DNA from: Bacteroidia bacterium | GTDB lineage: Bacteria; Bacteroidota; Bacteroidia; B-17B0; Aurantibacillaceae | DNA length: 64,000 nucleotides | Reading direction: 5' to 3' | NCBI GenBank assembly: GCA_016787445.1 | Contig: JAEUTQ010000030.1 | Span: 1-64,000, forward strand | Shown: positions 1 to 64,000 of the stretch, in pieces | How the letters are laid out: the number at the start of each line of letters is the position of its first letter | Position numbering within the stretch: position 1 is the stretch's first letter | Program-made: the position numbers and the translations under genes | The notes under the pieces: generated by a model | Database searches by the model: none | What the model was told of the DNA's origin: nothing | What the model saw: the letters and a program-made list of their open reading frames with translations, nothing else

Positions 1-291
1 CCGCCTTATACTTTAGGCGGTAAACTCATAGACGGAAATAAACAAGTGAGGATTTTTGGTGATGACATAACTGTGAATGCTGATGTAGAGGTAATTTCTT
101 CCTACAGTGCGCATGCCGATTACGAAGAGCTTATTAAATTCATATCGTGCCAGGATAAGTCAAAAATTAAAACCGTGTTTTTAGTGCATGGTGAAGAAGA
201 TTCAAAAGTTGAATTTAAAAAGACTTTAATGGAGAGAGGGTTCCCGTTAGTAATCATACCTCGTAAAACGGAAGGCTTTACCATACTTTAG
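1..291 (+). CDS. MBL-fold (beta-CASP type) RNA-processing metallohydrolase, C-terminal part
   Basis: The frame is open from base 1, so this is the 3' end of a gene that begins outside the window; the in-frame GTG at 46 is internal. The visible 96 residues contain SAHAD followed by LVHGE. Both are C-terminal motifs of beta-CASP/RMMBL metallo-beta-lactamase-fold nucleases (the YSH1/RNase J-like superfamily). The HxHxDH metal site would lie upstream and cannot be seen. The family acts on RNA in the cytoplasm, but the exact substrate cannot be told from this fragment. The gene ends 146 bases before the histidine kinase. Confidence 0.75.
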   Translation, partial: PPYTLGGKLIDGNKQVRIFGDDITVNADVEVISSYSAHADYEELIKFISCQDKSKIKTVFLVHGEEDSKVEFKKTLMERGFPLVIIPRKTEGFTIL

Positions 292-376
292 TGAAAACTT
301 AACTCCTGAAAACGCCTGTTTGAACACTTTTTATCTCGTTTTATCACGATTACTTATATTTCAACATAGGCATTCC

Positions 377-418
377 TGACTTAAATCATTTTTAGATTTA
401 ACTAATCTTGTTACCTTG
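377..418 (+). promoter_or_regulatory. CRP/FNR-type operator and promoter of the kinase/regulator operon
   Basis: The palindromic operator TGACTTAAATCA is at 377-388. A weak -7-like box, TTACCTTG, is at 411-418, 32 bp centre to centre. The ATG of the kinase follows at 438. The same operator recurs in front of many genes in this window, so autoregulation by the receiver-CRP protein of this operon is likely. The -7 box differs from TAnnTTTG at two positions, so its exact placement is uncertain. Confidence 0.55.
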
Positions 419-437
419 CTTAGTTATTTTTAAAAAA

Positions 438-1652
438 ATGCCTATCTTGAATTCGGATAAGAAAAAAGAAATGGAAAGTCTTAACGCTTTATTTAAATTC
501 GCTACTGAAGGCATTATTATCACTGATAAGAAAGGGATAATTACGAAAGCCAATCCTAGTGCAGAGCGGTTATTTGGATATTATTCCGGAGAACTAGTTG
601 GAAAAACCGTAGAAAATCTCATCCCTGATCATTTAGCGCATAAACATCACGGTCACCGAGAAATGTTTAACAAAAATCCTCACTCTAGATCTATGGGTCA
701 GGATATAGCTCTGATGGCCAAGCGTAAAGATGGGACTGAATTTCCGGTAGAAATTAGCTTAACGCATTTTGTGCAGGACGAACAAATGTATGTGGTTGCT
801 TTTATTATCGATATTTCTGAGCGATTAGCCGCGCAGGAAAAAATAAAACGTGTAAATATAGAGCTCGAACAAAAAGTAAGTGAACGAACCAAGGTTTTAC
901 AGGAAGCACTGAAAGAACTAGAACAATCAAAAGAGCAACTAAGTAAGGCACTCGATAAAGAAAAAGAACTGAATGATTTAAAATCGCGATTTGTCACCAT
1001 GGCTTCTCACGAGTTCCGTACACCTTTAAGTACAATCCTTTCGTCTGTTTCTTTAATCAGTAAATACAAAACTGAAGAAGAAGACACAAAACGAAGTAAA
1101 CACGTTGATCGCGTAAAATCTGCAGTTACCAACATGACTCTCATTTTAAACGACTTTTTATCGGCTGAAAAATTAGAAACCGGAAAAATTGCTTCAAGTC
1201 CGGTTGAATTTGATTTAAAACAATTGGTGAGTGACATCATTAATGAATTAAGCGGTTTGTTAAAGCCTAATCAAAAAATTGATTTTACTTTTTTAGGTAG
1301 CGAATTTGTTTACCTTGACAAACAAATGATGCGAAATATTTTTATTAATTTGATTTCGAATGCTATCAAATTTTCATTAGACAGTAAAATAATTTCGCTT
1401 TTTATCTCAAATGAAAAACACACGGTTCACATTGAAGTAAAAGATCAGGGCATAGGAATTCCGAAAGAGGAACAGAAGAATTTGTTTGAACGTTTCTATC
1501 GCGCCAAGAACGCCACTAATATTCAGGGTACGGGCTTAGGTTTGAGCATCGTTGCTAAATATATTGAGGAAATGAAGGGTAAAATTGATTTTACAAGCGA
1601 ACTAAATTTAGGTACCACATTCACTTTGGATATTCCTTATCAAAAACTTTAA
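438..1652 (+). CDS. Soluble PAS-domain sensor histidine kinase (FixL-like candidate)
   Basis: This 404-residue protein has no membrane segment, so it is probably a cytoplasmic sensor. The order is PAS (about 13-128), coiled coil (130-185), HisKA with the phosphoacceptor in SHEFRTPL (His191), and a HATPase domain with N box (Asn308), DQGIGIP (336-342), FERFYR and GTGLGLS (364-370). The PAS segment around LIPDHLAHKHHG resembles the FixL stretch that carries the heme-ligand histidine; His70 falls at that position in my alignment from memory. The conserved FixL arginine seems absent. Heme binding is therefore a hypothesis. ATG 438 was chosen because a TTG at 408 lies at or upstream of the predicted promoter. 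The partner regulator starts 15 bp downstream. Confidence 0.9.
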   Translation: MPILNSDKKKEMESLNALFKFATEGIIITDKKGIITKANPSAERLFGYYSGELVGKTVENLIPDHLAHKHHGHREMFNKNPHSRSMGQDIALMAKRKDGTEFPVEISLTHFVQDEQMYVVAFIIDISERLAAQEKIKRVNIELEQKVSERTKVLQEALKELEQSKEQLSKALDKEKELNDLKSRFVTMASHEFRTPLSTILSSVSLISKYKTEEEDTKRSKHVDRVKSAVTNMTLILNDFLSAEKLETGKIASSPVEFDLKQLVSDIINELSGLLKPNQKIDFTFLGSEFVYLDKQMMRNIFINLISNAIKFSLDSKIISLFISNEKHTVHIEVKDQGIGIPKEEQKNLFERFYRAKNATNIQGTGLGLSIVAKYIEEMKGKIDFTSELNLGTTFTLDIPYQKL

Positions 1653-1667
1653 TAACATAAGTAACAT

Positions 1668-2726
1668 ATGAAAACCATTTTATTAATTGAAGACAACGTT
1701 GAAGTAAGAGAAAATACGGCTGAGATTTTAGAACTCGCCAATTTTAAAGTATTACAGGCTGAAAATGGGAAAATTGGAGTTGAAATTGCCCAGGCAAACA
1801 AGCCAGATTTAATTATTTGTGATATCATGATGCCGATTTTAGATGGTTATGGTGTTATCCATATGCTCTCGAAAAACACAGAAACATCAACTATACCATT
1901 TATATTTTTAACTGCAAAAACAGAACGCGGCGATTTCAGAAAGGGCATGGAAATGGGTGCAGACGATTATATTACAAAACCATTTGATGATGTAGAGTTA
2001 TTACGTGCAGTTGAAAGCCGTTTGAAAAAAGCCGAATTGCTCAAAACTGAATTTTCCAATAATGTAGATGGTGTCAATAAGTTTTTTGATGACATTAAAA
2101 ACATTGAAGAACTTAAAAAGCTATCCAATGATCGTCGTATTAAATCATTTAAAAAAAAGGAAATGATTTTTAGTGAGGGTAGCTCTCCGAACTTCCTTTA
2201 CTTTTTAGCTAAAGGAAAAGTAAAAACTTTCAAATCGCATGAATACGGTAAAGAATTCATTACGAACCTGTATAAGGAAGGTGATTTCTTTGGCTACATT
2301 GCTTTACTTGAAGATTTACCGTTTGCTGAAAACGCAGAAGCATTGGAAGACAGTGATGTTTTATTGATACCTAAAGAAGATTTTTATTCTCTTATTTATA
2401 ATAATGCCGGTGTGATGAAAAAATTTATCAAAATGCTTAGCGATAATATTATAGAAAAGGAAAATCAATTAGTAAACCTTGCTTATAGTTCTGTAAGAAA
2501 GCGCGTTGCAAATGCACTTGTAACTCTATATGACCGATACAACAAACAACCGGAAGAGAAATTCAATATTTCCATCTCCCGTGAAGATTTAGCCAATATT
2601 GTTGGAACAGCTACAGAATCTTTAATCAGAACTTTAAGTGATTTTAAAGAGGAAAAATTAATTGAGGTTAAAAGTAGTAATATTACAATTACCGACTATG
2701 AAAAACTAAAGAAATTAAAAGCTTAG
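1668..2726 (+). CDS. Response regulator with receiver domain fused to a CRP/FNR-type DNA-binding module
   Basis: This 352-residue protein has a receiver domain (1-122) with Asp9, phosphoacceptor Asp52 in ICDIMMP, Thr82 and Lys104. A cyclic-nucleotide-binding-like beta-barrel (about 150-245), a dimer helix (245-292) and a CRP winged helix (298-345) follow. The phosphate-binding cassette lacks the Arg-Ser/Thr of cAMP-binding CRP, so cAMP is an unlikely ligand. No N-terminal cysteine cluster for an FNR-type Fe-S centre is present. The recognition helix keeps Glu317 and Arg321, at the positions that read the TGA half-site in CRP and FNR. It is co-transcribed with the kinase and is the best local candidate to bind the recurring TGA-N6-TCA operators. 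Confidence 0.92.
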   Translation: MKTILLIEDNVEVRENTAEILELANFKVLQAENGKIGVEIAQANKPDLIICDIMMPILDGYGVIHMLSKNTETSTIPFIFLTAKTERGDFRKGMEMGADDYITKPFDDVELLRAVESRLKKAELLKTEFSNNVDGVNKFFDDIKNIEELKKLSNDRRIKSFKKKEMIFSEGSSPNFLYFLAKGKVKTFKSHEYGKEFITNLYKEGDFFGYIALLEDLPFAENAEALEDSDVLLIPKEDFYSLIYNNAGVMKKFIKMLSDNIIEKENQLVNLAYSSVRKRVANALVTLYDRYNKQPEEKFNISISREDLANIVGTATESLIRTLSDFKEEKLIEVKSSNITITDYEKLKKLKA

Positions 2727-2729
2727 AAT

Positions 2730-3095
2730 TTATATTTCAAGCACACTTAACTCTTTACCCTCATCATTCTGCTTTTTAAGTGTCCAATTGTCGGTAACAG
2801 TAGTTTCCAGCCAACTTCTTCCGGATTTCCGGAAAACTTGAATATTTAAGCCAAGCTTCTGCTTAAACAGCATTTCAAGCTCATTCACAGTCATATTCTC
2901 ACTTATTTCTATAGAACCATTATGATGCTTTAATATACCAATAGGAGTGCTAACGGGAATCAATTCTTTCTTTTCGCTGCCCTTGAACATTTTATGACTA
3001 TGTTTAAAAAACTGAATTTTCAAATATGGAAATTCATTATTAAACTCAGCCTGCAGCTCTTCAATCGTTTTGTTATTAGTAATATTGATAATCAT
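2730..3095 (-). CDS. Conserved hypothetical protein, last gene of the DoxX-Usp operon
   Basis: A 121-residue soluble protein with no signal peptide or membrane segment. It seems to hold two similar halves (about 1-60 and 61-121), each with a strand-helix pattern around an ELQ/ELE segment (IEELQAEFNNEF and VNELEMLFKQKL), which hints at an internal duplication. I do not recognise the family. It is encoded 19 bp downstream of the Usp gene and tail-to-tail with the regulator gene (3 bp apart). Its operon carries the common operator, which suggests a stress or low-oxygen role; this is inference from context only. Confidence 0.7.
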   Translation of the reverse strand: MIINITNNKTIEELQAEFNNEFPYLKIQFFKHSHKMFKGSEKKELIPVSTPIGILKHHNGSIEISENMTVNELEMLFKQKLGLNIQVFRKSGRSWLETTVTDNWTLKKQNDEGKELSVLEI

Positions 3096-3114
3096 AGTCC
3101 GTATATTTTATAAG

Positions 3115-3936
3115 TTAATCGTGTATTGACATTATTGGCACTTTTGTTTTGAATGCTATTTGCTTAGTATTTGATTCATTAAATAAATTATACATCATAG
3201 AATGTGAATGACTGATAAGTGTAATTAAATCCACTTTATTACTCTTAACATAAGTAAACAAACCGCTTTCAAAATCCTTTGCTTCCACACTATTTACTTT
3301 CCATTTTTTATTCGCGCAATCCGATTTCCTTTGCGGAATGAGCATAAACTCGTTCTCTGTTTTTACATGCAAAGCGTTTATCTTTGCTTTAAAGCTTTTT
3401 GAAAAGTCTTTTAGCTTTTGCATCAATTTTGTTTCAAGGGTCTTTTGATTATCGACGGCCAACACCATTTTATTTAATTGGTGTTCTTTATATCGTTCCG
3501 GTACGATAATAACCGGACAACTAATTTTTCCGGCCACTTCCAGCCCTGTTGTTCCATAAATGAATTTAGAAAATTTTGATTTTGATTCGAGTCCGAGTAC
3601 AACATAGTGCACTTTTCTACTTTTAATCAAATCGCTTACACCGGCTCTGAAAGATTTATAGGTTGAAAAGGTTTCAAAATTGACACCCTTATGCTTTTCT
3701 TCAACCTTGGCTTTATACTTATTCAGACGAGCCATATTAAACCCTTGCATTTCCTTATAAGAAATAAAATAAGCACCTGAATAGGTGTGAATAACCGGTG
3801 TTTCATAAATATGAAAAAGCATCACAGAGGCCTTATTTCGTTTCGCTAACAGAGCAGCATAATTTAATGCATTGTTCGACGATTTAGTATAATCAATACC
3901 CACTAAAATTGTTTTTGTATTTTTTATCTTTTTCAT
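3115..3936 (-). CDS. Universal stress protein (two Usp domains)
   Basis: A 273-residue UspA-family protein with two tandem domains. Domain 1 begins with ILVGIDYTKSSNNALNYA and ends with CPVIIVPE near residue 147. Domain 2 begins with MVLAVDN and ends with KVPIMSIHD. The first domain has a degenerate form of the G-X2-G-X9-G(S/T) nucleotide loop (GLESKSKFSKFIYGTTG), so ATP binding is uncertain. It is translated 1 bp after the DoxX-family gene, so the two are co-expressed. Tandem Usp proteins of this size are common in Bacteroidota and are usually induced by stress or low oxygen. Confidence 0.88.
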   Translation of the reverse strand: MKKIKNTKTILVGIDYTKSSNNALNYAALLAKRNKASVMLFHIYETPVIHTYSGAYFISYKEMQGFNMARLNKYKAKVEEKHKGVNFETFSTYKSFRAGVSDLIKSRKVHYVVLGLESKSKFSKFIYGTTGLEVAGKISCPVIIVPERYKEHQLNKMVLAVDNQKTLETKLMQKLKDFSKSFKAKINALHVKTENEFMLIPQRKSDCANKKWKVNSVEAKDFESGLFTYVKSNKVDLITLISHSHSMMYNLFNESNTKQIAFKTKVPIMSIHD

Positions 3937-3937
3937 C

Positions 3938-4366
3938 TTATTTAGCTAATAATATTCTTAATAAATGATCTAAACTAAAATAAGCCCAGCGCGTTGGTAA
4001 TATCAAAAGAATACTTACCAAGATAATTCGTGGGAACACAAATCGCATGTCCCACATTGGTTTTAAATATGAAAACGCGATGGCAACCATTATAAGATCC
4101 AATCCTAATAAACTTAACGCATAATTTTTAAATAAACCCAAGATTAATAACAATCCCCCAAAAAATTCAACATAAGAAGTATAATAAGCTGAAAACGTCA
4201 ATAAAAAAGAAGGTATTTTTTTTTGTTGAGCCTCATATCTGAATGTTTCTATTACACCCTGTAATTTTACATTAAATACTTTATCGTATCCCTGAAACAT
4301 AAAAATAACCCCGCAAAAAACACGGAGAATTAACTCTACTGCATAATATTTTATACTAATTTCCAT
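3938..4366 (-). CDS. DoxX-family integral membrane protein
   Basis: A 142-residue protein with four predicted membrane helices. It begins with an ELILRVFCGVIFMFQGYDKVF segment typical of DoxX/DoxD-like proteins (small quinone- or thiol-related membrane proteins) and carries the FGGLLLILGLF motif. It is the first gene of an operon with Usp and a hypothetical protein. The gap upstream holds an operator (4434-4445) whose centre is 33 bp from a TTTG-containing box on this strand. The substrate is unknown; the family name derives from a subunit of an archaeal quinol oxidase. Confidence 0.8.
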   Translation of the reverse strand: MEISIKYYAVELILRVFCGVIFMFQGYDKVFNVKLQGVIETFRYEAQQKKIPSFLLTFSAYYTSYVEFFGGLLLILGLFKNYALSLLGLDLIMVAIAFSYLKPMWDMRFVFPRIILVSILLILPTRWAYFSLDHLLRILLAK

Positions 4367-4402
4367 TGGTAATAGTTTTACAAAGTTGATTTATTAAATA
4401 TA

Positions 4403-4476
4403 CAAAAACCGTGAGCATTATCAAACTTAAAGGTGATCTTTGTCATAAGTCCGGCCTTCTTAATGTTGCAGATTTG
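4403..4476. promoter_or_regulatory. Divergent promoter region with one CRP/FNR-type operator
   Basis: The operator TGATCTTTGTCA lies at 4434-4445 between two divergent genes. On the plus strand CAGATTTG (4469-4476) is centred exactly 33 bp downstream. On the minus strand GGTTTTTG (4403-4410) is also centred exactly 33 bp away. One site could therefore drive both the DoxX-Usp operon and the coiled-coil gene at 4509. The minus-strand -7 box is the poorer match to TAnnTTTG. Confidence 0.6.
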
Positions 4477-4508
4477 TAGGGTAGTTAATAACCTTTAAAC
4501 AATATAGA

Positions 4509-4889
4509 ATGGAAACGAAAAAAATCTATGAACTTCATGAGGAGCACAAAGAATGGTTAAATAATTTAGCCTTTTATAAAGACGAAATAAAGGTGATGCA
4601 AAACCGTATTTCTGAAGTAGCTTCTAAAAACTCATCGGCTGATGTTTTAAAACAAATTGAACATTTTCAGAACCAACTTATTATTCAGCGTAATAATATT
4701 GATGAATTGTGTCATAGCATTAATGATCATGAAAATTATCTGGAAAACAGGGTAAATGAAAACCCAACGGCTGTTGACCACCGTAAAGTGAACGACCATC
4801 CCAAAATGCGTGATAGTTATAGCTCCTTCGATAAAGTGTTTAATGAATTACGCAAGGAACTGAATACCTTTTTAACAAAGTGGATGTAA
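4509..4889 (+). CDS. Small coiled-coil hypothetical protein
   Basis: A 126-residue soluble, highly charged protein, mostly helical with a heptad-like pattern between about 8 and 75. It is rich in Glu, Lys, Asn and His and has no cysteine-based metal motif apart from a single Cys near residue 65. No signal peptide or membrane segment is seen. I do not recognise the family. A promoter with the common operator lies 33 bp upstream of its -7 box, and a good terminator follows at 4927, so it is probably a monocistronic member of the same regulon. Confidence 0.7.
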   Translation: METKKIYELHEEHKEWLNNLAFYKDEIKVMQNRISEVASKNSSADVLKQIEHFQNQLIIQRNNIDELCHSINDHENYLENRVNENPTAVDHRKVNDHPKMRDSYSSFDKVFNELRKELNTFLTKWM

Positions 4890-4926
4890 GTATAATACAA
4901 GTATATAATGTGATTTATTTAGTTTG

Positions 4927-4954
4927 GGGCTGCGGTTATTCGCGGCCCTTTTTT
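4927..4954 (+). terminator. Rho-independent terminator after the coiled-coil gene
   Basis: An 8-bp GC-rich stem (GGGCTGCG pairing with CGCGGCCC, one G-U pair), a 6-base loop and a run of six T follow. It sits 37 bases after the stop of the gene ending at 4889. Confidence 0.8.
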
Positions 4955-4964
4955 ATATTTAAGC

Positions 4965-5345
4965 ATGGAAGTAGAAATTATTTTATACGTTAGTAACCTC
5001 GAGAAGAGTAAAGTATTCTATAGTTTAGTTTTAAACCAACAACCTGTTTTAGACGTTCCTGGAATGGTAGAGTTCGAATTAGGAACTGCAATTAAACTGG
5101 GTTTGATGCCAGAATCCGGAATTGCAAAAATAATTTGCCCGATACTCCCCCATCCTTCATCAACTCATGGAAAACCGCGTTGCGAACTCTATTTTAAATG
5201 TCCAGATTACCAAGATTATTTTAATCGGGCACTTAGTGCCGGTGCTTTATTAATAAGTCCTGTTATCGCTCGCGACTGGGGACATATTGTTGGATATCTG
5301 GCTGATTACGACGGCCATGTTTTGGCTTTTGCCGGTGATTACTAA
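4965..5345 (+). CDS. VOC (glyoxalase/bleomycin-resistance fold) family protein
   Basis: A 126-residue single-domain protein with the beta-alpha-beta-beta-beta pattern of the vicinal oxygen chelate family. It starts with EIILYVSNLEKSKVFYSLVL and ends with the typical GHIVGYLADYDGHVLAF. The Glu/His metal ligands of true glyoxalase I cannot be assigned with certainty. Substrate and function are unknown. The ATG is only 10 bases after the upstream terminator's T run, so its promoter must overlap that region. Confidence 0.8.
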   Translation: MEVEIILYVSNLEKSKVFYSLVLNQQPVLDVPGMVEFELGTAIKLGLMPESGIAKIICPILPHPSSTHGKPRCELYFKCPDYQDYFNRALSAGALLISPVIARDWGHIVGYLADYDGHVLAFAGDY

Positions 5346-5350
5346 AAAAC

Positions 5351-5416
5351 TGATTAAAATCATAATTACTAACTGACCTGTGTCAGTATTCCTAATATGG
5401 GTTTTGATGAAATTTG
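5351..5416 (+). promoter_or_regulatory. Promoter with two phased CRP/FNR-type operators
   Basis: Two operators, TGATTAAAATCA (5351-5362) and TGACCTGTGTCA (5374-5385), are 23 bp apart, about two helical turns. The proximal one is centred 33 bp before GAAATTTG (5409-5416), a one-mismatch match to TAnnTTTG; the distal one is 56 bp away. This mimics combined class I plus class II CRP/FNR activation. The start codon of the small membrane protein follows at 5454. Confidence 0.7.
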
Positions 5417-5453
5417 TTTAACACAAATAAACATAACCTATAAATACTATACT

Positions 5454-5771
5454 ATGGCAACAATTACAAAAACTTACAGCAATGTAAACGAAACAAAAGT
5501 ACAAGGTGGATACGATGCCTTCTTGAAAAAATTAAACTTCAGTTACTTTGGTTTAATTAGCATGACTATCACATTTGGCAGTATCCTTGGCGGGATAGCT
5601 GCAATGCAGATTCTTGAGAATGATGCTCCAATCTGGCAATTGGCTATATGCATGACTGCCGCAATGGCAAACAATGTAGCAGCTATCGGACAAGCGCCAA
5701 TTAAGTGGTTATTCAATACTTTCTGTATTACAACAGTACTAAATGCTTTACTATTATTAGTTAATCTGTAA
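5454..5771 (+). CDS. Small two- to three-helix membrane protein
   Basis: A 105-residue protein with hydrophobic segments at about 31-52, 58-80 and 86-105 and a soluble N-terminus. I placed the start at ATG 5454 (ATGGCAACAATT) rather than the upstream in-frame ATG at 5397, because 5397 lies upstream of the predicted -7 box (5409-5416). No family is recognised. The tandem operators upstream suggest strong induction with the oxidase genes. It is followed by a long bidirectional terminator. Confidence 0.75.
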   Translation: MATITKTYSNVNETKVQGGYDAFLKKLNFSYFGLISMTITFGSILGGIAAMQILENDAPIWQLAICMTAAMANNVAAIGQAPIKWLFNTFCITTVLNALLLLVNL

Positions 5772-5788
5772 ATTATAATAGCCTTAAT

Positions 5789-5830
5789 AACTAAAAAGCC
5801 CCTTTTTTATAAGAAAGGGGCTTTTTAGTT
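5789..5830. terminator. Bidirectional terminator between converging genes
   Basis: A 17-bp inverted repeat (arms 5789-5805 and 5814-5830) reads AACTAAAAAGCCCC..., with A-rich and T-rich ends on both strands. It lies between the plus-strand gene ending at 5771 and the minus-strand queD-like gene ending at 5833, so it can serve both. Confidence 0.9.
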
Positions 5831-5832
5831 TT

Positions 5833-6300
5833 CTAACAATTATCATTCAAATGCCATTCGGCATACGACGTGGCAGTTTCATCAAGCCTCAATGATTGCA
5901 ATGTGTAAGATTTTTGACTCAAATGCGGGGCTAATTTATTTTTAAAATCAATCAATAAGTTTTCGCAAGAAGGCTGAAACGGCATAAACAATACCCTTTG
6001 ATAATGATCCAATAATGAATCGGTAGCTTTGTTTCTAGCTACCTCAGGCAACACCAGAGCATGATCATATTGTTGAATAATCAGGTCGTTGACAATTGCC
6101 TTTAGGTCACTAAAATCTATAATCATTCCATCCTTTGGATGACCATTTTCCTGAAGTGCTTTTCCCTTAATTGTTACGCTGAGCTTATATGAATGGCCAT
6201 GAATGTTTTTACACGGACCATCATGCCCATACAATGCATGCGCCATTTCAAAAGTGAATACCTTAGTTACGCGTATCGTTTCCCGAGATCCGGAAATCAT
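5833..6300 (-). CDS. 6-pyruvoyltetrahydropterin synthase / QueD family protein
   Basis: A 155-residue T-fold enzyme. Zinc ligands His21, His34 and His36 (in HGHSYKL) are visible, with Cys30 four residues before the HGH pair as in QueD-type CPH4 synthase, then MIIDFSDLK, Asp-His in YDHALVL, and a late Glu in RLDETATSYAEW. The family makes 6-carboxytetrahydropterin (queuosine pathway) or 6-pyruvoyltetrahydropterin (biopterin pathway). The Cys-x3-His spacing favours QueD. The location, 3 bp behind kynA in an aromatic amino acid degradation operon, raises the alternative that it supplies a pterin cofactor for phenylalanine hydroxylation. Confidence 0.85.
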   Translation of the reverse strand: MISGSRETIRVTKVFTFEMAHALYGHDGPCKNIHGHSYKLSVTIKGKALQENGHPKDGMIIDFSDLKAIVNDLIIQQYDHALVLPEVARNKATDSLLDHYQRVLFMPFQPSCENLLIDFKNKLAPHLSQKSYTLQSLRLDETATSYAEWHLNDNC

Positions 6301-6303
6301 AAT

Positions 6304-7269
6304 TTATTTTTTTACAGGTGCACTTAATTTAGCTATCGATTCCAAATTATCGACACCCCAATTTTTCAACTCTTCTTCCGTCCATAAATCAGGGAAGAAT
6401 ATTCTACGCTGATATCGTGGATGCATATACTTTTTCCAATCACTACCGCCTGTTGCTTCTGCTTTCTTTCCTCCGCTCTCTAAATAATGTTCTGCTGCAT
6501 GATAATGCGCCATTACCCACCGAACATTAACTGTATGGTCATAATGACGCATCGCATTGATTAAACCAACATCGTTCTTTACTGCATCTGGAAGTTTTTT
6601 ATAAACGGTATACAAGTTGGTTGTATTGTACTCCTCCATTTTATCAATGAAGAAATTTTTATACTTTTTCTCAAAATTTGTAATTAAAGTGTTTTTCTTC
6701 CCGGTTGAATGATCTTTACCGGCTGCCTGCCAATACAAATGATTATAAGCGTGCTCATATGGCGTATTGCGATCAATTGTAGCACGGAAACGATAATCAA
6801 TTAAGTTGATTAGTTCGGTTGAAGCGAACTCTATTAATCGGTATTGGGCGCTTTGAAAACCGCTGGCCGGCGTTAATGTATTTCTAAATTTCATATATTG
6901 CTCAATCTCCATACCATGCTGCATAATACTGAAGGATGAAGAAAGCATGTCGAAATAACGGCTGATGCGCATTAATTTCTCGGAGAAAAATGCTGCTGAG
7001 ATATTTTCGCCTGTACAAACCTGATCAGCTTCCCATAATATCATCTTAAACAATAATTCGTTTATCTGATGATACATAATGAAAACCATTTCATCCGGCA
7101 ATGTTGTGCGCTGTATTTGCAAACCCAATAAAGCCTCAGTTTGGATATAATCCCAATAAGTAATGGGCTTTGCCCAAACCAAACCTTCTAAATGCACATC
7201 TGTATCTTGATCAATGGCTTTGAATTTAGCCTCCATACGGCTAAGAATTTCGTCTCTCTTTTGACTCAT
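6304..7269 (-). CDS. kynA: Tryptophan 2,3-dioxygenase
   Basis: This 321-residue heme enzyme oxidises L-tryptophan to N-formylkynurenine with O2. Family motifs are ITYWDYIQTEALLGLQ, FIMYHQINELLFKMIL (active-site His), AAEHYLESGG and TGGSDWKKY (substrate-binding loop), followed by the PRYQRRIFFPDLW end. Length is normal to slightly long. Start ATG 7269 lies 5 bp after a 50-residue ORF, and queD follows after 3 bp. No kynureninase or formamidase gene is nearby. It is probably transcribed from the hmgA promoter or a weak internal one. Confidence 0.92.
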   Translation of the reverse strand: MSQKRDEILSRMEAKFKAIDQDTDVHLEGLVWAKPITYWDYIQTEALLGLQIQRTTLPDEMVFIMYHQINELLFKMILWEADQVCTGENISAAFFSEKLMRISRYFDMLSSSFSIMQHGMEIEQYMKFRNTLTPASGFQSAQYRLIEFASTELINLIDYRFRATIDRNTPYEHAYNHLYWQAAGKDHSTGKKNTLITNFEKKYKNFFIDKMEEYNTTNLYTVYKKLPDAVKNDVGLINAMRHYDHTVNVRWVMAHYHAAEHYLESGGKKAEATGGSDWKKYMHPRYQRRIFFPDLWTEEELKNWGVDNLESIAKLSAPVKK

Positions 7270-7274
7270 ACAAT

Positions 7275-7427
7275 TTAATTTACTTTTACATTAAAAAACT
7301 GATGTATCATACTATCAATTTCCTCCTGTGAAGATGAGGAATTAATTTTAAATTTTACCATTTGTTCGGTAATAATTTTATCCTGTTCCTGTCCTTTTTT
7401 AAAGTTGATGGGCGGTAAAATTGACAT
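7275..7427 (-). CDS. 50-residue small protein directly upstream of kynA
   Basis: Found by reading the gap between hppD and kynA. ATG 7427 opens a 51-codon frame that stops 5 bp before the kynA start, and an AGGAGG-like stretch inside it (codons for QEE) precedes kynA. The product (start MSILPPINFKKG, end HQFFNVKVN) is charged, soluble, cysteine-free and has no signal peptide. Tight spacing and clean codon use suggest translation coupled to kynA. I recognise no family, and it could be a non-functional leader ORF. Confidence 0.5.
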   Translation of the reverse strand: MSILPPINFKKGQEQDKIITEQMVKFKINSSSSQEEIDSMIHQFFNVKVN

Positions 7428-7519
7428 AGAATAAGAATAAAAATAAAAACGTCATCGCTCCATAAATCCTGTAAACACTAACAACACCGGATCTATTTTC
7501 GTAATGACGCTGCTTAAAC

Positions 7520-8677
7520 TTATAGGGTACCTCTTCTGGCTTGCTCTGCTTCTATGGATTCAAATAGAGCCTGAAAGTTGCCTTTACCAAAAGATTTCGC
7601 GCCTTTACGTTGAATAATTTCGAAGAATAAAGTTGGGCGATCTTCTACTGGTTTTGTGAATATTTGCAATAAATATCCATCTTCGTCTCTATCCACCATA
7701 ATTCCCCATTTCTTCAACACTTCCATATCTTCTTCAATAATTCCTACGCGGTCTTTTACAGTATCGTAATAAGTTCCGGGAACATATAAAAATTCAACAC
7801 CACGTTTACGCATTTCGGAAATTGTAAATACAATATCATCTGTTGCTACAGCAATGTGCTGACAACCCGGACCGTGATAAAAATCCAGGTACTCTTCTAC
7901 CTGTGATTTCTTTTTACCTTTTGCCGGTTCATTGATAGGGAATTTAATTCTTCCATTACCGTTTGTCATTACTTTACTCATGAGCGCGGTATATTCGGTA
8001 GAAATATCTTTATCATCGAATGTAATTAAATTCGCGAAGCCCATTACATCAGCATAGAAAGTCGACCATTTATTCATGGCACCTAACTCCACATTACCTA
8101 CCATGTGATCGATGTATTTTAATCCGGTTGGTGTTGGATGGTATTCAGTTTCCCACTTCACATAACCCGGCATAAACACGCCTTTGTAATTTTTTCGTTC
8201 TACAAATATGTGCACTGTTTCACCGTATGTATGAATACCAGAACGAACAACTTCTCCATTCTCATCTTTTGTAACAATTGGTTCCATATATGGCTTTGCA
8301 CCACGCTTCGTGGTTTCTTCAAAAGCTTTGCGCGCGTCATCTACCCAGAGTGCAATTACTTTTACACCATCCCCATGCATACGGATATGATGAGAAATTT
8401 CACTGTTAGGATCGAATGGTGAGGTTAACACCAAGCGAATTTTATCTTGCACCAGTACGTAAGATACTCTGTCGCGAGAACCAGTTTCTAATCCGGCATA
8501 AGCTAATTCCTGAAAACCTAAAGCTGTTTTATAAAAATGAGCTGCTTGCTTAGCGTTACCTACATATAGTTCAACGTAGTCTGTTCCATTAATCGGTAAA
8601 AAGTCTTGTGCCTTCTCAAATACTTTTTCTCCCGAATAATCGTAATTTTTTACTTTGGTTAAATCTTTTGTGATCAT
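7520..8677 (-). CDS. hppD: 4-hydroxyphenylpyruvate dioxygenase
   Basis: This 385-residue enzyme converts 4-hydroxyphenylpyruvate to homogentisate using O2 and Fe(II). Two VOC domains are seen. The C-terminal, catalytic one has iron ligands in YIDHMVGNV (His), GCQHIAVAT (His) and LFFEIIQRKG (Glu), plus the conserved C-terminal helix with GNFQALFESIE. Length matches the family. It starts 13 bp after hmgA stops, so tyrosine degradation steps two and three are co-transcribed. A 92-base gap separates it from the small ORF and kynA. Confidence 0.96.
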   Translation of the reverse strand: MITKDLTKVKNYDYSGEKVFEKAQDFLPINGTDYVELYVGNAKQAAHFYKTALGFQELAYAGLETGSRDRVSYVLVQDKIRLVLTSPFDPNSEISHHIRMHGDGVKVIALWVDDARKAFEETTKRGAKPYMEPIVTKDENGEVVRSGIHTYGETVHIFVERKNYKGVFMPGYVKWETEYHPTPTGLKYIDHMVGNVELGAMNKWSTFYADVMGFANLITFDDKDISTEYTALMSKVMTNGNGRIKFPINEPAKGKKKSQVEEYLDFYHGPGCQHIAVATDDIVFTISEMRKRGVEFLYVPGTYYDTVKDRVGIIEEDMEVLKKWGIMVDRDEDGYLLQIFTKPVEDRPTLFFEIIQRKGAKSFGKGNFQALFESIEAEQARRGTL

Positions 8678-8690
8678 CGTAATAAATTTT

Positions 8691-9866
8691 TTAGTGAGTT
8701 AATTGAGGTTTTGTCATCCAGGATTTATAATAATCCTTTACTTCATATTTCATGGCTTCAGTAGTAATTTTTAACGGATTAAACGGATCAATCATTACTG
8801 CCAGCTCTTTTGTTTCTTTCTTACCAATACTTCTTTCAATTGCACCCGGGTGCGGACCGTGAGGAATACCTGCAGGATGCAAAGTGAATTGTCCTTGCTG
8901 AATATTATTACGGCTCATGAAATCACCATCCACATAATAAAGAATTTCATCGGCATCAATATTACTGTGGTGATAAGGCGCAGGAATAGCCTCCGGATGA
9001 TAATCATATAAACGAGGCACAAACGAACAAATCACAAAATTCCTTCCTTCGAATTGCTGATGAATTGGCGGAGGCATGTGAATTCGTCCGGTAATTGGCT
9101 CAAAATTAAAAATGGAGAATGCATAAGGATAACTGTATCCATCCCATCCTACCAAATCAAAAGGATGTGTTTCGTATACATAGGGATAAATTAATCCGCG
9201 TTTCTTAATCATGATTTTAAAATCACCATGCTCGTCATGGGTTTCAAAATTGTAAGGCAATTTAAAATCGCGCTCGCAGAATGGGGAGTGCTCTAAAAGT
9301 TGACCGAATTCATTGCGATAACGTTTAGGCGTTCTGATCGGACTGTGTGATTCAACAAATAATACTTTATTCTCGTTGGTATCAAATTCCAATTTATAAA
9401 CCGTACCGCGTGGGATAATAACATAATCACCATACTCAAAATCAACAGTACCGTACATGGTTTTACAACGACCGCTTCCCTTATGAATAAACAACATCTC
9501 ATCCGAATCAGCGTTTTTGAAGAAATAATCATTCATGCTTTCGCTCGGACAAGCCATTCCAATTTGCATGTCATCGTTGAAGAAAAATGTTTTTCTGCTC
9601 TGCAAATAATCCTTCTCTGGTTCCACATCATAACCCATGAAGCTTAACGCCTTCAAGTTGTCTTCTATGGCGGCTTCAGGTCTTGCCCAATGCGGCTTGC
9701 CTAATTCCTTCACCATAGTTGGCGGATTTAAATGATATACCAATGAAGAAGTGCTGGAAAAACCTTCCGTCCCGAAAAGCTCTTCATGGTATAAATCACC
9801 CTTTTTGCTACGAAATACAACGTGGCGTTTATTTGGGATAATACCGTGTTTTTGATAGATAGGCAT
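8691..9866 (-). CDS. hmgA: Homogentisate 1,2-dioxygenase
   Basis: A 391-residue cupin-fold Fe(II) enzyme that cleaves homogentisate with O2 to maleylacetoacetate. The C-terminal half has the metal segment HHSNIDADEILYYVDG (His and Glu ligands) and HPAGIPHGPHPG. It is a little shorter than the roughly 430-residue proteobacterial enzyme but like other Bacteroidota homologues. It is the first gene of the hmgA-hppD-sORF-kynA-queD cluster and has its own operator-bearing promoter 20-62 bases upstream. The next steps (maleylacetoacetate isomerase, fumarylacetoacetase) are not in the window. Confidence 0.94.
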   Translation of the reverse strand: MPIYQKHGIIPNKRHVVFRSKKGDLYHEELFGTEGFSSTSSLVYHLNPPTMVKELGKPHWARPEAAIEDNLKALSFMGYDVEPEKDYLQSRKTFFFNDDMQIGMACPSESMNDYFFKNADSDEMLFIHKGSGRCKTMYGTVDFEYGDYVIIPRGTVYKLEFDTNENKVLFVESHSPIRTPKRYRNEFGQLLEHSPFCERDFKLPYNFETHDEHGDFKIMIKKRGLIYPYVYETHPFDLVGWDGYSYPYAFSIFNFEPITGRIHMPPPIHQQFEGRNFVICSFVPRLYDYHPEAIPAPYHHSNIDADEILYYVDGDFMSRNNIQQGQFTLHPAGIPHGPHPGAIERSIGKKETKELAVMIDPFNPLKITTEAMKYEVKDYYKSWMTKPQLTH

Positions 9867-9885
9867 AATGCTAAGTTTTACCTAC

Positions 9886-9928
9886 CAAAGGTGAATTAAT
9901 CGCCAATAAATAAAAATGATTTAGATCA
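9886..9928 (-). promoter_or_regulatory. hmgA promoter with CRP/FNR-type operator
   Basis: TGATTTAGATCA (9917-9928) contains perfect TGAT-N4-ATCA half-sites. On the minus strand a -7-like CACCTTTG box (9893-9886) is centred exactly 33 bp downstream, and the hmgA ATG is 20 bases further. The operator lies in the gap between the last thioredoxin gene and hmgA. Confidence 0.65.
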
Positions 9929-9944
9929 GTACCGGCAAATAAAA

Positions 9945-10346
9945 TTACTGATACTTGTAAAGATTAATCTTGTCAGATAATTCCTTTTTACTGAGAATGC
10001 CTGTATACTGCCAGGCTATTTTACCGTTTCGGTAAATATAGAATTGAGGGAGTGTATTTATCTCGAAATGCGTAGCGATATCCTTATTATCATCTACATT
10101 TAACTTTAAAATAACTGCTCTTTCCTTTTCTTCCGATTCAATTTGCTCTATGATAGGCTTGAGTTTAATGCATGGTACACACCAATCGGCATTAAAATAA
10201 ACCAATACGATTTTCTCCTTGTTGGCAACCTTTTCGTTGTATTGCTCAAGAGTTAATCCTTTTTCTTCTTGCGTATTGGAAGAAAGAATAAACGATGAAG
10301 TGATAACTGCCACTAGAATGAAGCTTAATACTATTATCTTTTTCAT
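9945..10346 (-). CDS. Exported thioredoxin-like protein
   Basis: A 133-residue protein. Residues 1-25 form a signal peptide (MKKIIVLSFILVAVITSSFIL). A thioredoxin fold follows with the active site NADWCVPCIKL and the cis-proline region INTLPQFYIY. It is probably periplasmic or membrane-tethered. It is the last gene of the redox operon, 3 bp behind the cytoplasmic thioredoxin. The WCVPC site suggests a reductant or oxidant for exported thiols; the partner is unknown. Confidence 0.88.
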   Translation of the reverse strand: MKKIIVLSFILVAVITSSFILSSNTQEEKGLTLEQYNEKVANKEKIVLVYFNADWCVPCIKLKPIIEQIESEEKERAVILKLNVDDNKDIATHFEINTLPQFYIYRNGKIAWQYTGILSKKELSDKINLYKYQ

Positions 10347-10349
10347 ACA

Positions 10350-10643
10350 TTAAATATACGAATTTAAAACGTTAACCAACTGGTCGGGACCAACCACACC
10401 GGATTGACGCCAAACAATTTGTCCGTTTTTAAATACGATAAGGGTAGGAACCCCACTCACTTGGTAGGCCTGTGCCGCCGAAGGATTTTGGTCAACATCC
10501 ACTTTAATGATATTAGCCTTATCTCCCATTTTCGTCTTCACCTGACTTAAAATAGGAGCCATGGTTTTACATGGTCCGCACCAGGTTGCAAAAAAATCAA
10601 CCAAAACGGGCTTATCTGATTTTATTAATTCTGAAAACGACAT
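10350..10643 (-). CDS. Thioredoxin
   Basis: A 97-residue classic thioredoxin with FFATWCGPCKTMAPIL (active-site Cys pair), the DVDQNP segment and GVPTLIVFKNGQ (cis-Pro). No signal peptide, so cytoplasmic. It is translated within the operon that also encodes rhodanese, DUF983, DUF6132 and DUF2892-like proteins, 1 bp after the DUF2892-like stop. It may act as electron donor to the rhodanese or to exported partners; this is inferred from context. Confidence 0.92.
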   Translation of the reverse strand: MSFSELIKSDKPVLVDFFATWCGPCKTMAPILSQVKTKMGDKANIIKVDVDQNPSAAQAYQVSGVPTLIVFKNGQIVWRQSGVVGPDQLVNVLNSYI

Positions 10644-10644
10644 T

Positions 10645-10866
10645 TTATTTTGATTTTACTTTTTCATATTTCACTTCACAAGATCCATCCGCGCAATTAC
10701 CCATTGCGCAACAACCGGTATTAAATAAGGCCTGAAAGAAAATAAATCCTCCACCTGCTGCTAAAAAATAATCCGCGTTCATAAACCCTGCCACCACAAA
10801 CACAATGGATAATACCAAACGGATAATTCTCCATGCATTCCAATTATTTAAAATCATATTCTTCAT
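10645..10866 (-). CDS. DUF2892-like (YgaP transmembrane-type) membrane protein with Cys-rich tail
   Basis: 73 residues with two membrane helices (about 12-30 and 33-50) and a tail NTGCCAMGNCADGSCEV with four cysteines. The family resembles the membrane part of YgaP, which is naturally fused to a rhodanese domain. Here the rhodanese is encoded separately, 3 bp upstream, which supports a split YgaP-like pair. The cysteine tail may carry persulfide or bind metal; this is inference. Confidence 0.78.
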   Translation of the reverse strand: MKNMILNNWNAWRIIRLVLSIVFVVAGFMNADYFLAAGGGFIFFQALFNTGCCAMGNCADGSCEVKYEKVKSK

Positions 10867-10869
10867 TAC

Positions 10870-11181
10870 TTAAATTTTATTTTGTAAACTATACCATCCG
10901 CCGCCATTATGAACCTCTTCAAAACCCAAAGATTTCAATTGCGCTTTCGCTGAAGCGCTTCTCATACCACTGGCACAGCAAGTAATGATAGCTTTATCTT
11001 TTTTTAATTTTTTTATTTGCGTGCTTAATTCATTCAACGGGATATTAATACTTCCTTTTATATGTCCGGATGCATATTCACCACGTGTTCTTACATCAAT
11101 TATTTGTGCGCCGTTTTCAATAAGCTCCCTGTAATTCGCTTTCGGACCCAAACCTAAAAAACTTTTAATACTATCTATCAT
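10870..11181 (-). CDS. Single-domain rhodanese-like sulfurtransferase
   Basis: A 103-residue rhodanese domain with IIDVRTRGEYASGHIKGSINIP and the active-site loop CCASGMRSA (persulfide-forming Cys). The family moves sulfane sulfur between thiols. Its start overlaps the end of the DUF983 gene by 11 bp. With the neighbouring membrane protein and thioredoxins it forms a thiol/persulfide module. The N-terminus (DSIKSFLGLG) is a short extension without a signal peptide. Confidence 0.9.
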   Translation of the reverse strand: MIDSIKSFLGLGPKANYRELIENGAQIIDVRTRGEYASGHIKGSINIPLNELSTQIKKLKKDKAIITCCASGMRSASAKAQLKSLGFEEVHNGGGWYSLQNKI

Positions 11182-11581
11182 AACTCAATTGATTTGCGTT
11201 TATTTTTTTGCTGTACTTTTTATCGTATTTATAAAAGAAATTTAACCAAATTAAACGCGACCAACGTAAACTTAAAGGACTAAGTGCAATGATAGTTGCT
11301 ACCATAAAAATGGCAAAATTCAGCAAATCCCAATTTAAAACATAGTTCTGCAGAACAAACCAAACAATAAACCAGCCTGATGTTAATGCGTAAGATACAT
11401 ACATGGCCCCGTAAAAGAAGCTTGGTTCCTTTTGATATTTTAAACCACAATGAGAACAAGTCTCATGCATGTCAAACATTCTGGTTAAATCATAAGGATT
11501 TTTTGATTTAAACACATCACCTTGGTGACAACGCGCACATTTGTTTAGCGCCATCGAATACATTATTTCTGCTAATTTCAT
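11171..11581 (-). CDS. DUF983 family membrane protein with zinc-ribbon-like cysteines
   Basis: 136 residues. Two cysteine pairs, NKCARCHQG and CSHCGLKY, sit before two membrane helices (about 65-85 and 90-110), the usual DUF983 layout. A CXXCH sequence (CARCH) is present but the protein is cytoplasmic at that end, so covalent heme is doubtful. I chose ATG 11581 because the longer frame to 11677 runs into the DUF6132 gene and lacks a family-like N-terminus. The gene lies 11 bp after the DUF6132 stop. Function is unknown. Confidence 0.82.
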   Translation of the reverse strand: MKLAEIMYSMALNKCARCHQGDVFKSKNPYDLTRMFDMHETCSHCGLKYQKEPSFFYGAMYVSYALTSGWFIVWFVLQNYVLNWDLLNFAIFMVATIIALSPLSLRWSRLIWLNFFYKYDKKYSKKINANQLSYDR

Positions 11582-11592
11582 AAAAATGGTTT

Positions 11593-11802
11593 TTAAGCTT
11601 TTTTGACTTCTTCCTTTTTTACAATACCGGCCATTAATAGCCCCATTACAGCGCCATACGGAACGGCAATTTGCCAATTCGAGGCAATTGCACAGGAGCC
11701 ACTACTACAACCTATAAAATAGTAGTAAGCCCAACCGGCAATTGCCCCAATGGCCATACCTATCAAACTTCCTTTGTATTTTCTAATTATCTCCGCTTTC
11801 AC
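11593..11802 (-). CDS. DUF6132-like small membrane protein, first gene of the redox operon
   Basis: 69 residues with two glycine-rich hydrophobic segments and a GCSSGSCAI cysteine motif, as in small Bacteroidota proteins of the DUF6132 type. The start GTG 11802 is preferred because an upstream in-frame extension to 11886 would run through the operator and -7 box. The message would then have almost no leader. It begins an operon with DUF983, rhodanese, DUF2892-like and two thioredoxins. Its role is unknown; thiol or sulfur chemistry at the membrane is plausible. Confidence 0.7.
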   Translation of the reverse strand: MKAEIIRKYKGSLIGMAIGAIAGWAYYYFIGCSSGSCAIASNWQIAVPYGAVMGLLMAGIVKKEEVKKA

Positions 11803-11806
11803 CGTA

Positions 11807-11853
11807 CAAATGTCGGAAGCAAACAAGGCAAAGTGTGTGACAAAGGTCACACA
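11807..11853 (-). promoter_or_regulatory. Promoter of the redox operon with near-perfect CRP-type operator
   Basis: An inverted repeat with perfect 8-bp arms, TGTGTGAC-AAAG-GTCACACA, spans 11834-11853; it contains the CRP consensus TGTGA-N6-TCACA. On the minus strand GACATTTG (11814-11807) is centred exactly 33 bp away. It is the most symmetrical member of the operator set and leads the DUF6132-to-thioredoxin operon. Confidence 0.8.
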
Positions 11854-11894
11854 ACTCTTAAAAATTGTGTTAAAATTTACAAGCACCTAAATAA

Positions 11895-11919
11895 AAAAGG
11901 CGGGCAAAACCCGCCTTTT
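11895..11919 (-). terminator. Terminator of the paaABCD operon
   Basis: A 10-bp perfect stem (AAAAGGCGGG with CCCGCCTTTT) and a 5-base loop lie 16 bases after the paaD stop. On the minus strand the stem is followed by T-rich sequence. Confidence 0.9.
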
Positions 11920-11935
11920 ACACAAACACTTATAG

Positions 11936-12427
11936 CTAATGGCATTTAAAATGCTCAAAGGGCTCTTTACAATCTACACATTTATAAAGCGATTTACATG
12001 CCGTAGAACCAAAACGGCTAATCATTTCGGTGTGTTTAGAATTACAACGCGGACAAACAACTGTTTCGGCAGTACTAAATAATTTACTACAAGAACTGTG
12101 TTGCGGAGGGGCAATACCGTAATTTTTCATTTTCAGTTTTGCTTCCTCAGTTAACCAATCTGTTGTCCAAGCCGGTTCATACGTTAATTTAACCTTAACA
12201 TTATCGATGTTATGTTGGTGAAGTTTCCCGAGGATTTCGTCCTCAATCATCTTCATCGCGGGACAAGCCGTATAGGTGGGTGTAATCGTAACAACATAAT
12301 TGTTATTATCAAACTCCACTTGTCGAAGCATACCAAGATCCTTAATAGAAATAACAGGTATTTCCGGATCCGGAATATCCGAAATCCAATCAAACACCTG
12401 TTGTGTATCTACTTGTTGAGTTACCAT
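11936..12427 (-). CDS. paaD: Phenylacetyl-CoA epoxidase complex, PaaD subunit
   Basis: 163 residues. An N-terminal MIP18/DUF59-type domain (DPEIPVISIKDLGML, then TPTYTACPAM) is followed by a C-terminal zinc ribbon with CPRC and CVDC pairs and a final HFKCH. PaaD is thought to help mature the iron centre of the epoxidase. It overlaps paaC by 7 bp and is the last gene of the operon. No paaE reductase gene follows; a terminator closes the operon. Confidence 0.93.
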   Translation of the reverse strand: MVTQQVDTQQVFDWISDIPDPEIPVISIKDLGMLRQVEFDNNNYVVTITPTYTACPAMKMIEDEILGKLHQHNIDNVKVKLTYEPAWTTDWLTEEAKLKMKNYGIAPPQHSSCSKLFSTAETVVCPRCNSKHTEMISRFGSTACKSLYKCVDCKEPFEHFKCH

Positions 12428-13179
12428 TTCGCGTCGGGATATGCTCTTTGTAAATATTGCATTTCGGATAAAATATGTCCGAGGTTTTCGGTATGAATTC
12501 CTTTGCGACTTCCGGTTTGCATGTAATCTTCCTCCGGCATATTTAATGTAGCCTCGGTTAATACTTGTTTAATGTGATTCGACCATAATGCTTTAATCGG
12601 AATCAAGTCAACTGCAATCCCATCTTTTAACAATGAATTTTCTACTTCATCCATTTCAAACAATTCGCCTGACCACATCCACAAATCGCTAATTGCCTTT
12701 TGCATGCGGTTACGACTCTCCTCTGTTCCATCGCCTAAACGGATAGTCCAGTCGGCGGCATGCTGCAAATGATATTTCACTTCCTTAATAGCTTTCGAAG
12801 CAATGGCCGCCAAAGTTTTGTCTTTGCTTTTCTCTAAATCCGAATAGAAATAATATTCGAAAGTTGAAATATACAATTGACGCGCGATGGTGTGCGCAAA
12901 ATCACCATTAGGTTGTTCTGTAATTAAATGATTAAAATATTTTGGCTCAGGACGACGATACGCTAAATCATCTTCTGTTTTACCACTGCCTTCCACTTCT
13001 GCGGCATACTTTAATAATGCTTGAGCGCGGCCAATCATATCTAAAGACATATTGGTTAATGCTAAATCCTCCTCGATAAACGGCGCGCGACTGCACCATT
13101 CTGATAAACGATGTCCAAGTATTAAGGCATTATCCCCTAATCTTAAACAATATTGAAATAAAGCTTCTTTCTGTGTCAT
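12421..13179 (-). CDS. paaC: Phenylacetyl-CoA epoxidase complex, PaaC structural subunit
   Basis: A 252-residue ferritin-like helical protein, paralogous to PaaA but without a full di-iron ligand set. It forms the structural scaffold with PaaA. Recognisable segments are LRLGDNALILGHRLSEWCSRAP near the N-terminus, KEVKYHLQHAADWTIRLGDGT, and the end HILSEMQYLQRAYP. It sits 10 bp after paaB. Confidence 0.93.
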   Translation of the reverse strand: MTQKEALFQYCLRLGDNALILGHRLSEWCSRAPFIEEDLALTNMSLDMIGRAQALLKYAAEVEGSGKTEDDLAYRRPEPKYFNHLITEQPNGDFAHTIARQLYISTFEYYFYSDLEKSKDKTLAAIASKAIKEVKYHLQHAADWTIRLGDGTEESRNRMQKAISDLWMWSGELFEMDEVENSLLKDGIAVDLIPIKALWSNHIKQVLTEATLNMPEEDYMQTGSRKGIHTENLGHILSEMQYLQRAYPDAKW

Positions 13180-13189
13180 AATACTGAGT

Positions 13190-13480
13190 TTAAATATTTT
13201 TTGCGCCTTCAGGCATTACGTAAAATGTTGGGTGACGATAAACTTTATCATTTGATGGATCAAACAACATTTCATTATCATCAGGATTGGATGCAACAAT
13301 GTTTTTTGAAGGTAATAACCAAATACTGGTACCTTCACCTCTTCTGGTGTAGGTATCACGCGCATTCTGCATTGCCATTTTAGCATCTGAAGCGTGTACG
13401 CTGCCCGCGTGCACATATGGGAGACCCGATTTACTTTGAATAAATACTTCCCATAAATCTAATTGTGTGTCTTTTGCCAT
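13190..13480 (-). CDS. paaB: Phenylacetyl-CoA epoxidase complex, PaaB subunit
   Basis: A 96-residue small subunit with the family start LWEVFIQSKSGLPYVHAGSVHASD, then ARDTYTRRGEGTSIWLLPS, and ending in a PTFYVMPEGAKNI-type tail. Length is normal. It is placed between paaA (11 bp) and paaC (10 bp). It is thought to bridge PaaAC units in the complex. Confidence 0.94.
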   Translation of the reverse strand: MAKDTQLDLWEVFIQSKSGLPYVHAGSVHASDAKMAMQNARDTYTRRGEGTSIWLLPSKNIVASNPDDNEMLFDPSNDKVYRHPTFYVMPEGAKNI

Positions 13481-13491
13481 TGTAATGTGTA

Positions 13492-14436
13492 TTAAGCTAT
13501 TTCTAATTGTTTTGCTAATCTTTTCTTTTTATACGCCTCAGCTGCTTCACGTACCCAAGCACCTTCGTTATGGTATTTAATATGATGCTCCATTCTTTGC
13601 TTGTTACATGGACCATTACCATTGATTACGCGATGAAACTCATCCCAGTTAATTTTACCAATATCATAATGACCTGTCTTTTCATTAAACTTTAAATCTT
13701 TATCCGGAATAGTCAGGCCAATTATCTCGGCTTGTTGCACAGTTTTATCAATGAATTTTTGACGCAATTCATCATTTGTTTCGCGTTTGATTTTCCATTT
13801 AACGGCATCGCTTGAATGAGGAGAGTCTGTATCGTGCGGACCAAACATCATTAATGCAGGCCACCACCAACGGTTCATAGCATCTTGTGCCATCTCGCGT
13901 TGTTCTTTAGTTCCCTTCATCATGTTCGCCATGATTTCATAACCTTGACGTTGATGAAAACTTTCCTCCTTACAAATACGTACCATTGCCCTACTGTACG
14001 GACCGTAAGATGTGCGTTGTAAAGAAACCTGATTAACGATAGCAGCACCGTCTACCAACCATCCAATAGCTCCAATATCTGCCCAGTTTAATGCAGGATA
14101 ATTAAAAATATTCGAATATTTTGCTTTACCTGAATGTAATTGATCAATCAATTCAACGCGCGAAATACCTAATGTTTCAGCTGCCGAATAAAGATAAAGA
14201 CCATGTCCGCCTTCATCTTGTATTTTAGCTAAAAGAATTTGTTTAGAACGCAAACTTGGTGCACGTGTAATCCAGTTTCCCTCGGGTTGCATACCAATTA
14301 CCTCAGAATGCGCATGCTGAGAAATCTGACGTATTAAATGTTTGCGATAGCCATCAGGCATATAATCTTTTGCTTCAATATATTCGCCATTATCAATTCT
14401 TAATTGAAAATGCTGATTGGTGTGCTCATTATGCAT
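13492..14436 (-). CDS. paaA: Phenylacetyl-CoA epoxidase complex, catalytic subunit PaaA
   Basis: This 314-residue di-iron oxygenase epoxidises phenylacetyl-CoA with O2. The iron-binding EXXH pairs are [10 protein letters not shown] and [11 protein letters not shown], and HPAA-type conserved segments such as WRAL-like regions and [24 protein letters not shown] are present. It is the first gene of paaABCD. The promoter 46-57 bases upstream has a perfectly palindromic operator, so expression is probably coupled to oxygen or redox state. Ring-opening genes (paaG, paaZ) and paaE are not in the window. Confidence 0.95.
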
Positions 14437-14450
14437 CTGTAATTTTTTTG

Positions 14451-14493
14451 TAAATATATTTTTAGATACCTTTTCTAGACATGACTTAAGTCA
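14451..14493 (-). promoter_or_regulatory. paaA promoter with perfect palindromic operator
   Basis: TGACTTAAGTCA (14482-14493) is a perfect 12-bp palindrome. TATATTTA (14458-14451, minus strand), one mismatch from TAnnTTTG, is centred exactly 33 bp away. The paaA ATG follows at 14436. Confidence 0.75.
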
Positions 14494-14508
14494 CAAAGCC
14501 TTAAAGCC

Positions 14509-14573
14509 TGACAAATATCATAATTGAGTGTAACCTTAGTCACATATAAGACTATCGAGAAATCTGAATTTTG
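14509..14573 (+). promoter_or_regulatory. Promoter of the DUF2892-like gene with two phased operators
   Basis: TGACAAATATCA (14509-14520) and TGTAACCTTAGTCACA (14529-14544, core 14531-14542, one mismatch) are 22 bp apart. GAATTTTG (14566-14573) is centred 33 bp from the proximal and 55 bp from the distal site. The gene start is at 14597. The paaA operator at 14482 lies in the same divergent gap. Confidence 0.7.
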
Positions 14574-14596
14574 CTTGCACATTTAAATTTCATCCT

Positions 14597-14815
14597 ATGA
14601 AAAAGAATATGGGAAACATGGACCGCATGATCCGATTGATTTTAGCGGCCGTATTATTGATTGTAGTTTTTGCTACTAATCTAACAGATGGCGTTTTAAG
14701 CTATGTATTGCTTGGTGTTTCAGCTACTTTCATTCTCACCAGCCTGATTAGTTTTTGTCCGCTTTATCCCTTACTTGGAATTAACACTTGCCCGAGAGAA
14801 GAAAAGAAAGCTTAA
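14597..14815 (+). CDS. DUF2892-like (YgaP transmembrane-type) small membrane protein
   Basis: 72 residues with the family start KNMGNMDRMIRLILAAVLL, two membrane helices and the end SFCPLYPLLGINTCPRE with two cysteines. It is a paralogue of the 10645-10866 protein but without the CC-NCADGSC tail. The start ATG 14597 is set by family alignment. It converges with the flavoprotein gene and overlaps it by 4 bp. Function is unknown; membrane thiol/sulfur roles are inferred for the family. Confidence 0.85.
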   Translation: MKKNMGNMDRMIRLILAAVLLIVVFATNLTDGVLSYVLLGVSATFILTSLISFCPLYPLLGINTCPREEKKA

Positions 14816-16008
14816 TTTTTATTTAAGTAATGTGCAAGGTTGTTTCCCATACTGAAACAAGCTTGTAAAAGATACCCTCCGGTAGGCGCATCCCAATCGA
14901 GCATTTCCCCAATTACAAAATGATTGGGGATTTTTTTTAACTGGTAATGATCATCAATCTCTTTTAATGAAACTCCGCCAACGGTAGAAATAGCTTCGTC
15001 AATTGGTGCAAGTCCAGTCACTTCAATTGGCAGGGTTTTAATTTTAGCGGCAAGCATCTTGTTATCCGTAAAATTTTCTTTTGACAAAAGTGCTTTTAAT
15101 AAAAGTGTTTTTGTTTCACCCAAATTCATATCTTTCTCCAGGTAACGGGTTAGTGAAACATTTTTTCGATTCGCCAATTTCAGTCTGATTTCTTCTAAGG
15201 TGTTTTGTGGTTTTAAATCGATGAGTAATTCCGCTTTGTTTTTTTCAGATAATTGTTTTCTTATTTCATAACCTAAAGGATACACACCACTACCTTCAAT
15301 TCCTAAAGAAGTAATAACAGCCTCTCCCGCATGGGATGTGACACCTGATTTGAACTGACAGTTTTTTAAAGCCTTGCCTTCAAGTTTTTCGATAATACCG
15401 GAAGGCCAATTAATTTTGTATCCGCAATTAGATGCTTCAAACGGTAAACAAGTAATCCCGCGTTTCATAAAATAATCCAGCCAGGTACCATCAGAACCTG
15501 TTATTTTCCAACTCGCGCCGCCTAATGCAAATACTACAATATCAGAGTTCACATTCTTTATTTGATTCTTGCTTTCAAATATTAACGAATTATCATTAGC
15601 GAATCCCACCCACTTATAACCGGTACAAACAGTCACTTTGTTATTTTCAATCGCATTTAAAATAGAATTGAGCACTTCAATCGGTTTAGTTCCTTTTACA
15701 GGAAAAATACGATTGCTTGTTCCGGCATAGGTATCAATACCTAACTCCTTTAGCCATTTTTGTAAATCAACATTTGAAAAATCACTCACCGCTTGCTTTA
15801 AAAAATAATTGGGGTGGTAACGACCAACAAAAACTTCTAACTCCTCACGATGGGTTAAATTAAAACCTCCTTTACCTGCTACCAAAAATTTCCGGCCCAA
15901 AGCATTATTCTTTTCATAGATAGATACAGTAAATTTTTTGCTATCGAGCTTAGCAGCCAGCATCATAGCTGCCGGACCTCCTCCTATTATACTCACACTT
16001 TTTTTCAT
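14812..16008 (-). CDS. FAD-dependent oxidoreductase of the HI0933/BaiN-like family
   Basis: A 398-residue flavoprotein with an N-terminal Rossmann motif (IIGGGPAAMMLAAKL), the family signature GRKFLVAGKGGFNLTH, and a C-terminal FAD segment LDWDAPTGGYLLQACFSMGN. It resembles the shorter TIGR03862-type branch. The physiological substrate is unknown. It is monocistronic and converges with the DUF2892-like gene. Confidence 0.88.
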   Translation of the reverse strand: MKKSVSIIGGGPAAMMLAAKLDSKKFTVSIYEKNNALGRKFLVAGKGGFNLTHREELEVFVGRYHPNYFLKQAVSDFSNVDLQKWLKELGIDTYAGTSNRIFPVKGTKPIEVLNSILNAIENNKVTVCTGYKWVGFANDNSLIFESKNQIKNVNSDIVVFALGGASWKITGSDGTWLDYFMKRGITCLPFEASNCGYKINWPSGIIEKLEGKALKNCQFKSGVTSHAGEAVITSLGIEGSGVYPLGYEIRKQLSEKNKAELLIDLKPQNTLEEIRLKLANRKNVSLTRYLEKDMNLGETKTLLLKALLSKENFTDNKMLAAKIKTLPIEVTGLAPIDEAISTVGGVSLKEIDDHYQLKKIPNHFVIGEMLDWDAPTGGYLLQACFSMGNNLAHYLNKN

Positions 16009-16057
16009 AACATCCTATTTCTTCTTTAAAATTGCATATAATTCGCTCTCTTTTCTA

Positions 16058-16100
16058 TGAATGGAATCATTGACATTTGACTTTTAATTTACTACATTTG
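16058..16100 (+). promoter_or_regulatory. Promoter of the metal-efflux operon
   Basis: A perfect -7 box TACATTTG lies at 16093-16100, with TTG at 16070-16072 as a -33 element (20-base spacing). The related palindrome TGAATGGAATCA (16058-16069) is centred exactly 33 bp before the -7 box, but its inner bases (A..A) differ from the TGAY..RTCA form. The start codon at 16108 leaves a very short leader. Confidence 0.6.
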
Positions 16101-16107
16101 CTTATCT

Positions 16108-16491
16108 ATGAAAAAGGTATTTAGTTTGATTTTGATTTTGCAGTTCTTCACCAACCATGAAGCCTTTGCCGAATTACTAAAAATTCCTTTTTTATTTCAC
16201 CATTATAACGAAACAGCTTCTCATCATCATGATTTCGCTGATTTCATTAAAGACCATTACACCGACAATCATCACGCCAACAGCGATCACGATCACGGCA
16301 AATTACCTTTTAAGCATTCTAACGACGGATGTTCCAATCATCCGAGCCCGAATATTTCAGTGGTGATTACTCATGAACATCATTACACCATTAAACCTTT
16401 GGTGTTCCATTCACAAAAAATGTCACACAGTAACGAAAGCATTTATAATTCTTTCGTAGGTTCCATCTGGCAACCGCCTAAACTAGCTTAA
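16108..16491 (+). CDS. Exported histidine-rich protein preceding a metal RND pump
   Basis: 127 residues with a signal peptide (about 1-21, ending HEAFA) and many His clusters, such as FHHYN, SHHHDF, DNHHANSDHDHG and EHHYT, plus one Cys. This suggests a periplasmic metal-binding protein that buffers or delivers ions to the efflux system. No conserved domain is recognised. It is 70 bases upstream of the pump gene and shares its promoter. Similar His-rich leaders precede CusA/CzcA genes in Bacteroidota; this is context-based inference. Confidence 0.7.
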   Translation: MKKVFSLILILQFFTNHEAFAELLKIPFLFHHYNETASHHHDFADFIKDHYTDNHHANSDHDHGKLPFKHSNDGCSNHPSPNISVVITHEHHYTIKPLVFHSQKMSHSNESIYNSFVGSIWQPPKLA

Positions 16492-16561
16492 TTACATCGT
16501 GTTTTTGTATAACGGCAGCGTTATACCGTACTCATTCGTTTAAATTAATTAAGCAACATTT

Positions 16562-19500
16562 ATGCTGAATAAAATAATTGCGTTCTCAGTCAAGAACAAA
16601 CTCATCATTGGACTTTTCACTCTAATTCTAATTACCCTCGGGATTTATGAATTAAGGAAACTTCCTATCGACGCCGTGCCTGACATCACCAACAATCAGG
16701 TTCAGGTAATTACGGTTGCACCTTCTTATGGCGCAACTGATATCGAGCGTCTCATCACCTTTCCGATAGAACAGGCGAATAACAATTTACCCGGACTCAT
16801 CGAAATCCGGAGTTTCTCGCGGTTTGGTCTATCTCTCGTTACCATCGTGTTTGAAGACGATATTGATATCTATTGGGCAAGACAACAAGTTGCAGAACGC
16901 CTGCAAAAAGTAAAAGATCAAATACCTAAAGGAATTGGATCACCTGAACTCGGACCGGTTACTACCGGATTAGGCGAAATATACCAATATGTGGTGAGGG
17001 CTGCCGACAGTTATGAAGGTAAGTTCTCCGATATGGAGCTACGCACCATTCAGGATTGGATCGTTCGTCGCCAGTTACTCGGCGTAAAAGGTGTTGCTGA
17101 AGTGAGCAGCTTTGGAGGGAAACTAAAACAATATGAAATCGCCGTTGATCCGAATAAACTTAATGCTTACAACATTACCATTAACGATGTATTCAATGCT
17201 TTAGAAAGCAACAACGAAAACACGGGAGGTGCTTATATAGAAAAAGGGCCTACCGTTTTATACATACGCACCGAAGGATTAATCAGCAACATCGATAACA
17301 TTAAAAACATAGCGGTGAAATCCAACGAGGACGGCACACCCTTATTTATTAAAGATATTGCTGAAGTACGTTTTGGTTACTCTACACGATTTGGCGCGAT
17401 GTGCTATAATGACAAAGGTGAAGTTGCCGGCGCTGTTGTCATGATGTTGAAAGGCGAGAATAGCAATGAAGTAATTGAAAACATCAAAACAAGGATTGCG
17501 CAAATCCAAAAAACATTACCTGAAGGCGTGGTGATTGAACCTTTCTTAGACCGCACCAAAATGGTGAACAACGCGATTGGCACGGTGGAAAAGAATTTAT
17601 TGGAAGGAGCACTCATCGTTGTATTCATTCTTGTTTTATTCCTCGGTAATTTGCGCGCGGGATTACTAGTGGCCTCCGTTATCCCCTTAGCGATGTTATT
17701 CGCCATTATCATGATGAATTTATTTGGCGTAAGCGGTAACCTGATGAGCTTAGGCGCGCTTGATTTCGGTTTGATTGTTGACGGAGCCGTAATTATCGTG
17801 GAAGCCGTGATGCATCAGCTCACACACAGCAAACGCTTTTTCACTAGCAATAAAATTGATCAGAAAACAATGGATGAACAGGTGAATCATTCAGCCGGAA
17901 AAATGATGAACAGCGCTGTATTTGGACAAATTATTATTCTTGTTGTATACCTTCCAATATTCTCACTACAAGGTATCGAAGGAAAAATGTTTAAACCTAT
18001 GGCTCAAACCGTAGCTTTCGCTTTATTAGGTGCGTTTATTCTTTCCCTCACTTACATTCCCATGATGAGTGCATTTTTCCTGAGCAAAAAAATCAACCAC
18101 AACAAAACCTTCTCCGATAAGCTGATGGAAAAAGTAGAACAGTTTTATACGTCCTCACTTTTTAAAGTTATCAGCAAACCTAAAATTGTTTTAAGCATTG
18201 TTATAGGCATGTTTGGCCTCTCAATTTTTGCTTTATTGTCATTAGGCGGAGAATTTATTCCTGCTCTCGAAGAAGGCGATTTTGCCGTTGAGACACGGGT
18301 ATTAACCGGCAGCAATTTAAAAACAGGTATTGAGAATACGCAAAAGGCGGTGAAGATTTTACTGGCGAAATTTCCTGAAATAGAAAAAGTAGTCACCAAA
18401 ATCGGAAGCGGGGAAGTTCCTACCGATCCTATGCCAATGGATGCCGCTGATATGATGGTGATATTAAAAGATAAATCCGAATGGACCAGCGCGAGTACGT
18501 TTAATGAGCTCGCCGAAAAAATGAATGAAGCTTTATCCGAAGTACCGGGTGTTACTTACAGTTTTCAATATCCCGTACAAATGCGTTTTAATGAACTTAT
18601 GACCGGTGCAAAACAAGATGTGGTATGTAAAATATTCGGAGAAAATCTGGATACTCTAGCTGCTTACGCTGCTCGCTTGGGTAAAATTGTAAATACTGTC
18701 GATGGCGCTAAAGATATTTACATTGAAGCTGTAACCGGAATGCCTCAGGTCATCATTGATTATAACCGCAATGCCATAGCACAATACGGATTAAATATCG
18801 GTGATGTCAACAAAATCATTAATACAGCCTTTGCGGGACAAAGCAGCGGATTGGTATTTGAAGGCGAACGCCGTTTTGATTTAGTGGTGCGCTTGAATCA
18901 AAACAACCGTAGTAATTTGGATGACATTAAAAATCTCCTCATTCCTGTAAAAGAAGGACAACAAATTCCGCTCTATCAATTAGCGAATGTGGAAATAAAG
19001 GACGGTCCGAATCAAATACAACGTGAGGACGCTAAACGTAGAATCATTGTTGGATTTAACGTACGCGGCCGTGATGTGCAAAGCATAGTTCATGAACTGC
19101 AGGATAAAGTAGAGAAGCAAATTAAATTTCCGGCAGGATATTATCCTACATACGGCGGTGCTTTTGAAAATTTAAATCAGGCCAAGAAACGTTTATCAAT
19201 TGCAGTACCTGTTTCTTTGATTTTAATTTTCTTCCTGCTCTATTTCGCTTTTAACTCCGTTAAACACGGTTTGCTGATTTACTCGGCCATTCCGCTTTCT
19301 GCTATAGGCGGCATCTTCGCTTTATACTCGCGCGGTATGCCATTTAGCATCAGCGCGGGTGTTGGCTTCATCGCTCTGTTTGGCGTGGCCGTTTTAAATG
19401 GGATTGTACTGATTGCGGAATTCAATCGTTTGAGAAAAGAAGGTTATAAAAATAATTTACGAATCATCATGAAAGGAACACGCATGCGTTTACGCCCGGT

Positions 19501-20905
19501 ATTAATGACAGCCTTTGTGGCTTCATTAGGTTTTTTACCAATGGCAGTCAGCAATGGCGCCGGCGCAGAAGTTCAACGCCCATTGGCCACCGTTGTAATA
19601 GGCGGTTTATTAATTGCAACTTTCTTAACGCTATTCGTCTTACCCATTTTATATATGCTGTTCGAAAGAAAACTAAATGTCAAATTGTTTAGCGGTAAAA
19701 CCATCATGGCTTTGCTGTTAATGGTTAGCGCGGCTTCATTCGGACAAAAAACAATTTCTTTGCAGTCTGCCATTGATATGGGATTGAAAAATAATCTGCA
19801 GGTAAAAAACGAACAGTTAAAAGCGGAGTATCAGAAAAAAATGGTGAAGACCGGACTGGATTTACCCGCTACATCCCTTAATGGAGAATACGGACAAATC
19901 AACAGCGCCTATTACGATAACCGCATTTCTGTTTCGCAAAGCATGAATTTCCCGACCGTGTATGCCAGACAGAAATCATTGCTGAATGAAGAATGGAAAA
20001 GCAGCGTATTGAATGTGGCTGTTAAAGAATCGGAACTCAAACGTAACATTAGTTTAGCTTATTATGAATTGTTGTTACTGCAGGAAAGATTAAAACTGCT
20101 GCAGAATATTGATTCGGTGTACGAAAAGGTAGTAAGTGCCGCGCAATTGCGTTTTGAAAAAGGAGAGAATAATATTTTAGAGAAAGCTGCCGCTGAAAGT
20201 CAGCGCGGACAAATACTCACCCAAACCAATCAGGTAAAACAAGATTTGGAGATGGCTGCTCTTGAATTTCAATTGTTGCTCAATAGCAATGAAAAAGTTT
20301 TACCGGAAAGCGGAACTCTCTTCATGGAAGCCAATGTATCAGCAGACACTTCCGCCATCAAACAACATCCGTTTATCCGTCAGCTTGAGCAACAAAACCG
20401 CATCAGCCGAATGAATACCAAATTGGAAAAATCAAAACTGCTGCCGGATTTAAATTTTGCCTATAACAACATGAGCATGATTGGTAATGGTGCCGACAAT
20501 ATTACCTATACCGGCTCGGCAAGGTTCCAGTCGGCGCAGATTGGCTTAGGAATACCGCTCTTTTTCGGTGCGCAAAAAGCACGCATCCATTCAGCGCGCG
20601 GTTTACAATTGCTTAGCGAAAACAATTACCGCCTGCAATTAAAAGGCATGCAGAATGAATACCTGAAAACCGTAAACAGCATTCAGAATTTAAAAAGCAC
20701 CTTGAATTATTTTGAAACAAAAGGCAACAAGAATGCTCAACTGATAGACGAAGCCGCTAACGCCCGTTATCAAAAAGGAGAAATCAATTATCTTGAATGG
20801 GCCATGCTGATGAATCAATCTTTAAACATGAAGAGCGATTACCTCAATACAGTAAAACAATACAACGAAGCTGTTATTTATTTAAACTATTTATTATCCA
20901 AATAA
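16562..20905 (+). CDS. Heavy-metal efflux RND pump (CusA/CzcA family) fused to a TolC-like outer-membrane domain
   Basis: 1447 residues. Residues 1 to about 1040 are a complete HME-RND pump: FAPSYG-like segment QVITVAPSYGATDIERL, TM4 motif DFGLIVDGAVIIVE with the proton-relay acids, and the second repeat ending near TLFVLPILYMLFERK. From about 1049 a signal-peptide-like stretch (MALLLMVSAASFGQ) leads into an outer-membrane efflux protein (about 1060-1447) with two long helical repeats. The DFG-x3-DG motif suggests a divalent ion (Zn, Co, Cd) or Cu/Ag. Pump plus TolC fusions occur in Bacteroidota. The adaptor gene starts 1 bp later. Confidence 0.9.
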   Translation: MLNKIIAFSVKNKLIIGLFTLILITLGIYELRKLPIDAVPDITNNQVQVITVAPSYGATDIERLITFPIEQANNNLPGLIEIRSFSRFGLSLVTIVFEDDIDIYWARQQVAERLQKVKDQIPKGIGSPELGPVTTGLGEIYQYVVRAADSYEGKFSDMELRTIQDWIVRRQLLGVKGVAEVSSFGGKLKQYEIAVDPNKLNAYNITINDVFNALESNNENTGGAYIEKGPTVLYIRTEGLISNIDNIKNIAVKSNEDGTPLFIKDIAEVRFGYSTRFGAMCYNDKGEVAGAVVMMLKGENSNEVIENIKTRIAQIQKTLPEGVVIEPFLDRTKMVNNAIGTVEKNLLEGALIVVFILVLFLGNLRAGLLVASVIPLAMLFAIIMMNLFGVSGNLMSLGALDFGLIVDGAVIIVEAVMHQLTHSKRFFTSNKIDQKTMDEQVNHSAGKMMNSAVFGQIIILVVYLPIFSLQGIEGKMFKPMAQTVAFALLGAFILSLTYIPMMSAFFLSKKINHNKTFSDKLMEKVEQFYTSSLFKVISKPKIVLSIVIGMFGLSIFALLSLGGEFIPALEEGDFAVETRVLTGSNLKTGIENTQKAVKILLAKFPEIEKVVTKIGSGEVPTDPMPMDAADMMVILKDKSEWTSASTFNELAEKMNEALSEVPGVTYSFQYPVQMRFNELMTGAKQDVVCKIFGENLDTLAAYAARLGKIVNTVDGAKDIYIEAVTGMPQVIIDYNRNAIAQYGLNIGDVNKIINTAFAGQSSGLVFEGERRFDLVVRLNQNNRSNLDDIKNLLIPVKEGQQIPLYQLANVEIKDGPNQIQREDAKRRIIVGFNVRGRDVQSIVHELQDKVEKQIKFPAGYYPTYGGAFENLNQAKKRLSIAVPVSLILIFFLLYFAFNSVKHGLLIYSAIPLSAIGGIFALYSRGMPFSISAGVGFIALFGVAVLNGIVLIAEFNRLRKEGYKNNLRIIMKGTRMRLRPVLMTAFVASLGFLPMAVSNGAGAEVQRPLATVVIGGLLIATFLTLFVLPILYMLFERKLNVKLFSGKTIMALLLMVSAASFGQKTISLQSAIDMGLKNNLQVKNEQLKAEYQKKMVKTGLDLPATSLNGEYGQINSAYYDNRISVSQSMNFPTVYARQKSLLNEEWKSSVLNVAVKESELKRNISLAYYELLLLQERLKLLQNIDSVYEKVVSAAQLRFEKGENNILEKAAAESQRGQILTQTNQVKQDLEMAALEFQLLLNSNEKVLPESGTLFMEANVSADTSAIKQHPFIRQLEQQNRISRMNTKLEKSKLLPDLNFAYNNMSMIGNGADNITYTGSARFQSAQIGLGIPLFFGAQKARIHSARGLQLLSENNYRLQLKGMQNEYLKTVNSIQNLKSTLNYFETKGNKNAQLIDEAANARYQKGEINYLEWAMLMNQSLNMKSDYLNTVKQYNEAVIYLNYLLSK

Positions 20906-20906
20906 T

Positions 20907-22034
20907 ATGAAAAACTCATTAATCTTATTAAGTCTTGCCTTACTGTTAAACGCGTGCAACTCGGCACCGGAAGTAAAGGAAGAAGAAAAATCTGGCACAC
21001 CCTCCATGGTAAGCCTTAACGAAAAACAAATGGCCAATGCGGGCATCAGCAGCGCAATGGGAGAGCGTCGTTCTATCTCTTCCGTATTAAAAGTTAACGG
21101 TAAAATTGAAGTGCCGCCGCAAAACATTGTCTCGGTAAGCATACCGTTAGGAGGCTATTTAAAGTCAACGCATTTGTTACCGGGCACAAAAATCAAAAAA
21201 GGTGAAGTGATTGCAGTAATTGAAGATCCGCAGTACATTCAAATTCAGCAGGATTATCTCACCTCTGTGGCCAAATTGAATTACTTAGAAAAAGAATTTG
21301 CGCGTCAGAAAGAATTAAATCAGAGCAAAGCCAGCAGCGATAAAGTAATGCAACAAGCCGAAGCTGATTTCAAATCACAAAAGATAGCCACCAAGTCGTT
21401 GTATGAAAAACTAAAACTCATTGGTGTAAATCCGGAGACTTTGGATGAAAATACCATTTCGAGAAGCGTTAACGTGTATTCGCCCATTGAAGGTTTTGTA
21501 TCGAAGGTGAATGTAAACATTGGAAAGTATGTGAATCCTTCCGATGTGATTTTTGAATTGATTAATCCGACGGATATACATTTAGGTTTAACGGTATTCG
21601 AAAAAGACGTGAACAAACTATTTATTGGTCAGAAATTAATGGCGTATACCAATAATGAACCGGAGAAAAAACATCCTGCAGAAATCATTTTAATCAGCCA
21701 GGACTTGTCGCCGGAGCGCAGCGTGATGGTGCATTGTCATTTTAATGATTACGATAAAACCTTATTGCCGGGCATGTACATGAATGCAGAGTTGGAAGTG
21801 GTGACCACTAACGCCTTTGTGATTACGGAAGAAGCCATCGTGAATTTTGAAAACAAGACTTACGTGTTTATAGATAACGGAAAAGGCAATTACGAAATGA
21901 AAGAGATTAAAACCGGCTTAACTGAAAACGGCTTTACCGAAATCACCAATAGCGAAACCTTAAATAACAAACCAATTGTTACCAAAGGCGCTTACAGTTT
22001 ATTGATGAGTTTGAAAAATACAGCGGATGAGTAG
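20907..22034 (+). CDS. Efflux RND periplasmic adaptor (CusB/CzcB-type lipoprotein)
   Basis: 375 residues. The N-terminus has a lipobox (LALLLNACNS, Cys17), so it is a lipoprotein. Order: barrel-sandwich halves around a helical hairpin (about 100-170), with GTKIKKGEVIAVIEDPQYIQIQ and IEGFVSKVNVNIGKYVNPSD, then beta-barrel and membrane-proximal domains (GMYMNAELEV). It links the inner-membrane pump to the TolC channel. It is the third gene of the efflux operon and converges with a T9SS protein gene 13 bp away. Confidence 0.92.
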   Translation: MKNSLILLSLALLLNACNSAPEVKEEEKSGTPSMVSLNEKQMANAGISSAMGERRSISSVLKVNGKIEVPPQNIVSVSIPLGGYLKSTHLLPGTKIKKGEVIAVIEDPQYIQIQQDYLTSVAKLNYLEKEFARQKELNQSKASSDKVMQQAEADFKSQKIATKSLYEKLKLIGVNPETLDENTISRSVNVYSPIEGFVSKVNVNIGKYVNPSDVIFELINPTDIHLGLTVFEKDVNKLFIGQKLMAYTNNEPEKKHPAEIILISQDLSPERSVMVHCHFNDYDKTLLPGMYMNAELEVVTTNAFVITEEAIVNFENKTYVFIDNGKGNYEMKEIKTGLTENGFTEITNSETLNNKPIVTKGAYSLLMSLKNTADE

Positions 22035-22047
22035 GCAATATTATGAC

Positions 22048-25000
22048 TTAATATGTAGCGATTAAATTCACGTGCCCCTGTCGTGATTTATGTTCTCCAT
22101 TCGGTCTATCATAATCTAAGTGATAAATATATGTTCCTATTTCACACAAAACTCCTTTAAATTTACCGTCCCAACCTGTGGTTTGATTTGAGGAAAAAAA
22201 TATTTTTTCACCCCAACGATTATATATTGATAAAGAATAATTTTTAATTCCTATCCCGTAAACATGAAACACATCATTTAACCCGTCATTATTCGGAGTA
22301 AAGGAATTTGGTATATAAATATATTCATCATTTATTACATCTAAACAAACCTCATCTTGTGCGATACAACCATTAGTATCCATAACAGCTACAACATAAC
22401 ATGAAGATTTTTCAGGAAAAACCTGAGTCTTTGGGCAGTGTGAACAAACAATATTTGAACCGCTAACCCATTGAAATTGTCCATTGCCTATTGCACTAAT
22501 AAAAATATCATCAATAGAATTTACGGTAGTATCATTTCCTGCAAAAACAAAAGGTTTAGGATTTACCCTTACAAAAACAGTTGCCGTTACAGGACACAAA
22601 TAGTTATTTGATATACTTACGCTATAAATACCAGAACTTAAAGGAGTAGCATTAATTGATGATTGATTTGGATTATCAATGTTTGCTCCAATCCAATAAT
22701 AAGTATTCCCTCCCCCCGCACTAAGAACTACAGAATTTCCTTCACAAATTTCAACACTAGAAGAAATTGTAGGCATTATCAATGGTATTACGTTTGAGGA
22801 AAAAGTAATTTGTGACAAACAAGATATACCGTTACTATTTTCTCCTAATAAAGTATAGGTTGATGAAATACTTAATGGGACTGTTGAAACAACTGACCCT
22901 GTTGAAGACGAAAATGCAGAGGAAGGATACCAAGTATAAGATTGTGCCCCGTTTGCCTGAATTGTAAATGTACTACCGTAACAATATGGTCCGGAAGGAT
23001 AATTAAGTGTAATTGATGGGGATGGCACTACTGTAATTGGAATTGTGAGCGAATTTGCACAATTCAAGCTGCTTCCGATCACAGTATAAATTGTTGTAGT
23101 AGATGGATTATCAACTATAGAATTTGTATTTAACATAGAAGGTAACCAAGTATACGTACTAGCGCCACTAACAGATAATGATACGGTACTTCCTGAGCAA
23201 ATAACCGTATTTGAGGAAACACTTTGTAAGTTAGGAAGTGGATTTACAGTAACTGTTATAGAAGTTAGTGAATCAGTTCCACAAGTCGCATCTTGCACAT
23301 AATATGTTGTATTAGTTGTTAATGTTGGCGTCGTCAAAATACTATTTGTGCTTATTACTGGCCCTCCAACATTAGAATACCAATTAATAGCACATAATGA
23401 AGCCGTACTTAATGAAGTTGACTGCCCTGCGCAAACCGTCATGTTTTGAGGTAAAGTGGTATTAGGTGGCGGTACTTGAATGCATCCATCAAATTTTACA
23501 ATAAAACCATCGTACATTCCTCCACCAAATAAAGCCTGATGACTTCCAGACGATGCTATTACAGTACCTGTATTACTGGCTGTTCTTCCAACTAAATAAA
23601 TTGCATCTGTTCCATCATTAACACAAGTACCCAAATATTCATAACCTGAACCTCCATAATATGTTCCCCAAACACGAGTCGCATTCGTTGTGAATTTAGC
23701 TAAAAAGAGATCGGTAGGAAATCCACCGTAATTTGACTGATAAGAACATGGTGTGGCAATTGCTGTCCCAGCCTGTGTATTTGTCATTCCTGAAACATAA
23801 ATAAAACCTTTACTATCTACCGAAACACCAAGTGCACTTTCATTATTAACACCTCCATAATACGTACCCCAAATTCTTGTGCCAGTAATATCAAATTTCA
23901 CAACAAACGCATCACTCATTCCGCCACCAAACATCGGTTGATGCGAACCTGGAGTTGCAATTGATGTACCAGCAGAGGTAAAAGTCTCTCCTGAAACAAA
24001 TATTTCTGTACCAGCAATTTTAATTGCATAAAACATATCTCTAAGTGCACCGCCATAATATGTGCCCCACTGTCTTACCCCGTTAGTATTAAACTTCACC
24101 AACATTCCATCCGGCATCCCGCCACCTCCAAAAACTGGTTGGTGAGAACCAGGTGTTGATATACCTGTTGGGGAGTCACTATAACCCATTAAATAAATAT
24201 CACCGTTTGAATCAGAACTACATGCGTGTCCGTTTTCTAATGAACTAGTTCCTCCGTAATATGTTGCCCAAATTCTATTACCTGTAGCATCAAATTTTAC
24301 CAAGAACGCATCTGCGCCACCACCAATAACAGACTGATGAGAACCAGCCGTGGCAATACTTGTTCCGTTTGTAGAGTTTGTGCAGCCAGACATAAACACA
24401 TTACCAACCGCGTCAATACAAACGCCATAGCCCGACTCGTCGCCGGTACCACCATAATAAGTGCCCCATTGCCTTACACCTGACGAATTAAACTTTACCA
24501 AAAAAGCATCACCCATGTAATTCTGACCGCCTGCATTATTTGTTTGATGTGCTCCGGGTGTTGCAATAACCGTAGATAGTGTTGTAGTTGTGCCACCAGT
24601 TAGATAAACATTTCCATTAATGTCTGTTGCACACCAATTAGCAAATTCACTTCCTGCTCCTCCATAGTAGGTGGCCCACTGTCTCACACCCGAAGAATTA
24701 AACTTAGCAACATAAGCATCACCAATTATGAAACTAGCAGTGCCAGGTCCGCCATATGTACTTTGGTGGCTACCTACAGTTGCAATATTTAAAGTAGTGT
24801 TTGATTGAGTATCGCCCGACAGAAATACATTATTATTTGCATCCACAGAGACATTATATGCATTATCATCAAGAGCTCCGCCATAATATGTACCCCATAA
24901 TCTAATAAGAGGATCAATAACAAAAGGTTGATCTAGATTGACATCTTCAATATCAAATGAAACTCTATCTTCATTTAATCGCCATTTAGATTTTAAAAAC

Positions 25001-25686
25001 TTGCCATTCTGAATAACTACCGGAGCCTGCTCTAACAATTCTCCAAATGGGGTGCTTATAACCAAATCGCCATTCGTATTTAGATGCAATTTTTCGGCGC
25101 CTTTAACCTTATATTCGATTAGGTTGTAATTCCCGCCGGGCTTAACAATGTAGTCATACTTTAAATTACCATTACTATAATACCATTTCAAGTCTATTTT
25201 ATCGTAAATGTTTCTGTATGTAACAGTTTTATAACTTTTAACATACAACGCACCGGAAGGACATGACTCTGTATAAAAATTATCATAACCGTCAATAGCT
25301 TCCGTGGGTTCAATATTTGGTTTCTTACTTGTGTTTAACCAATCAATATCGATTCTATAAAATGAAAACTGCTCAATGTATGATTCTTCCGATGCAAGAG
25401 ATGATGAAAATTTATTTCTTTTCTTATTAACCTTCTTATCTATCCTGCTTAATTGATAAGATATTCCTGTTTCCTTTAAGAAATAAGATAGTCTTCCATC
25501 AGTTCCTGAGAACAAAACATCTTTACGTGAATTAAAAAACTGATCAGAGACTTGCCCTTTATTTTCGCGAAAATAACACAAAGGTTTTTTAGACAAGCCT
25601 TCAGATCCAGAAAATCCAGTATTTGCACTCATTATACAATGAGTTAGTATTAAAAGCTGAATTAATATTACTTGTGTTATTTTCAT
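22048..25686 (-). CDS. Secreted SBBP-repeat protein with gliding-motility-type T9SS C-terminal domain
   Basis: 1212 residues. A signal peptide (about 1-20) is followed by an N-terminal domain starting FRENKGQVSDQ (DUF7948-like) up to about 270. Seven SBBP/beta-propeller-like repeats follow, each with WGTYYGG or WATYYGG about 65-70 residues apart. Several Ig/PKD-like modules come next, with repeated VCxG/ICSG cysteines. The end has FTPNNDGLNDVFHVYGI and YNRWGEKIFFS, the type B (gliding-associated) CTD. It is exported by the type IX system and probably cell-surface. Ligand unknown. It follows the paralogue at 25852 by 165 bases. Confidence 0.9.
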   Translation of the reverse strand: MKITQVILIQLLILTHCIMSANTGFSGSEGLSKKPLCYFRENKGQVSDQFFNSRKDVLFSGTDGRLSYFLKETGISYQLSRIDKKVNKKRNKFSSSLASEESYIEQFSFYRIDIDWLNTSKKPNIEPTEAIDGYDNFYTESCPSGALYVKSYKTVTYRNIYDKIDLKWYYSNGNLKYDYIVKPGGNYNLIEYKVKGAEKLHLNTNGDLVISTPFGELLEQAPVVIQNGKFLKSKWRLNEDRVSFDIEDVNLDQPFVIDPLIRLWGTYYGGALDDNAYNVSVDANNNVFLSGDTQSNTTLNIATVGSHQSTYGGPGTASFIIGDAYVAKFNSSGVRQWATYYGGAGSEFANWCATDINGNVYLTGGTTTTLSTVIATPGAHQTNNAGGQNYMGDAFLVKFNSSGVRQWGTYYGGTGDESGYGVCIDAVGNVFMSGCTNSTNGTSIATAGSHQSVIGGGADAFLVKFDATGNRIWATYYGGTSSLENGHACSSDSNGDIYLMGYSDSPTGISTPGSHQPVFGGGGMPDGMLVKFNTNGVRQWGTYYGGALRDMFYAIKIAGTEIFVSGETFTSAGTSIATPGSHQPMFGGGMSDAFVVKFDITGTRIWGTYYGGVNNESALGVSVDSKGFIYVSGMTNTQAGTAIATPCSYQSNYGGFPTDLFLAKFTTNATRVWGTYYGGSGYEYLGTCVNDGTDAIYLVGRTASNTGTVIASSGSHQALFGGGMYDGFIVKFDGCIQVPPPNTTLPQNMTVCAGQSTSLSTASLCAINWYSNVGGPVISTNSILTTPTLTTNTTYYVQDATCGTDSLTSITVTVNPLPNLQSVSSNTVICSGSTVSLSVSGASTYTWLPSMLNTNSIVDNPSTTTIYTVIGSSLNCANSLTIPITVVPSPSITLNYPSGPYCYGSTFTIQANGAQSYTWYPSSAFSSSTGSVVSTVPLSISSTYTLLGENSNGISCLSQITFSSNVIPLIMPTISSSVEICEGNSVVLSAGGGNTYYWIGANIDNPNQSSINATPLSSGIYSVSISNNYLCPVTATVFVRVNPKPFVFAGNDTTVNSIDDIFISAIGNGQFQWVSGSNIVCSHCPKTQVFPEKSSCYVVAVMDTNGCIAQDEVCLDVINDEYIYIPNSFTPNNDGLNDVFHVYGIGIKNYSLSIYNRWGEKIFFSSNQTTGWDGKFKGVLCEIGTYIYHLDYDRPNGEHKSRQGHVNLIATY

Positions 25687-25851
25687 TACTGTAATAAAGA
25701 TAGTTCATTTAATAATGAATGTCAAGCTGCTGATTTACCAATATAACCTTTGTAATAAAATCATTTTTGATTTCTAGCAGAGTGGGATTAAATCCTAATA
25801 TTAACCTTAAAATTACATCGGATGAGTAAGCTCTCCACTGCGAGAGGGAGT

Positions 25852-28260
25852 TTACCTCACCACCACAATTTTATTTTTAATAATGGTACCACTTAATTTA
25901 TCTTTCAAGCAATACACTCCATCAGCTAAACCTGTAATGTTAGTTTGATGATTATTGCTTGCGTCTAATTTTATATTTCTAACCACTTGACCCAATTCAT
26001 TTACAATTTCTAAAACAACATCTTCTTTGGTTTGTATAGTGAAAGAACCGGAGTTGGGGTTAGGGTAAATTGATATTTTTGAACCAAGTAGTATTGATTC
26101 ACTTATTCCTGAAACAGAATTCTCTCTAAGTTTTAACACCACACCGTCTGTAGATCCTTTCAGATTGGGTTGATAGGAACCAGATGTAGTTGGGAAAGCA
26201 GACCAGCCATCCGAAGTTCCAGTGATCACAATTTCACCCAAAGTATTTAAACAAACGTTGTACGCTATATCATTTGTGAAACCGCCAATATAACTACCCC
26301 ATACTCTCAATCCAAGTTTGTCAAATTTTGTGATAAACATATCCGCATAAGGCGAACTCAATACTGTTTGGTAAGCGTTTGTAGTAGCTATTTGGTTTAA
26401 ACTTTGGGTAACTCCGGTTAAATAAATGGCACTTCCGACTGTCGCAATAGCATAACCACAGTCATCATTTCCACCTCCAAAATAGGTTCCCCACTTTCGC
26501 ACTCCATTTGTGTCAAAATTCACAAGATATCCATCGCCCTGGTTCGCAAGACCAGAACCACCCATGCTTGTTTGAAATGTCCCGATAGATGCAATTGAGT
26601 CTATGCTATTTGTAGAACCACAAATAAATACGTTATCAAGTGAATCACATTTTACATCAAGTAGGTATTCTCTTCCACTTCCGCCATAGTAGGTTGACCA
26701 CACTCTCTGTCCTGTAATATTGAATGAGCTTAAGAAGGCATCATAACCTGAACCACTATATCCTGGTTGGTGGGATATTGGGGTAGAAATAGTACTACTA
26801 TTAGTCTCTCCTCCGACAAAGAGTCTATTTTTACTATTGAATTCTAGAGTTTCAATTATTTCGTCACCTGACCCGCCGTAATATGTAGACCATAATATAT
26901 TACCGTTTGTGTTGTACTTAGAAATAAAGCCATCTCGTAGACCTCCCGCGTAAATAGTTTGAAAAGCACCAGTGGTTGAAATTCCTAGTGTACTTGAAGT
27001 AGACCCAACTAAATATACATTTCCAAGATTATCAATTTTGCAATCGAGACCCTGATCATTTCCCGTTCCTCCATAATACGTAGACCATATTAAAACACCG
27101 CTAGTAGTAAACTTAGCTAAGAAACCATCACATGGCCCGCCACCATAATTTTGTTGTTGTGATCCCAATGTCGCTATATTGTTTGTGCTACTTGTTATTC
27201 CTGAAATGTATAGAAAATTGGAAACCTTATCCAAGCAAATTCCATATCCCGAGTCATCATCATTACCGCCAAAATACGTTGCCCAAAGTAAATTCCCATT
27301 TGTGTTAAATTTTGAAATAAATGCATCATAAATTCCTGCAAAAGTATTTTGATATGATCCTGTGGTTGCAATAAAGGAAGGACTATCGGACCAGCCAACT
27401 GAATAAATGTTGTTAAAGGAATCCAAACAAGTATTCCAAATTACATCAGATTGGGTTCCGCCAAAATACGTTGCCCAAAGTAAATTTAATATAGGATCAA
27501 TAACTATTTCCTGATTCGCCATTAATTTAAAATTTTGTTTAGAATCAAATCCATAAACACCGTTGGCATCTTTGATAAAATCAATTTTAATTTGCTTTCC
27601 TTTTTTAGAATTAGATCTTAAATAACTTTCAGGAATTGCCTCATTAAATTCACCCTGCTTTACAGCAATAGAAATATTGTTGTTTTTAATCTCAGTGGTG
27701 TTGGCTCCATGATATTTCCATTTTATTACATTCATGTTACCACCATTGTGTACAATGAAATTGTATTTTAGTTTGCCTTCTATGGCAATAAATTCCAAAT
27801 CAATATTCGGGTAAATGTTTTTGTAAGTTACTTTTTCGTAGCTACGCACATTAGTAGCGCCTTGTTCAGATACTCCAGTGGTGTAATAATTGTAATAAGT
27901 TTCGGAAGGTTGCTCTGCAATAATTTCAGGTTGCGTATTAGCACCAATAAATTCTACATCCACACGGTGAAAATGATAGGTGCTTTCAAGTTTAGGATGT
28001 TTCAATTTGGTTAAGACTGTCTCGCGGTTCGTTTCCGTGCTTTTTTGCTCTACCGTATATGTATCGTAACTAAAACTGTTTTGTTTTAATTGTATGTTCA
28101 TCCCAGGTATACTCAGTAAAAATTTCACTTCTGTATTGGGCTTAAAATTCTGGTCGTGTATCTGCCCTTTGTTTTCAATAAAACCAATTGCGGGTTTTGT
28201 GTTGGCATAAAACATTCCGTTTAACAAACACAAAATGATCAGGTGTAAAAATCTTTTCAT
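25852..28260 (-). CDS. Secreted SBBP-repeat protein with type A T9SS sorting domain
   Basis: 802 residues. A signal peptide (about 1-20) and the start IGFIENKGQIHDQ (DUF7948-like domain, to about 250) are followed by seven repeats with WATYFGG/WSTYYGG motifs. The end contains ISIYPNPNSGSFTIQ and GVYCLKDKLSG, a type A sorting domain cleaved by PorU-type proteases. The architecture matches its downstream neighbour except for the Ig modules and the sorting domain. The two are probably tandem duplicates that diverged in their tails. Function unknown; adhesion or surface binding is plausible. Confidence 0.9.
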   Translation of the reverse strand: MKRFLHLIILCLLNGMFYANTKPAIGFIENKGQIHDQNFKPNTEVKFLLSIPGMNIQLKQNSFSYDTYTVEQKSTETNRETVLTKLKHPKLESTYHFHRVDVEFIGANTQPEIIAEQPSETYYNYYTTGVSEQGATNVRSYEKVTYKNIYPNIDLEFIAIEGKLKYNFIVHNGGNMNVIKWKYHGANTTEIKNNNISIAVKQGEFNEAIPESYLRSNSKKGKQIKIDFIKDANGVYGFDSKQNFKLMANQEIVIDPILNLLWATYFGGTQSDVIWNTCLDSFNNIYSVGWSDSPSFIATTGSYQNTFAGIYDAFISKFNTNGNLLWATYFGGNDDDSGYGICLDKVSNFLYISGITSSTNNIATLGSQQQNYGGGPCDGFLAKFTTSGVLIWSTYYGGTGNDQGLDCKIDNLGNVYLVGSTSSTLGISTTGAFQTIYAGGLRDGFISKYNTNGNILWSTYYGGSGDEIIETLEFNSKNRLFVGGETNSSTISTPISHQPGYSGSGYDAFLSSFNITGQRVWSTYYGGSGREYLLDVKCDSLDNVFICGSTNSIDSIASIGTFQTSMGGSGLANQGDGYLVNFDTNGVRKWGTYFGGGNDDCGYAIATVGSAIYLTGVTQSLNQIATTNAYQTVLSSPYADMFITKFDKLGLRVWGSYIGGFTNDIAYNVCLNTLGEIVITGTSDGWSAFPTTSGSYQPNLKGSTDGVVLKLRENSVSGISESILLGSKISIYPNPNSGSFTIQTKEDVVLEIVNELGQVVRNIKLDASNNHQTNITGLADGVYCLKDKLSGTIIKNKIVVVR

Positions 28261-28396
28261 AGTAATAAGTTTTAAACATTATAATCAAATGTAGTGGATA
28301 GGCCGTCTCAAAACAACATCATTCATCAGCTTCATGATTAATGTTTTATAAGTGGTAATGTTTTATTGATATGTGGTGGGTTTTCGGCATTAACGC

Positions 28397-28526
28397 TGAC
28401 CCTCATCCGTCTGTTAGTACTACCTAACCCACCACTTCGTGGTCCCCCCCTCTCCCATCCGCCGCGGCGGAGAGAAGGGAAATGACCCTCATCCGTCCTC
28501 CGGACACCTTCTCCCAAGGGAGAAGG
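28397..28526. repeat. REP-like GC-rich repeat cluster
   Basis: TGACCCTCATCCGTC occurs twice in direct orientation (28397-28411 and 28483-28497). The palindrome CCGCCGCGGCGG is at 28459-28470, and CCTTCTCCCAAGGGAGAAGG (9-bp arms) is at 28507-28526. The segment is much richer in GC than its surroundings and lies between two minus-strand genes. Such elements are usually dispersed, non-coding REP-type repeats. The last hairpin could act as terminator for hemN, whose stop is at 28529. Confidence 0.75.
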
Positions 28527-28528
28527 GA

Positions 28529-29881
28529 CTAAACCGACGAACTAAAAGTTTTGGCTTCCGGGGTTTTGCGCCAGTAACGCGCATCGATGCACATACAGAT
28601 ATTTCGCAAAAAGGCTTTGCCGGTTTCGGTTACTTTTAAATGATACGGATGCACTTCCACTAAACCGTCTTTTTGCAATTCAGTTAATCGTTCAATGCCT
28701 TGGTACAAAGCTTCGCATTGCGTTTCAGGATTATCCCATTTGGTTTCCAAATGGCACATGATATTTAAAATATGCTTGCGTAAAATTAAATCCTCTTCAT
28801 TCAACACATGGCCGCGGGTAACGGCCAGCTTACCGCTGTTAATGCACTCCTGATATTCTTCTACAGTTTTTATATTCTGCGAAAAACCGGTCCAGGTATC
28901 GCTGATGGATGAAACACCTAACCCGATTAACAGAGCGGTATAATTCGCAGTATAACCCATGAAATTGCGGTGTAATTTTTTGTTCTTCATCGCCGCAAAC
29001 AATTCATCATTCTCCAAAGCGAAATGATCCATCCCTACTTCCTTATAGGCATTTTGCAAAAATAGTTCTTTACCTAATTCATACAATTTGCGTTTATCAT
29101 CGTCCACCGGTAAATCCTTCTCGGTGAATTTGCGTTGTCCGGGTTTTATCCAGGGCACATGCGCGTAACTGTAAAACGCAATGCGGTCGGGTTTTAAAGC
29201 AATCACCTTCTCTACCGTATCCTGCATGCTGGCATAGGTCTGAAAAGGCAAGCCATATACTAAATCAAAATTCACGGAGGTATATCCTACCGCGCGGCAT
29301 TGATCAACAATCGCTTTTACTTCCTCAAAGGATTGATAGCGGTTAATGGCGTCTTGTACTTTATCATCAAAATCCTGAATACCGAAACTAATGCGTTTAA
29401 ATCCTAATTGGTATAAAGTAATTAGATGTCCGATGGTGGTATTAGCTGGATGCGCTTCAAAACTGAATTCTGCATTGGGCGCTACATTGGATTTATCCAA
29501 TATGCCCTGAATTAATTTCTTTAAATTTTCAGCTGTAAAAAAAGTGGGGGTTCCCCCTCCTAAATGTATTTCTCTGATGAGAGGTTTTTCATTAAATAGT
29601 TCCAAGTATAAATCCCATTCTTTTAGTACGGTGTTGATATAGGGCTCTTCCACTTTGTGATTAACTGTGATGCGTGTATTACAGGCGCAATACGTACATA
29701 AACTCTCACAAAAAGGTAAATGAATGTAAAGACTTATTCCGTCTTTACTGTTGGTTGAGTTAAAACAATCCTTTACTAAATCTTTCCATTCTTCTAATGA
29801 AGGCGATTTATCCCAGAACGGAACAGTGGGATAACTGGTGTATCTTGGAACGGGAATATTATATTTTGAAATTAAATTCAC
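28529..29881 (-). CDS. hemN: Oxygen-independent coproporphyrinogen III oxidase
   Basis: This 450-residue radical SAM enzyme makes protoporphyrinogen IX without O2, so it supplies heme at low oxygen. The Fe-S motif is HLPFCESLCTYCACN (Cys-x3-Cys-x2-Cys plus the HemN-typical fourth Cys). GGGTPTFF and the HemN C-terminal domain (GLVEVHPYHLKVTETGKAFLRNICM) are present. It is the last gene of the cbb3 oxidase operon, 4 bp after the TauE/DsbD-like gene, which fits heme needs of a microaerobic oxidase. Confidence 0.93.
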   Translation of the reverse strand: MNLISKYNIPVPRYTSYPTVPFWDKSPSLEEWKDLVKDCFNSTNSKDGISLYIHLPFCESLCTYCACNTRITVNHKVEEPYINTVLKEWDLYLELFNEKPLIREIHLGGGTPTFFTAENLKKLIQGILDKSNVAPNAEFSFEAHPANTTIGHLITLYQLGFKRISFGIQDFDDKVQDAINRYQSFEEVKAIVDQCRAVGYTSVNFDLVYGLPFQTYASMQDTVEKVIALKPDRIAFYSYAHVPWIKPGQRKFTEKDLPVDDDKRKLYELGKELFLQNAYKEVGMDHFALENDELFAAMKNKKLHRNFMGYTANYTALLIGLGVSSISDTWTGFSQNIKTVEEYQECINSGKLAVTRGHVLNEEDLILRKHILNIMCHLETKWDNPETQCEALYQGIERLTELQKDGLVEVHPYHLKVTETGKAFLRNICMCIDARYWRKTPEAKTFSSSV

Positions 29882-29885
29882 CGGA

Positions 29886-30620
29886 TTACTCTTTATGACA
29901 GCATTCTACTTTAGGTGTTGTGTGACAACTTGCTTCGGTATTTTGCTCCGCCATTTTAGGGCTAATATACGGAATCCCTAAATTCATTCCACGCAATATC
30001 AATAACACAGCCATCACAGAAACCACATACGGCATGGCTTTAGTAATGCTGGCCCTGAATTTTACTGAAATTAAATTACTGAACCAAGCCACAGAAAACA
30101 TAGCCGGTACGGTTCCTAATCCAAACAAAGCCATGAATAAAGCGCCATGAATAACAGAACCGCTTGCAAGGGCGCCGGTTATAGCCATATAAATTAAGCC
30201 GCAGGGCAGCAGACCGTTAAGAAGTCCGATATAAAACAATGCTTTGGTACTGCGGTTTTGAAATAAATTCCCTAATGAAGATTTAAGACGGGCAAAAAGT
30301 TGATGCAATTTTGAAGTGAAAGAAAATTGCGCGAAAATATCGCCCGGTAACAAAACCGATAAGAGAATGATAACTCCTAATACAATAGAAAGAATCTGTT
30401 GTAAACCGAAAATCGCGAAGCCTTGTCCGAGTAAACCAAACAAAGCACCTAAAGCAGAATACGTCATGATTCGTCCCGCATTATAAACCAAGATGGCGAT
30501 GAAGCGGGAAGATTGTGAGCGACCATGAACAGGTAATGAAAGTGCAATAGGACCACACATGCCTACGCAGTGTAAGCTGCCCAATAAACCCAGCGATATG
30601 GCTGCCCATAGCATTAACAT
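29886..30620 (-). CDS. Sulfite exporter TauE / DsbD-like transmembrane protein of the cbb3 locus
   Basis: 244 residues with six or seven membrane helices. The N-terminal motif GSLHCVGMCGPIAL and the central NGLLPCGLIYMA are typical of the DsbD_2/SafE group that regularly sits next to ccoGH. The C-terminus has cysteines and histidines (ASCHTTPKVECCHKE), possibly copper-binding. It overlaps ccoH by 1 bp. The role in oxidase assembly, through copper or thiol transfer, is inferred from family and context. Confidence 0.85.
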   Translation of the reverse strand: MLMLWAAISLGLLGSLHCVGMCGPIALSLPVHGRSQSSRFIAILVYNAGRIMTYSALGALFGLLGQGFAIFGLQQILSIVLGVIILLSVLLPGDIFAQFSFTSKLHQLFARLKSSLGNLFQNRSTKALFYIGLLNGLLPCGLIYMAITGALASGSVIHGALFMALFGLGTVPAMFSVAWFSNLISVKFRASITKAMPYVVSVMAVLLILRGMNLGIPYISPKMAEQNTEASCHTTPKVECCHKE

Positions 30621-31057
30621 TACTTAATGGTAATTACTTGTTCTTTAAAATAATTTTTACCGCCCGATTGCCATGATAACTGCATTTTGTATAAACCCTT
30701 TTCCAGTTTATCACCAGTAATCATTTGCTTACCGTCGGCATCGAATTTTAATTCCGTTTTAAAATCTTTTGAAGAATCACTCGGACGGAAAAAATTAACC
30801 ATGCCTTCAAATCCGGCTTGCATAAATTCTGCACTTGCCGTTAATAAAACACCGTTTGCTTCCACTGCGTGATTAATAGTGTGCGTAGCAGCATTGGCGT
30901 TGTTGATAGCATCTATTCTGTCCTGATATTGCAATTCTTGCCTATAGTAATCTTTCGATACTAATTCTACTTTTTGTCCGTAACACAGCACTACAAGTGT
31001 TACAATTAAAGCCACAAAGCTTAAATACAAAATTGTTATTCTAAAACCCCAGCTCAT
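30620..31057 (-). CDS. ccoH: cbb3 oxidase assembly protein CcoH (FixH-like)
   Basis: A 145-residue single-pass membrane protein. It has one N-terminal helix (about 5-27), the family sequence KVELVSKDYYRQELQYQDRIDA and an extracytoplasmic beta domain ending GLYKMQLSWQSGGKNYFKEQVI. FixH proteins assist the maturation of the cbb3 oxidase. Gene order matches fixGHIS: it follows ccoG by 5 bp and overlaps the next gene by 1 bp. Confidence 0.88.
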   Translation of the reverse strand: MSWGFRITILYLSFVALIVTLVVLCYGQKVELVSKDYYRQELQYQDRIDAINNANAATHTINHAVEANGVLLTASAEFMQAGFEGMVNFFRPSDSSKDFKTELKFDADGKQMITGDKLEKGLYKMQLSWQSGGKNYFKEQVITIK

Positions 31058-31062
31058 GATAT

Positions 31063-32508
31063 TTATTTTTTACCGTTATAACTAATTGGACCTAAAAAAT
31101 TGGTCTTGACTGTTTTTATTTTTTTACCGTTAGAGTAAACTCCTATTTCTAATTTTGTTTTTCTTTCCTTCACATCTTTCCTATTCAAGTACACAAAAAA
31201 TTCTCCTGAACTAATATCCTCTTGTTTTACATGTAAATCCTTGCCAATTATTTTAATATTTGCGTTCTCAAAATTTTCTACCTTTAGTTCAACAGGCAAT
31301 TCCTTACGTGTTTTATTCACTAGCTTGATGGTATATAAATTACTGATTTGATCGTTGGGTTGATCTTGATACAACATGCCTTTAGCTCTTAAAATGGTGG
31401 CATCGTAATCAGAGCGTGTTGCCAACAAGAAAGTTTCAACCCCGATAAGCAGTAACAATACTGCTGAATACGCTTTCATACGGGTGGTGAAAGCTAACTT
31501 TACTTTGTTTTTAATTCCATTTTCTGAATCGTAACGAATTAAACCTTTTGGTAAACCAACGCTCTCCATCATGTGATCGCAGGCATCAATACAAGCGGTA
31601 CAATTTACACATTCTAATTGCGTGCCGTTTCGAATATCAATTCCGGTAGGACAAACCTTAACGCACAAATTACAGTCGATACAATCGCCGCCGGTACGCA
31701 CTTCATTCTTTTTGAATTTATGACGCTCTTCGCCACGCACATAATCATACGCTACAACCACTGAATTTTTATCGAGGAGTACACCTTGCATACGACCGTA
31801 AGGACACACAATCAAACACACTTGCTCACGGAACCAGGAATATACAAAGAAGAACGCACCTGTAAATAACATTAAAGAAATAAATCCGCCTTTATGTTGA
31901 GAGATGGGTTCGGTCGCATTTTTTATTACCTCATCCACTCCAATAATATAAGCCAACAAAGTATTGGCAATAATGAATGAAAGCAGAAAAAACAAAGTAA
32001 ACTTAGAAACACGCTTCATGATTTTGTCGGTAGTCCAAGGCGCATGTTTTAATGCCTTTTGATAATTCGCATCGCCTTCAATCCAATACTCAATGCGGCG
32101 GAACAACATTTCCATGAAAATGGTTTGGGGACAAGCCCATCCGCAAAAGACACGGCCGAAGACTACAGTAAATAATGCTATGAACACAATGAAGATGAGC
32201 ATGCCCAGCATGAAGATGAAAAAATCCTGCGGCCAGAAAATCATGCCAAAGAGGATAAATTTCTTCTCAACAATATTCAGCATAAAAAGCGGAACATCAT
32301 TAATCTTAATGAATGGAATAGCGAAAAAAAGTACGAGATAAATGTAGCTTAAGTATTTTCTCCAGTTATAGAATTTACCCGACGGTTTTGTCGGGTAAAT
32401 CCAAACGCGTTTGCCTTCCTTATCAACGGTGGCGATACTGTCTCTGAATGATTCGTTGTCAGTATGAGGAGAGTTTTCTTTGTTCTTAATATCAGAATTG
32501 GAGTCCAT
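31063..32508 (-). CDS. ccoG: Cytochrome c oxidase accessory protein CcoG (FixG/RdxA)
   Basis: 481 residues. It starts with WIYPTKPSGKFYNWRK, has five membrane helices, the FixG motifs CGWACPQT and CLIVCPYGRMQG, and two 4Fe-4S motifs CIDCNLCVKVCP and CVNCTACIDAC. A C-terminal Ig-like FixG domain follows. The family reduces copper for, or otherwise assists, cbb3 assembly in the inner membrane. It is 2 bp after ccoP. Confidence 0.95.
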   Translation of the reverse strand: MDSNSDIKNKENSPHTDNESFRDSIATVDKEGKRVWIYPTKPSGKFYNWRKYLSYIYLVLFFAIPFIKINDVPLFMLNIVEKKFILFGMIFWPQDFFIFMLGMLIFIVFIALFTVVFGRVFCGWACPQTIFMEMLFRRIEYWIEGDANYQKALKHAPWTTDKIMKRVSKFTLFFLLSFIIANTLLAYIIGVDEVIKNATEPISQHKGGFISLMLFTGAFFFVYSWFREQVCLIVCPYGRMQGVLLDKNSVVVAYDYVRGEERHKFKKNEVRTGGDCIDCNLCVKVCPTGIDIRNGTQLECVNCTACIDACDHMMESVGLPKGLIRYDSENGIKNKVKLAFTTRMKAYSAVLLLLIGVETFLLATRSDYDATILRAKGMLYQDQPNDQISNLYTIKLVNKTRKELPVELKVENFENANIKIIGKDLHVKQEDISSGEFFVYLNRKDVKERKTKLEIGVYSNGKKIKTVKTNFLGPISYNGKK

Positions 32509-32510
32509 AT

Positions 32511-33725
32511 TTATTTTTTCACTACAGCACTTGCCTTAGCTAAACTATCTACCGGCACTACAACTTTTAAAGAATCAGTCACCACTGTTGTTGAATCGCC
32601 GGCCGCAGGTGTACCATCTTCCTTGTATAAATCACCTTGAGGAGCTTTACCGTTCGGAGGATTAGTGCCTTTTAAAGTACGAATGAAAGAAGTTACCTGA
32701 GCGATTTGCATTGGAGATAAATCTTCTTTCCATGCTTTCATTCCTTTATCGGCAAAACCATATTTAACTGTTTTAAAAATATCCTGAATACTTCCACCGT
32801 GGATCCAATATTCATCGGCGAAATTAGGACCAACTCCACCCTCACCTAATTTACCATGACAAGCCGCGCAGTTTGCCTGATACACTTGCTTACCGCTTTC
32901 AAGGTCAGAAGCGCCATCCAGCATTTTCACTGTTGTTTCATCCACATTACTTGCCGCAGTTTTCATATAGGCTTCTACTTCAGCTTTTGCTTTTGCAACT
33001 TCCATATTATATTCCGCTTCCTGCAAATCGCCGGTACCTGAGATATGGTAGTGAATTAAATAAAATACGGCCACCACAATTGTAAGGTAAAAACCATACT
33101 TCCACCATGGCGGTAAATCATTGTCTAATTCTTTGATGCCATCGTAATCGTGGTCGAGCATAATTTCCTGCTCACGCTCCACTTCAACAGCCGCATTTAA
33201 TTTATCGAAAATTGTTTTTTCAACCGGTTTAACTTTTTTAAGTGCGGCCTCAGCCGACTTTTCTGCCTCAGCAGCAACTAACATGCCCTTTAACGCGTAA
33301 TATAAACCGAAGATGAAAAATAATTCGAGGAGAATAATGCCTAGCATGAAGTAGAAAGTAAACATATCCAAACCGCCAATCAACCAATCGTTAGCCTCCA
33401 CAGCCACAGGGGCTTCTTGCGCGTTAGCCATTAAAGCAGAAAACATAAACAGTGCAACTGCTCCGATCTTTGCTGAACCTGAGTTACCAGCTTTTGCCTT
33501 CTTTATTTTATCCTGAAAATATTCACTTTGACTTACATTTTTTACGGCATTAGCCATGCCTACAATAACAATTACCAGAATTACTATAATTGCCAACAAT
33601 GTATTAAACAAAGTGTTTGAAAAACAGGAAGGTTCATTTACCTGAGCTTCCTGGGCAAAATTTATTAGAGGCATACCAACAAACATCAGTAACCACATTT
33701 TACTTTTTTGAGTTTTAGTTTTCAT
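32511..33725 (-). CDS. ccoP: cbb3-type cytochrome oxidase, CcoP-like subunit
   Basis: 404 residues. A signal-like N-terminus (MWLLMFVGMPLINFAQ) and three more membrane segments lead to the CcoP signature YDGIKELDNDLPPWWKYGF, and then one monoheme cytochrome c domain with CAACH and an axial Met in KGMKAWKEDL. Proteobacterial CcoP has two hemes; here only one CXXCH is present, as is common in Bacteroidota. It follows ccoQ by 10 bp and precedes ccoG by 2 bp. Confidence 0.94.
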   Translation of the reverse strand: MKTKTQKSKMWLLMFVGMPLINFAQEAQVNEPSCFSNTLFNTLLAIIVILVIVIVGMANAVKNVSQSEYFQDKIKKAKAGNSGSAKIGAVALFMFSALMANAQEAPVAVEANDWLIGGLDMFTFYFMLGIILLELFFIFGLYYALKGMLVAAEAEKSAEAALKKVKPVEKTIFDKLNAAVEVEREQEIMLDHDYDGIKELDNDLPPWWKYGFYLTIVVAVFYLIHYHISGTGDLQEAEYNMEVAKAKAEVEAYMKTAASNVDETTVKMLDGASDLESGKQVYQANCAACHGKLGEGGVGPNFADEYWIHGGSIQDIFKTVKYGFADKGMKAWKEDLSPMQIAQVTSFIRTLKGTNPPNGKAPQGDLYKEDGTPAAGDSTTVVTDSLKVVVPVDSLAKASAVVKK

Positions 33726-33735
33726 AAGCCGGCTT

Positions 33736-33906
33736 TTATTGTAATTCGTTACTTACAGGAATGTTTTTAACCTTATTGATATATGACTTATCTGCTTTAA
33801 TTACATAAAGTGTAACCAAAGCAAAAAACATAAAGAAAATCATAAGAGAAACTAACGGATAAATTCCGATGCCTGTTATCGATTCTAAATAATTGATGAA
33901 TTTCAT
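33736..33906 (-). CDS. ccoQ: cbb3-type cytochrome oxidase subunit CcoQ
   Basis: Found by reading the gap: ATG 33906 opens a 56-codon frame ending at 33736. The product (start MKFINYLESITGIGIYPLVS) has one membrane helix at about 14-37 and a charged C-terminal tail, as in CcoQ/FixQ. It lies between ccoNO (10 bp) and ccoP (10 bp), the position of ccoQ in every fixNOQP operon. Its role is to stabilise the complex. Confidence 0.9.
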   Translation of the reverse strand: MKFINYLESITGIGIYPLVSLMIFFMFFALVTLYVIKADKSYINKVKNIPVSNELQ

Positions 33907-33916
33907 GGCTATAATT

Positions 33917-36046
33917 TTATTTGTTGGCTACTTCTTTATTTTCTGCTTTAATATCTTTACCCATCCGCTGTAAGTAGGCTATCAGCGCGATGATTTCTTT
34001 GCTAGAAGCTGTTTCAATTCCATCTTTTTTCAAATTAGTTGTAATTTCTTCCGCTTGCTTATTTAAATCATCAATAGCTTTGTCTTCATAACCTTCCGGA
34101 TAAGGAACTCCTAAAGTTTTCATGGCTTTAATTTTTCCTCTTAACAAAGAAGTATTTAAATCATCATCCAATAACCAAGAGTAAGGCGGCATAATAGAGT
34201 TAGGCGACATACTTGTTGGATCTAACATGTGATTGTAATGCCAGCTGTCGGGATATTTACCACCAATGCGCGCTAAATCCGGACCTGTTCGCTTAGAACC
34301 CCATTGGAATGGATGATCGTAAACGAATTCACCAGCCTTAGAATATTCGCCGTAACGGGCAGTTTCGCTTCTGAACGGGCGAATCATTTGCGAGTGACAA
34401 ACGTAACAACCTTCACGCACATAAATATCACGACCTTCTAATTCAAGCGGTGTGTATGGTTTTACACTGGAGATAGTAGGAATATTTGATTTTACTAAGA
34501 AAGCCGGAACGAATTCGATGATACCACCAATGGCTACAACAATTAAGCTTAACACCATTAGCTGTACGGGCTTGCGCTCAATCCAACGATGCCAGTGGTC
34601 TTTTGAATGTGAGTGATACTCGCCACTTAGTGCAGGGGCTTCTGCTTCCTCTACTTCAAGGAAGTTACCAATCTTAACAGTTTTAATTAAGTTGTAAGTC
34701 ATAACAATGGCACCAATAAGATATAATGTTCCACCAATTGCTCTCGCGATATAGAATGGCATCATTTTGGTTACAGTATCCATGAACTGCCATTTTAATT
34801 GTCCTTCAGGAGTAAAATCTTTCCACATAGAGCTTTGCATGAAACCTGCCCAATATAAAGGCACAGCGTAAACTACAATTCCTAACGTTCCAATCCAGAA
34901 ATGCATGTTCGCCAATTTATCGGAATATAATTTAGTTTGGAATAATCGTGGGATTAACCAATATAAAATACCAAAGGTTAAGAAACCGTTCCAGCCTAAT
35001 GCGCCTACGTGAACGTGAGCGATAGTCCAATCGGTAAAGTGACTAATAGCGTTTACATTTTTAAGAGATAACATCGGACCTTCAAACGTTGCCATACCAT
35101 ATGCAGTTACAGCCACCACTAAAAACTTCAACACAACACTGTCACGCACGCGATCCCATGCGCCGCGTAAGGTTAACAAACCATTAATCATACCACCCCA
35201 ACTTGGAGCAAGTAGCATTATGGAAAATACAACACCGAGAGATTGTGCCCAATCAGGGGTGGCGGTATATAATAAGTGGTGAGGTCCGGCCCAAATGTAA
35301 ATGAAAATTAAGGCCCAGAAGTGAATGATGGATAATCGATACGAGAACACCGGACGATTGGCTGCTTTTGGCAAGAAGTAATACATTAAACCTAAGTAAG
35401 GCGTAGTTAAGAAAAACGCCACCGCGTTATGTCCGTACCACCATTGTACTAAGGCATCTTGCACACCTGCATACCAGGAATAAGACTTAGTTAATGAAAC
35501 CGGAATTTCAATAGAGTTTACGATGTGTAACATCGCAACCGTAACGAAAGTGGCGATATAAAACCAAATGGCAACGTATAAATGGCGTTCACGACGACGT
35601 AAGATAGTACCGAACATATTCCAGCCAAATACCACCCACACTAAAGTGATTAAAATATCGATTGGCCACTCTAGTTCAGCGTATTCTTTACCGGTAGTAT
35701 AACCTAATACTAAGGTTAAAGCCGCTAACACGATAATTAATTGCCATCCCCAGAAGTGAATTTTACTGAGCATATCGCTAAACATGCGCGCTTTTAATAA
35801 GCGTTGCATCGAGTAATAAACACCCATAAAAATACCATTACCTACAAACGCGAAAATGATAGCATTCGTGTGAATTGGCCTTACACGCCCAAAAGACGTA
35901 TAGGGAAGGTCAAAATTTAAAGCCGGCAGAACTAATTGTAGGGCGGCTAATAAACCTGCCAGCATACCTACCAAACTCCATAAGATAGTTGCATAGGCAA
36001 ACATTTTAACTATTTTGTTGTCATATCTGAATTTTTCCAGTTCCAT
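33917..36046 (-). CDS. ccoN: cbb3-type cytochrome c oxidase, fused subunits CcoN-CcoO
   Basis: 709 residues from ATG 36046; a longer frame to 36172 overlaps ccoS and was rejected. Residues 1 to about 490 form the 12-helix heme-copper catalytic subunit with histidine ligands such as PIHTNA, WWYGHNA, HHLLYTATP and the paired His of HVHVGALGWNG. After a linker (about 500-540) comes the CcoO cytochrome c part, with CYVCHSQMIRPFR and Met ligands. The oxidase reduces O2 with high affinity in the inner membrane. CcoNO fusion is usual in Bacteroidota. Confidence 0.96.
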   Translation of the reverse strand: MELEKFRYDNKIVKMFAYATILWSLVGMLAGLLAALQLVLPALNFDLPYTSFGRVRPIHTNAIIFAFVGNGIFMGVYYSMQRLLKARMFSDMLSKIHFWGWQLIIVLAALTLVLGYTTGKEYAELEWPIDILITLVWVVFGWNMFGTILRRRERHLYVAIWFYIATFVTVAMLHIVNSIEIPVSLTKSYSWYAGVQDALVQWWYGHNAVAFFLTTPYLGLMYYFLPKAANRPVFSYRLSIIHFWALIFIYIWAGPHHLLYTATPDWAQSLGVVFSIMLLAPSWGGMINGLLTLRGAWDRVRDSVVLKFLVVAVTAYGMATFEGPMLSLKNVNAISHFTDWTIAHVHVGALGWNGFLTFGILYWLIPRLFQTKLYSDKLANMHFWIGTLGIVVYAVPLYWAGFMQSSMWKDFTPEGQLKWQFMDTVTKMMPFYIARAIGGTLYLIGAIVMTYNLIKTVKIGNFLEVEEAEAPALSGEYHSHSKDHWHRWIERKPVQLMVLSLIVVAIGGIIEFVPAFLVKSNIPTISSVKPYTPLELEGRDIYVREGCYVCHSQMIRPFRSETARYGEYSKAGEFVYDHPFQWGSKRTGPDLARIGGKYPDSWHYNHMLDPTSMSPNSIMPPYSWLLDDDLNTSLLRGKIKAMKTLGVPYPEGYEDKAIDDLNKQAEEITTNLKKDGIETASSKEIIALIAYLQRMGKDIKAENKEVANK

Positions 36047-36059
36047 AGATGTGTGTGTT

Positions 36060-36230
36060 TTATTTGTTTGTTTTATGTTGGTTTTGCTTGTTTTCCTCAT
36101 CGAAGAGCATTCGAACAGAAGGTGTGTAATCATCTTCATATTGTCCGCTTTTAACCGACCATATAAAGGCAATTAAAAAGCCGACTGCTACTATTAGACT
36201 TGCCACTATAAGTATAAAAACTACGCTCAT
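36060..36230 (-). CDS. ccoS: cbb3 oxidase maturation protein CcoS (FixS-like)
   Basis: Found by reading the gap: ATG 36230 opens a 56-codon frame. The product has one membrane helix (VVFILIVASLIVAVGFLIAF, residues 3-22) and the CcoS hallmark FIWSVKSGQYEDDY, then a charged tail. CcoS is needed for heme and copper insertion. It is the first gene of the ccoSNOQPGH operon, 13 bp before ccoNO. The promoter with two operators is only 12-76 bases upstream, and the leader is short. Confidence 0.92.
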   Translation of the reverse strand: MSVVFILIVASLIVAVGFLIAFIWSVKSGQYEDDYTPSVRMLFDEENKQNQHKTNK

Positions 36231-36241
36231 AATTTCGTTAA

Positions 36242-36306
36242 CAAATGTATTTGTGCTTAAATTGGTTTAGTTTGAGAATCGTCAGTTGGAATTATGACTT
36301 TTCTCA
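36242..36306 (-). promoter_or_regulatory. Promoter of the ccoS-NO-Q-P-G-H operon with two phased operators
   Basis: A perfect -7 box TACATTTG (36249-36242, minus strand) lies just before ccoS. TGAGAATCGTCA (36273-36284) is centred exactly 33 bp and TGACTTTTCTCA (36295-36306) exactly 55 bp upstream of it. The two sites are 22 bp apart, the same arrangement as at 5351-5416 and 14509-14573. Both cores are imperfect in the Y/R positions but keep TGA-N6-TCA. Confidence 0.7.
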
Positions 36307-36358
36307 TGTTTTGATTTAATAAGGGTTAATTAGTTATTGGTCATTGTTTTCTCCTCAT

Positions 36359-36574
36359 TTATTGTATTCCAACCCTTTTTTCGGGAAATCCAATTTCTTT
36401 CAATTTTTGTTTAACCAAACTCATATCAACCGATTGGTCATATTCAATGGTAATTTCATTACTTGGGATATCCACATTTACCGCTTTAATACCCGCTATT
36501 TGTATTAAAGCTTTGGTTATACTGCTAACACAACCTCCACATTTAATATTGCTCGATTGAATTTTTGTTTCCAT
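36359..36574 (-). CDS. Small HMA-type copper chaperone
   Basis: 71 residues: one heavy-metal-associated fold with the metal motif IKCGGCVSSITKAL, then VNVDIPSNEITIEYD. It resembles CopZ. Its start lies inside the 3' end of ccoI (32-bp overlap), so the two are translationally coupled. It probably delivers copper to the CcoI ATPase or the CuB site; this is inferred from context and family. Confidence 0.88.
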   Translation of the reverse strand: METKIQSSNIKCGGCVSSITKALIQIAGIKAVNVDIPSNEITIEYDQSVDMSLVKQKLKEIGFPEKRVGIQ

Positions 36575-38990
36575 TCATTTTAGATTTAAGTTTCATGTAA
36601 TAAAACGAACTCATTCCTGTGGTAAATAAGACAATACTGATTGAGCTTGCAGGCATCAGTATAGCCGCAATAACAGGCTCTAAAGTCCCCTGAACCGCGA
36701 AGAATAATCCGATTATATTATAGAGAATTGAAATGATAAAACTGCAGTAAATGATTTGTTTTTCCTTCTTGCAATAATTAATTAATCCATTTAACCACCT
36801 AAATTTCTCACCGGATAATATCGCATCACAAGCCGGAGAGAAATTATTGATATTGTCGGTAATGGCAATTCCCACATCACTTTGCTTTAAGGCTCCTGCA
36901 TCGTTCAATCCGTCGCCAATCATGATGGTTTTATGTCCTTGCTGCTGTAGAGATTTTATAAACTCCAATTTATCTTCAGGTTTCTGATTAAACAACATGT
37001 ATGTTTCTTTACCGAATACTCCTTCGAGTTTAGTTCTTTCGTTATCATTATCGCCGGAAATAATTGCCAGCTTGTAGTTTTGCTTTAATGAATTGGCTAC
37101 TCCAATAAGTCCTTCCCGATAAACATTTTTAATAACAAAGCAACCGTTAATCTCACCATCTATCATCACATACACATTACTTCCGTCATCGCTATGAATT
37201 GATTTACCAATATTCATAAAGCCTGCAGAGCCCAACTTAATTTCAACTCCATTAATAATACCACTCACGCCTTTTCCCTTCTCTTCCATGAAATTTTTTA
37301 CGCTCAAGGTTTTGCTAAAAGGTAAAAAACTAACAATCGATTTACTGAGGGGATGATTCGATTGATTGGCCAAAGATCTTACTAATTGCTGCTCTGTTTC
37401 GGTTAGGTCCGGACCGTTATAAATTATTTGTGCTTCTTGCTGACGAGTGATAGTTCCTGTTTTATCAAACACAATGGTATCTGCTTCAGAAATACGTTCA
37501 ATGACATTAGCGTTTTTTACATAGAGATTTAATTTTCCCAATAGTCGAATTAAACTACCATTCGTAAAAGTGGCACTCAATAATAAGGCACAAGGACAAG
37601 CTACAATTAAAACAGCGGTTAAGGCATTCCAGACTTTCGAAGAATCATAAACAGACCAATAAACGACAGCGGCTGCGGCAACAGAAAACAAAGCCACTGT
37701 AAAGTAACGACTCACTGAATGGATAAATGATTCCTTTTTCTCCTCCTGATTTTCTTTAAACACATCGTTATTCCATAATTTGGTAAGATAACTTTGCGAA
37801 ACTTCCTTCACTACTTCCAATTCAATAGCTCCGCCAATTTGTTTTCCGCCGGCATAAATGATTTCACCGATATTTTTCTCTACCGGAAGAGATTCACCGG
37901 TTACAAAACTATAATCGATATTGGCTTTACCTAAAAATAAAATAGAATCTGCAGGAATAATTTCATGACTATGAATTTTTATTCGCTGTCCCGTTTTCAA
38001 TTTTGAAACCGGAATTTGCGTTTCACCGCCGTTTTCATTTAATACAGTAACGCCTATAGGAAAATAAGAAGTATAATCGCGCTCAAAAGAAAGTGTATCA
38101 TATGTTTTACTTTGAAAATAGCGACCAATAAGCATAAAGAATACAATGCCTGTCATGGAATCGAAATAACCCGCACCGGTCCCGGAAACTACTTCGTAGA
38201 AAGAGCGACCAAAAGTGATGAGTACCGCCAGCGCAATAGGCGCATCAATGTTTACTATTTTTTGTTTGAATCCTTTCCAAGCTGAAATAAAAAATTCGGA
38301 AGCTGAATAAAAGAATACGGGAAGAGCTAGAATAAGATTAAAGTAGCCAAGAAATTCACGCATACCTTCTTCTTCAAAAGTTCCGAGAGAAAAATATTCC
38401 GGAAAGCTCATCATCATGATGTTGCCGAATGCAAATCCGGAAATACCAATTTTAAAAATGCGGCTTTTATCGTACTTGCTTATTTTTTTACTATTATCAT
38501 GACTTAGATTGATATGTGGTTCATACCCTATGGATGTAAGCGTTTCTGCAATCTTACGCAAACCTGTATGATCATGTTCAAATACTACTAAAATTTCCTT
38601 TTTTAAAAAGTCGACCTGTGATTTTATAATTCCCGGTTGTAATTTATTCAGGTGTTCCAGAATCCAAATACAGGAACTGCAATGCATTTGAGGTAAATAA
38701 AACTGGACATGACTTTGATTGCCTTGGGTAAAATGAATTAAACTTTTCTGAATTGATTTATCATCCAGGAATGCGAATTTACCCTCACGAACTTTATGTT
38801 TTTGTGAAATGCCCGGATTCTTTTCGAGGTCGTAATAATTACAGAGGTTGTTTTGATTAATAATTTCATACACCATTTTACATCCCTCACAACAAAAATG
38901 CTTTTCATCGTGTTTAATGGTTTTGTTTATTACTTCATCTCCGCAATGGTAGCAAAGTAACTGAGCCTCTATCTTCTTTTCGCTAATCAA
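36543..38990 (-). CDS. ccoI: Copper-transporting P1B-type ATPase CcoI (FixI-like)
   Basis: 815 residues. The N-terminal Cys-rich domain (LCYHCGDE, FCCEGCKMVYEII) is typical of FixI, followed by an HMA-like domain with HCSSCIWIL, eight membrane helices with the CPC metal site (ACPCALLLS), DKTGT phosphorylation motif and GDGLNDAGAL. It exports Cu(I) for assembly of cbb3 CuB. The TTG at 38990 is taken as start because the predicted -7 box TAATTTTG ends at 39008, just upstream, and no ATG lies between. The promoter also carries the regulon operator. Confidence 0.92.
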   Translation of the reverse strand: MISEKKIEAQLLCYHCGDEVINKTIKHDEKHFCCEGCKMVYEIINQNNLCNYYDLEKNPGISQKHKVREGKFAFLDDKSIQKSLIHFTQGNQSHVQFYLPQMHCSSCIWILEHLNKLQPGIIKSQVDFLKKEILVVFEHDHTGLRKIAETLTSIGYEPHINLSHDNSKKISKYDKSRIFKIGISGFAFGNIMMMSFPEYFSLGTFEEEGMREFLGYFNLILALPVFFYSASEFFISAWKGFKQKIVNIDAPIALAVLITFGRSFYEVVSGTGAGYFDSMTGIVFFMLIGRYFQSKTYDTLSFERDYTSYFPIGVTVLNENGGETQIPVSKLKTGQRIKIHSHEIIPADSILFLGKANIDYSFVTGESLPVEKNIGEIIYAGGKQIGGAIELEVVKEVSQSYLTKLWNNDVFKENQEEKKESFIHSVSRYFTVALFSVAAAAVVYWSVYDSSKVWNALTAVLIVACPCALLLSATFTNGSLIRLLGKLNLYVKNANVIERISEADTIVFDKTGTITRQQEAQIIYNGPDLTETEQQLVRSLANQSNHPLSKSIVSFLPFSKTLSVKNFMEEKGKGVSGIINGVEIKLGSAGFMNIGKSIHSDDGSNVYVMIDGEINGCFVIKNVYREGLIGVANSLKQNYKLAIISGDNDNERTKLEGVFGKETYMLFNQKPEDKLEFIKSLQQQGHKTIMIGDGLNDAGALKQSDVGIAITDNINNFSPACDAILSGEKFRWLNGLINYCKKEKQIIYCSFIISILYNIIGLFFAVQGTLEPVIAAILMPASSISIVLFTTGMSSFYYMKLKSKMNGNKNSIEQY

Positions 38991-39007
38991 GTTGATTAAA
39001 TATGCCT

Positions 39008-39049
39008 CAAAATTACCGGAGCCCTCCTGAAAATAGGTGACATTAATCA
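39008..39049 (-). promoter_or_regulatory. ccoI promoter with CRP/FNR-type operator
   Basis: TAATTTTG (39015-39008 on the minus strand) is a perfect TAnnTTTG box. TGACATTAATCA (39038-39049) is centred 32 bp upstream of it. A transcript would start about 10-15 bases before the TTG start codon at 38990. Confidence 0.72.
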
Positions 39050-39132
39050 GCTTTAGACCTAATAAATATTAGGCGAGCGGCTCAAAAAAACACGAATATG
39101 TTCCCATTTTTAATTACCTTTAAAAGAAAAAC

Positions 39133-39534
39133 ATGACACCTATTGAAAATTTACATTACGCCATTGGCGAGTTAGCTTATGCGGTAGCAAAAGCAGATAG
39201 TAAAATACAAAAGGAAGAAAAGGAAAAATTTCAAAGTATTGTGGCGGCTGAGTTACGCTCAAAGGAATACAGCTTTGATATAACGGATATCATTTTTCAA
39301 CTCATGTCGAGGGATGGCATGGACAGTGAAACCACTTATAATTGGGCGATGAAGGAAATCCGCACTAACAGCCATTATTTAAGTCCGCAAATGAAAGAAA
39401 CCTTTATTAAGGTTATGGAAAAAATAGCCAAGGCCTTTGCGCCTGTTGCGCCGAAAGAGCAGGCCATTTTGGATAAATTCTTCAAAGAGATTGCCGGCAT
39501 CAATGGCGATCCGGTGTATTACAACCAGAAATAA
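39133..39534 (+). CDS. TerB-like helical protein
   Basis: 133 residues, all-helical, beginning YAIGELAYAVAKADSKIQKEEKEKF, the pattern of TerB-like (tellurite resistance B) domains with acidic residues that may bind metal. No membrane segment. It is monocistronic, divergent from ccoI, and followed by a good bidirectional terminator. Function is unknown. Confidence 0.75.
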   Translation: MTPIENLHYAIGELAYAVAKADSKIQKEEKEKFQSIVAAELRSKEYSFDITDIIFQLMSRDGMDSETTYNWAMKEIRTNSHYLSPQMKETFIKVMEKIAKAFAPVAPKEQAILDKFFKEIAGINGDPVYYNQK

Positions 39535-39553
39535 AATCTCACTACATAAAATT

Positions 39554-39586
39554 AAAAAGCCCCCGCGCAATTGCAGGGGCTTTTTT
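39554..39586. terminator. Bidirectional terminator
   Basis: AAAAAGCCCC and GGGGCTTTTTT pair around a 12-base loop, with A-rich sequence before and T-rich sequence after. It lies between converging genes ending at 39534 and 39643. Confidence 0.88.
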
Positions 39587-39642
39587 GTTGAGGAACGATT
39601 ACTTTATCCGATGGATATTTCTTTACGTCCTAATTCCTTCCA

Positions 39643-40467
39643 TTATTCATGTATTGTTAAAATCGGAATTGGCGAGTGAAACGCCAGTCTCTTTGTATGG
39701 CTTTCTTTAAATAAATTATAAAAGAAATTGTGCTTTTTCGGACTTGTAATAATTAACTCACATTTATTGTTTTCCAAAAATTCAACGATGCCCTTATCGA
39801 CATTCTCTTCATAAATGAAAAATGTTTTGTGACGAGTATTTTGTAATTTTTCCTCGATGTATAAATCGGTAGCCGCTTTTTCAACACTAATTTCTTCTTT
39901 CGGATCCATTACATTTAAGATTTCGAGCTCAGCATCAAATAGAGAAACGAAATATTTTATTTTTAGTAGTGTCGTATTCGTTTCCAATTTTTTATCGAAA
40001 TCACAAGCGAAAGCGATATTCTTTACTTTCGTGTATTTACAATGTTCAGGAACAATTAAAACAGGGATTTTACTGTCCTGCGCAATCTGAGTTGCCACAC
40101 TACCCACTAAATGTTCTTTGATGACGCTATTTTGTCCGGCAATGCCCATAACAATTAAATCGGCTTTATTTGCGACGGCATTTTCTTCAACGATATCCGC
40201 TGCCAAGCCCATATCTAAGCGTGTTTCAATTTCAATACCTTTAAAGCGCGATTCAAGGTCTGACTTGAATTTATTCATCTCTTGTTCCGACTCGGCCTTC
40301 ATATCTGTTATCGGCGGAATGTAACCCGTTTCGAAATTGGTGATAGGTGCATGGTAAGAATGGAACAAAGTTAATTTCGAACCGAAGTAGCCTGCTAAAT
40401 TTGCAGCATATTCAGCCGCATTTCTCGAGGCACTTGTAAAATCGATGGCTAAAAAGATATTTTCCAT
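39643..40467 (-). CDS. Universal stress protein (two Usp domains)
   Basis: 274 residues. Domain 1 (FLAIDFTSASRNAAEYAANL to KIPVLIVPE) keeps a nucleotide-loop-like GIAGQNSVIKEHLVGSVA; domain 2 (IAFACDFDKKLE to PIPILTIHE) follows. It is a paralogue of the Usp at 3115-3936. The promoter has an operator 55 bp before its -7 box, a class-I-like position. Likely a low-oxygen or stress protein; the sensor role is not known. Confidence 0.9.
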   Translation of the reverse strand: MENIFLAIDFTSASRNAAEYAANLAGYFGSKLTLFHSYHAPITNFETGYIPPITDMKAESEQEMNKFKSDLESRFKGIEIETRLDMGLAADIVEENAVANKADLIVMGIAGQNSVIKEHLVGSVATQIAQDSKIPVLIVPEHCKYTKVKNIAFACDFDKKLETNTTLLKIKYFVSLFDAELEILNVMDPKEEISVEKAATDLYIEEKLQNTRHKTFFIYEENVDKGIVEFLENNKCELIITSPKKHNFFYNLFKESHTKRLAFHSPIPILTIHE

Positions 40468-40484
40468 GTGTTTAAATTTTAAAT

Positions 40485-40549
40485 CAAAACTATTGTGTAT
40501 TTAAATGAATAACTTTGGTATTCATCAGTTAAAATACTGATTTACGTCA
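40485..40549 (-). promoter_or_regulatory. Usp promoter with upstream operator
   Basis: TAGTTTTG (40492-40485, minus strand) is a perfect -7 box. TGATTTACGTCA (40538-40549), extended by a C/G pair, is centred 55 bp upstream, matching the distal-site distance of the three two-site promoters. No proximal site is seen here. Confidence 0.65.
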
Positions 40550-40589
40550 GGAAAACACAATCGAATCACGGATAAAACGATTCAGGTTG

Positions 40590-41720
40590 CTACTTTAAAG
40601 TAAAACGTAAAAGAATTAATCCAAACAAAGCCGACGTAAGTGAAGCAATCAGAATAGATAGCTTCGATACATTTATAATATTTAGATCGCTAAATGCAAG
40701 CAATGTAATAAAGACAGACATTGTAAAGCCAATACCACCTAAAAAACCAGCGCCAATTATTTGCTTAAAATTAATACCCTCCGACAATCGTGTTATTCCA
40801 ATTTTAGTAGAAATAAAAGTAAACATGCTAATGCCGATGGTTTTACCGAGCACTAAACCTAAAATAATACCAAGGCTATTCGCACTACCCAGCTGAGATA
40901 CGCTATCTGAATTTATAACGATGGCTGTGTTTGCCATGGCGAACAAAGGCAAAATAAAAAAGGCCACAGGTTTATGAAGTGCATGTTGTAATAAATAAGA
41001 AGTGGATTTTTCATCTCCATTACCAAACGGAATTGCAAATGCTAAAAGAACGCCGCTTATAGTTGGATGAACACCCGATTTACTCATGAAGTACCACATT
41101 AAAAAGCCCGGGACTAAATAAAAAAATACATTTCTCAATTTTAAACGATTCATGATAAGTAAACCAACAAAGATGAGCATAGCCAACAACAGATTCATCC
41201 AATCCATTTGTGATGTATAGAAGATGGCAATTGTAAAAATGGCTCCTAAATCATCAATTACAGCTAAAGCCGTTAAAAATATTTTTAATGCGGGCGGCAC
41301 TTTATTACCCAATAAGGAAAGTATACCAATTGCAAATGCGATATCGGTGGCCATTGGAATTCCGGCACCACCTTGCGTAGGTGTTCCTGCATTCAGTAAA
41401 TAATGAATAAATGCCGGGACCAACATGCCACCCAGTGCTGCAACAATAGGCAGCAAGGCATTTTTAAAATTCGAAAGCTCGCCTTTATACACTTCACGCT
41501 CCAGCTCTAAACCAATCAATAAAAAGAAAATAGCCATGAGGCCATCATTAATCCAATATTCTAATGAATATCCTGAAATATTGGTTTCCCAAAAATGATG
41601 ATAAGAAAGCTGATAAGAAGAGTTCGCGATAAGCAAAGAAACGGCGGTGCAAATAATGAGGATAAGTCCACCTGCCTTTTCGCTCTCGAAAAAATCATTA
41701 AATAATTTGCTTAACCGCAT
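40590..41720 (-). CDS. nhaA: Na+/H+ antiporter NhaA
   Basis: A 376-residue inner-membrane antiporter exchanging Na+ (or Li+) for protons. Family features are the start FFESEKAGGLILIICTAVSLLIANS, ATDIAFAIGILSLLG, and the catalytic Asp pair in ALAVIDDLGAIFTIAI. About 11-12 helices. A standard promoter (CAAA and TAAAGATA on this strand) appears upstream at about 41725-41756, without the regulon operator. It is followed by a 122-base gap to Usp. Confidence 0.94.
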   Translation of the reverse strand: MRLSKLFNDFFESEKAGGLILIICTAVSLLIANSSYQLSYHHFWETNISGYSLEYWINDGLMAIFFLLIGLELEREVYKGELSNFKNALLPIVAALGGMLVPAFIHYLLNAGTPTQGGAGIPMATDIAFAIGILSLLGNKVPPALKIFLTALAVIDDLGAIFTIAIFYTSQMDWMNLLLAMLIFVGLLIMNRLKLRNVFFYLVPGFLMWYFMSKSGVHPTISGVLLAFAIPFGNGDEKSTSYLLQHALHKPVAFFILPLFAMANTAIVINSDSVSQLGSANSLGIILGLVLGKTIGISMFTFISTKIGITRLSEGINFKQIIGAGFLGGIGFTMSVFITLLAFSDLNIINVSKLSILIASLTSALFGLILLRFTLK

Positions 41721-41785
41721 ACGCTAAAGATAAGAAGTGTTCTGAAGCGGTGCAAAAAAACTGCTCTAACGAGATTTTGGTTGTG

Positions 41786-41857
41786 TAGCCCCGCCAGGAA
41801 TCGAACCTGGATTTAGCGTTTAGGAAACGCTCGTTCTATCCATTGAACTACGGGGCC
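41786..41857 (-). tRNA. tRNA-Arg (anticodon CCT)
   Basis: On the minus strand a full cloverleaf can be drawn in 72 nt: acceptor GGCCCCG/CGGGGCT (one G-U), D stem GTTC/GAAC, anticodon stem AGCGT/ACGCT with loop TTCCTAA (anticodon CCT, reading AGG), variable AAAT, T stem CCAGG/CCTGG with TTCGATT loop, and discriminator A. CCA is not encoded. Confidence 0.95.
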
Positions 41858-41910
41858 AATTACTTATAAAAGAACAAAAGCTAAACTTTTGAGAGCGCAA
41901 ATTTAATAAT

Positions 41911-42960
41911 TTACATCCACTTCTTTCGCTTGAAGTAAATGATGAGCCCAATCATAACGGATAGCATCACGCCCCAAGTAATAGCGTAACCATATGGAGA
42001 TTTCAACTCCGGCATAAACTCAAAGTTCATTCCATAAACACCGGCAATAAAAGTTACAGGAATAAAAATAGAAGACATGATGGTTAACACCTTCATTACT
42101 TCATTCATCTTATTGGAATTAGTACTTAAGTAAATATCCATTATGCCCGACAATAAATCCCGGTAGGTTTCAACCGTATCAATTACGCGCGTTACGTGAT
42201 CTTGTAAGTCGCGTAAATAAATATCTGTACTCGGATTAATCAGTTTGGTTTCGGAGCGCACCATGTTACTAATCATATCGCGCATTGGCCAAACTTGTTT
42301 GCGAAGGAAAATCATTTCCCTTTTTAATTCATATAATTGTATGAGCGAACTTTTAGATGAATGGGCGATAATGTGTTCCTCAATTTTCTCAACTGTATCC
42401 CCTATTTTTTCAATCACATTGAAATAACAATCAATCACCGCATCCATTAAAGCATAAGCCAAATAATCAGCGCCACATTTCCGGATTCTTCCTCTGGCTT
42501 GTCTTAATCGGTTACGGATAATATCAAACGCATCACCGCCTTGTGGTTCCTGAAATGAAATAACCATGTTATCAAATAACACAATTGATAATTGTTCGGC
42601 ATGCACTTTGGTGTCATAACTTATCATTTTCATGATAGCTACCACATAATTATCGTAATCTTCAAACTTAGGGCGTTGATCCACGTGCACGATATCCTCT
42701 AATGTTAAAGGATGGATGTTATATAACTTTCCTATTTTCTCAATTACTTCCGTCTTATGAATGCCTTCCACATTAATCCACTTGACTAAGTGTGGCTTCA
42801 CATGCGAAATACATTCCGACAAATCATAAAATTCCTGTTCAATGAACTCGGTCTCGTTGTATTCAATTAAGGAAATTTTAATTCTCTCTGTCTTCGAGTC
42901 GCCGGTATATATGAGAGTTCCAGGAGGAACGCCGATATCGTGTGTTTTACTTTTTCTCAT
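41911..42960 (-). CDS. corA: CorA-family magnesium/cobalt transporter
   Basis: A 349-residue protein with a large cytoplasmic N-terminal part and two C-terminal membrane helices. The GMN motif is in VYGMNFEFMPELKSPYGYA between the helices, as required for selectivity. Its start overlaps the rsmI stop by 4 bp (ATGA), so it is coupled to rsmI. Substrate is probably Mg2+. Confidence 0.93.
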   Translation of the reverse strand: MRKSKTHDIGVPPGTLIYTGDSKTERIKISLIEYNETEFIEQEFYDLSECISHVKPHLVKWINVEGIHKTEVIEKIGKLYNIHPLTLEDIVHVDQRPKFEDYDNYVVAIMKMISYDTKVHAEQLSIVLFDNMVISFQEPQGGDAFDIIRNRLRQARGRIRKCGADYLAYALMDAVIDCYFNVIEKIGDTVEKIEEHIIAHSSKSSLIQLYELKREMIFLRKQVWPMRDMISNMVRSETKLINPSTDIYLRDLQDHVTRVIDTVETYRDLLSGIMDIYLSTNSNKMNEVMKVLTIMSSIFIPVTFIAGVYGMNFEFMPELKSPYGYAITWGVMLSVMIGLIIYFKRKKWM

Positions 42961-43634
42961 TCTCTTTTTCCTCCTAAAACAATTACAATTTCACCTTTTA
43001 CCTGTTTAGCATTAAAATGAGTGATTGCTTCATCTACCGTTCCTCTAAAATTTTCTTCATGTAATTTTGTGAGCTCCCTGGAAACAGCAACCAATCTATC
43101 TCCACCATAATGTTCTTTAAACTCTTCCAAAGCTTTCACCAATCGGAATGGTGACTCATAAAAAACCATGGTTCTGGTTTCTTCTTTTAATGAAAGTAAT
43201 TTTGTTTGCCTTCCTTTCTTTTGGGGAAGAAATCCTACAAATACAAATGAATCACATGGCAAACCGCTATTTACCAATGCAGGAACAAAGGCCGTTGCAC
43301 CGGGTAAGGTTTCGATTGAAATTCCTGCCTTTATACTTTCACGCACCAATAAAAATCCAGGATCAGAAATACCCGGAGTACCGGCATCGCTTATTAACGC
43401 AATGGTTTTTCCTGACTGAATAGTATCAATAATATACTGTACGGTTTGATGCTCGTTATGCTGATGATAGGATTTTAAGGGCTTATCGATTTGATAATGC
43501 TTTAATAGAAAAATACTTGTACGGGTATCTTCCGCTAAAATTAAATCGCATTCTTTTAATATACGAAGTGCTCTTAGCGTAATATCTTCCAGATTACCAA
43601 TGGGTGTAGGAACTATGTATAATTTACCTGACAT
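42957..43634 (-). CDS. rsmI: 16S rRNA 2'-O-ribose C1402 methyltransferase
   Basis: A 225-residue SAM-dependent enzyme of the tetrapyrrole methylase fold. It starts MSGKLYIVPTPIGNLEDITLRAL, with ALISDAGTPGISDPG and VFYESPFRL following. I chose ATG 43634 rather than the ORF start at 43658 because the family aligns from GKLYIVP. It modifies C1402 of 16S rRNA. CorA follows with a 4-bp overlap. Confidence 0.93.
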   Translation of the reverse strand: MSGKLYIVPTPIGNLEDITLRALRILKECDLILAEDTRTSIFLLKHYQIDKPLKSYHQHNEHQTVQYIIDTIQSGKTIALISDAGTPGISDPGFLLVRESIKAGISIETLPGATAFVPALVNSGLPCDSFVFVGFLPQKKGRQTKLLSLKEETRTMVFYESPFRLVKALEEFKEHYGGDRLVAVSRELTKLHEENFRGTVDEAITHFNAKQVKGEIVIVLGGKRE

Positions 43635-43701
43635 GCGATACATCACGAATTTAAACAAAAATGTGAATCAGGAGATAAAGTAAAATCAAACTTATTGAAC
43701 A

Positions 43702-44376
43702 TTACTTAGGACCAATCATAAAGTCCTTCAAGTAAAAAGGTTCGAAATAGACCACATCTTCGAATTTCTGCAGCTTAAATTTCTCATTGGATAACTTTGC
43801 CAATTGTTTTGATGAAGGTACAATACCTTCAAGAAACAAAACGTCGGATAAATTTTGTAAGAGATTTTTACATTTTGGCATGCCGTCACCAAAAAAAGCC
43901 AAGGGTTTATTCACGGCAAAATAATTCAGATTTTCCTCAGTTATTATTTGAGCAGAGGTCTCTTTAATGGTATTTAAATCATTATCATAAATGGCACAAT
44001 ATACTTCCATTCGACGCGCATCCAACATTGGACAAAAGAATGTATCACTCTTTAGTTTTTCTTTTGCTGCTAAAGCCATCGTGCTTAAAGTATTTACGGC
44101 AATCAATGGCTTTTGAAGAGAATATGCAAGTCCTTTCGCAGTAGAAACGCCGATTCTTAATCCGGTATAAGAACCCGGACCGCTTCCGACGGCAATAGCA
44201 TCCAGCCTGAATGGCATTACCTTCTCTTGAATTAATAAATCGTTAATGAATACATGCAGATTTTCAGCATGGGTATAACCGTTATCAATTTCTTTACAAG
44301 CAATAAGTTCGCCATTGTTTGCCAAAGAAACTGAACACATGGTAGTGGCCGTTTCAATATTTAAAATGATAGCCAA
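43702..44376 (-). CDS. tsaB: tRNA threonylcarbamoyladenosine biosynthesis protein TsaB
   Basis: A 224-residue ASKHA-fold protein starting IILNIETATTMCSVSLA with GSGPGSYTGLRIGVS, the TsaB signature. It is a partner of TsaD in making t6A37 on tRNAs reading ANN codons. It is directly adjacent to the adaptor gene upstream (0 bp between stop and start), so the two are co-transcribed. Confidence 0.94.
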   Translation of the reverse strand: MAIILNIETATTMCSVSLANNGELIACKEIDNGYTHAENLHVFINDLLIQEKVMPFRLDAIAVGSGPGSYTGLRIGVSTAKGLAYSLQKPLIAVNTLSTMALAAKEKLKSDTFFCPMLDARRMEVYCAIYDNDLNTIKETSAQIITEENLNYFAVNKPLAFFGDGMPKCKNLLQNLSDVLFLEGIVPSSKQLAKLSNEKFKLQKFEDVVYFEPFYLKDFMIGPK

Positions 44377-45738
44377 TTATTTTTTCTCGGTTGTGCTAAA
44401 AAGCTTATCCTTATCCACCACTTTCACTTTTGTACCTTTACGAAGTGTACGCGCAACAGCACCGTAAGGACCTGTAATAACTTCCTGACCGTCGGAAACA
44501 CCACTCACAATTTCAATGTAATCATTATCCTGAATACCGGTTTTTACTGTGAGCATATCCGCTTTTCCATCCTTAATGACAAAAACATATTCCTTCAGTT
44601 CATCGGTAGTTTTTTCCTTCTCTTTAGCCTTCTCACTTTCTTCGTTAGTTACTTTTGTATCGTAATCATCTTCATCATCCATCTTCTTCACCTTGGTTGA
44701 ATCGGCATTACGTGTGGTTACCGCCATGATTGGAATAGAAATCACATTGGTTACACGCTTCGTTTGAATATCCACACTGGCACTCATACCCGGACGAAAA
44801 GGAGCAGGATTTGTTTCAGAAACAAGATTCATATACGACTCGCGCAAAATTCTGATTTTTACAACGAAGTTTGTTACCTGATCGGCGGTGATGCCAGTTG
44901 TATTAGCAGAGTTGGCGATTTCAGTTACAATTCCCTTAAATTTTTTATCCATATAAGCATCCACCTCAATTAATGCGGTATCATTTTTATGTACACGGAT
45001 AATATCATTTTCATTCACCTCCACACTCACTTCCATCTCATTCAAATTTGCCAGGCGTAAAATCTCAGTGCCCTGTAATCCTGTAACACCAACGACACGC
45101 TCACCTTTCTCCACATTTAATTTTGATACTGTTCCATCAACAGGCGCGTAGATATATGTTTTATCCAGATTAGTGCTCGCCTCCTTTAAAGAAGCTTCCA
45201 TTCCTTTTACATTAAATTCAGACGCTTTAATGTTTTCCTGCAAACCTTCAACATTTGCTTTGGCGGCTTCATATTGTGCTTTAGACGCATCAAACTCCTG
45301 TTGCGAAATAGCGTTTTGGTCAAATAATTTCTTATTGCGCGCGTGTGTTGCCTCTGCATTCGCGAGATTTGCTTTTGCTTGTTCCAACTGCGCTACATTT
45401 GTTTTTAAATTCGCCTTGGTACTATTAACCGAGGCTTCCACACGTTCAATGGTGCTTTCGTAAATATCCGGTTTGATACGGCAGAGAAGTTGTCCTTTTT
45501 TTACCTGATCGCCTTCCTTCACTAGCATATCAACAATCTCACCACTCACATCGGAGGTGATTTTTAATTCTGTTTCCGGCTGAATTTTGCCGTTGGCTGA
45601 TACAATTTCTACAATATTTCGTTTAATAGCCTTTTCGGTAATGACCTCTGTAGGTTTACTACCCTGTAATGCTTTTACGATAATAACCGTTAAAATAAGG
45701 GCAATCCCAATTCCTATTATCCAATATACTTTTTTCAT
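44377..45738 (-). CDS. HlyD/MacA-type periplasmic efflux adaptor
   Basis: 453 residues. It has an N-terminal membrane anchor (VYWIIGIGIALILTVIIVKAL), lipoyl-like halves around a long alpha-hairpin (about 90-190, Ala/Gln/Lys-rich), and beta-barrel and membrane-proximal domains. An inserted acidic, Lys-rich stretch (about 350-385, MDDEDDYDTK...) is unusual. It probably works with a MacB-like ABC or RND pump, but no pump gene is in this window. It precedes tsaB. Confidence 0.85.
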   Translation of the reverse strand: MKKVYWIIGIGIALILTVIIVKALQGSKPTEVITEKAIKRNIVEIVSANGKIQPETELKITSDVSGEIVDMLVKEGDQVKKGQLLCRIKPDIYESTIERVEASVNSTKANLKTNVAQLEQAKANLANAEATHARNKKLFDQNAISQQEFDASKAQYEAAKANVEGLQENIKASEFNVKGMEASLKEASTNLDKTYIYAPVDGTVSKLNVEKGERVVGVTGLQGTEILRLANLNEMEVSVEVNENDIIRVHKNDTALIEVDAYMDKKFKGIVTEIANSANTTGITADQVTNFVVKIRILRESYMNLVSETNPAPFRPGMSASVDIQTKRVTNVISIPIMAVTTRNADSTKVKKMDDEDDYDTKVTNEESEKAKEKEKTTDELKEYVFVIKDGKADMLTVKTGIQDNDYIEIVSGVSDGQEVITGPYGAVARTLRKGTKVKVVDKDKLFSTTEKK

Positions 45739-45831
45739 ATGCGTTATTTAGTGCTTTACAAATGTATAAACTTAACAGAAATGAGCGCTTCCATTCTTCA
45801 TTAATAACAACCGAATGTCATTAAATAAGGC

Positions 45832-47388
45832 TTAATCGTTTATTATACGGGATTTATTGAGCGCCTTTTCGCGCATAACTTCCTGAATGCTTCGATTCTC
45901 AATTTTACAGGTTAACCAGGAGATGATATCAAGATATAGGAAGGCTCGCTTTTCGTATGGATCCTGTTGAAGTTTAATTAGGCTACCTCTCAGTTTTACG
46001 AACTCCTTTTTTACGCTGATCGCATCCATCACCGGCACTTTACGTAAGAAGTTGATGATTTGTTGTTGCACCTGATTAAGTTCTTCTAACTTGTATAAGA
46101 AACGGTAAACCGATTTTACCTGGTACTCTACCATCTCTGTATCCCCCATTTCGTAATGAGCTATTAACTTTAAAATGCGGGAAAAACTATGAATGTCACC
46201 GCGAATATGCGCAGGATGATTAATCACTTTGTTCAGATACTTTATTGCATTTGTGTTATCACCACTGCCAAAATACAAACAGCCAATCTTATAATAGAAG
46301 TTTAAAATACGGTTATCGTCAATCTTTTTGTGGAATCGTTCAATACCCGATTCAATTTCATTCACCAAATACAATCCACCCGAAAAATTACCATTCATAA
46401 AATGATAATTGATTTTATTGATATACAGATATTGAAATAACAAAACCGAGTTGTTTTCATTATTCAAAATAAACTCCTCACTACCCAATTTCTCGAGCTT
46501 ATTTAGCACTTCGTTGAATTTTGTTTTATGATTTACAAAAAACAAGGCGGCCATTAAATTATGTAATCCTTTTAAATACAAATCGGCATAAACCGGTGTT
46601 AAACGCTCGTTCTCGGTAAATAAATCTACCCATTTAGTAGCGTACTTATAACAAGTTAAAAAATCCTGAATGATGTAATTATACCACACATAAGACTGAT
46701 AGAGATATAGTTTCTCGAAGAAACTTAATTCGTCAATATTATACGCCGGTAAATTAGATTTGAAAAATTCGCTTACGAATAAGAAATCTTTTTCGTTACG
46801 AACATGACTTGTTTTCAAATACAAACCATACAAACGCAAACCTAAATTTGAAAATACATTGGTGCCTGAAATTTTCTTATTCAGAGCATTGGCGCTCTTA
46901 GTAATTTCTTCGGCAGTAGTATCAATACTTCGTGTGATATACTGACTTTCGATGTGTTTTTCAAAGTCATAAATCTCAAGCAAAATTGCGTTTTTTTCAT
47001 ATTCAAAGGCTGACACTTTTGCTTTATCGAGCATTTTTAAACTTTGGGTGTACAAGCCTTTATTATAAAGCAATTTTGCGTAATCAATTTGTTCACGCAA
47101 ATAAATATCCAAATCCTGATTGGAAGCATTCATTCGCAAACTTTGTAAAATCTGCTTATACAAATGCGCCTTTAAGTTGGATAATTGCGCTTTCGTGATA
47201 TCACTTGTTTTCTGGAAAATTTTTTCTTCGCTATACTCATTTTGCTTATCAAGAACATCGAACAACACCATGAACTTACTATCCTCATTGCTCTGCAAAC
47301 GATTTACAAACAGCTTAAAATTTCGCTTCTCACTCTTGCTAAGCGATTTTATTAATAAATATAACGGATCGTTACTGCTGTTTGGCAT
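45832..47388 (-). CDS. Conserved helical hypothetical protein (TPR-like)
   Basis: 518 residues from ATG 47388; a longer frame to 47472 enters fabH and was rejected. It begins PLYLLIKSLSKSEKRNFKLFV and is almost entirely helical, with repeated Tyr/Leu-rich helices that look like TPR-type repeats. No enzyme motif, signal peptide or membrane segment is evident. It is 8 bp behind fabH. It resembles a broadly conserved Bacteroidota hypothetical; no function is claimed. Confidence 0.7.
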   Translation of the reverse strand: MPNSSNDPLYLLIKSLSKSEKRNFKLFVNRLQSNEDSKFMVLFDVLDKQNEYSEEKIFQKTSDITKAQLSNLKAHLYKQILQSLRMNASNQDLDIYLREQIDYAKLLYNKGLYTQSLKMLDKAKVSAFEYEKNAILLEIYDFEKHIESQYITRSIDTTAEEITKSANALNKKISGTNVFSNLGLRLYGLYLKTSHVRNEKDFLFVSEFFKSNLPAYNIDELSFFEKLYLYQSYVWYNYIIQDFLTCYKYATKWVDLFTENERLTPVYADLYLKGLHNLMAALFFVNHKTKFNEVLNKLEKLGSEEFILNNENNSVLLFQYLYINKINYHFMNGNFSGGLYLVNEIESGIERFHKKIDDNRILNFYYKIGCLYFGSGDNTNAIKYLNKVINHPAHIRGDIHSFSRILKLIAHYEMGDTEMVEYQVKSVYRFLYKLEELNQVQQQIINFLRKVPVMDAISVKKEFVKLRGSLIKLQQDPYEKRAFLYLDIISWLTCKIENRSIQEVMREKALNKSRIIND

Positions 47389-47396
47389 AGCTAAAT

Positions 47397-48401
47397 TTAC
47401 ACATTTTCTTCCAATCCTGAATTCCAGGTTACGAGAGTAGAACCATAGGTGTAGCCGGCTCCAAAAGCACATAAGATTAACTTATCGCCATTTTTAAATT
47501 TAGAGCTCCATTCATCCAAACAAATCGGGATACTTGCGCAGGTTGTGTTTCCATACTTATGAATGTTAAGGGCTACTTTTTCCATCTTCATTTCTAGATA
47601 ATCTGCTGTTGCTGTAATAATTCGTTTGTTAGCTTGATGAGGAATCAAATAATCAATTTCAGATTTTTGAATCTGGTGTTTTTCCAATAAATTTTTACAA
47701 CACCCCACCATATTTTCTACTGCCATTTTAAATACAGCTGGACCATTCATAGAGATTGAATGTTCTTTATTTAACACTGTATCTGCCGTGGCCGGGAATA
47801 AACTTCCGCCGGCCTTTTGATACAGATTTTGATAACCCGAACCGTCGGTTTCCAATAACGACTCGCCTATTCCAAATCCATTATTTGTAGGTTTAAGCAC
47901 TACTGCTCCTGCGCCATCTCCAAACAAAACACAGGTATTTCTGTTGGTATAATCCATGATGCTCGACATTTTATCCGAACCAATTACCAAAACAGATTTA
48001 TATGCATTCGACTCTATTAATCTGGCTCCAATATTCAGAGCATACAAAAATCCCGAGCATGCTGCGGAGACATCAAAACAAAAGGCCCGTTTTATGCCTA
48101 GCATTTCCGAAACAATAGAAGCTGTTGAAGGAAAAGGATGCTCAGGTGTAGCTGTTGCCACAATTATCACTTCAATATCATCTTTGCTGATTCCTCCCTT
48201 TTGTAATGCTTTCTTTGCTGCTTCCGCAGCCATATAAGCCGTGGCCTTATCTTTATCCTTAAGTATTCTTCTCTCTTTCACGCCACATCTTTCCTGAATC
48301 CATTCATCACTTGTATCCACCATCTCACAGATCATTTCATTCGATAAAATGGACTCAGGTAAATAACTTCCTGTTGATGTTATATAGGCTTTTCTTTTCA
48401 T
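47397..48401 (-). CDS. fabH: 3-oxoacyl-ACP synthase III (FabH)
   Basis: A 334-residue enzyme initiating fatty acid synthesis from acyl-CoA and malonyl-ACP. Motifs: STGSYLPE start, catalytic Cys in SAACSGFLYAL, His in YLIPHQANKRI and Asn in IHKYGNTTCASI. Length is normal. Coupled with the helical hypothetical downstream. In Bacteroidota FabH often makes branched-chain primers; substrate preference cannot be read here. Confidence 0.94.
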   Translation of the reverse strand: MKRKAYITSTGSYLPESILSNEMICEMVDTSDEWIQERCGVKERRILKDKDKATAYMAAEAAKKALQKGGISKDDIEVIIVATATPEHPFPSTASIVSEMLGIKRAFCFDVSAACSGFLYALNIGARLIESNAYKSVLVIGSDKMSSIMDYTNRNTCVLFGDGAGAVVLKPTNNGFGIGESLLETDGSGYQNLYQKAGGSLFPATADTVLNKEHSISMNGPAVFKMAVENMVGCCKNLLEKHQIQKSEIDYLIPHQANKRIITATADYLEMKMEKVALNIHKYGNTTCASIPICLDEWSSKFKNGDKLILCAFGAGYTYGSTLVTWNSGLEENV

Positions 48402-48563
48402 TTGAGCGCAAAACTATAGCGCTGATTTAACCATTCAAAAACGATTTTAACTTTTATTACAACAACCAAAGAATGAAATTTCAAACTAAACAACTGATAG
48501 CTTGTTGATTAATAAAGCTTATTTTATTACAGCCAGTTTGTTTTTGAGTACTAACTTTACCAT

Positions 48564-50585
48564 ATGCATAGCAACGCCCTTATAAACGAAAGCAGTCCTT
48601 ATCTTTTGCAACACGCGCACAATCCTGTTAACTGGGTACCGTGGAGTGAAAAAGCCTTTGAAACAGCCCGTAAAGAAAACAAGCTGGTGCTTGTGAGTAT
48701 TGGTTACAGTGCTTGTCACTGGTGTCATGTAATGGAGCACGAAAGCTTTGAAAACACGGAAGTGGCCGCTATCATGAATCAATACTTTGTAAACATTAAG
48801 GTAGACCGCGAAGAAAGACCCGATGTGGATATGCTATACATGAGTGCTGTACAATTGATGACAGGACATGGCGGATGGCCATTAAATTGTTTTGTACTTC
48901 CGGATGGCCGACCTATTTACGGAGGAACCTATTTTCAGAAGGAACGTTGGATAAATATTCTGAACAACCTTCACAATTTATATACAAACGATTATGAAAA
49001 GGTTTTACAATATGCAACGGATTTAACCAATGGAATCAAGCAAGCTGAATTAATTTACTCCAAAAAAAATGAGGGAAGTTCATTCAGTTGGAACACGCTT
49101 GAAAAATGCATTTCAAATTGGAAAACGCGCTTTGATAATGATTTGGGCGGACCTAACCGTGCGCCTAAATTTCCAATGCCAAACAACTACAGCTTCTTAT
49201 TAAAATACGCATATACTAAAGGTGATGCGGAAGTGTTGAAGCATGTTGATTTAACCTTGAAAACAATGGCATTAGGTGGCATCTATGATCAATTAGGCGG
49301 GGGATTTGCACGCTATAGTGTAGATATGCAATGGAAGGTGCCTCATTTTGAAAAAATGTTGTACGACAACGCGCAACTCATTACACTTTATTGTGAAGCG
49401 TATCGCTACACTAATAACAGTTTGTATAAGCAAACCGCGCAGCATACCATTGAGTTTGTGTTAAGAGAATGGTTGACGAAAGAGAATGGTTTTTATTCGG
49501 CTTTGGATGCTGATAGCGAAGGTGAAGAGGGAAAATATTACGTTTGGCAAACAGAAGAACTTAGCCGGTTATTAAACGATAACTACGATTTATTCTGCGA
49601 TTACTACTGCGTTAACGACATTGGATATTGGGAGCACGACAATTATATTTTGATGCGCAATCACGAAACTGCTTCTATACTGCAGAAATACAATCTGAAT
49701 GAAAAGACTTTGAATGAAAAAATTCAAAACTGCAATGCTGTGCTTTTAGCAGCGAGAGAAAAACGCGTAAAACCCGGACTCGATAATAAAATCTTAACAG
49801 CGTGGAACGGACTTATGTGCCGTGCGCTCTGTGAAGCCTATCTGACTTTTGGAGAAAACAAGTACAAAGACATTGCCGTATCCAATGCTTCATTCATAAA
49901 AAGTAATTTAATGCAAGCAGATGGTTCATTAAAACGCTCTTTCAGCAATGGAGCTGCAAAAATCTCAGGTTTTTTAGATGATTATGCATTTGTTATTGAT
50001 GCCTTCATTCATGTTTACTATATCAGTCAGGATGAATTATGGTTAGATTTAGCTGAGAAATTAAGCAATTATAGCCTGGAACATTTCTACGATATGGATA
50101 GGAATTTGTTTTATTACACTGCCGGTACATCCGAACAGTTAGCCGTTAGAACTAGTGAAGTAAGTGATAATGTGATACCGTCTTCCAATTCGCAAATGGC
50201 CATTAATCTTTTTAAGCTTTACAAAATAAAAGGCGGCGAAAACCATCTCAAAATTGTGTCTGAAATGCTTAAGAACTTAACGGAAGAAATAGCACATTAC
50301 GGAGCCGGATACAGTAATTGGGCTTCACTTTATATGGATTTGTTAAATGATCCGGCAGAAGTGTGCATTGTTGGTAAAGATGTTGAAGAAAAATTATTGG
50401 GCCTGTACAAACATTACCTTCCAAATGCCATTTTTGTTGTTACGGCATCTCCCTCGGAGTTGGACATACTGAAAGGCCGCTATGTAAACGACAAAACATT
50501 GATTTACGTATGCAAAAATAAAAGCTGTCAGATGCCAACCTCCGTTATAAAAGAGGCTGTTGAACTGATTGAAAAACATAATTAG
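48564..50585 (+). CDS. DUF255/thioredoxin-domain protein (YyaL / SPATA20-like)
   Basis: 673 residues. The N-terminal thioredoxin-like domain has [13 protein letters not shown] with a CXXC pair, then [13 protein letters not shown] and [14 protein letters not shown] long (alpha/alpha)6-barrel-like domain follows ([18 protein letters not shown]). The family is widespread and its function is unclear (cellobiose-epimerase-like fold). It has a divergent promoter from fabH and overlaps the next gene by 17 bp. Confidence 0.92.
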
Positions 50586-51546
50586 TATACTATTATTACT
50601 CTTGACTTTTAATTTAAGAAGTCAATCACTTCTAATTCCCACCCATTCCTCGGCGTTTGCGCCAATTTTAGAATTCAACAACCCTTTTATCAAGTCACAT
50701 AAAATAAAAACGATTGTTTTTGACATTATTGACAAAAGAGATTTTATGGTAGCAGAGGATAAAAACCTCATCAATTATTATGAGTTTAACCAAGAAGGTC
50801 AGTTAACCCGTTTTTATTACACCAATATTATTAAAACCATCGAAAAGGAAATACACGTACCGCCTGTTTACCGAAAGAAAAGAATCGTTGCCAAAGGATA
50901 CACCTATACAAAAAACGAATATGTGTATGATACCATTTCAACAGTCTACAGATACGATAAAAACAATCTCATCATGAAGCGTTTTAACGATGGAACTTAT
51001 TATGAAACCCGTTATTACAGTTATGATTCGAAAGGTCGCTTAACTAAAGAAAAGCGATTCAAAGAAACCAACAACAGCCAAACGCCCAACAATTTTGTTT
51101 TAGGCAATCAAACTTTGATTAGTGCGGATAGTTTTCAGTATGTTGACATAACACCGCTACAATACAAACAAATTTGTTTAAACAGCGAAAATCGTCCTTA
51201 TAAAGAAATCATCATCAATAAAGATTCAACCGGTAAAATAATTTCATCGAATGAACATTATACAGTTGCCTGGATCATGCAGAGTTCGGAGTTTAAATAT
51301 GAAAATGGCATTCTGACTTCCGCTGAGTTTAAGGGCAATGCCAATGGCGATGTGGTATTGAAATCTACTTACGAATGCGACTCGACCAATTGCATTTATA
51401 CTGAGAAACAGTTTAAAAATGATTTAATGCTAAAGGAAATAAGTTACATTACCGAGAGAGAAAATAAAATGCTGAACTCCTTCATTGCACGTGATCCGAT
51501 TAATAAGACAATGCGCATTGTAAAATTGCATTACACTTATTATTGA
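50569..51546 (+). CDS. Exported hypothetical protein
   Basis: 325 residues with an N-terminal signal peptide ([19 protein letters not shown]). The mature part is rich in Tyr, Lys and Asn, with repeated short beta-strand motifs such as [16 protein letters not shown], similar to RHS/YD-like strand repeats seen in outer-surface proteins. The start at 50569 overlaps the DUF255 gene. No known family is recognised. Confidence 0.65.
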
Positions 51547-52704
51547 TTATTCATCTCTGAAAAATGCGAGCTTACGCATATCAATAATCTGAATGTTCCG
51601 ATAATAAAAATTTAAAACATCCGAATAAGTATAACCTAATCTGGTCATTCGCATAGCACCTTCCTGCGACATACCTAAGCTATGACCGTAACCTTTTCCT
51701 TTAAACACAACTGTATCACCGGTATTATAAATACTGAAATAAGTTGATTTTAATTGAAGATCCTGACGGACATTTTTTAATGGCACTTTAATATTGCTTG
51801 CTTCTAAGAATACCTTACGGGAATCTTGTTTGAAATTTAGCGCCATTTCCTTCGCGTAAGGCTCATCCACCGGATAATTGTGTTTTATCTTCAAATAACT
51901 TAACCAATCATCAACAGGCATTTTACGTTCCCATTTATAATTTGGCATGCGTGTACTAAAAGTATCATTTACACTGCGCAAATAAGAAGTACGCGCACCC
52001 CACACATCTTCCGAATTTGCAGTTTGCCCGCCACTGTTACTATGAAAAGCAGCTACAATTAAATTCAGATTTTCGTCAACAACCACTTTACCTTTCGTGT
52101 CATTTACCGAATTAAAAATATCGGCAAAACGAGGCTTACCATAATAAGCCTGACAATGCACCTGATCACACAATGAAAATCCCTCCGTAACATGTTTGCT
52201 TAAATGCGCTAAGGCAAATGTTCGCGCTAAAATTGCCTGAACTTTATAATATTCCGGAAGTGAGCGGGTACCTGATTCTGCTTCTACAACACCGGCAATG
52301 TAATTATCCAGTTTAACTTCGTTCAGCATTTTAAGCAATCCGTTTTCAATAGTAATGATATAATTATCTTGGTAGATGCGGGGCTTTCTATCAGGACTAA
52401 TAAGTTTAACTTTCATTTCACCATTTCCATTTAAATCCGTGAAATGAACTGATTTAAATCTGCCGTAAACTGTTTCAAAAGATTTTACCTCAACGCTATC
52501 ATTAACCACAGAAAGTTTAATGATTAATTCGCCTTCGTTTTTAAGAATCGGCTTTTCATCGCCGGTTAATTGATAAGTGCTTTTATCAATGGTGAATGTA
52601 ACCGCATTAATTTTCAAATGGGCAAACGTTCGGATGTAGACAACATCCTCACTAAAAGCGAAAAAAGAAATAAAAGCGAAAATGTATGTAATAATTTTTT
52701 TCAT
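51547..52704 (-). CDS. SpoIID/LytB-domain protein (lytic transglycosylase-like)
   Basis: 385 residues with a signal peptide (MKKIITYIFAFISFFAFS). The SpoIID domain has VVEAESGTRSLPEYYKVQAILARTFAL, HSNSGGQTANSEDVWG and GYGHSLGMSQEGAMRM, matching the SpoIID/LytB family. Homologues cleave or remodel peptidoglycan. It is 3 bp after lpxB in a surE-hypothetical-lpxB-spoIID operon. Confidence 0.9.
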   Translation of the reverse strand: MKKIITYIFAFISFFAFSEDVVYIRTFAHLKINAVTFTIDKSTYQLTGDEKPILKNEGELIIKLSVVNDSVEVKSFETVYGRFKSVHFTDLNGNGEMKVKLISPDRKPRIYQDNYIITIENGLLKMLNEVKLDNYIAGVVEAESGTRSLPEYYKVQAILARTFALAHLSKHVTEGFSLCDQVHCQAYYGKPRFADIFNSVNDTKGKVVVDENLNLIVAAFHSNSGGQTANSEDVWGARTSYLRSVNDTFSTRMPNYKWERKMPVDDWLSYLKIKHNYPVDEPYAKEMALNFKQDSRKVFLEASNIKVPLKNVRQDLQLKSTYFSIYNTGDTVVFKGKGYGHSLGMSQEGAMRMTRLGYTYSDVLNFYYRNIQIIDMRKLAFFRDE

Positions 52705-52707
52705 GGT

Positions 52708-53826
52708 TTAATTAAGTGCTTCATGTATTTCTTTAGCCATTCGTTTAGACGCGCCAAGTCCGCCAAGGTTTTTCTTCAATTCGGCATAATCTTCCCTGAT
52801 ACGCTTACGATAAGCTTCATCATGTAACAAAAGATTTAATTCAGTTTTAATATTTTCGGCGGTCATTTCTTCCTGAATTAATTCCTTCACCATGGGTTTA
52901 TCCATAATGATATTAGGCAAGGATATATACTTTGTATTAATTATTTTTTTGGCGATGTAAAAAGAAAATGAACCTGCCTTATAACAAACAACCTCCGGTA
53001 AATCAAACAAAACACTCTCAAGCGTTGATGTGCCCGATTTAATAACTCCGGCTTTGGCATACTGCATTAATTCATACGTTTGATTGTATACCACTTTAAT
53101 ACCCTTTGCCCGCGCCTTATCATATGCCGAATCGGGTAAATTATGTGTTCCTCCGATTACGAATTGATACTCCTTAAAATCATCCATTATCGCCAGCATG
53201 GTATCAAACATGTAATTGATTTCCTGTTTTCGGCTTCCGGGCAAAACAGCGATAATTGGTTTGTCTGATAAATTATTTTGTTTTCTGAATTCAGACTCAG
53301 AAAGCATTGTTTTTTTTCTTTGCTCTATTGCGTCGAGTAATGGATGACCAACAAAACTAACATCGTAATTGTGCTTTTTGTAAAAAGGTTTTTCGAAAGG
53401 TAAAATCACAAACATTCGGTCGACGTATTTTTTGATCGTTTGTACGCGACCTTCTTTCCATGCCCAAACCGTAGGAGAAATATAAAAAAACACTTTATAG
53501 CCCTTTTCCTTTGCCCATTTAGCCATTCTTAAATTGAACCCGGGATAATCCACTAAAATAACCACATCCGGTTTCTGTAATTCAATATCCTGTTTTACGA
53601 TTTTGAAATTCTGCTTAATTTTTCCAAGATTCTTGGCAACATCTACAAAACCCATAAACGCCATCTGACGAATATGAATAGTTGGCTTACGGTTTGCAAC
53701 TTGCTCCATTAAATCGCCTCCCAGAAAATAAAAATCTGCTGAATGATCCAATTCCTTCAACTCACGCATAAAATTAGAAGCGTGTAAATCGCCCGAAGGC
53801 TCCCCTGCTATCACATAATACTTCAA
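52708..53826 (-). CDS. lpxB: Lipid-A-disaccharide synthase
   Basis: A 372-residue glycosyltransferase that joins UDP-2,3-diacylglucosamine and lipid X to make lipid A disaccharide phosphate. It starts MKYYVIAGEPSGDLHASNFMREL and contains DVVILVDYPGFNLRMAKWAK, SPTVWAWKEGRV and GTSTLESVLF. Its ATG overlaps the stop of the upstream 104-residue gene by 4 bp. Lipid A synthesis implies a Gram-negative envelope. Confidence 0.95.
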   Translation of the reverse strand: MKYYVIAGEPSGDLHASNFMRELKELDHSADFYFLGGDLMEQVANRKPTIHIRQMAFMGFVDVAKNLGKIKQNFKIVKQDIELQKPDVVILVDYPGFNLRMAKWAKEKGYKVFFYISPTVWAWKEGRVQTIKKYVDRMFVILPFEKPFYKKHNYDVSFVGHPLLDAIEQRKKTMLSESEFRKQNNLSDKPIIAVLPGSRKQEINYMFDTMLAIMDDFKEYQFVIGGTHNLPDSAYDKARAKGIKVVYNQTYELMQYAKAGVIKSGTSTLESVLFDLPEVVCYKAGSFSFYIAKKIINTKYISLPNIIMDKPMVKELIQEEMTAENIKTELNLLLHDEAYRKRIREDYAELKKNLGGLGASKRMAKEIHEALN

Positions 53827-54137
53827 AATGCCTCCTCGTGAAAATACATAACATAAAATACAAGCGCCGCGTAGATCACTACACTTGTAATAATTCCTTT
53901 TGTAGCGTTGTTTAATCCTTTATTTAGGAAGAAATAAAATATCAGCAAATTTCCCAGCGCGCACATTTTAATTGTGTTGCTGAGCATTTGTCCGAACATA
54001 AGATACTTTACAAATTTTACAGGAAAAGACATATAGCTATAGAGGAACAACCAATAGCAAAAAAAACACAGCAATGGAAATAATACCCCGATTGCTAAAC
54101 CTTTCCAGAATGTGTCTAACTTTTCTATCCAACTCAT
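53823..54137 (-). CDS. Small membrane protein between surE and lpxB
   Basis: 104 residues with three membrane helices (about 13-33, 45-65, 75-97). No motif recognised. It overlaps both surE (4 bp) and lpxB (4 bp), so its translation is coupled to both, which suggests a real co-expressed membrane protein, perhaps related to envelope biogenesis. This is inferred only from position. Confidence 0.75.
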   Translation of the reverse strand: MSWIEKLDTFWKGLAIGVLFPLLCFFCYWLFLYSYMSFPVKFVKYLMFGQMLSNTIKMCALGNLLIFYFFLNKGLNNATKGIITSVVIYAALVFYVMYFHEEAF

Positions 54138-54901
54138 AGTAAATACGATTTAATTGTTTCTAAATTTTGGTAAGAAGTTAAATCGGATTGCGTAGGCACC
54201 ACAGAAACATAACCATTACTCAATGCCCACTCATCCGTATCGTTCGATTCCGGCTCAAAATTCACGAACTTACCGGTAAGCCAATAATAAGCTCTTCCAT
54301 ACGGATCGAAACGTTCTTCAAATTCTTCGACCCAATTCGCGCGTGCTTGTCGGCATACTTTAATTCCTTTTATTTCGTCTGATTTTAATTTTGGAATGTT
54401 CACATTCAAACAAACTCCCTTAGGCATTTTGTTTTTTAATGATTCGGAAATTATTTTTTCGATGATGGCCTTTGCCTGACTAAAATCCGCATCGATACTG
54501 TAATCACATAAAGAAAAGCCAATGGAAGGCGCGCTTTCCAGAGCTCCCTCAATTGCCGCCGACATAGTTCCGGAGTATATTACATTGATAGAACTATTGC
54601 TGCCGTGATTAATACCTGATAGAACAAGATCAGCTTTACGAGGTAATAATTTATTCACGGCCATTTTCACACAATCAACAGGAGTACCGGTGCAACTATA
54701 TTCGAGTAAGGCGTTATGATAATTTGTTTTTTGAATGCGTAAAGTTGAGTTAATGGTAATGGCATGACCCATTCCTGATTGAGGTTTATCCGGCGCAATA
54801 ACTGCTACATCACCAAACTGTTTTGCAACAGATGACAAAAATAAAATTCCCGGTGCGCTAATGCCATCGTCGTTTGTTACAAGTATAAGTGGTTTTTGCA
54901 T
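54134..54901 (-). CDS. surE: 5'/3'-nucleotidase SurE
   Basis: A 255-residue metal-dependent nucleotidase with the SurE start ILVTNDDGISAPGI, VIAPDKPQSGMGHAIT, CTGTPVDCVKMAV and SGINHGSNSSINVIYSGTM (metal-binding Asp, Asn). It dephosphorylates nucleoside monophosphates. It is the first gene of the surE-hyp-lpxB-spoIID operon. Confidence 0.95.
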   Translation of the reverse strand: MQKPLILVTNDDGISAPGILFLSSVAKQFGDVAVIAPDKPQSGMGHAITINSTLRIQKTNYHNALLEYSCTGTPVDCVKMAVNKLLPRKADLVLSGINHGSNSSINVIYSGTMSAAIEGALESAPSIGFSLCDYSIDADFSQAKAIIEKIISESLKNKMPKGVCLNVNIPKLKSDEIKGIKVCRQARANWVEEFEERFDPYGRAYYWLTGKFVNFEPESNDTDEWALSNGYVSVVPTQSDLTSYQNLETIKSYLL

Positions 54902-55119
54902 TAATTAAATTATCAAAAACATAAAGCTAAGCAGTATGCACCTATGAACGGACAAAACCGCATTTACTTACTAAAAGAGGCTTGTTAATTTATGTTAGAA
55001 CCAAGGATATTGACTGCTATTTTGACAAACGGCTTGTTTTGGAGGTATTCCGACTTGTAAATTTGTCACATAAATCAAGAAGGCATCCTTTTTGATACCT
55101 ATTTATAAAAAGATAAAAT

Positions 55120-55824
55120 ATGTTTGATCCGTTTTTATTGTTAATAGGCATAGTATTCATGCTTATTGGCTTTTTGGTAAGCTCCAGGTTAAAATCAAAA
55201 TTTGCGCATTATTCGCAGGAGCGTTTAACCAGTGGCTTAAGTGGTAAAGAAGTAGCCGAAAGAATGCTTCGTGAGTCCGGAATTTACGATGTAAAAGTTG
55301 TATCTGTAGAAGGAGAATTAACCGATCATTACAATCCCTTAACGAAAACAGTTAATTTAAGTAATGATGTGTATCACGGTCGACACGTTGCGGCAGCTGC
55401 CGTTTCAGCGCACGAATGCGGGCATGCCGTTCAGCACGCTACGGCTTATACATGGCTTACCATGAGAAGCAAATTAGTTCCTGCCGTACAAATCAGTTCA
55501 ACTATAATGAATTTCCTGGTTATTGGTATGGCTTTACTTGGAGCGGTGATGCCAAGAATGGGAAATACCATGTTATTAATTTTCATTATTCTTCAAGGAA
55601 TATTGACGCTGTTTAGTATAATTACTTTGCCGGTTGAAGTAGATGCGAGTAAACGCGCTTTAGCATGGTTAAACTCTGCGGGAATTACCTATGGAAGCGA
55701 ACATGAAGACGCAAAAGACGCCTTAAAATGGGCTGCTTATACTTATTTCGTTTCCGCATTAGCCTCCATTACGACATTGATATATTATATCATGAGGTTT
55801 ATTGGAAATAACAGGGAAGATTAA
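55120..55824 (+). CDS. Membrane zinc metallopeptidase (YugP-like)
   Basis: 234 residues. It has an N-terminal membrane helix, SAHECGHAVQHATAY (HExxH zinc site), three further helices and the family segment PVEVDASKRALAWL. YugP-type peptidases lie in the inner membrane with the active site facing the cytoplasm. A strong terminator follows. Confidence 0.9.
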   Translation: MFDPFLLLIGIVFMLIGFLVSSRLKSKFAHYSQERLTSGLSGKEVAERMLRESGIYDVKVVSVEGELTDHYNPLTKTVNLSNDVYHGRHVAAAAVSAHECGHAVQHATAYTWLTMRSKLVPAVQISSTIMNFLVIGMALLGAVMPRMGNTMLLIFIILQGILTLFSIITLPVEVDASKRALAWLNSAGITYGSEHEDAKDALKWAAYTYFVSALASITTLIYYIMRFIGNNRED

Positions 55825-55833
55825 ATTGTTATT

Positions 55834-55863
55834 AAAAGCCACTCTTGCCGAGTGGCTTTTTTG
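55834..55863 (+). terminator. Terminator after the zinc peptidase gene
   Basis: AAAAGCCACTC pairs with GAGTGGCTTTT around a 5-base loop TTGCC, followed by T-rich bases. It lies 10 bases after the stop. Confidence 0.9.
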
Positions 55864-55897
55864 CTATATTTGTTAAGCAAATTCAATTTTTTTATGA

Positions 55898-55946
55898 AAT
55901 AACCATGTTTCCTTAGACAAAATTTAATGAAAACAACATGGTTATT
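55898..55946. repeat. 12-bp inverted repeat upstream of ridA
   Basis: AATAACCATGTT (55898-55909) and AACATGGTTATT (55935-55946) are perfect inverse copies separated by 25 bases, 34 bases before the ridA ATG. No T run follows, so a simple terminator is unlikely. It may be a regulator site or mRNA stem-loop. Confidence 0.5.
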
Positions 55947-55979
55947 CTATATGGCCTTATAAAAACAAATTATTAACAT

Positions 55980-56360
55980 ATGAAAAAGATAGTGAATACT
56001 TCAAATGCGCCAGCGCCAATAGGTCCTTATAATCAAGCAGTTATAGTAGGTGATTCGGTTTATATTTCAGGTACTATTGCTATGGATCTTCAATCCAAGC
56101 AATTGGTAAAGGCACATATTAAAGAAGAAACTAAATTGGTGATGGAGTACATTGAGGCTATTTTAAAAGAAGCCGGCTGTACTTTTGATAACGTAGTGAA
56201 AACCACCATCTTCCTTAACGACATGAACAATTTTGTACATGTGAATGAGGTTTATAGTTCCTACTTTAAGAAAAATTTTCCGGCTCGCGCTACCATACAG
56301 GCTCAACGATTACCAAAAGATGCCAATGTTGAAATCAGTATGGAGGCAAAAATCTTTTAA
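55980..56360 (+). CDS. ridA: RidA-family reactive enamine/imine deaminase
   Basis: A 126-residue member of the YjgF/RidA family. Hallmarks are APAPIGPYNQAV, VYISGTIAM, and the Arg-containing end FPARATIQAQRLPKDANVEISMEA. It hydrolyses enamine intermediates such as 2-aminoacrylate. It is monocistronic and has an unusual inverted repeat upstream. Confidence 0.92.
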   Translation: MKKIVNTSNAPAPIGPYNQAVIVGDSVYISGTIAMDLQSKQLVKAHIKEETKLVMEYIEAILKEAGCTFDNVVKTTIFLNDMNNFVHVNEVYSSYFKKNFPARATIQAQRLPKDANVEISMEAKIF

Positions 56361-56444
56361 TTGGCCTTTTTTGACGACCAATACTAAAAATTTGGAGATT
56401 GAATTATTTTTATTATTTTTACTAACATAATAAATATCATTTCT

Positions 56445-56717
56445 ATGAACATTTTTGTTAGTAACATCAGTTTTAAAGTTAGAGAGCAAGCTTTAAAAGA
56501 ATTATTTGAGCAATACGGTGAAGTATCGAACGTGCGTATCATTAAAGACAAGGAAACTCGTCGCAGTAAGGGATACGGATTTGTTGAAATGCCGAATGAT
56601 AACGAAGGCAATGCAGCTATTAACGGTTTAAATGGCAGCGACCATAACGAAAGAAAGATTGTTGTTGCCGAAGCTAAAGGTAAAAGAGAGACTTCATCTA
56701 CTGAATCAGCTGAATAA
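56445..56717 (+). CDS. RRM-type RNA-binding protein
   Basis: 90 residues with a single RNA recognition motif. RNP2 is IFVSNISF and RNP1 is SKGYGFVEM, and it has a short Arg/Lys-Ser-Glu-rich tail. Single-RRM proteins of this type are common in Bacteroidota and act as abundant RNA chaperones or translation modulators. It is followed by a strong terminator. Confidence 0.92.
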   Translation: MNIFVSNISFKVREQALKELFEQYGEVSNVRIIKDKETRRSKGYGFVEMPNDNEGNAAINGLNGSDHNERKIVVAEAKGKRETSSTESAE

Positions 56718-56739
56718 GCGATTCTTTTCACTCATATTC

Positions 56740-56769
56740 AAGGCCGAAACAAATGTTTCGGCCTTTTTT
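56740..56769 (+). terminator. Terminator after the RRM gene
   Basis: AAGGCCGAAACA / GTTTCGGCCTTTTTT gives an 11-bp stem with a short loop and T run. It lies 23 bases after the stop codon. Confidence 0.92.
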
Positions 56770-56858
56770 GTGCATTAATTTAAATACCCTGAGTTTGTGT
56801 GAAATAGGTTAAATAACCTCACTTTTCCGCCATTTTTGTAGTAACTTTATTAGCCCTC

Positions 56859-58838
56859 TTGATACCTAAAGAAACCATAGACAAAATTATTGACGCCGCT
56901 CGCGTGGAAGAAGTTGTTGGCGATTTTATTACGCTGAAAAAACGCGGTGCTAATTATCTCGGACTTTGTCCGTTTCATGGTGAAAAAACGCCTTCCTTTA
57001 CTGTCTCTCCTGCTAAAGGAATTTACAAATGTTTCGGTTGCGGTAAAGCCGGTACCTCTGTCAATTTTATCATGGACAGTCAGCAGCTAAGTTATCCGGA
57101 AGCATTAAAATGGCTGGCTAAAAAATACAACATCGAGGTTGTAGAACGTGAGATTAGTCCCGAAGAAAAAGCTTTACAAAACGAAAAGGAAAGCTTATAC
57201 ATTGTGATGCAATATGCACAACGGTACTTCACTCATAATTTACATAATAGTGACGAGGGCAAGTCTGTTGGTTTAAGCTATTTTATAGAGCGCGGATTTC
57301 GTCACGATATTATTGAAAAATTTCAATTAGGATATAGTTTTGAAGAACGACGTGCACTCAGTCATGATGCCGTAAAAAACGGATACAAAGCAGAATATTT
57401 GGTAAAAACCGGATTAAGCATCTTAAGTAACCAACACGTTGAAGGAAATCCTATCACCGAACAAGATATTTTTGATCGCTATACCTCACGTGTAATGTTT
57501 CCTATTCACGATGTAGGCGGACGTGTTATTGGATTTGGCGGTAGGATTTTAGGCAGTGATAAAAAGTTAGCGAAATACATTAACTCTCCGCAAACCGATA
57601 TTTACGATAAAAGTAAAGTTCTGTATGGATTGTGGTTTGCGAAGAAAGCCATACAGGAAAAAGATAATTGTTATTTAGTAGAAGGATATACCGATGTTAT
57701 TTCCATGCATCAGTCGGGCATCGAAAACGTAGTAGCTTCTTCCGGAACATCTTTAACAGTTGAGCAGATAAAAGCCATTCACCGTTTTACCAATAACATT
57801 ACGGTTTTATATGATGGCGACAGTGCCGGCGAAAAAGCAAGTGTGCGCGCTATCGATTTATTATTGGAAGAAGGCATGAATGTAAAAGTGTTGATGTTTC
57901 CTGATAATGACGATCCGGATTCATTCAGCAAAAAAGTTACAGCCGATGAATTTAAAACATACATTGAAAATAACACTCAGGACTTCTTAGCTTATAAAAC
58001 GCGTTCACTTTTCAATGAAACTAAAAATGATCCGATTAAGAAAGCAACTGTAATTAAAGATATCGTTCAAAGTATTTCTTTAATTCCGGATGCCATTATC
58101 CGTTCGGTTTACATTAAAGAATGTGCTTCCATTATGGAGTTACAGGAGAATGTACTACAAATGGAGGTTACCAAGTTAAGGAGGAACAAAGCATCAAAAG
58201 GTGAAAATAAACCTGTTCAACCTGAAGTAAATGAAGCGCTCACAGAGGCATTAACAGGAACAGAGGAAAAACAGGAAAATCTTATTGTAGCAGAAAGCGA
58301 AGAGAAGGAATTATTGCGACTCATCCTTAACTACGGAAATGTTATTATAGAGATAGAAGCTGAGAACGAAGATAAAGAACATCATGATTTTGAATTATCT
58401 GTTTCTGAATATGTACTGTTTGAATTAATGCGAGATGGTATTGATTTCCTAAATCCGATACACCAAATGGTGTTAGACGAATACATGCACCAGCTTCAGG
58501 AAAATAAATTGCCTGATTTTAATTATTTCAAAAACCATTTAAATCCTGCAATATCTACATTCGCTATTGATTTAGCATCAGCAACCGAAGAGCTCAGTGA
58601 AAAATGGAATGCTTTCGGTGTTTTGGTAGAACGAGAAATTTATCATCTTAAAAAAGCTACACAACACACCATTTACAGCTTAAAAGAAAAACGTTTGAGT
58701 AAAATGATTCATGACATGCAGGAGGAATTAAAAACCGCTCCCGGAGAAACACATGAAGAAATTTTAAAAGACATTCTGCGCTTAACGCAAATCAAAATGC
58801 AGGTAAATAAGTTACTCGGACGAATCGTAGTAAAATAA
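56859..58838 (+). CDS. dnaG: DNA primase DnaG
   Basis: 659 residues. The N-terminal zinc finger (CPFHGEKTPSFTVSPAKGIYKCFGCGKAG) is followed by the TOPRIM domain with YLVEGYTDVISMHQSGI and LYDGDSAGEKASVRAI, and a C-terminal helicase-binding region. It makes primers for the lagging strand. The start is TTG 56859 (MIPKETIDKIIDAA), the conserved DnaG start. A small palindrome AGGTTAAATAACCT (56806-56819) lies upstream. Confidence 0.95.
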   Translation: MIPKETIDKIIDAARVEEVVGDFITLKKRGANYLGLCPFHGEKTPSFTVSPAKGIYKCFGCGKAGTSVNFIMDSQQLSYPEALKWLAKKYNIEVVEREISPEEKALQNEKESLYIVMQYAQRYFTHNLHNSDEGKSVGLSYFIERGFRHDIIEKFQLGYSFEERRALSHDAVKNGYKAEYLVKTGLSILSNQHVEGNPITEQDIFDRYTSRVMFPIHDVGGRVIGFGGRILGSDKKLAKYINSPQTDIYDKSKVLYGLWFAKKAIQEKDNCYLVEGYTDVISMHQSGIENVVASSGTSLTVEQIKAIHRFTNNITVLYDGDSAGEKASVRAIDLLLEEGMNVKVLMFPDNDDPDSFSKKVTADEFKTYIENNTQDFLAYKTRSLFNETKNDPIKKATVIKDIVQSISLIPDAIIRSVYIKECASIMELQENVLQMEVTKLRRNKASKGENKPVQPEVNEALTEALTGTEEKQENLIVAESEEKELLRLILNYGNVIIEIEAENEDKEHHDFELSVSEYVLFELMRDGIDFLNPIHQMVLDEYMHQLQENKLPDFNYFKNHLNPAISTFAIDLASATEELSEKWNAFGVLVEREIYHLKKATQHTIYSLKEKRLSKMIHDMQEELKTAPGETHEEILKDILRLTQIKMQVNKLLGRIVVK

Positions 58839-58870
58839 AAATCCCCGATCAAATTGACCGGGGATTTTTT
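58837..58870. terminator. Bidirectional terminator between dnaG and parC
   Basis: AAAATCCCCG pairs with CGGGGATTTT around an 11-base loop, flanked by A-rich and T-rich runs. It lies between the converging dnaG and parC genes. Confidence 0.85.
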
Positions 58871-58882
58871 TATCTGTGTAAT

Positions 58883-61567
<2,685 letters not shown>

Positions 61568-61589
61568 AATTATCCTAAAGTTCTTTTAC

Positions 61590-63452
61590 TTATTTCACTA
61601 GCTCTTCTTCAACATCCAATTCAACGCGTAAGTTTTCAATAATGAATTCCTGACGCTCCTGGGTATTTTTACCCATATAATAATTTAATAATTGCTGAAT
61701 GGAAGCTTGTTGATCTAACAACACCGGTTCCAAACGAATATCTTTTCCGATAAAATGCTTGAATTCGTCCGGAGAAATTTCTCCCAAACCTTTAAATCGG
61801 GTGATCTCAGGTTTTGGTCCGAGTTTAGCAATGGCCGCTTTACGCTCTTCATCACTATAGCAATAAGCAGTTTCTTTTTTATTACGTACCCGGAACAATG
61901 GAGTTTGTAAAATATAAACGTGACCGTTTTTTACAAGATCAGGAAAGAATTGCAAGAAGAATGTTAAAAGCAATAAGCGAATGTGCATACCATCCACATC
62001 GGCATCGGTTGCAATAACGACATTGTTGTAACGCAAATCATCCAATCCTTCTTCAATATTTAAAGCGGCCTGAAGTAAGTTAAATTCTTCATTCTCGTAA
62101 ACTACTTTCTTGCCCAAGCCAAAACAATTTAAAGGCTTACCCTTTAAACTAAATACCGCTTGTGTATTTACATCACGGGTTTTTGTAATAGAACCGCTCG
62201 CTGAATCTCCCTCACAAATGAAAATAGTGGTTTCGTGTGCACGAGGATTTTTAATATCATCCAAATGTATACGACAGTCGCGTAATTTTTTGTTATGCAA
62301 GCTTGATTTCTTAGCGCGCTCACGTGCTAATTTTTGAATTCCCGAAAGTTCCTTACGTTCACGCTCGTTCGCCAAAATTTTTGCCTCTATAGCTCGTGCG
62401 GTTTCAGGATTCTTATGCAAGTAATTATCTAATTGTTGCTTGATAAAATCGCCAACAAACGAACGCATCGATTGTCCGCCCGGTGCAATTTCCTGTGAAC
62501 CCAATTTAGTTTTAGTTTGCGATTCGAATACAGGCTCCTGAACTTTTACTGAAATAGCAGCGATGATAGATTTACGAACATCCGTTGGATCAAAATCCTT
62601 CTTAAAGAATTCACGAATGGTTTTTACTACCGCTTCGCGATAAGCCGCTTGATGCGTACCACCTTGCGTTGTATACTGACCATTCACATAACTGTAATAT
62701 TCCTCTGAGAAATGCTCGTTACTATGCGTCATGGCAATTTCAATATCCTCACCCTTTAAGTGAATAATAGGATATAAAATTTCCCCGGAAATATTTTTCT
62801 CTAATAAATCTTTTAAACCGTTTTCTGATTTGTATTCGGCACCGTTAAAATAAAGCGTTAATCCTGTATTTAAGAACGCGTAATTCCAAATCATACGATC
62901 GATATACTCGTGCACGAAATGGTATTTTTTAAAGATGGTATCATCAGGTCTGAATTCTACATAAGTTCCATTCGGTTCATCAGACTTAGAAAGTTTGTGT
63001 TCTTTAATTATTTCACCGCGAGTAAACTCAACAGTTTTACATTGTCCGTCACGGTAAGAAGTCACCTTGAAAGAAGTTGATAAAGCGTTCACCGCTTTTG
63101 TACCTACTCCATTTAATCCGATTGATTTCTTAAATGCTTCGCTATCGTATTTACCTCCGGTGTTGATTTTGGAAACTACATCCACTACTTTTCCCAATGG
63201 AATTCCACGACCATAATCTCGGATAGAAACAATACCTTCCTTCACATTTACCTCAATTTTCTTTCCGGCTCCCATCATAAATTCATCGATGGAGTTATCC
63301 ATTACCTCTTTAATAAGAACATAAATTCCATCGTCAAAAGCTGAACCATCTCCTAACTTCCCGATGTACATACCGGGACGCATACGAATGTGTTCTTTCC
63401 AGTCGAGCGACTTAATACTATCTTCGTTATAACTTCCTGCTTGTTTTGCCAT
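61590..63452 (-). CDS. parE: DNA topoisomerase IV subunit B
   Basis: 620 residues with the GHKL ATPase ([44 protein letters not shown]), transducer and TOPRIM domain ([19 protein letters not shown]), and C-terminal end [15 protein letters not shown]. It provides ATP-driven strand passage with ParC. It is the first gene of the pair. Confidence 0.94.
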
Positions 63453-63547
63453 GTTCTATTTCAAGTTTCTTGTTTTTAATTTCTAGTTGATTTCAGTCCG
63501 ATTTAAAGTTCATGGTTAAGAAACCAGAAACTTCAAACCCGAAATAA

Positions 63548-64000
63548 TTAAATTCCATCTCCGTCTAATAAATTCCCTAATCCGCCCAGGATACTTCCTT
63601 CTTCACGTTTTCTTCCCATACCACCGCCGTAAGACAAAATTCTACCTGCTAAACGACTAATTGGTAATGACTGAAGCCATACCTTACCCGGACCACGAAG
63701 CGTTGCATAAAACAAACCTTCACCACCGAATATAACGTTCTTCACCCCTTTCACAAATTGAATATCGTAATCGACAGTTTGAGTAAATGCAACTAAACAT
63801 CCTGTGTCTACCTTTATTAATTCGCCGGGCTGCAAGTCTTTCTCTATAATGTAGCCGCCACTATGAACGAAAGCCATTCCATCACCTTCTAATTTTTGCA
63901 TGATGAATCCTTCACCACCAAACAAACCGGTTCCTAATTTCTTTTGAAATTCAATTCCGATATCTACGCCTTTTGCCGCGCATAAAAAACTATCCTTCTG
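63548..64000 (-). CDS. AIM24/TIGR00266-like protein, C-terminal part
   Basis: The frame is open to the window end, adding 25 codons beyond the internal TTG at 63925; the 5' end is missing. The visible 150 residues form repeating beta-strands with [30 protein letters not shown]-like and [24 protein letters not shown] segments, the pattern of the AIM24/TIGR00266 family. Function is unknown. The end [19 protein letters not shown] is glycine-rich. Confidence 0.85.

Follow-up and report, generated by a model that had tools for sequence, protein, structure and literature searches.

The described systems closest to the locus analysed here are the low-oxygen circuits of rhizobia. In the FixL-FixJ-FixK cascade, a PAS kinase with a proximal heme histidine (His200) and an O2-stabilising distal arginine (Arg220) feeds a phosphorelay that ends in a CRP/FNR-type regulator of cbb3 oxidase and heme genes. 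FixL belongs to a kinase class other than HPK1. Low-O2 signalling by the Rhizobium hFixL-FxkR-FixK system similarly runs from a FixL-type kinase to FixK and fixNOQP (PMC7888657). Control of the high-affinity oxidase in Bacteroidota, a major phylum in soils, waters and guts, is poorly described in the literature searched, and no description of a receiver-CRP regulator of cbb3, or of the pair reported here, was found in the open-access papers covered.

The stretch of DNA analysed (the window, 64,000 bases) is almost all of a 64,031-base contig from a Bacteroidia bacterium. It carries a sensor histidine kinase gene, a response regulator gene in which a receiver is fused to a complete CRP/FNR-type regulator (RR-CRP), and genes for a cbb3 oxidase (cco). 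Sequence comparison supported the original prediction of a two-protein oxygen- or redox-type circuit that reads FNR-like operators at the cco genes. With a probability of roughly 0.75, the kinase and RR-CRP are predicted to form a two-component low-oxygen (or redox) switch for the cbb3 oxidase and related genes, and the pair probably switches these genes on at low oxygen in many Bacteroidota.

Both reading frames of the pair were confirmed on the + strand, the kinase at 438-1652 and RR-CRP at 1668-2726, the latter beginning 15 bases 3' of the former. The kinase gene starts at ATG 438 or, alternatively, at TTG 408. The domain search found one PAS domain (residues ~19-128), as had been claimed, followed by a coiled coil, HisKA (182-249) and HATPase (295-402); no membrane segment was seen in the kinase, which is predicted to be soluble. 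The HisKA domain contains the predicted phospho-accepting His191 (codon 1008-1010, + strand). The kinase core, with the H-box SHEFRTPL, is of the HPK1 type (HEFRTP/HEFRTPL) and closest to the HK853, WalK and PhoR types. The NCBIfam FixL profile scored 108.8 bits with a cut-off of 850, and a FixL-class kinase core was not found in this protein. A structure search with the whole kinase returned mostly kinase cores and LOV-kinase chimeras.

The PAS domain has a different set of relatives. The kinase segment LIPDHLAHKHHG aligned with LMPEPDRSRHDS of FixL, as originally proposed, and His70 (codon 645-647, + strand) fell in the His200 column of the proximal heme histidine, which holds histidine in 62 of 63 PAS-type relatives. 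A point absent from the original prediction is that the distal Arg220, which serves FixL in handling O2, is absent in the window kinase. Its column is occupied by Ile90 (codon 705-707, + strand) and holds M, L, R, I or F among close PAS-type relatives. As aligned, the window PAS keeps only the proximal side of a FixL-type heme pocket. In a PAS profile search of solved structures, the leading matches (from 5e-20 up to 2e-16) were a sensor kinase (PDB 10jx) at the top and then only the heme PAS domains of DosP and FixL, for which E ran from 2e-19 to 2e-16; a further group appeared at E 2e-8. By this profile, the FixL and DosP heme PAS domains are the nearest identified solved relatives of the window PAS.

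The full FixL signature, proximal His plus distal Arg motif, was found in 12 more distant orthologous pairs, counting L168; examples are LMPEPDRSHHDEYIKRY...IIGIGREVTG in L106 and LMAEYDRTHHDEY...IIGIGREVTG in L168. These pairs have the same HPK1 kinase core and an RR-CRP partner, and nine of the 12 form a clade adjoining that of the window in the regulator tree. Since FixL-type PAS domains occur in orthologous pairs and the proximal side is kept here, an oxygen-sensing heme PAS is a likely input of this kinase family. For the window's own kinase, oxygen or heme sensing is plausible. At somewhat less than even odds, its PAS domain might instead read flavin or quinone redox state, NO or CO through a heme lacking the distal Arg, or a small ligand, with the cco circuit unchanged. 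The replacement of the O2-stabilising arginine by isoleucine in a variable column is consistent with such a cue, as is the exchange of the heme-type PAS for REC or LOV-like domains in some relatives. Nevertheless, the near-invariance of His70, the kinship with FixL and DosP and the complete signature of the orthologous pairs argue for a heme sensor.

In Hymenobacteraceae, the kinases before RR-CRP at L053, L055, L056, L058, L060, L062, L066, L070 and L071 have a REC-like domain instead of PAS, which suggests input from a further kinase; REC domains also take the place of PAS in some relatives outside this family. LOV-like segments were seen in the RR-CRP-paired kinases of L161, L169 and L170 (e.g. 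KNCRFLQ...NYRKDGSLFWNE), and blue light may be an input of the circuit in some Flavobacteriaceae.

For the partner protein, domain search and structure prediction agreed with the proposed joining of a receiver to a CRP/FNR DNA-binding module. RR-CRP comprises a receiver (residues 4-115), a cNMP-type domain (159-243) and a Crp-type helix-turn-helix (278-350; 2499-2717, + strand). The predicted phospho-acceptor Asp52 (codon 1821-1823, + strand) and the recognition-helix residues Glu317 (2616-2618) and Arg321 (2628-2630) had been named correctly, and all three are invariant in 81/81 sequences. Among the receiver-family residues, E8, D9, D52 and K104 are invariant and T82 nearly so, while the CRP half has the beta-roll, dimer helix and Crp HTH with a Glu...Arg recognition pair of the CRP/FNR superfamily. 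The CRP half was also said to lack the cAMP-binding Arg-Ser/Thr and an FNR-type cysteine cluster. Indeed, most family members have an acidic residue (E/D) where CRP has Arg82, and the sole cysteine of RR-CRP is Cys51. Because the CRP half has neither the cAMP arginine nor Fe-S cysteines, phosphorylation would be the natural switch; its proposed role as the likely input, in place of cAMP or an Fe-S cluster, is thus supported by the residues present. The predicted structure had confident receiver and CRP folds (mean pLDDT 84.5), the mutual placement of the two halves being uncertain (pTM 0.63). Structures matching the CRP half were CRP, FNR and Porphyromonas gingivalis 2gau.

The description of RR-CRP as a FixJ-FixK fusion was not supported as a statement of descent. 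Its receiver best matches PhoB/PleD and its output domain is a Crp HTH; a FixJ-type receiver with a NarL/LuxR HTH was not found in RR-CRP. The FixK profile scored 68 bits (curated cut-off 300), and the FNR profile scored higher, at 85 bits, also under its own cut-off of 228. Literal FixJ/FixK homology of RR-CRP was ruled out by these profile scores. Together with the HPK1 core and the missing distal Arg, they make the fusion an analogy: as far as these comparisons indicate, the circuit works like FixLJ-K and is not descended whole from it.

Relatives were sought in a one-genome-per-species scan, which gave at least 584 loci with a relative, and the best 80 were analysed. A matching kinase lies just upstream of RR-CRP in 78 of these best 80, with a gap that is nearly always ~100 bases or less, or an overlap. 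Judged from gene order, kinase and RR-CRP are a conserved unit across the class Bacteroidia. A survey of 247 genomes from the phylum found the full fusion in the window's class alone (38 of 61 genomes). The cco genes were found within 10 kb of RR-CRP in 27 of the best 80 loci, a count in which many loci end too early to judge. In an independent genome set, 33 genomes have both RR-CRP and FixO, and in 12 of them the two are no more than 15 kb apart, where less than 1% would be expected per genome (binomial P ~1e-17, inflated by relatedness). One contig titled Alphaproteobacteria (L052) encodes a kinase whose PAS matches the Runella one (L049) exactly, and is probably a binning error.

The cco genes and FNR-like operators predicted for the window were both present. 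The inferred targets, all on the - strand, are a fused CcoN-CcoO oxidase subunit (33917-36172), an operon for CcoP, CcoG, FixH, a CcoH/DsbD-like protein and a radical-SAM HemN-type protein (28529-33725), and a CcoI/CopA-type copper P-type ATPase (36543-38990). The CcoN-CcoO fusion is one protein of 751 aa; in nearly all FixO-bearing Bacteroidia genomes searched, the FixO match lies inside a frame of ~710-785 aa. Strict TGAY-N4-RTCA sites number 12 in the window, and 10 of them are intergenic, with intergenic DNA making up 10% of the window (binomial P ~5e-9). No classical FNR operator, TTGAT-N4-ATCAA, was found in the window, and TTGA-N6-TCAA occurs once, away from any target. The whole genome has 232 strict sites compared with 125 for the reversed control, which suggests an excess of ~100 candidate sites.

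The site search gave a putative operator ahead of the kinase gene, TGACTTAAATCA at 377-388, which may serve autoregulation. Tandem putative operators 22 bp apart lie between doxX (-) and orf126 (+) at 4412-4445, with near-consensus -7 boxes 29/51 bp away in both directions, and a tandem pair 23 bp apart (5351-5385) precedes a small membrane-protein ORF (5397-5771). In the cco promoter (36242-36306, - strand), relaxed operators at 36295-36306 and 36273-36284 are 22 bp apart, at offsets 51 and 29 from the -7 box TACATTTG (36249-36242). Between ccoI (-) and orf133 (+), a putative operator at 39038-39049 has on its ccoI side the -7 box TAATTTTG 28 bp downstream. Another site (40538-40549, - strand) precedes a gene for a universal stress protein; its -7 box, TAGTTTTG, is at offset 51, and 22 bp downstream of the site is a second, degenerate one. 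An operator pair before paaA (phenylacetyl-CoA epoxidase; 14482-14520) is 27 bp apart and not at the usual 22, and a link of oxygen to aromatic degradation is possible. A near-perfect CRP-type palindrome, TGTGTGACAAAGGTCACACA, at 11834-11853 before a 168-aa ORF is unlike the other operators.

Universal stress protein and DoxX genes (3115-4366, - strand) are recurrent members of the predicted regulon. Next to them is orf121 (2730-3095, - strand), a conserved family without a Pfam match; among the upstream regions of its orthologues, 20 of 26 contain an operator. Like orf121, the small conserved orf126 (4509-4889) and orf133 (39133-39534) have no meaningful Pfam match, those of orf126 being sub-threshold only. 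With operators often found at their orthologues, the three are likely uncharacterised members of a low-oxygen regulon.

Across relatives, site density was 16-fold higher between genes than within them. An operator was found upstream of HK in 46%, CcoNO in 45%, CcoI in 55%, DoxX in 100%, Usp in ~72% and orf121 in 77%, compared with 18% for other genes. Genes that recurrently bear operators are HK, usp, doxX, orf121, orf126, ccoNO, ccoI, hemN, hemA and the hsp20 type (hemA and hsp20 being named from sequence, not profile), a list that resembles known microoxic regulons. In Flavobacterium psychrophilum, oxygen limitation strongly induces the cbb3 oxidase and heme synthesis (PMC9723704), in agreement with the predicted regulon, whichever regulator acts there.

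Among 62 close intergenic site pairs, 47 are 22 bp apart and seven 23 bp, and every other spacing occurs at most twice. Chance was ruled out as the source of the 22-bp spacing, which is absent among coding sites. The distance from a site to the TAnnTTTG motif that follows it is 29 or 51 bp. In Flavobacterium this motif is the sigma-A -7 box and occupies -12 to -5 (PMC9723704). These offsets and the position of that box put the operator centres at ~-41.5 and ~-63.5. Promoters in which the -63.5 site alone is strict show a degenerate TGA-N6-TCA 22 bases further downstream. The window's cco promoter is an exact fit to the tandem layout. Both of these centres are ones from which CRP/FNR proteins activate. 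These positions make it very improbable that phosphorylation turns RR-CRP off, or that RR-CRP is a repressor or anti-activator at high O2, even though the direction of control is not readable from sequence and kinases can be phosphatases.

The layout of a promoter appears to change together with the type of regulator, although the rule is not universal. Where cco adjoins a one-component FNR, the ccoNO site is at offset 29 in 17 cases and 51 in one; where it adjoins RR-CRP, the offset is 51/52 in 16 and 29 in one. Tandem pairs were present at ccoNO in 2/18 and 0/9 (2/27) of the FNR groups and at ccoI in 0/27, compared with 15/23 and 12/14 near RR-CRP, in rows that are phylogenetically related, so that P values overstate independence. 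Among same-class genomes, 38 with RR-CRP have 96 tandem pairs and 23 without it have seven; the 23 have other CRP proteins. In three Flavobacterium-type genomes with both regulators, cco has a single site, and the tandem sites surround the RR-CRP gene. A held-out set of 12 more cco loci was evenly split, six with tandem pairs at ccoNO and six without. That the 22-bp spacing is a general Bacteroidota CRP/FNR promoter feature, independent of the receiver fusion, is quite improbable given the counts for the FNR groups, although two loci of genomes without RR-CRP (L112, L114) also have it.

The same comparison bears on which protein reads the operators. The window's genome encodes FNR-type proteins with similar recognition helices (L002-L004), one of which, L002, has an N-terminal CxxCxxC and a CRP half 38% identical to that of RR-CRP. 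L002 might be the main reader, leaving RR-CRP with other or only overlapping targets. In Flavobacteriaceae, moreover, a one-component CRP/FNR gene adjoins cco in the place of RR-CRP, and the core operator is the same. Nevertheless, no stand-alone CRP/FNR gene lies within the window, the cco layout follows the neighbouring regulator type and tandem pairs track RR-CRP across genomes, which makes this reading unlikely. In the Flavobacterium-type loci L151, L152 and L153, RR-CRP lies in a stress cluster with many operators and genes for PEP-synthase-like, Hsp20, ATP-cone, metallo-hydrolase, BON and Usp proteins (named from sequence).

There is about an even chance that, in controlling these oxidase genes, the RR-CRP family of Bacteroidia took over from a one-component FNR or the reverse. 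The operator core would have been kept, and the promoter code would have gone from a single site centred at -41.5 to a pair spaced by 22 bp, on which two dimers with receivers would cooperate by way of phosphorylation. The input side would be free to vary in evolution, as a FixL-type heme PAS, a PAS whose distal pocket is altered, a REC domain or a LOV-like one. The comparison provides a clear example of what looks like one regulator replacing another, with the DNA site retained and the promoter geometry altered.

In the proposed low-oxygen switch, the PAS kinase would respond to a drop in O2, or to a redox signal linked to it, probably by means of a heme-type pocket, and autophosphorylate on His191, from which phosphate would pass to Asp52 of RR-CRP. 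Phosphorylation would free or pair the CRP-type dimer, allowing it to bind TGAY-N4-RTCA. Many targets would be bound by two adjacent dimers, one on each of the operators spaced by 22 bp (~-63.5 and ~-41.5), which would bring RNA polymerase to the TAnnTTTG promoter. The predicted targets are the cbb3 oxidase, its copper ATPase, heme synthesis, universal stress proteins, Hsp20, DoxX and the kinase-regulator pair itself. What is gained is a defined regulator pair, a defined operator and arrangement of the promoter, and a prediction of the low-oxygen regulon that is testable in a few strains.

The closest solved structure to the CRP half by sequence is the Porphyromonas gingivalis Crp/Fnr protein 2gau (E 4.5e-27), which differs in having no receiver domain. 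The one-component CRP/FNR proteins beside cco in Flavobacteriaceae (L109-L111, L115, L116 and others) share with RR-CRP the neighbouring genes, the TGAY-N4-RTCA core and a near-identical recognition helix (TATESxIR). They differ in lacking a receiver, in the N-terminal cysteines of several (MSKCEQC...) and in a single operator at -41.5. In the Rhizobium hFixL system, FxkR and FixK are separate proteins (PMC7888657), whereas their equivalent is fused here. With the rhizobial FixL-FixJ-FixK cascade, the window pair has in common a PAS kinase with the proximal His column, a CRP/FNR-type end regulator and, as predicted here, a phosphorelay and cbb3 and heme targets. It differs in its HPK1 core, PhoB/PleD-like receiver, missing distal Arg and tandem operators, and in its number of proteins, two where the rhizobial cascade has three, one protein here covering the final two steps.
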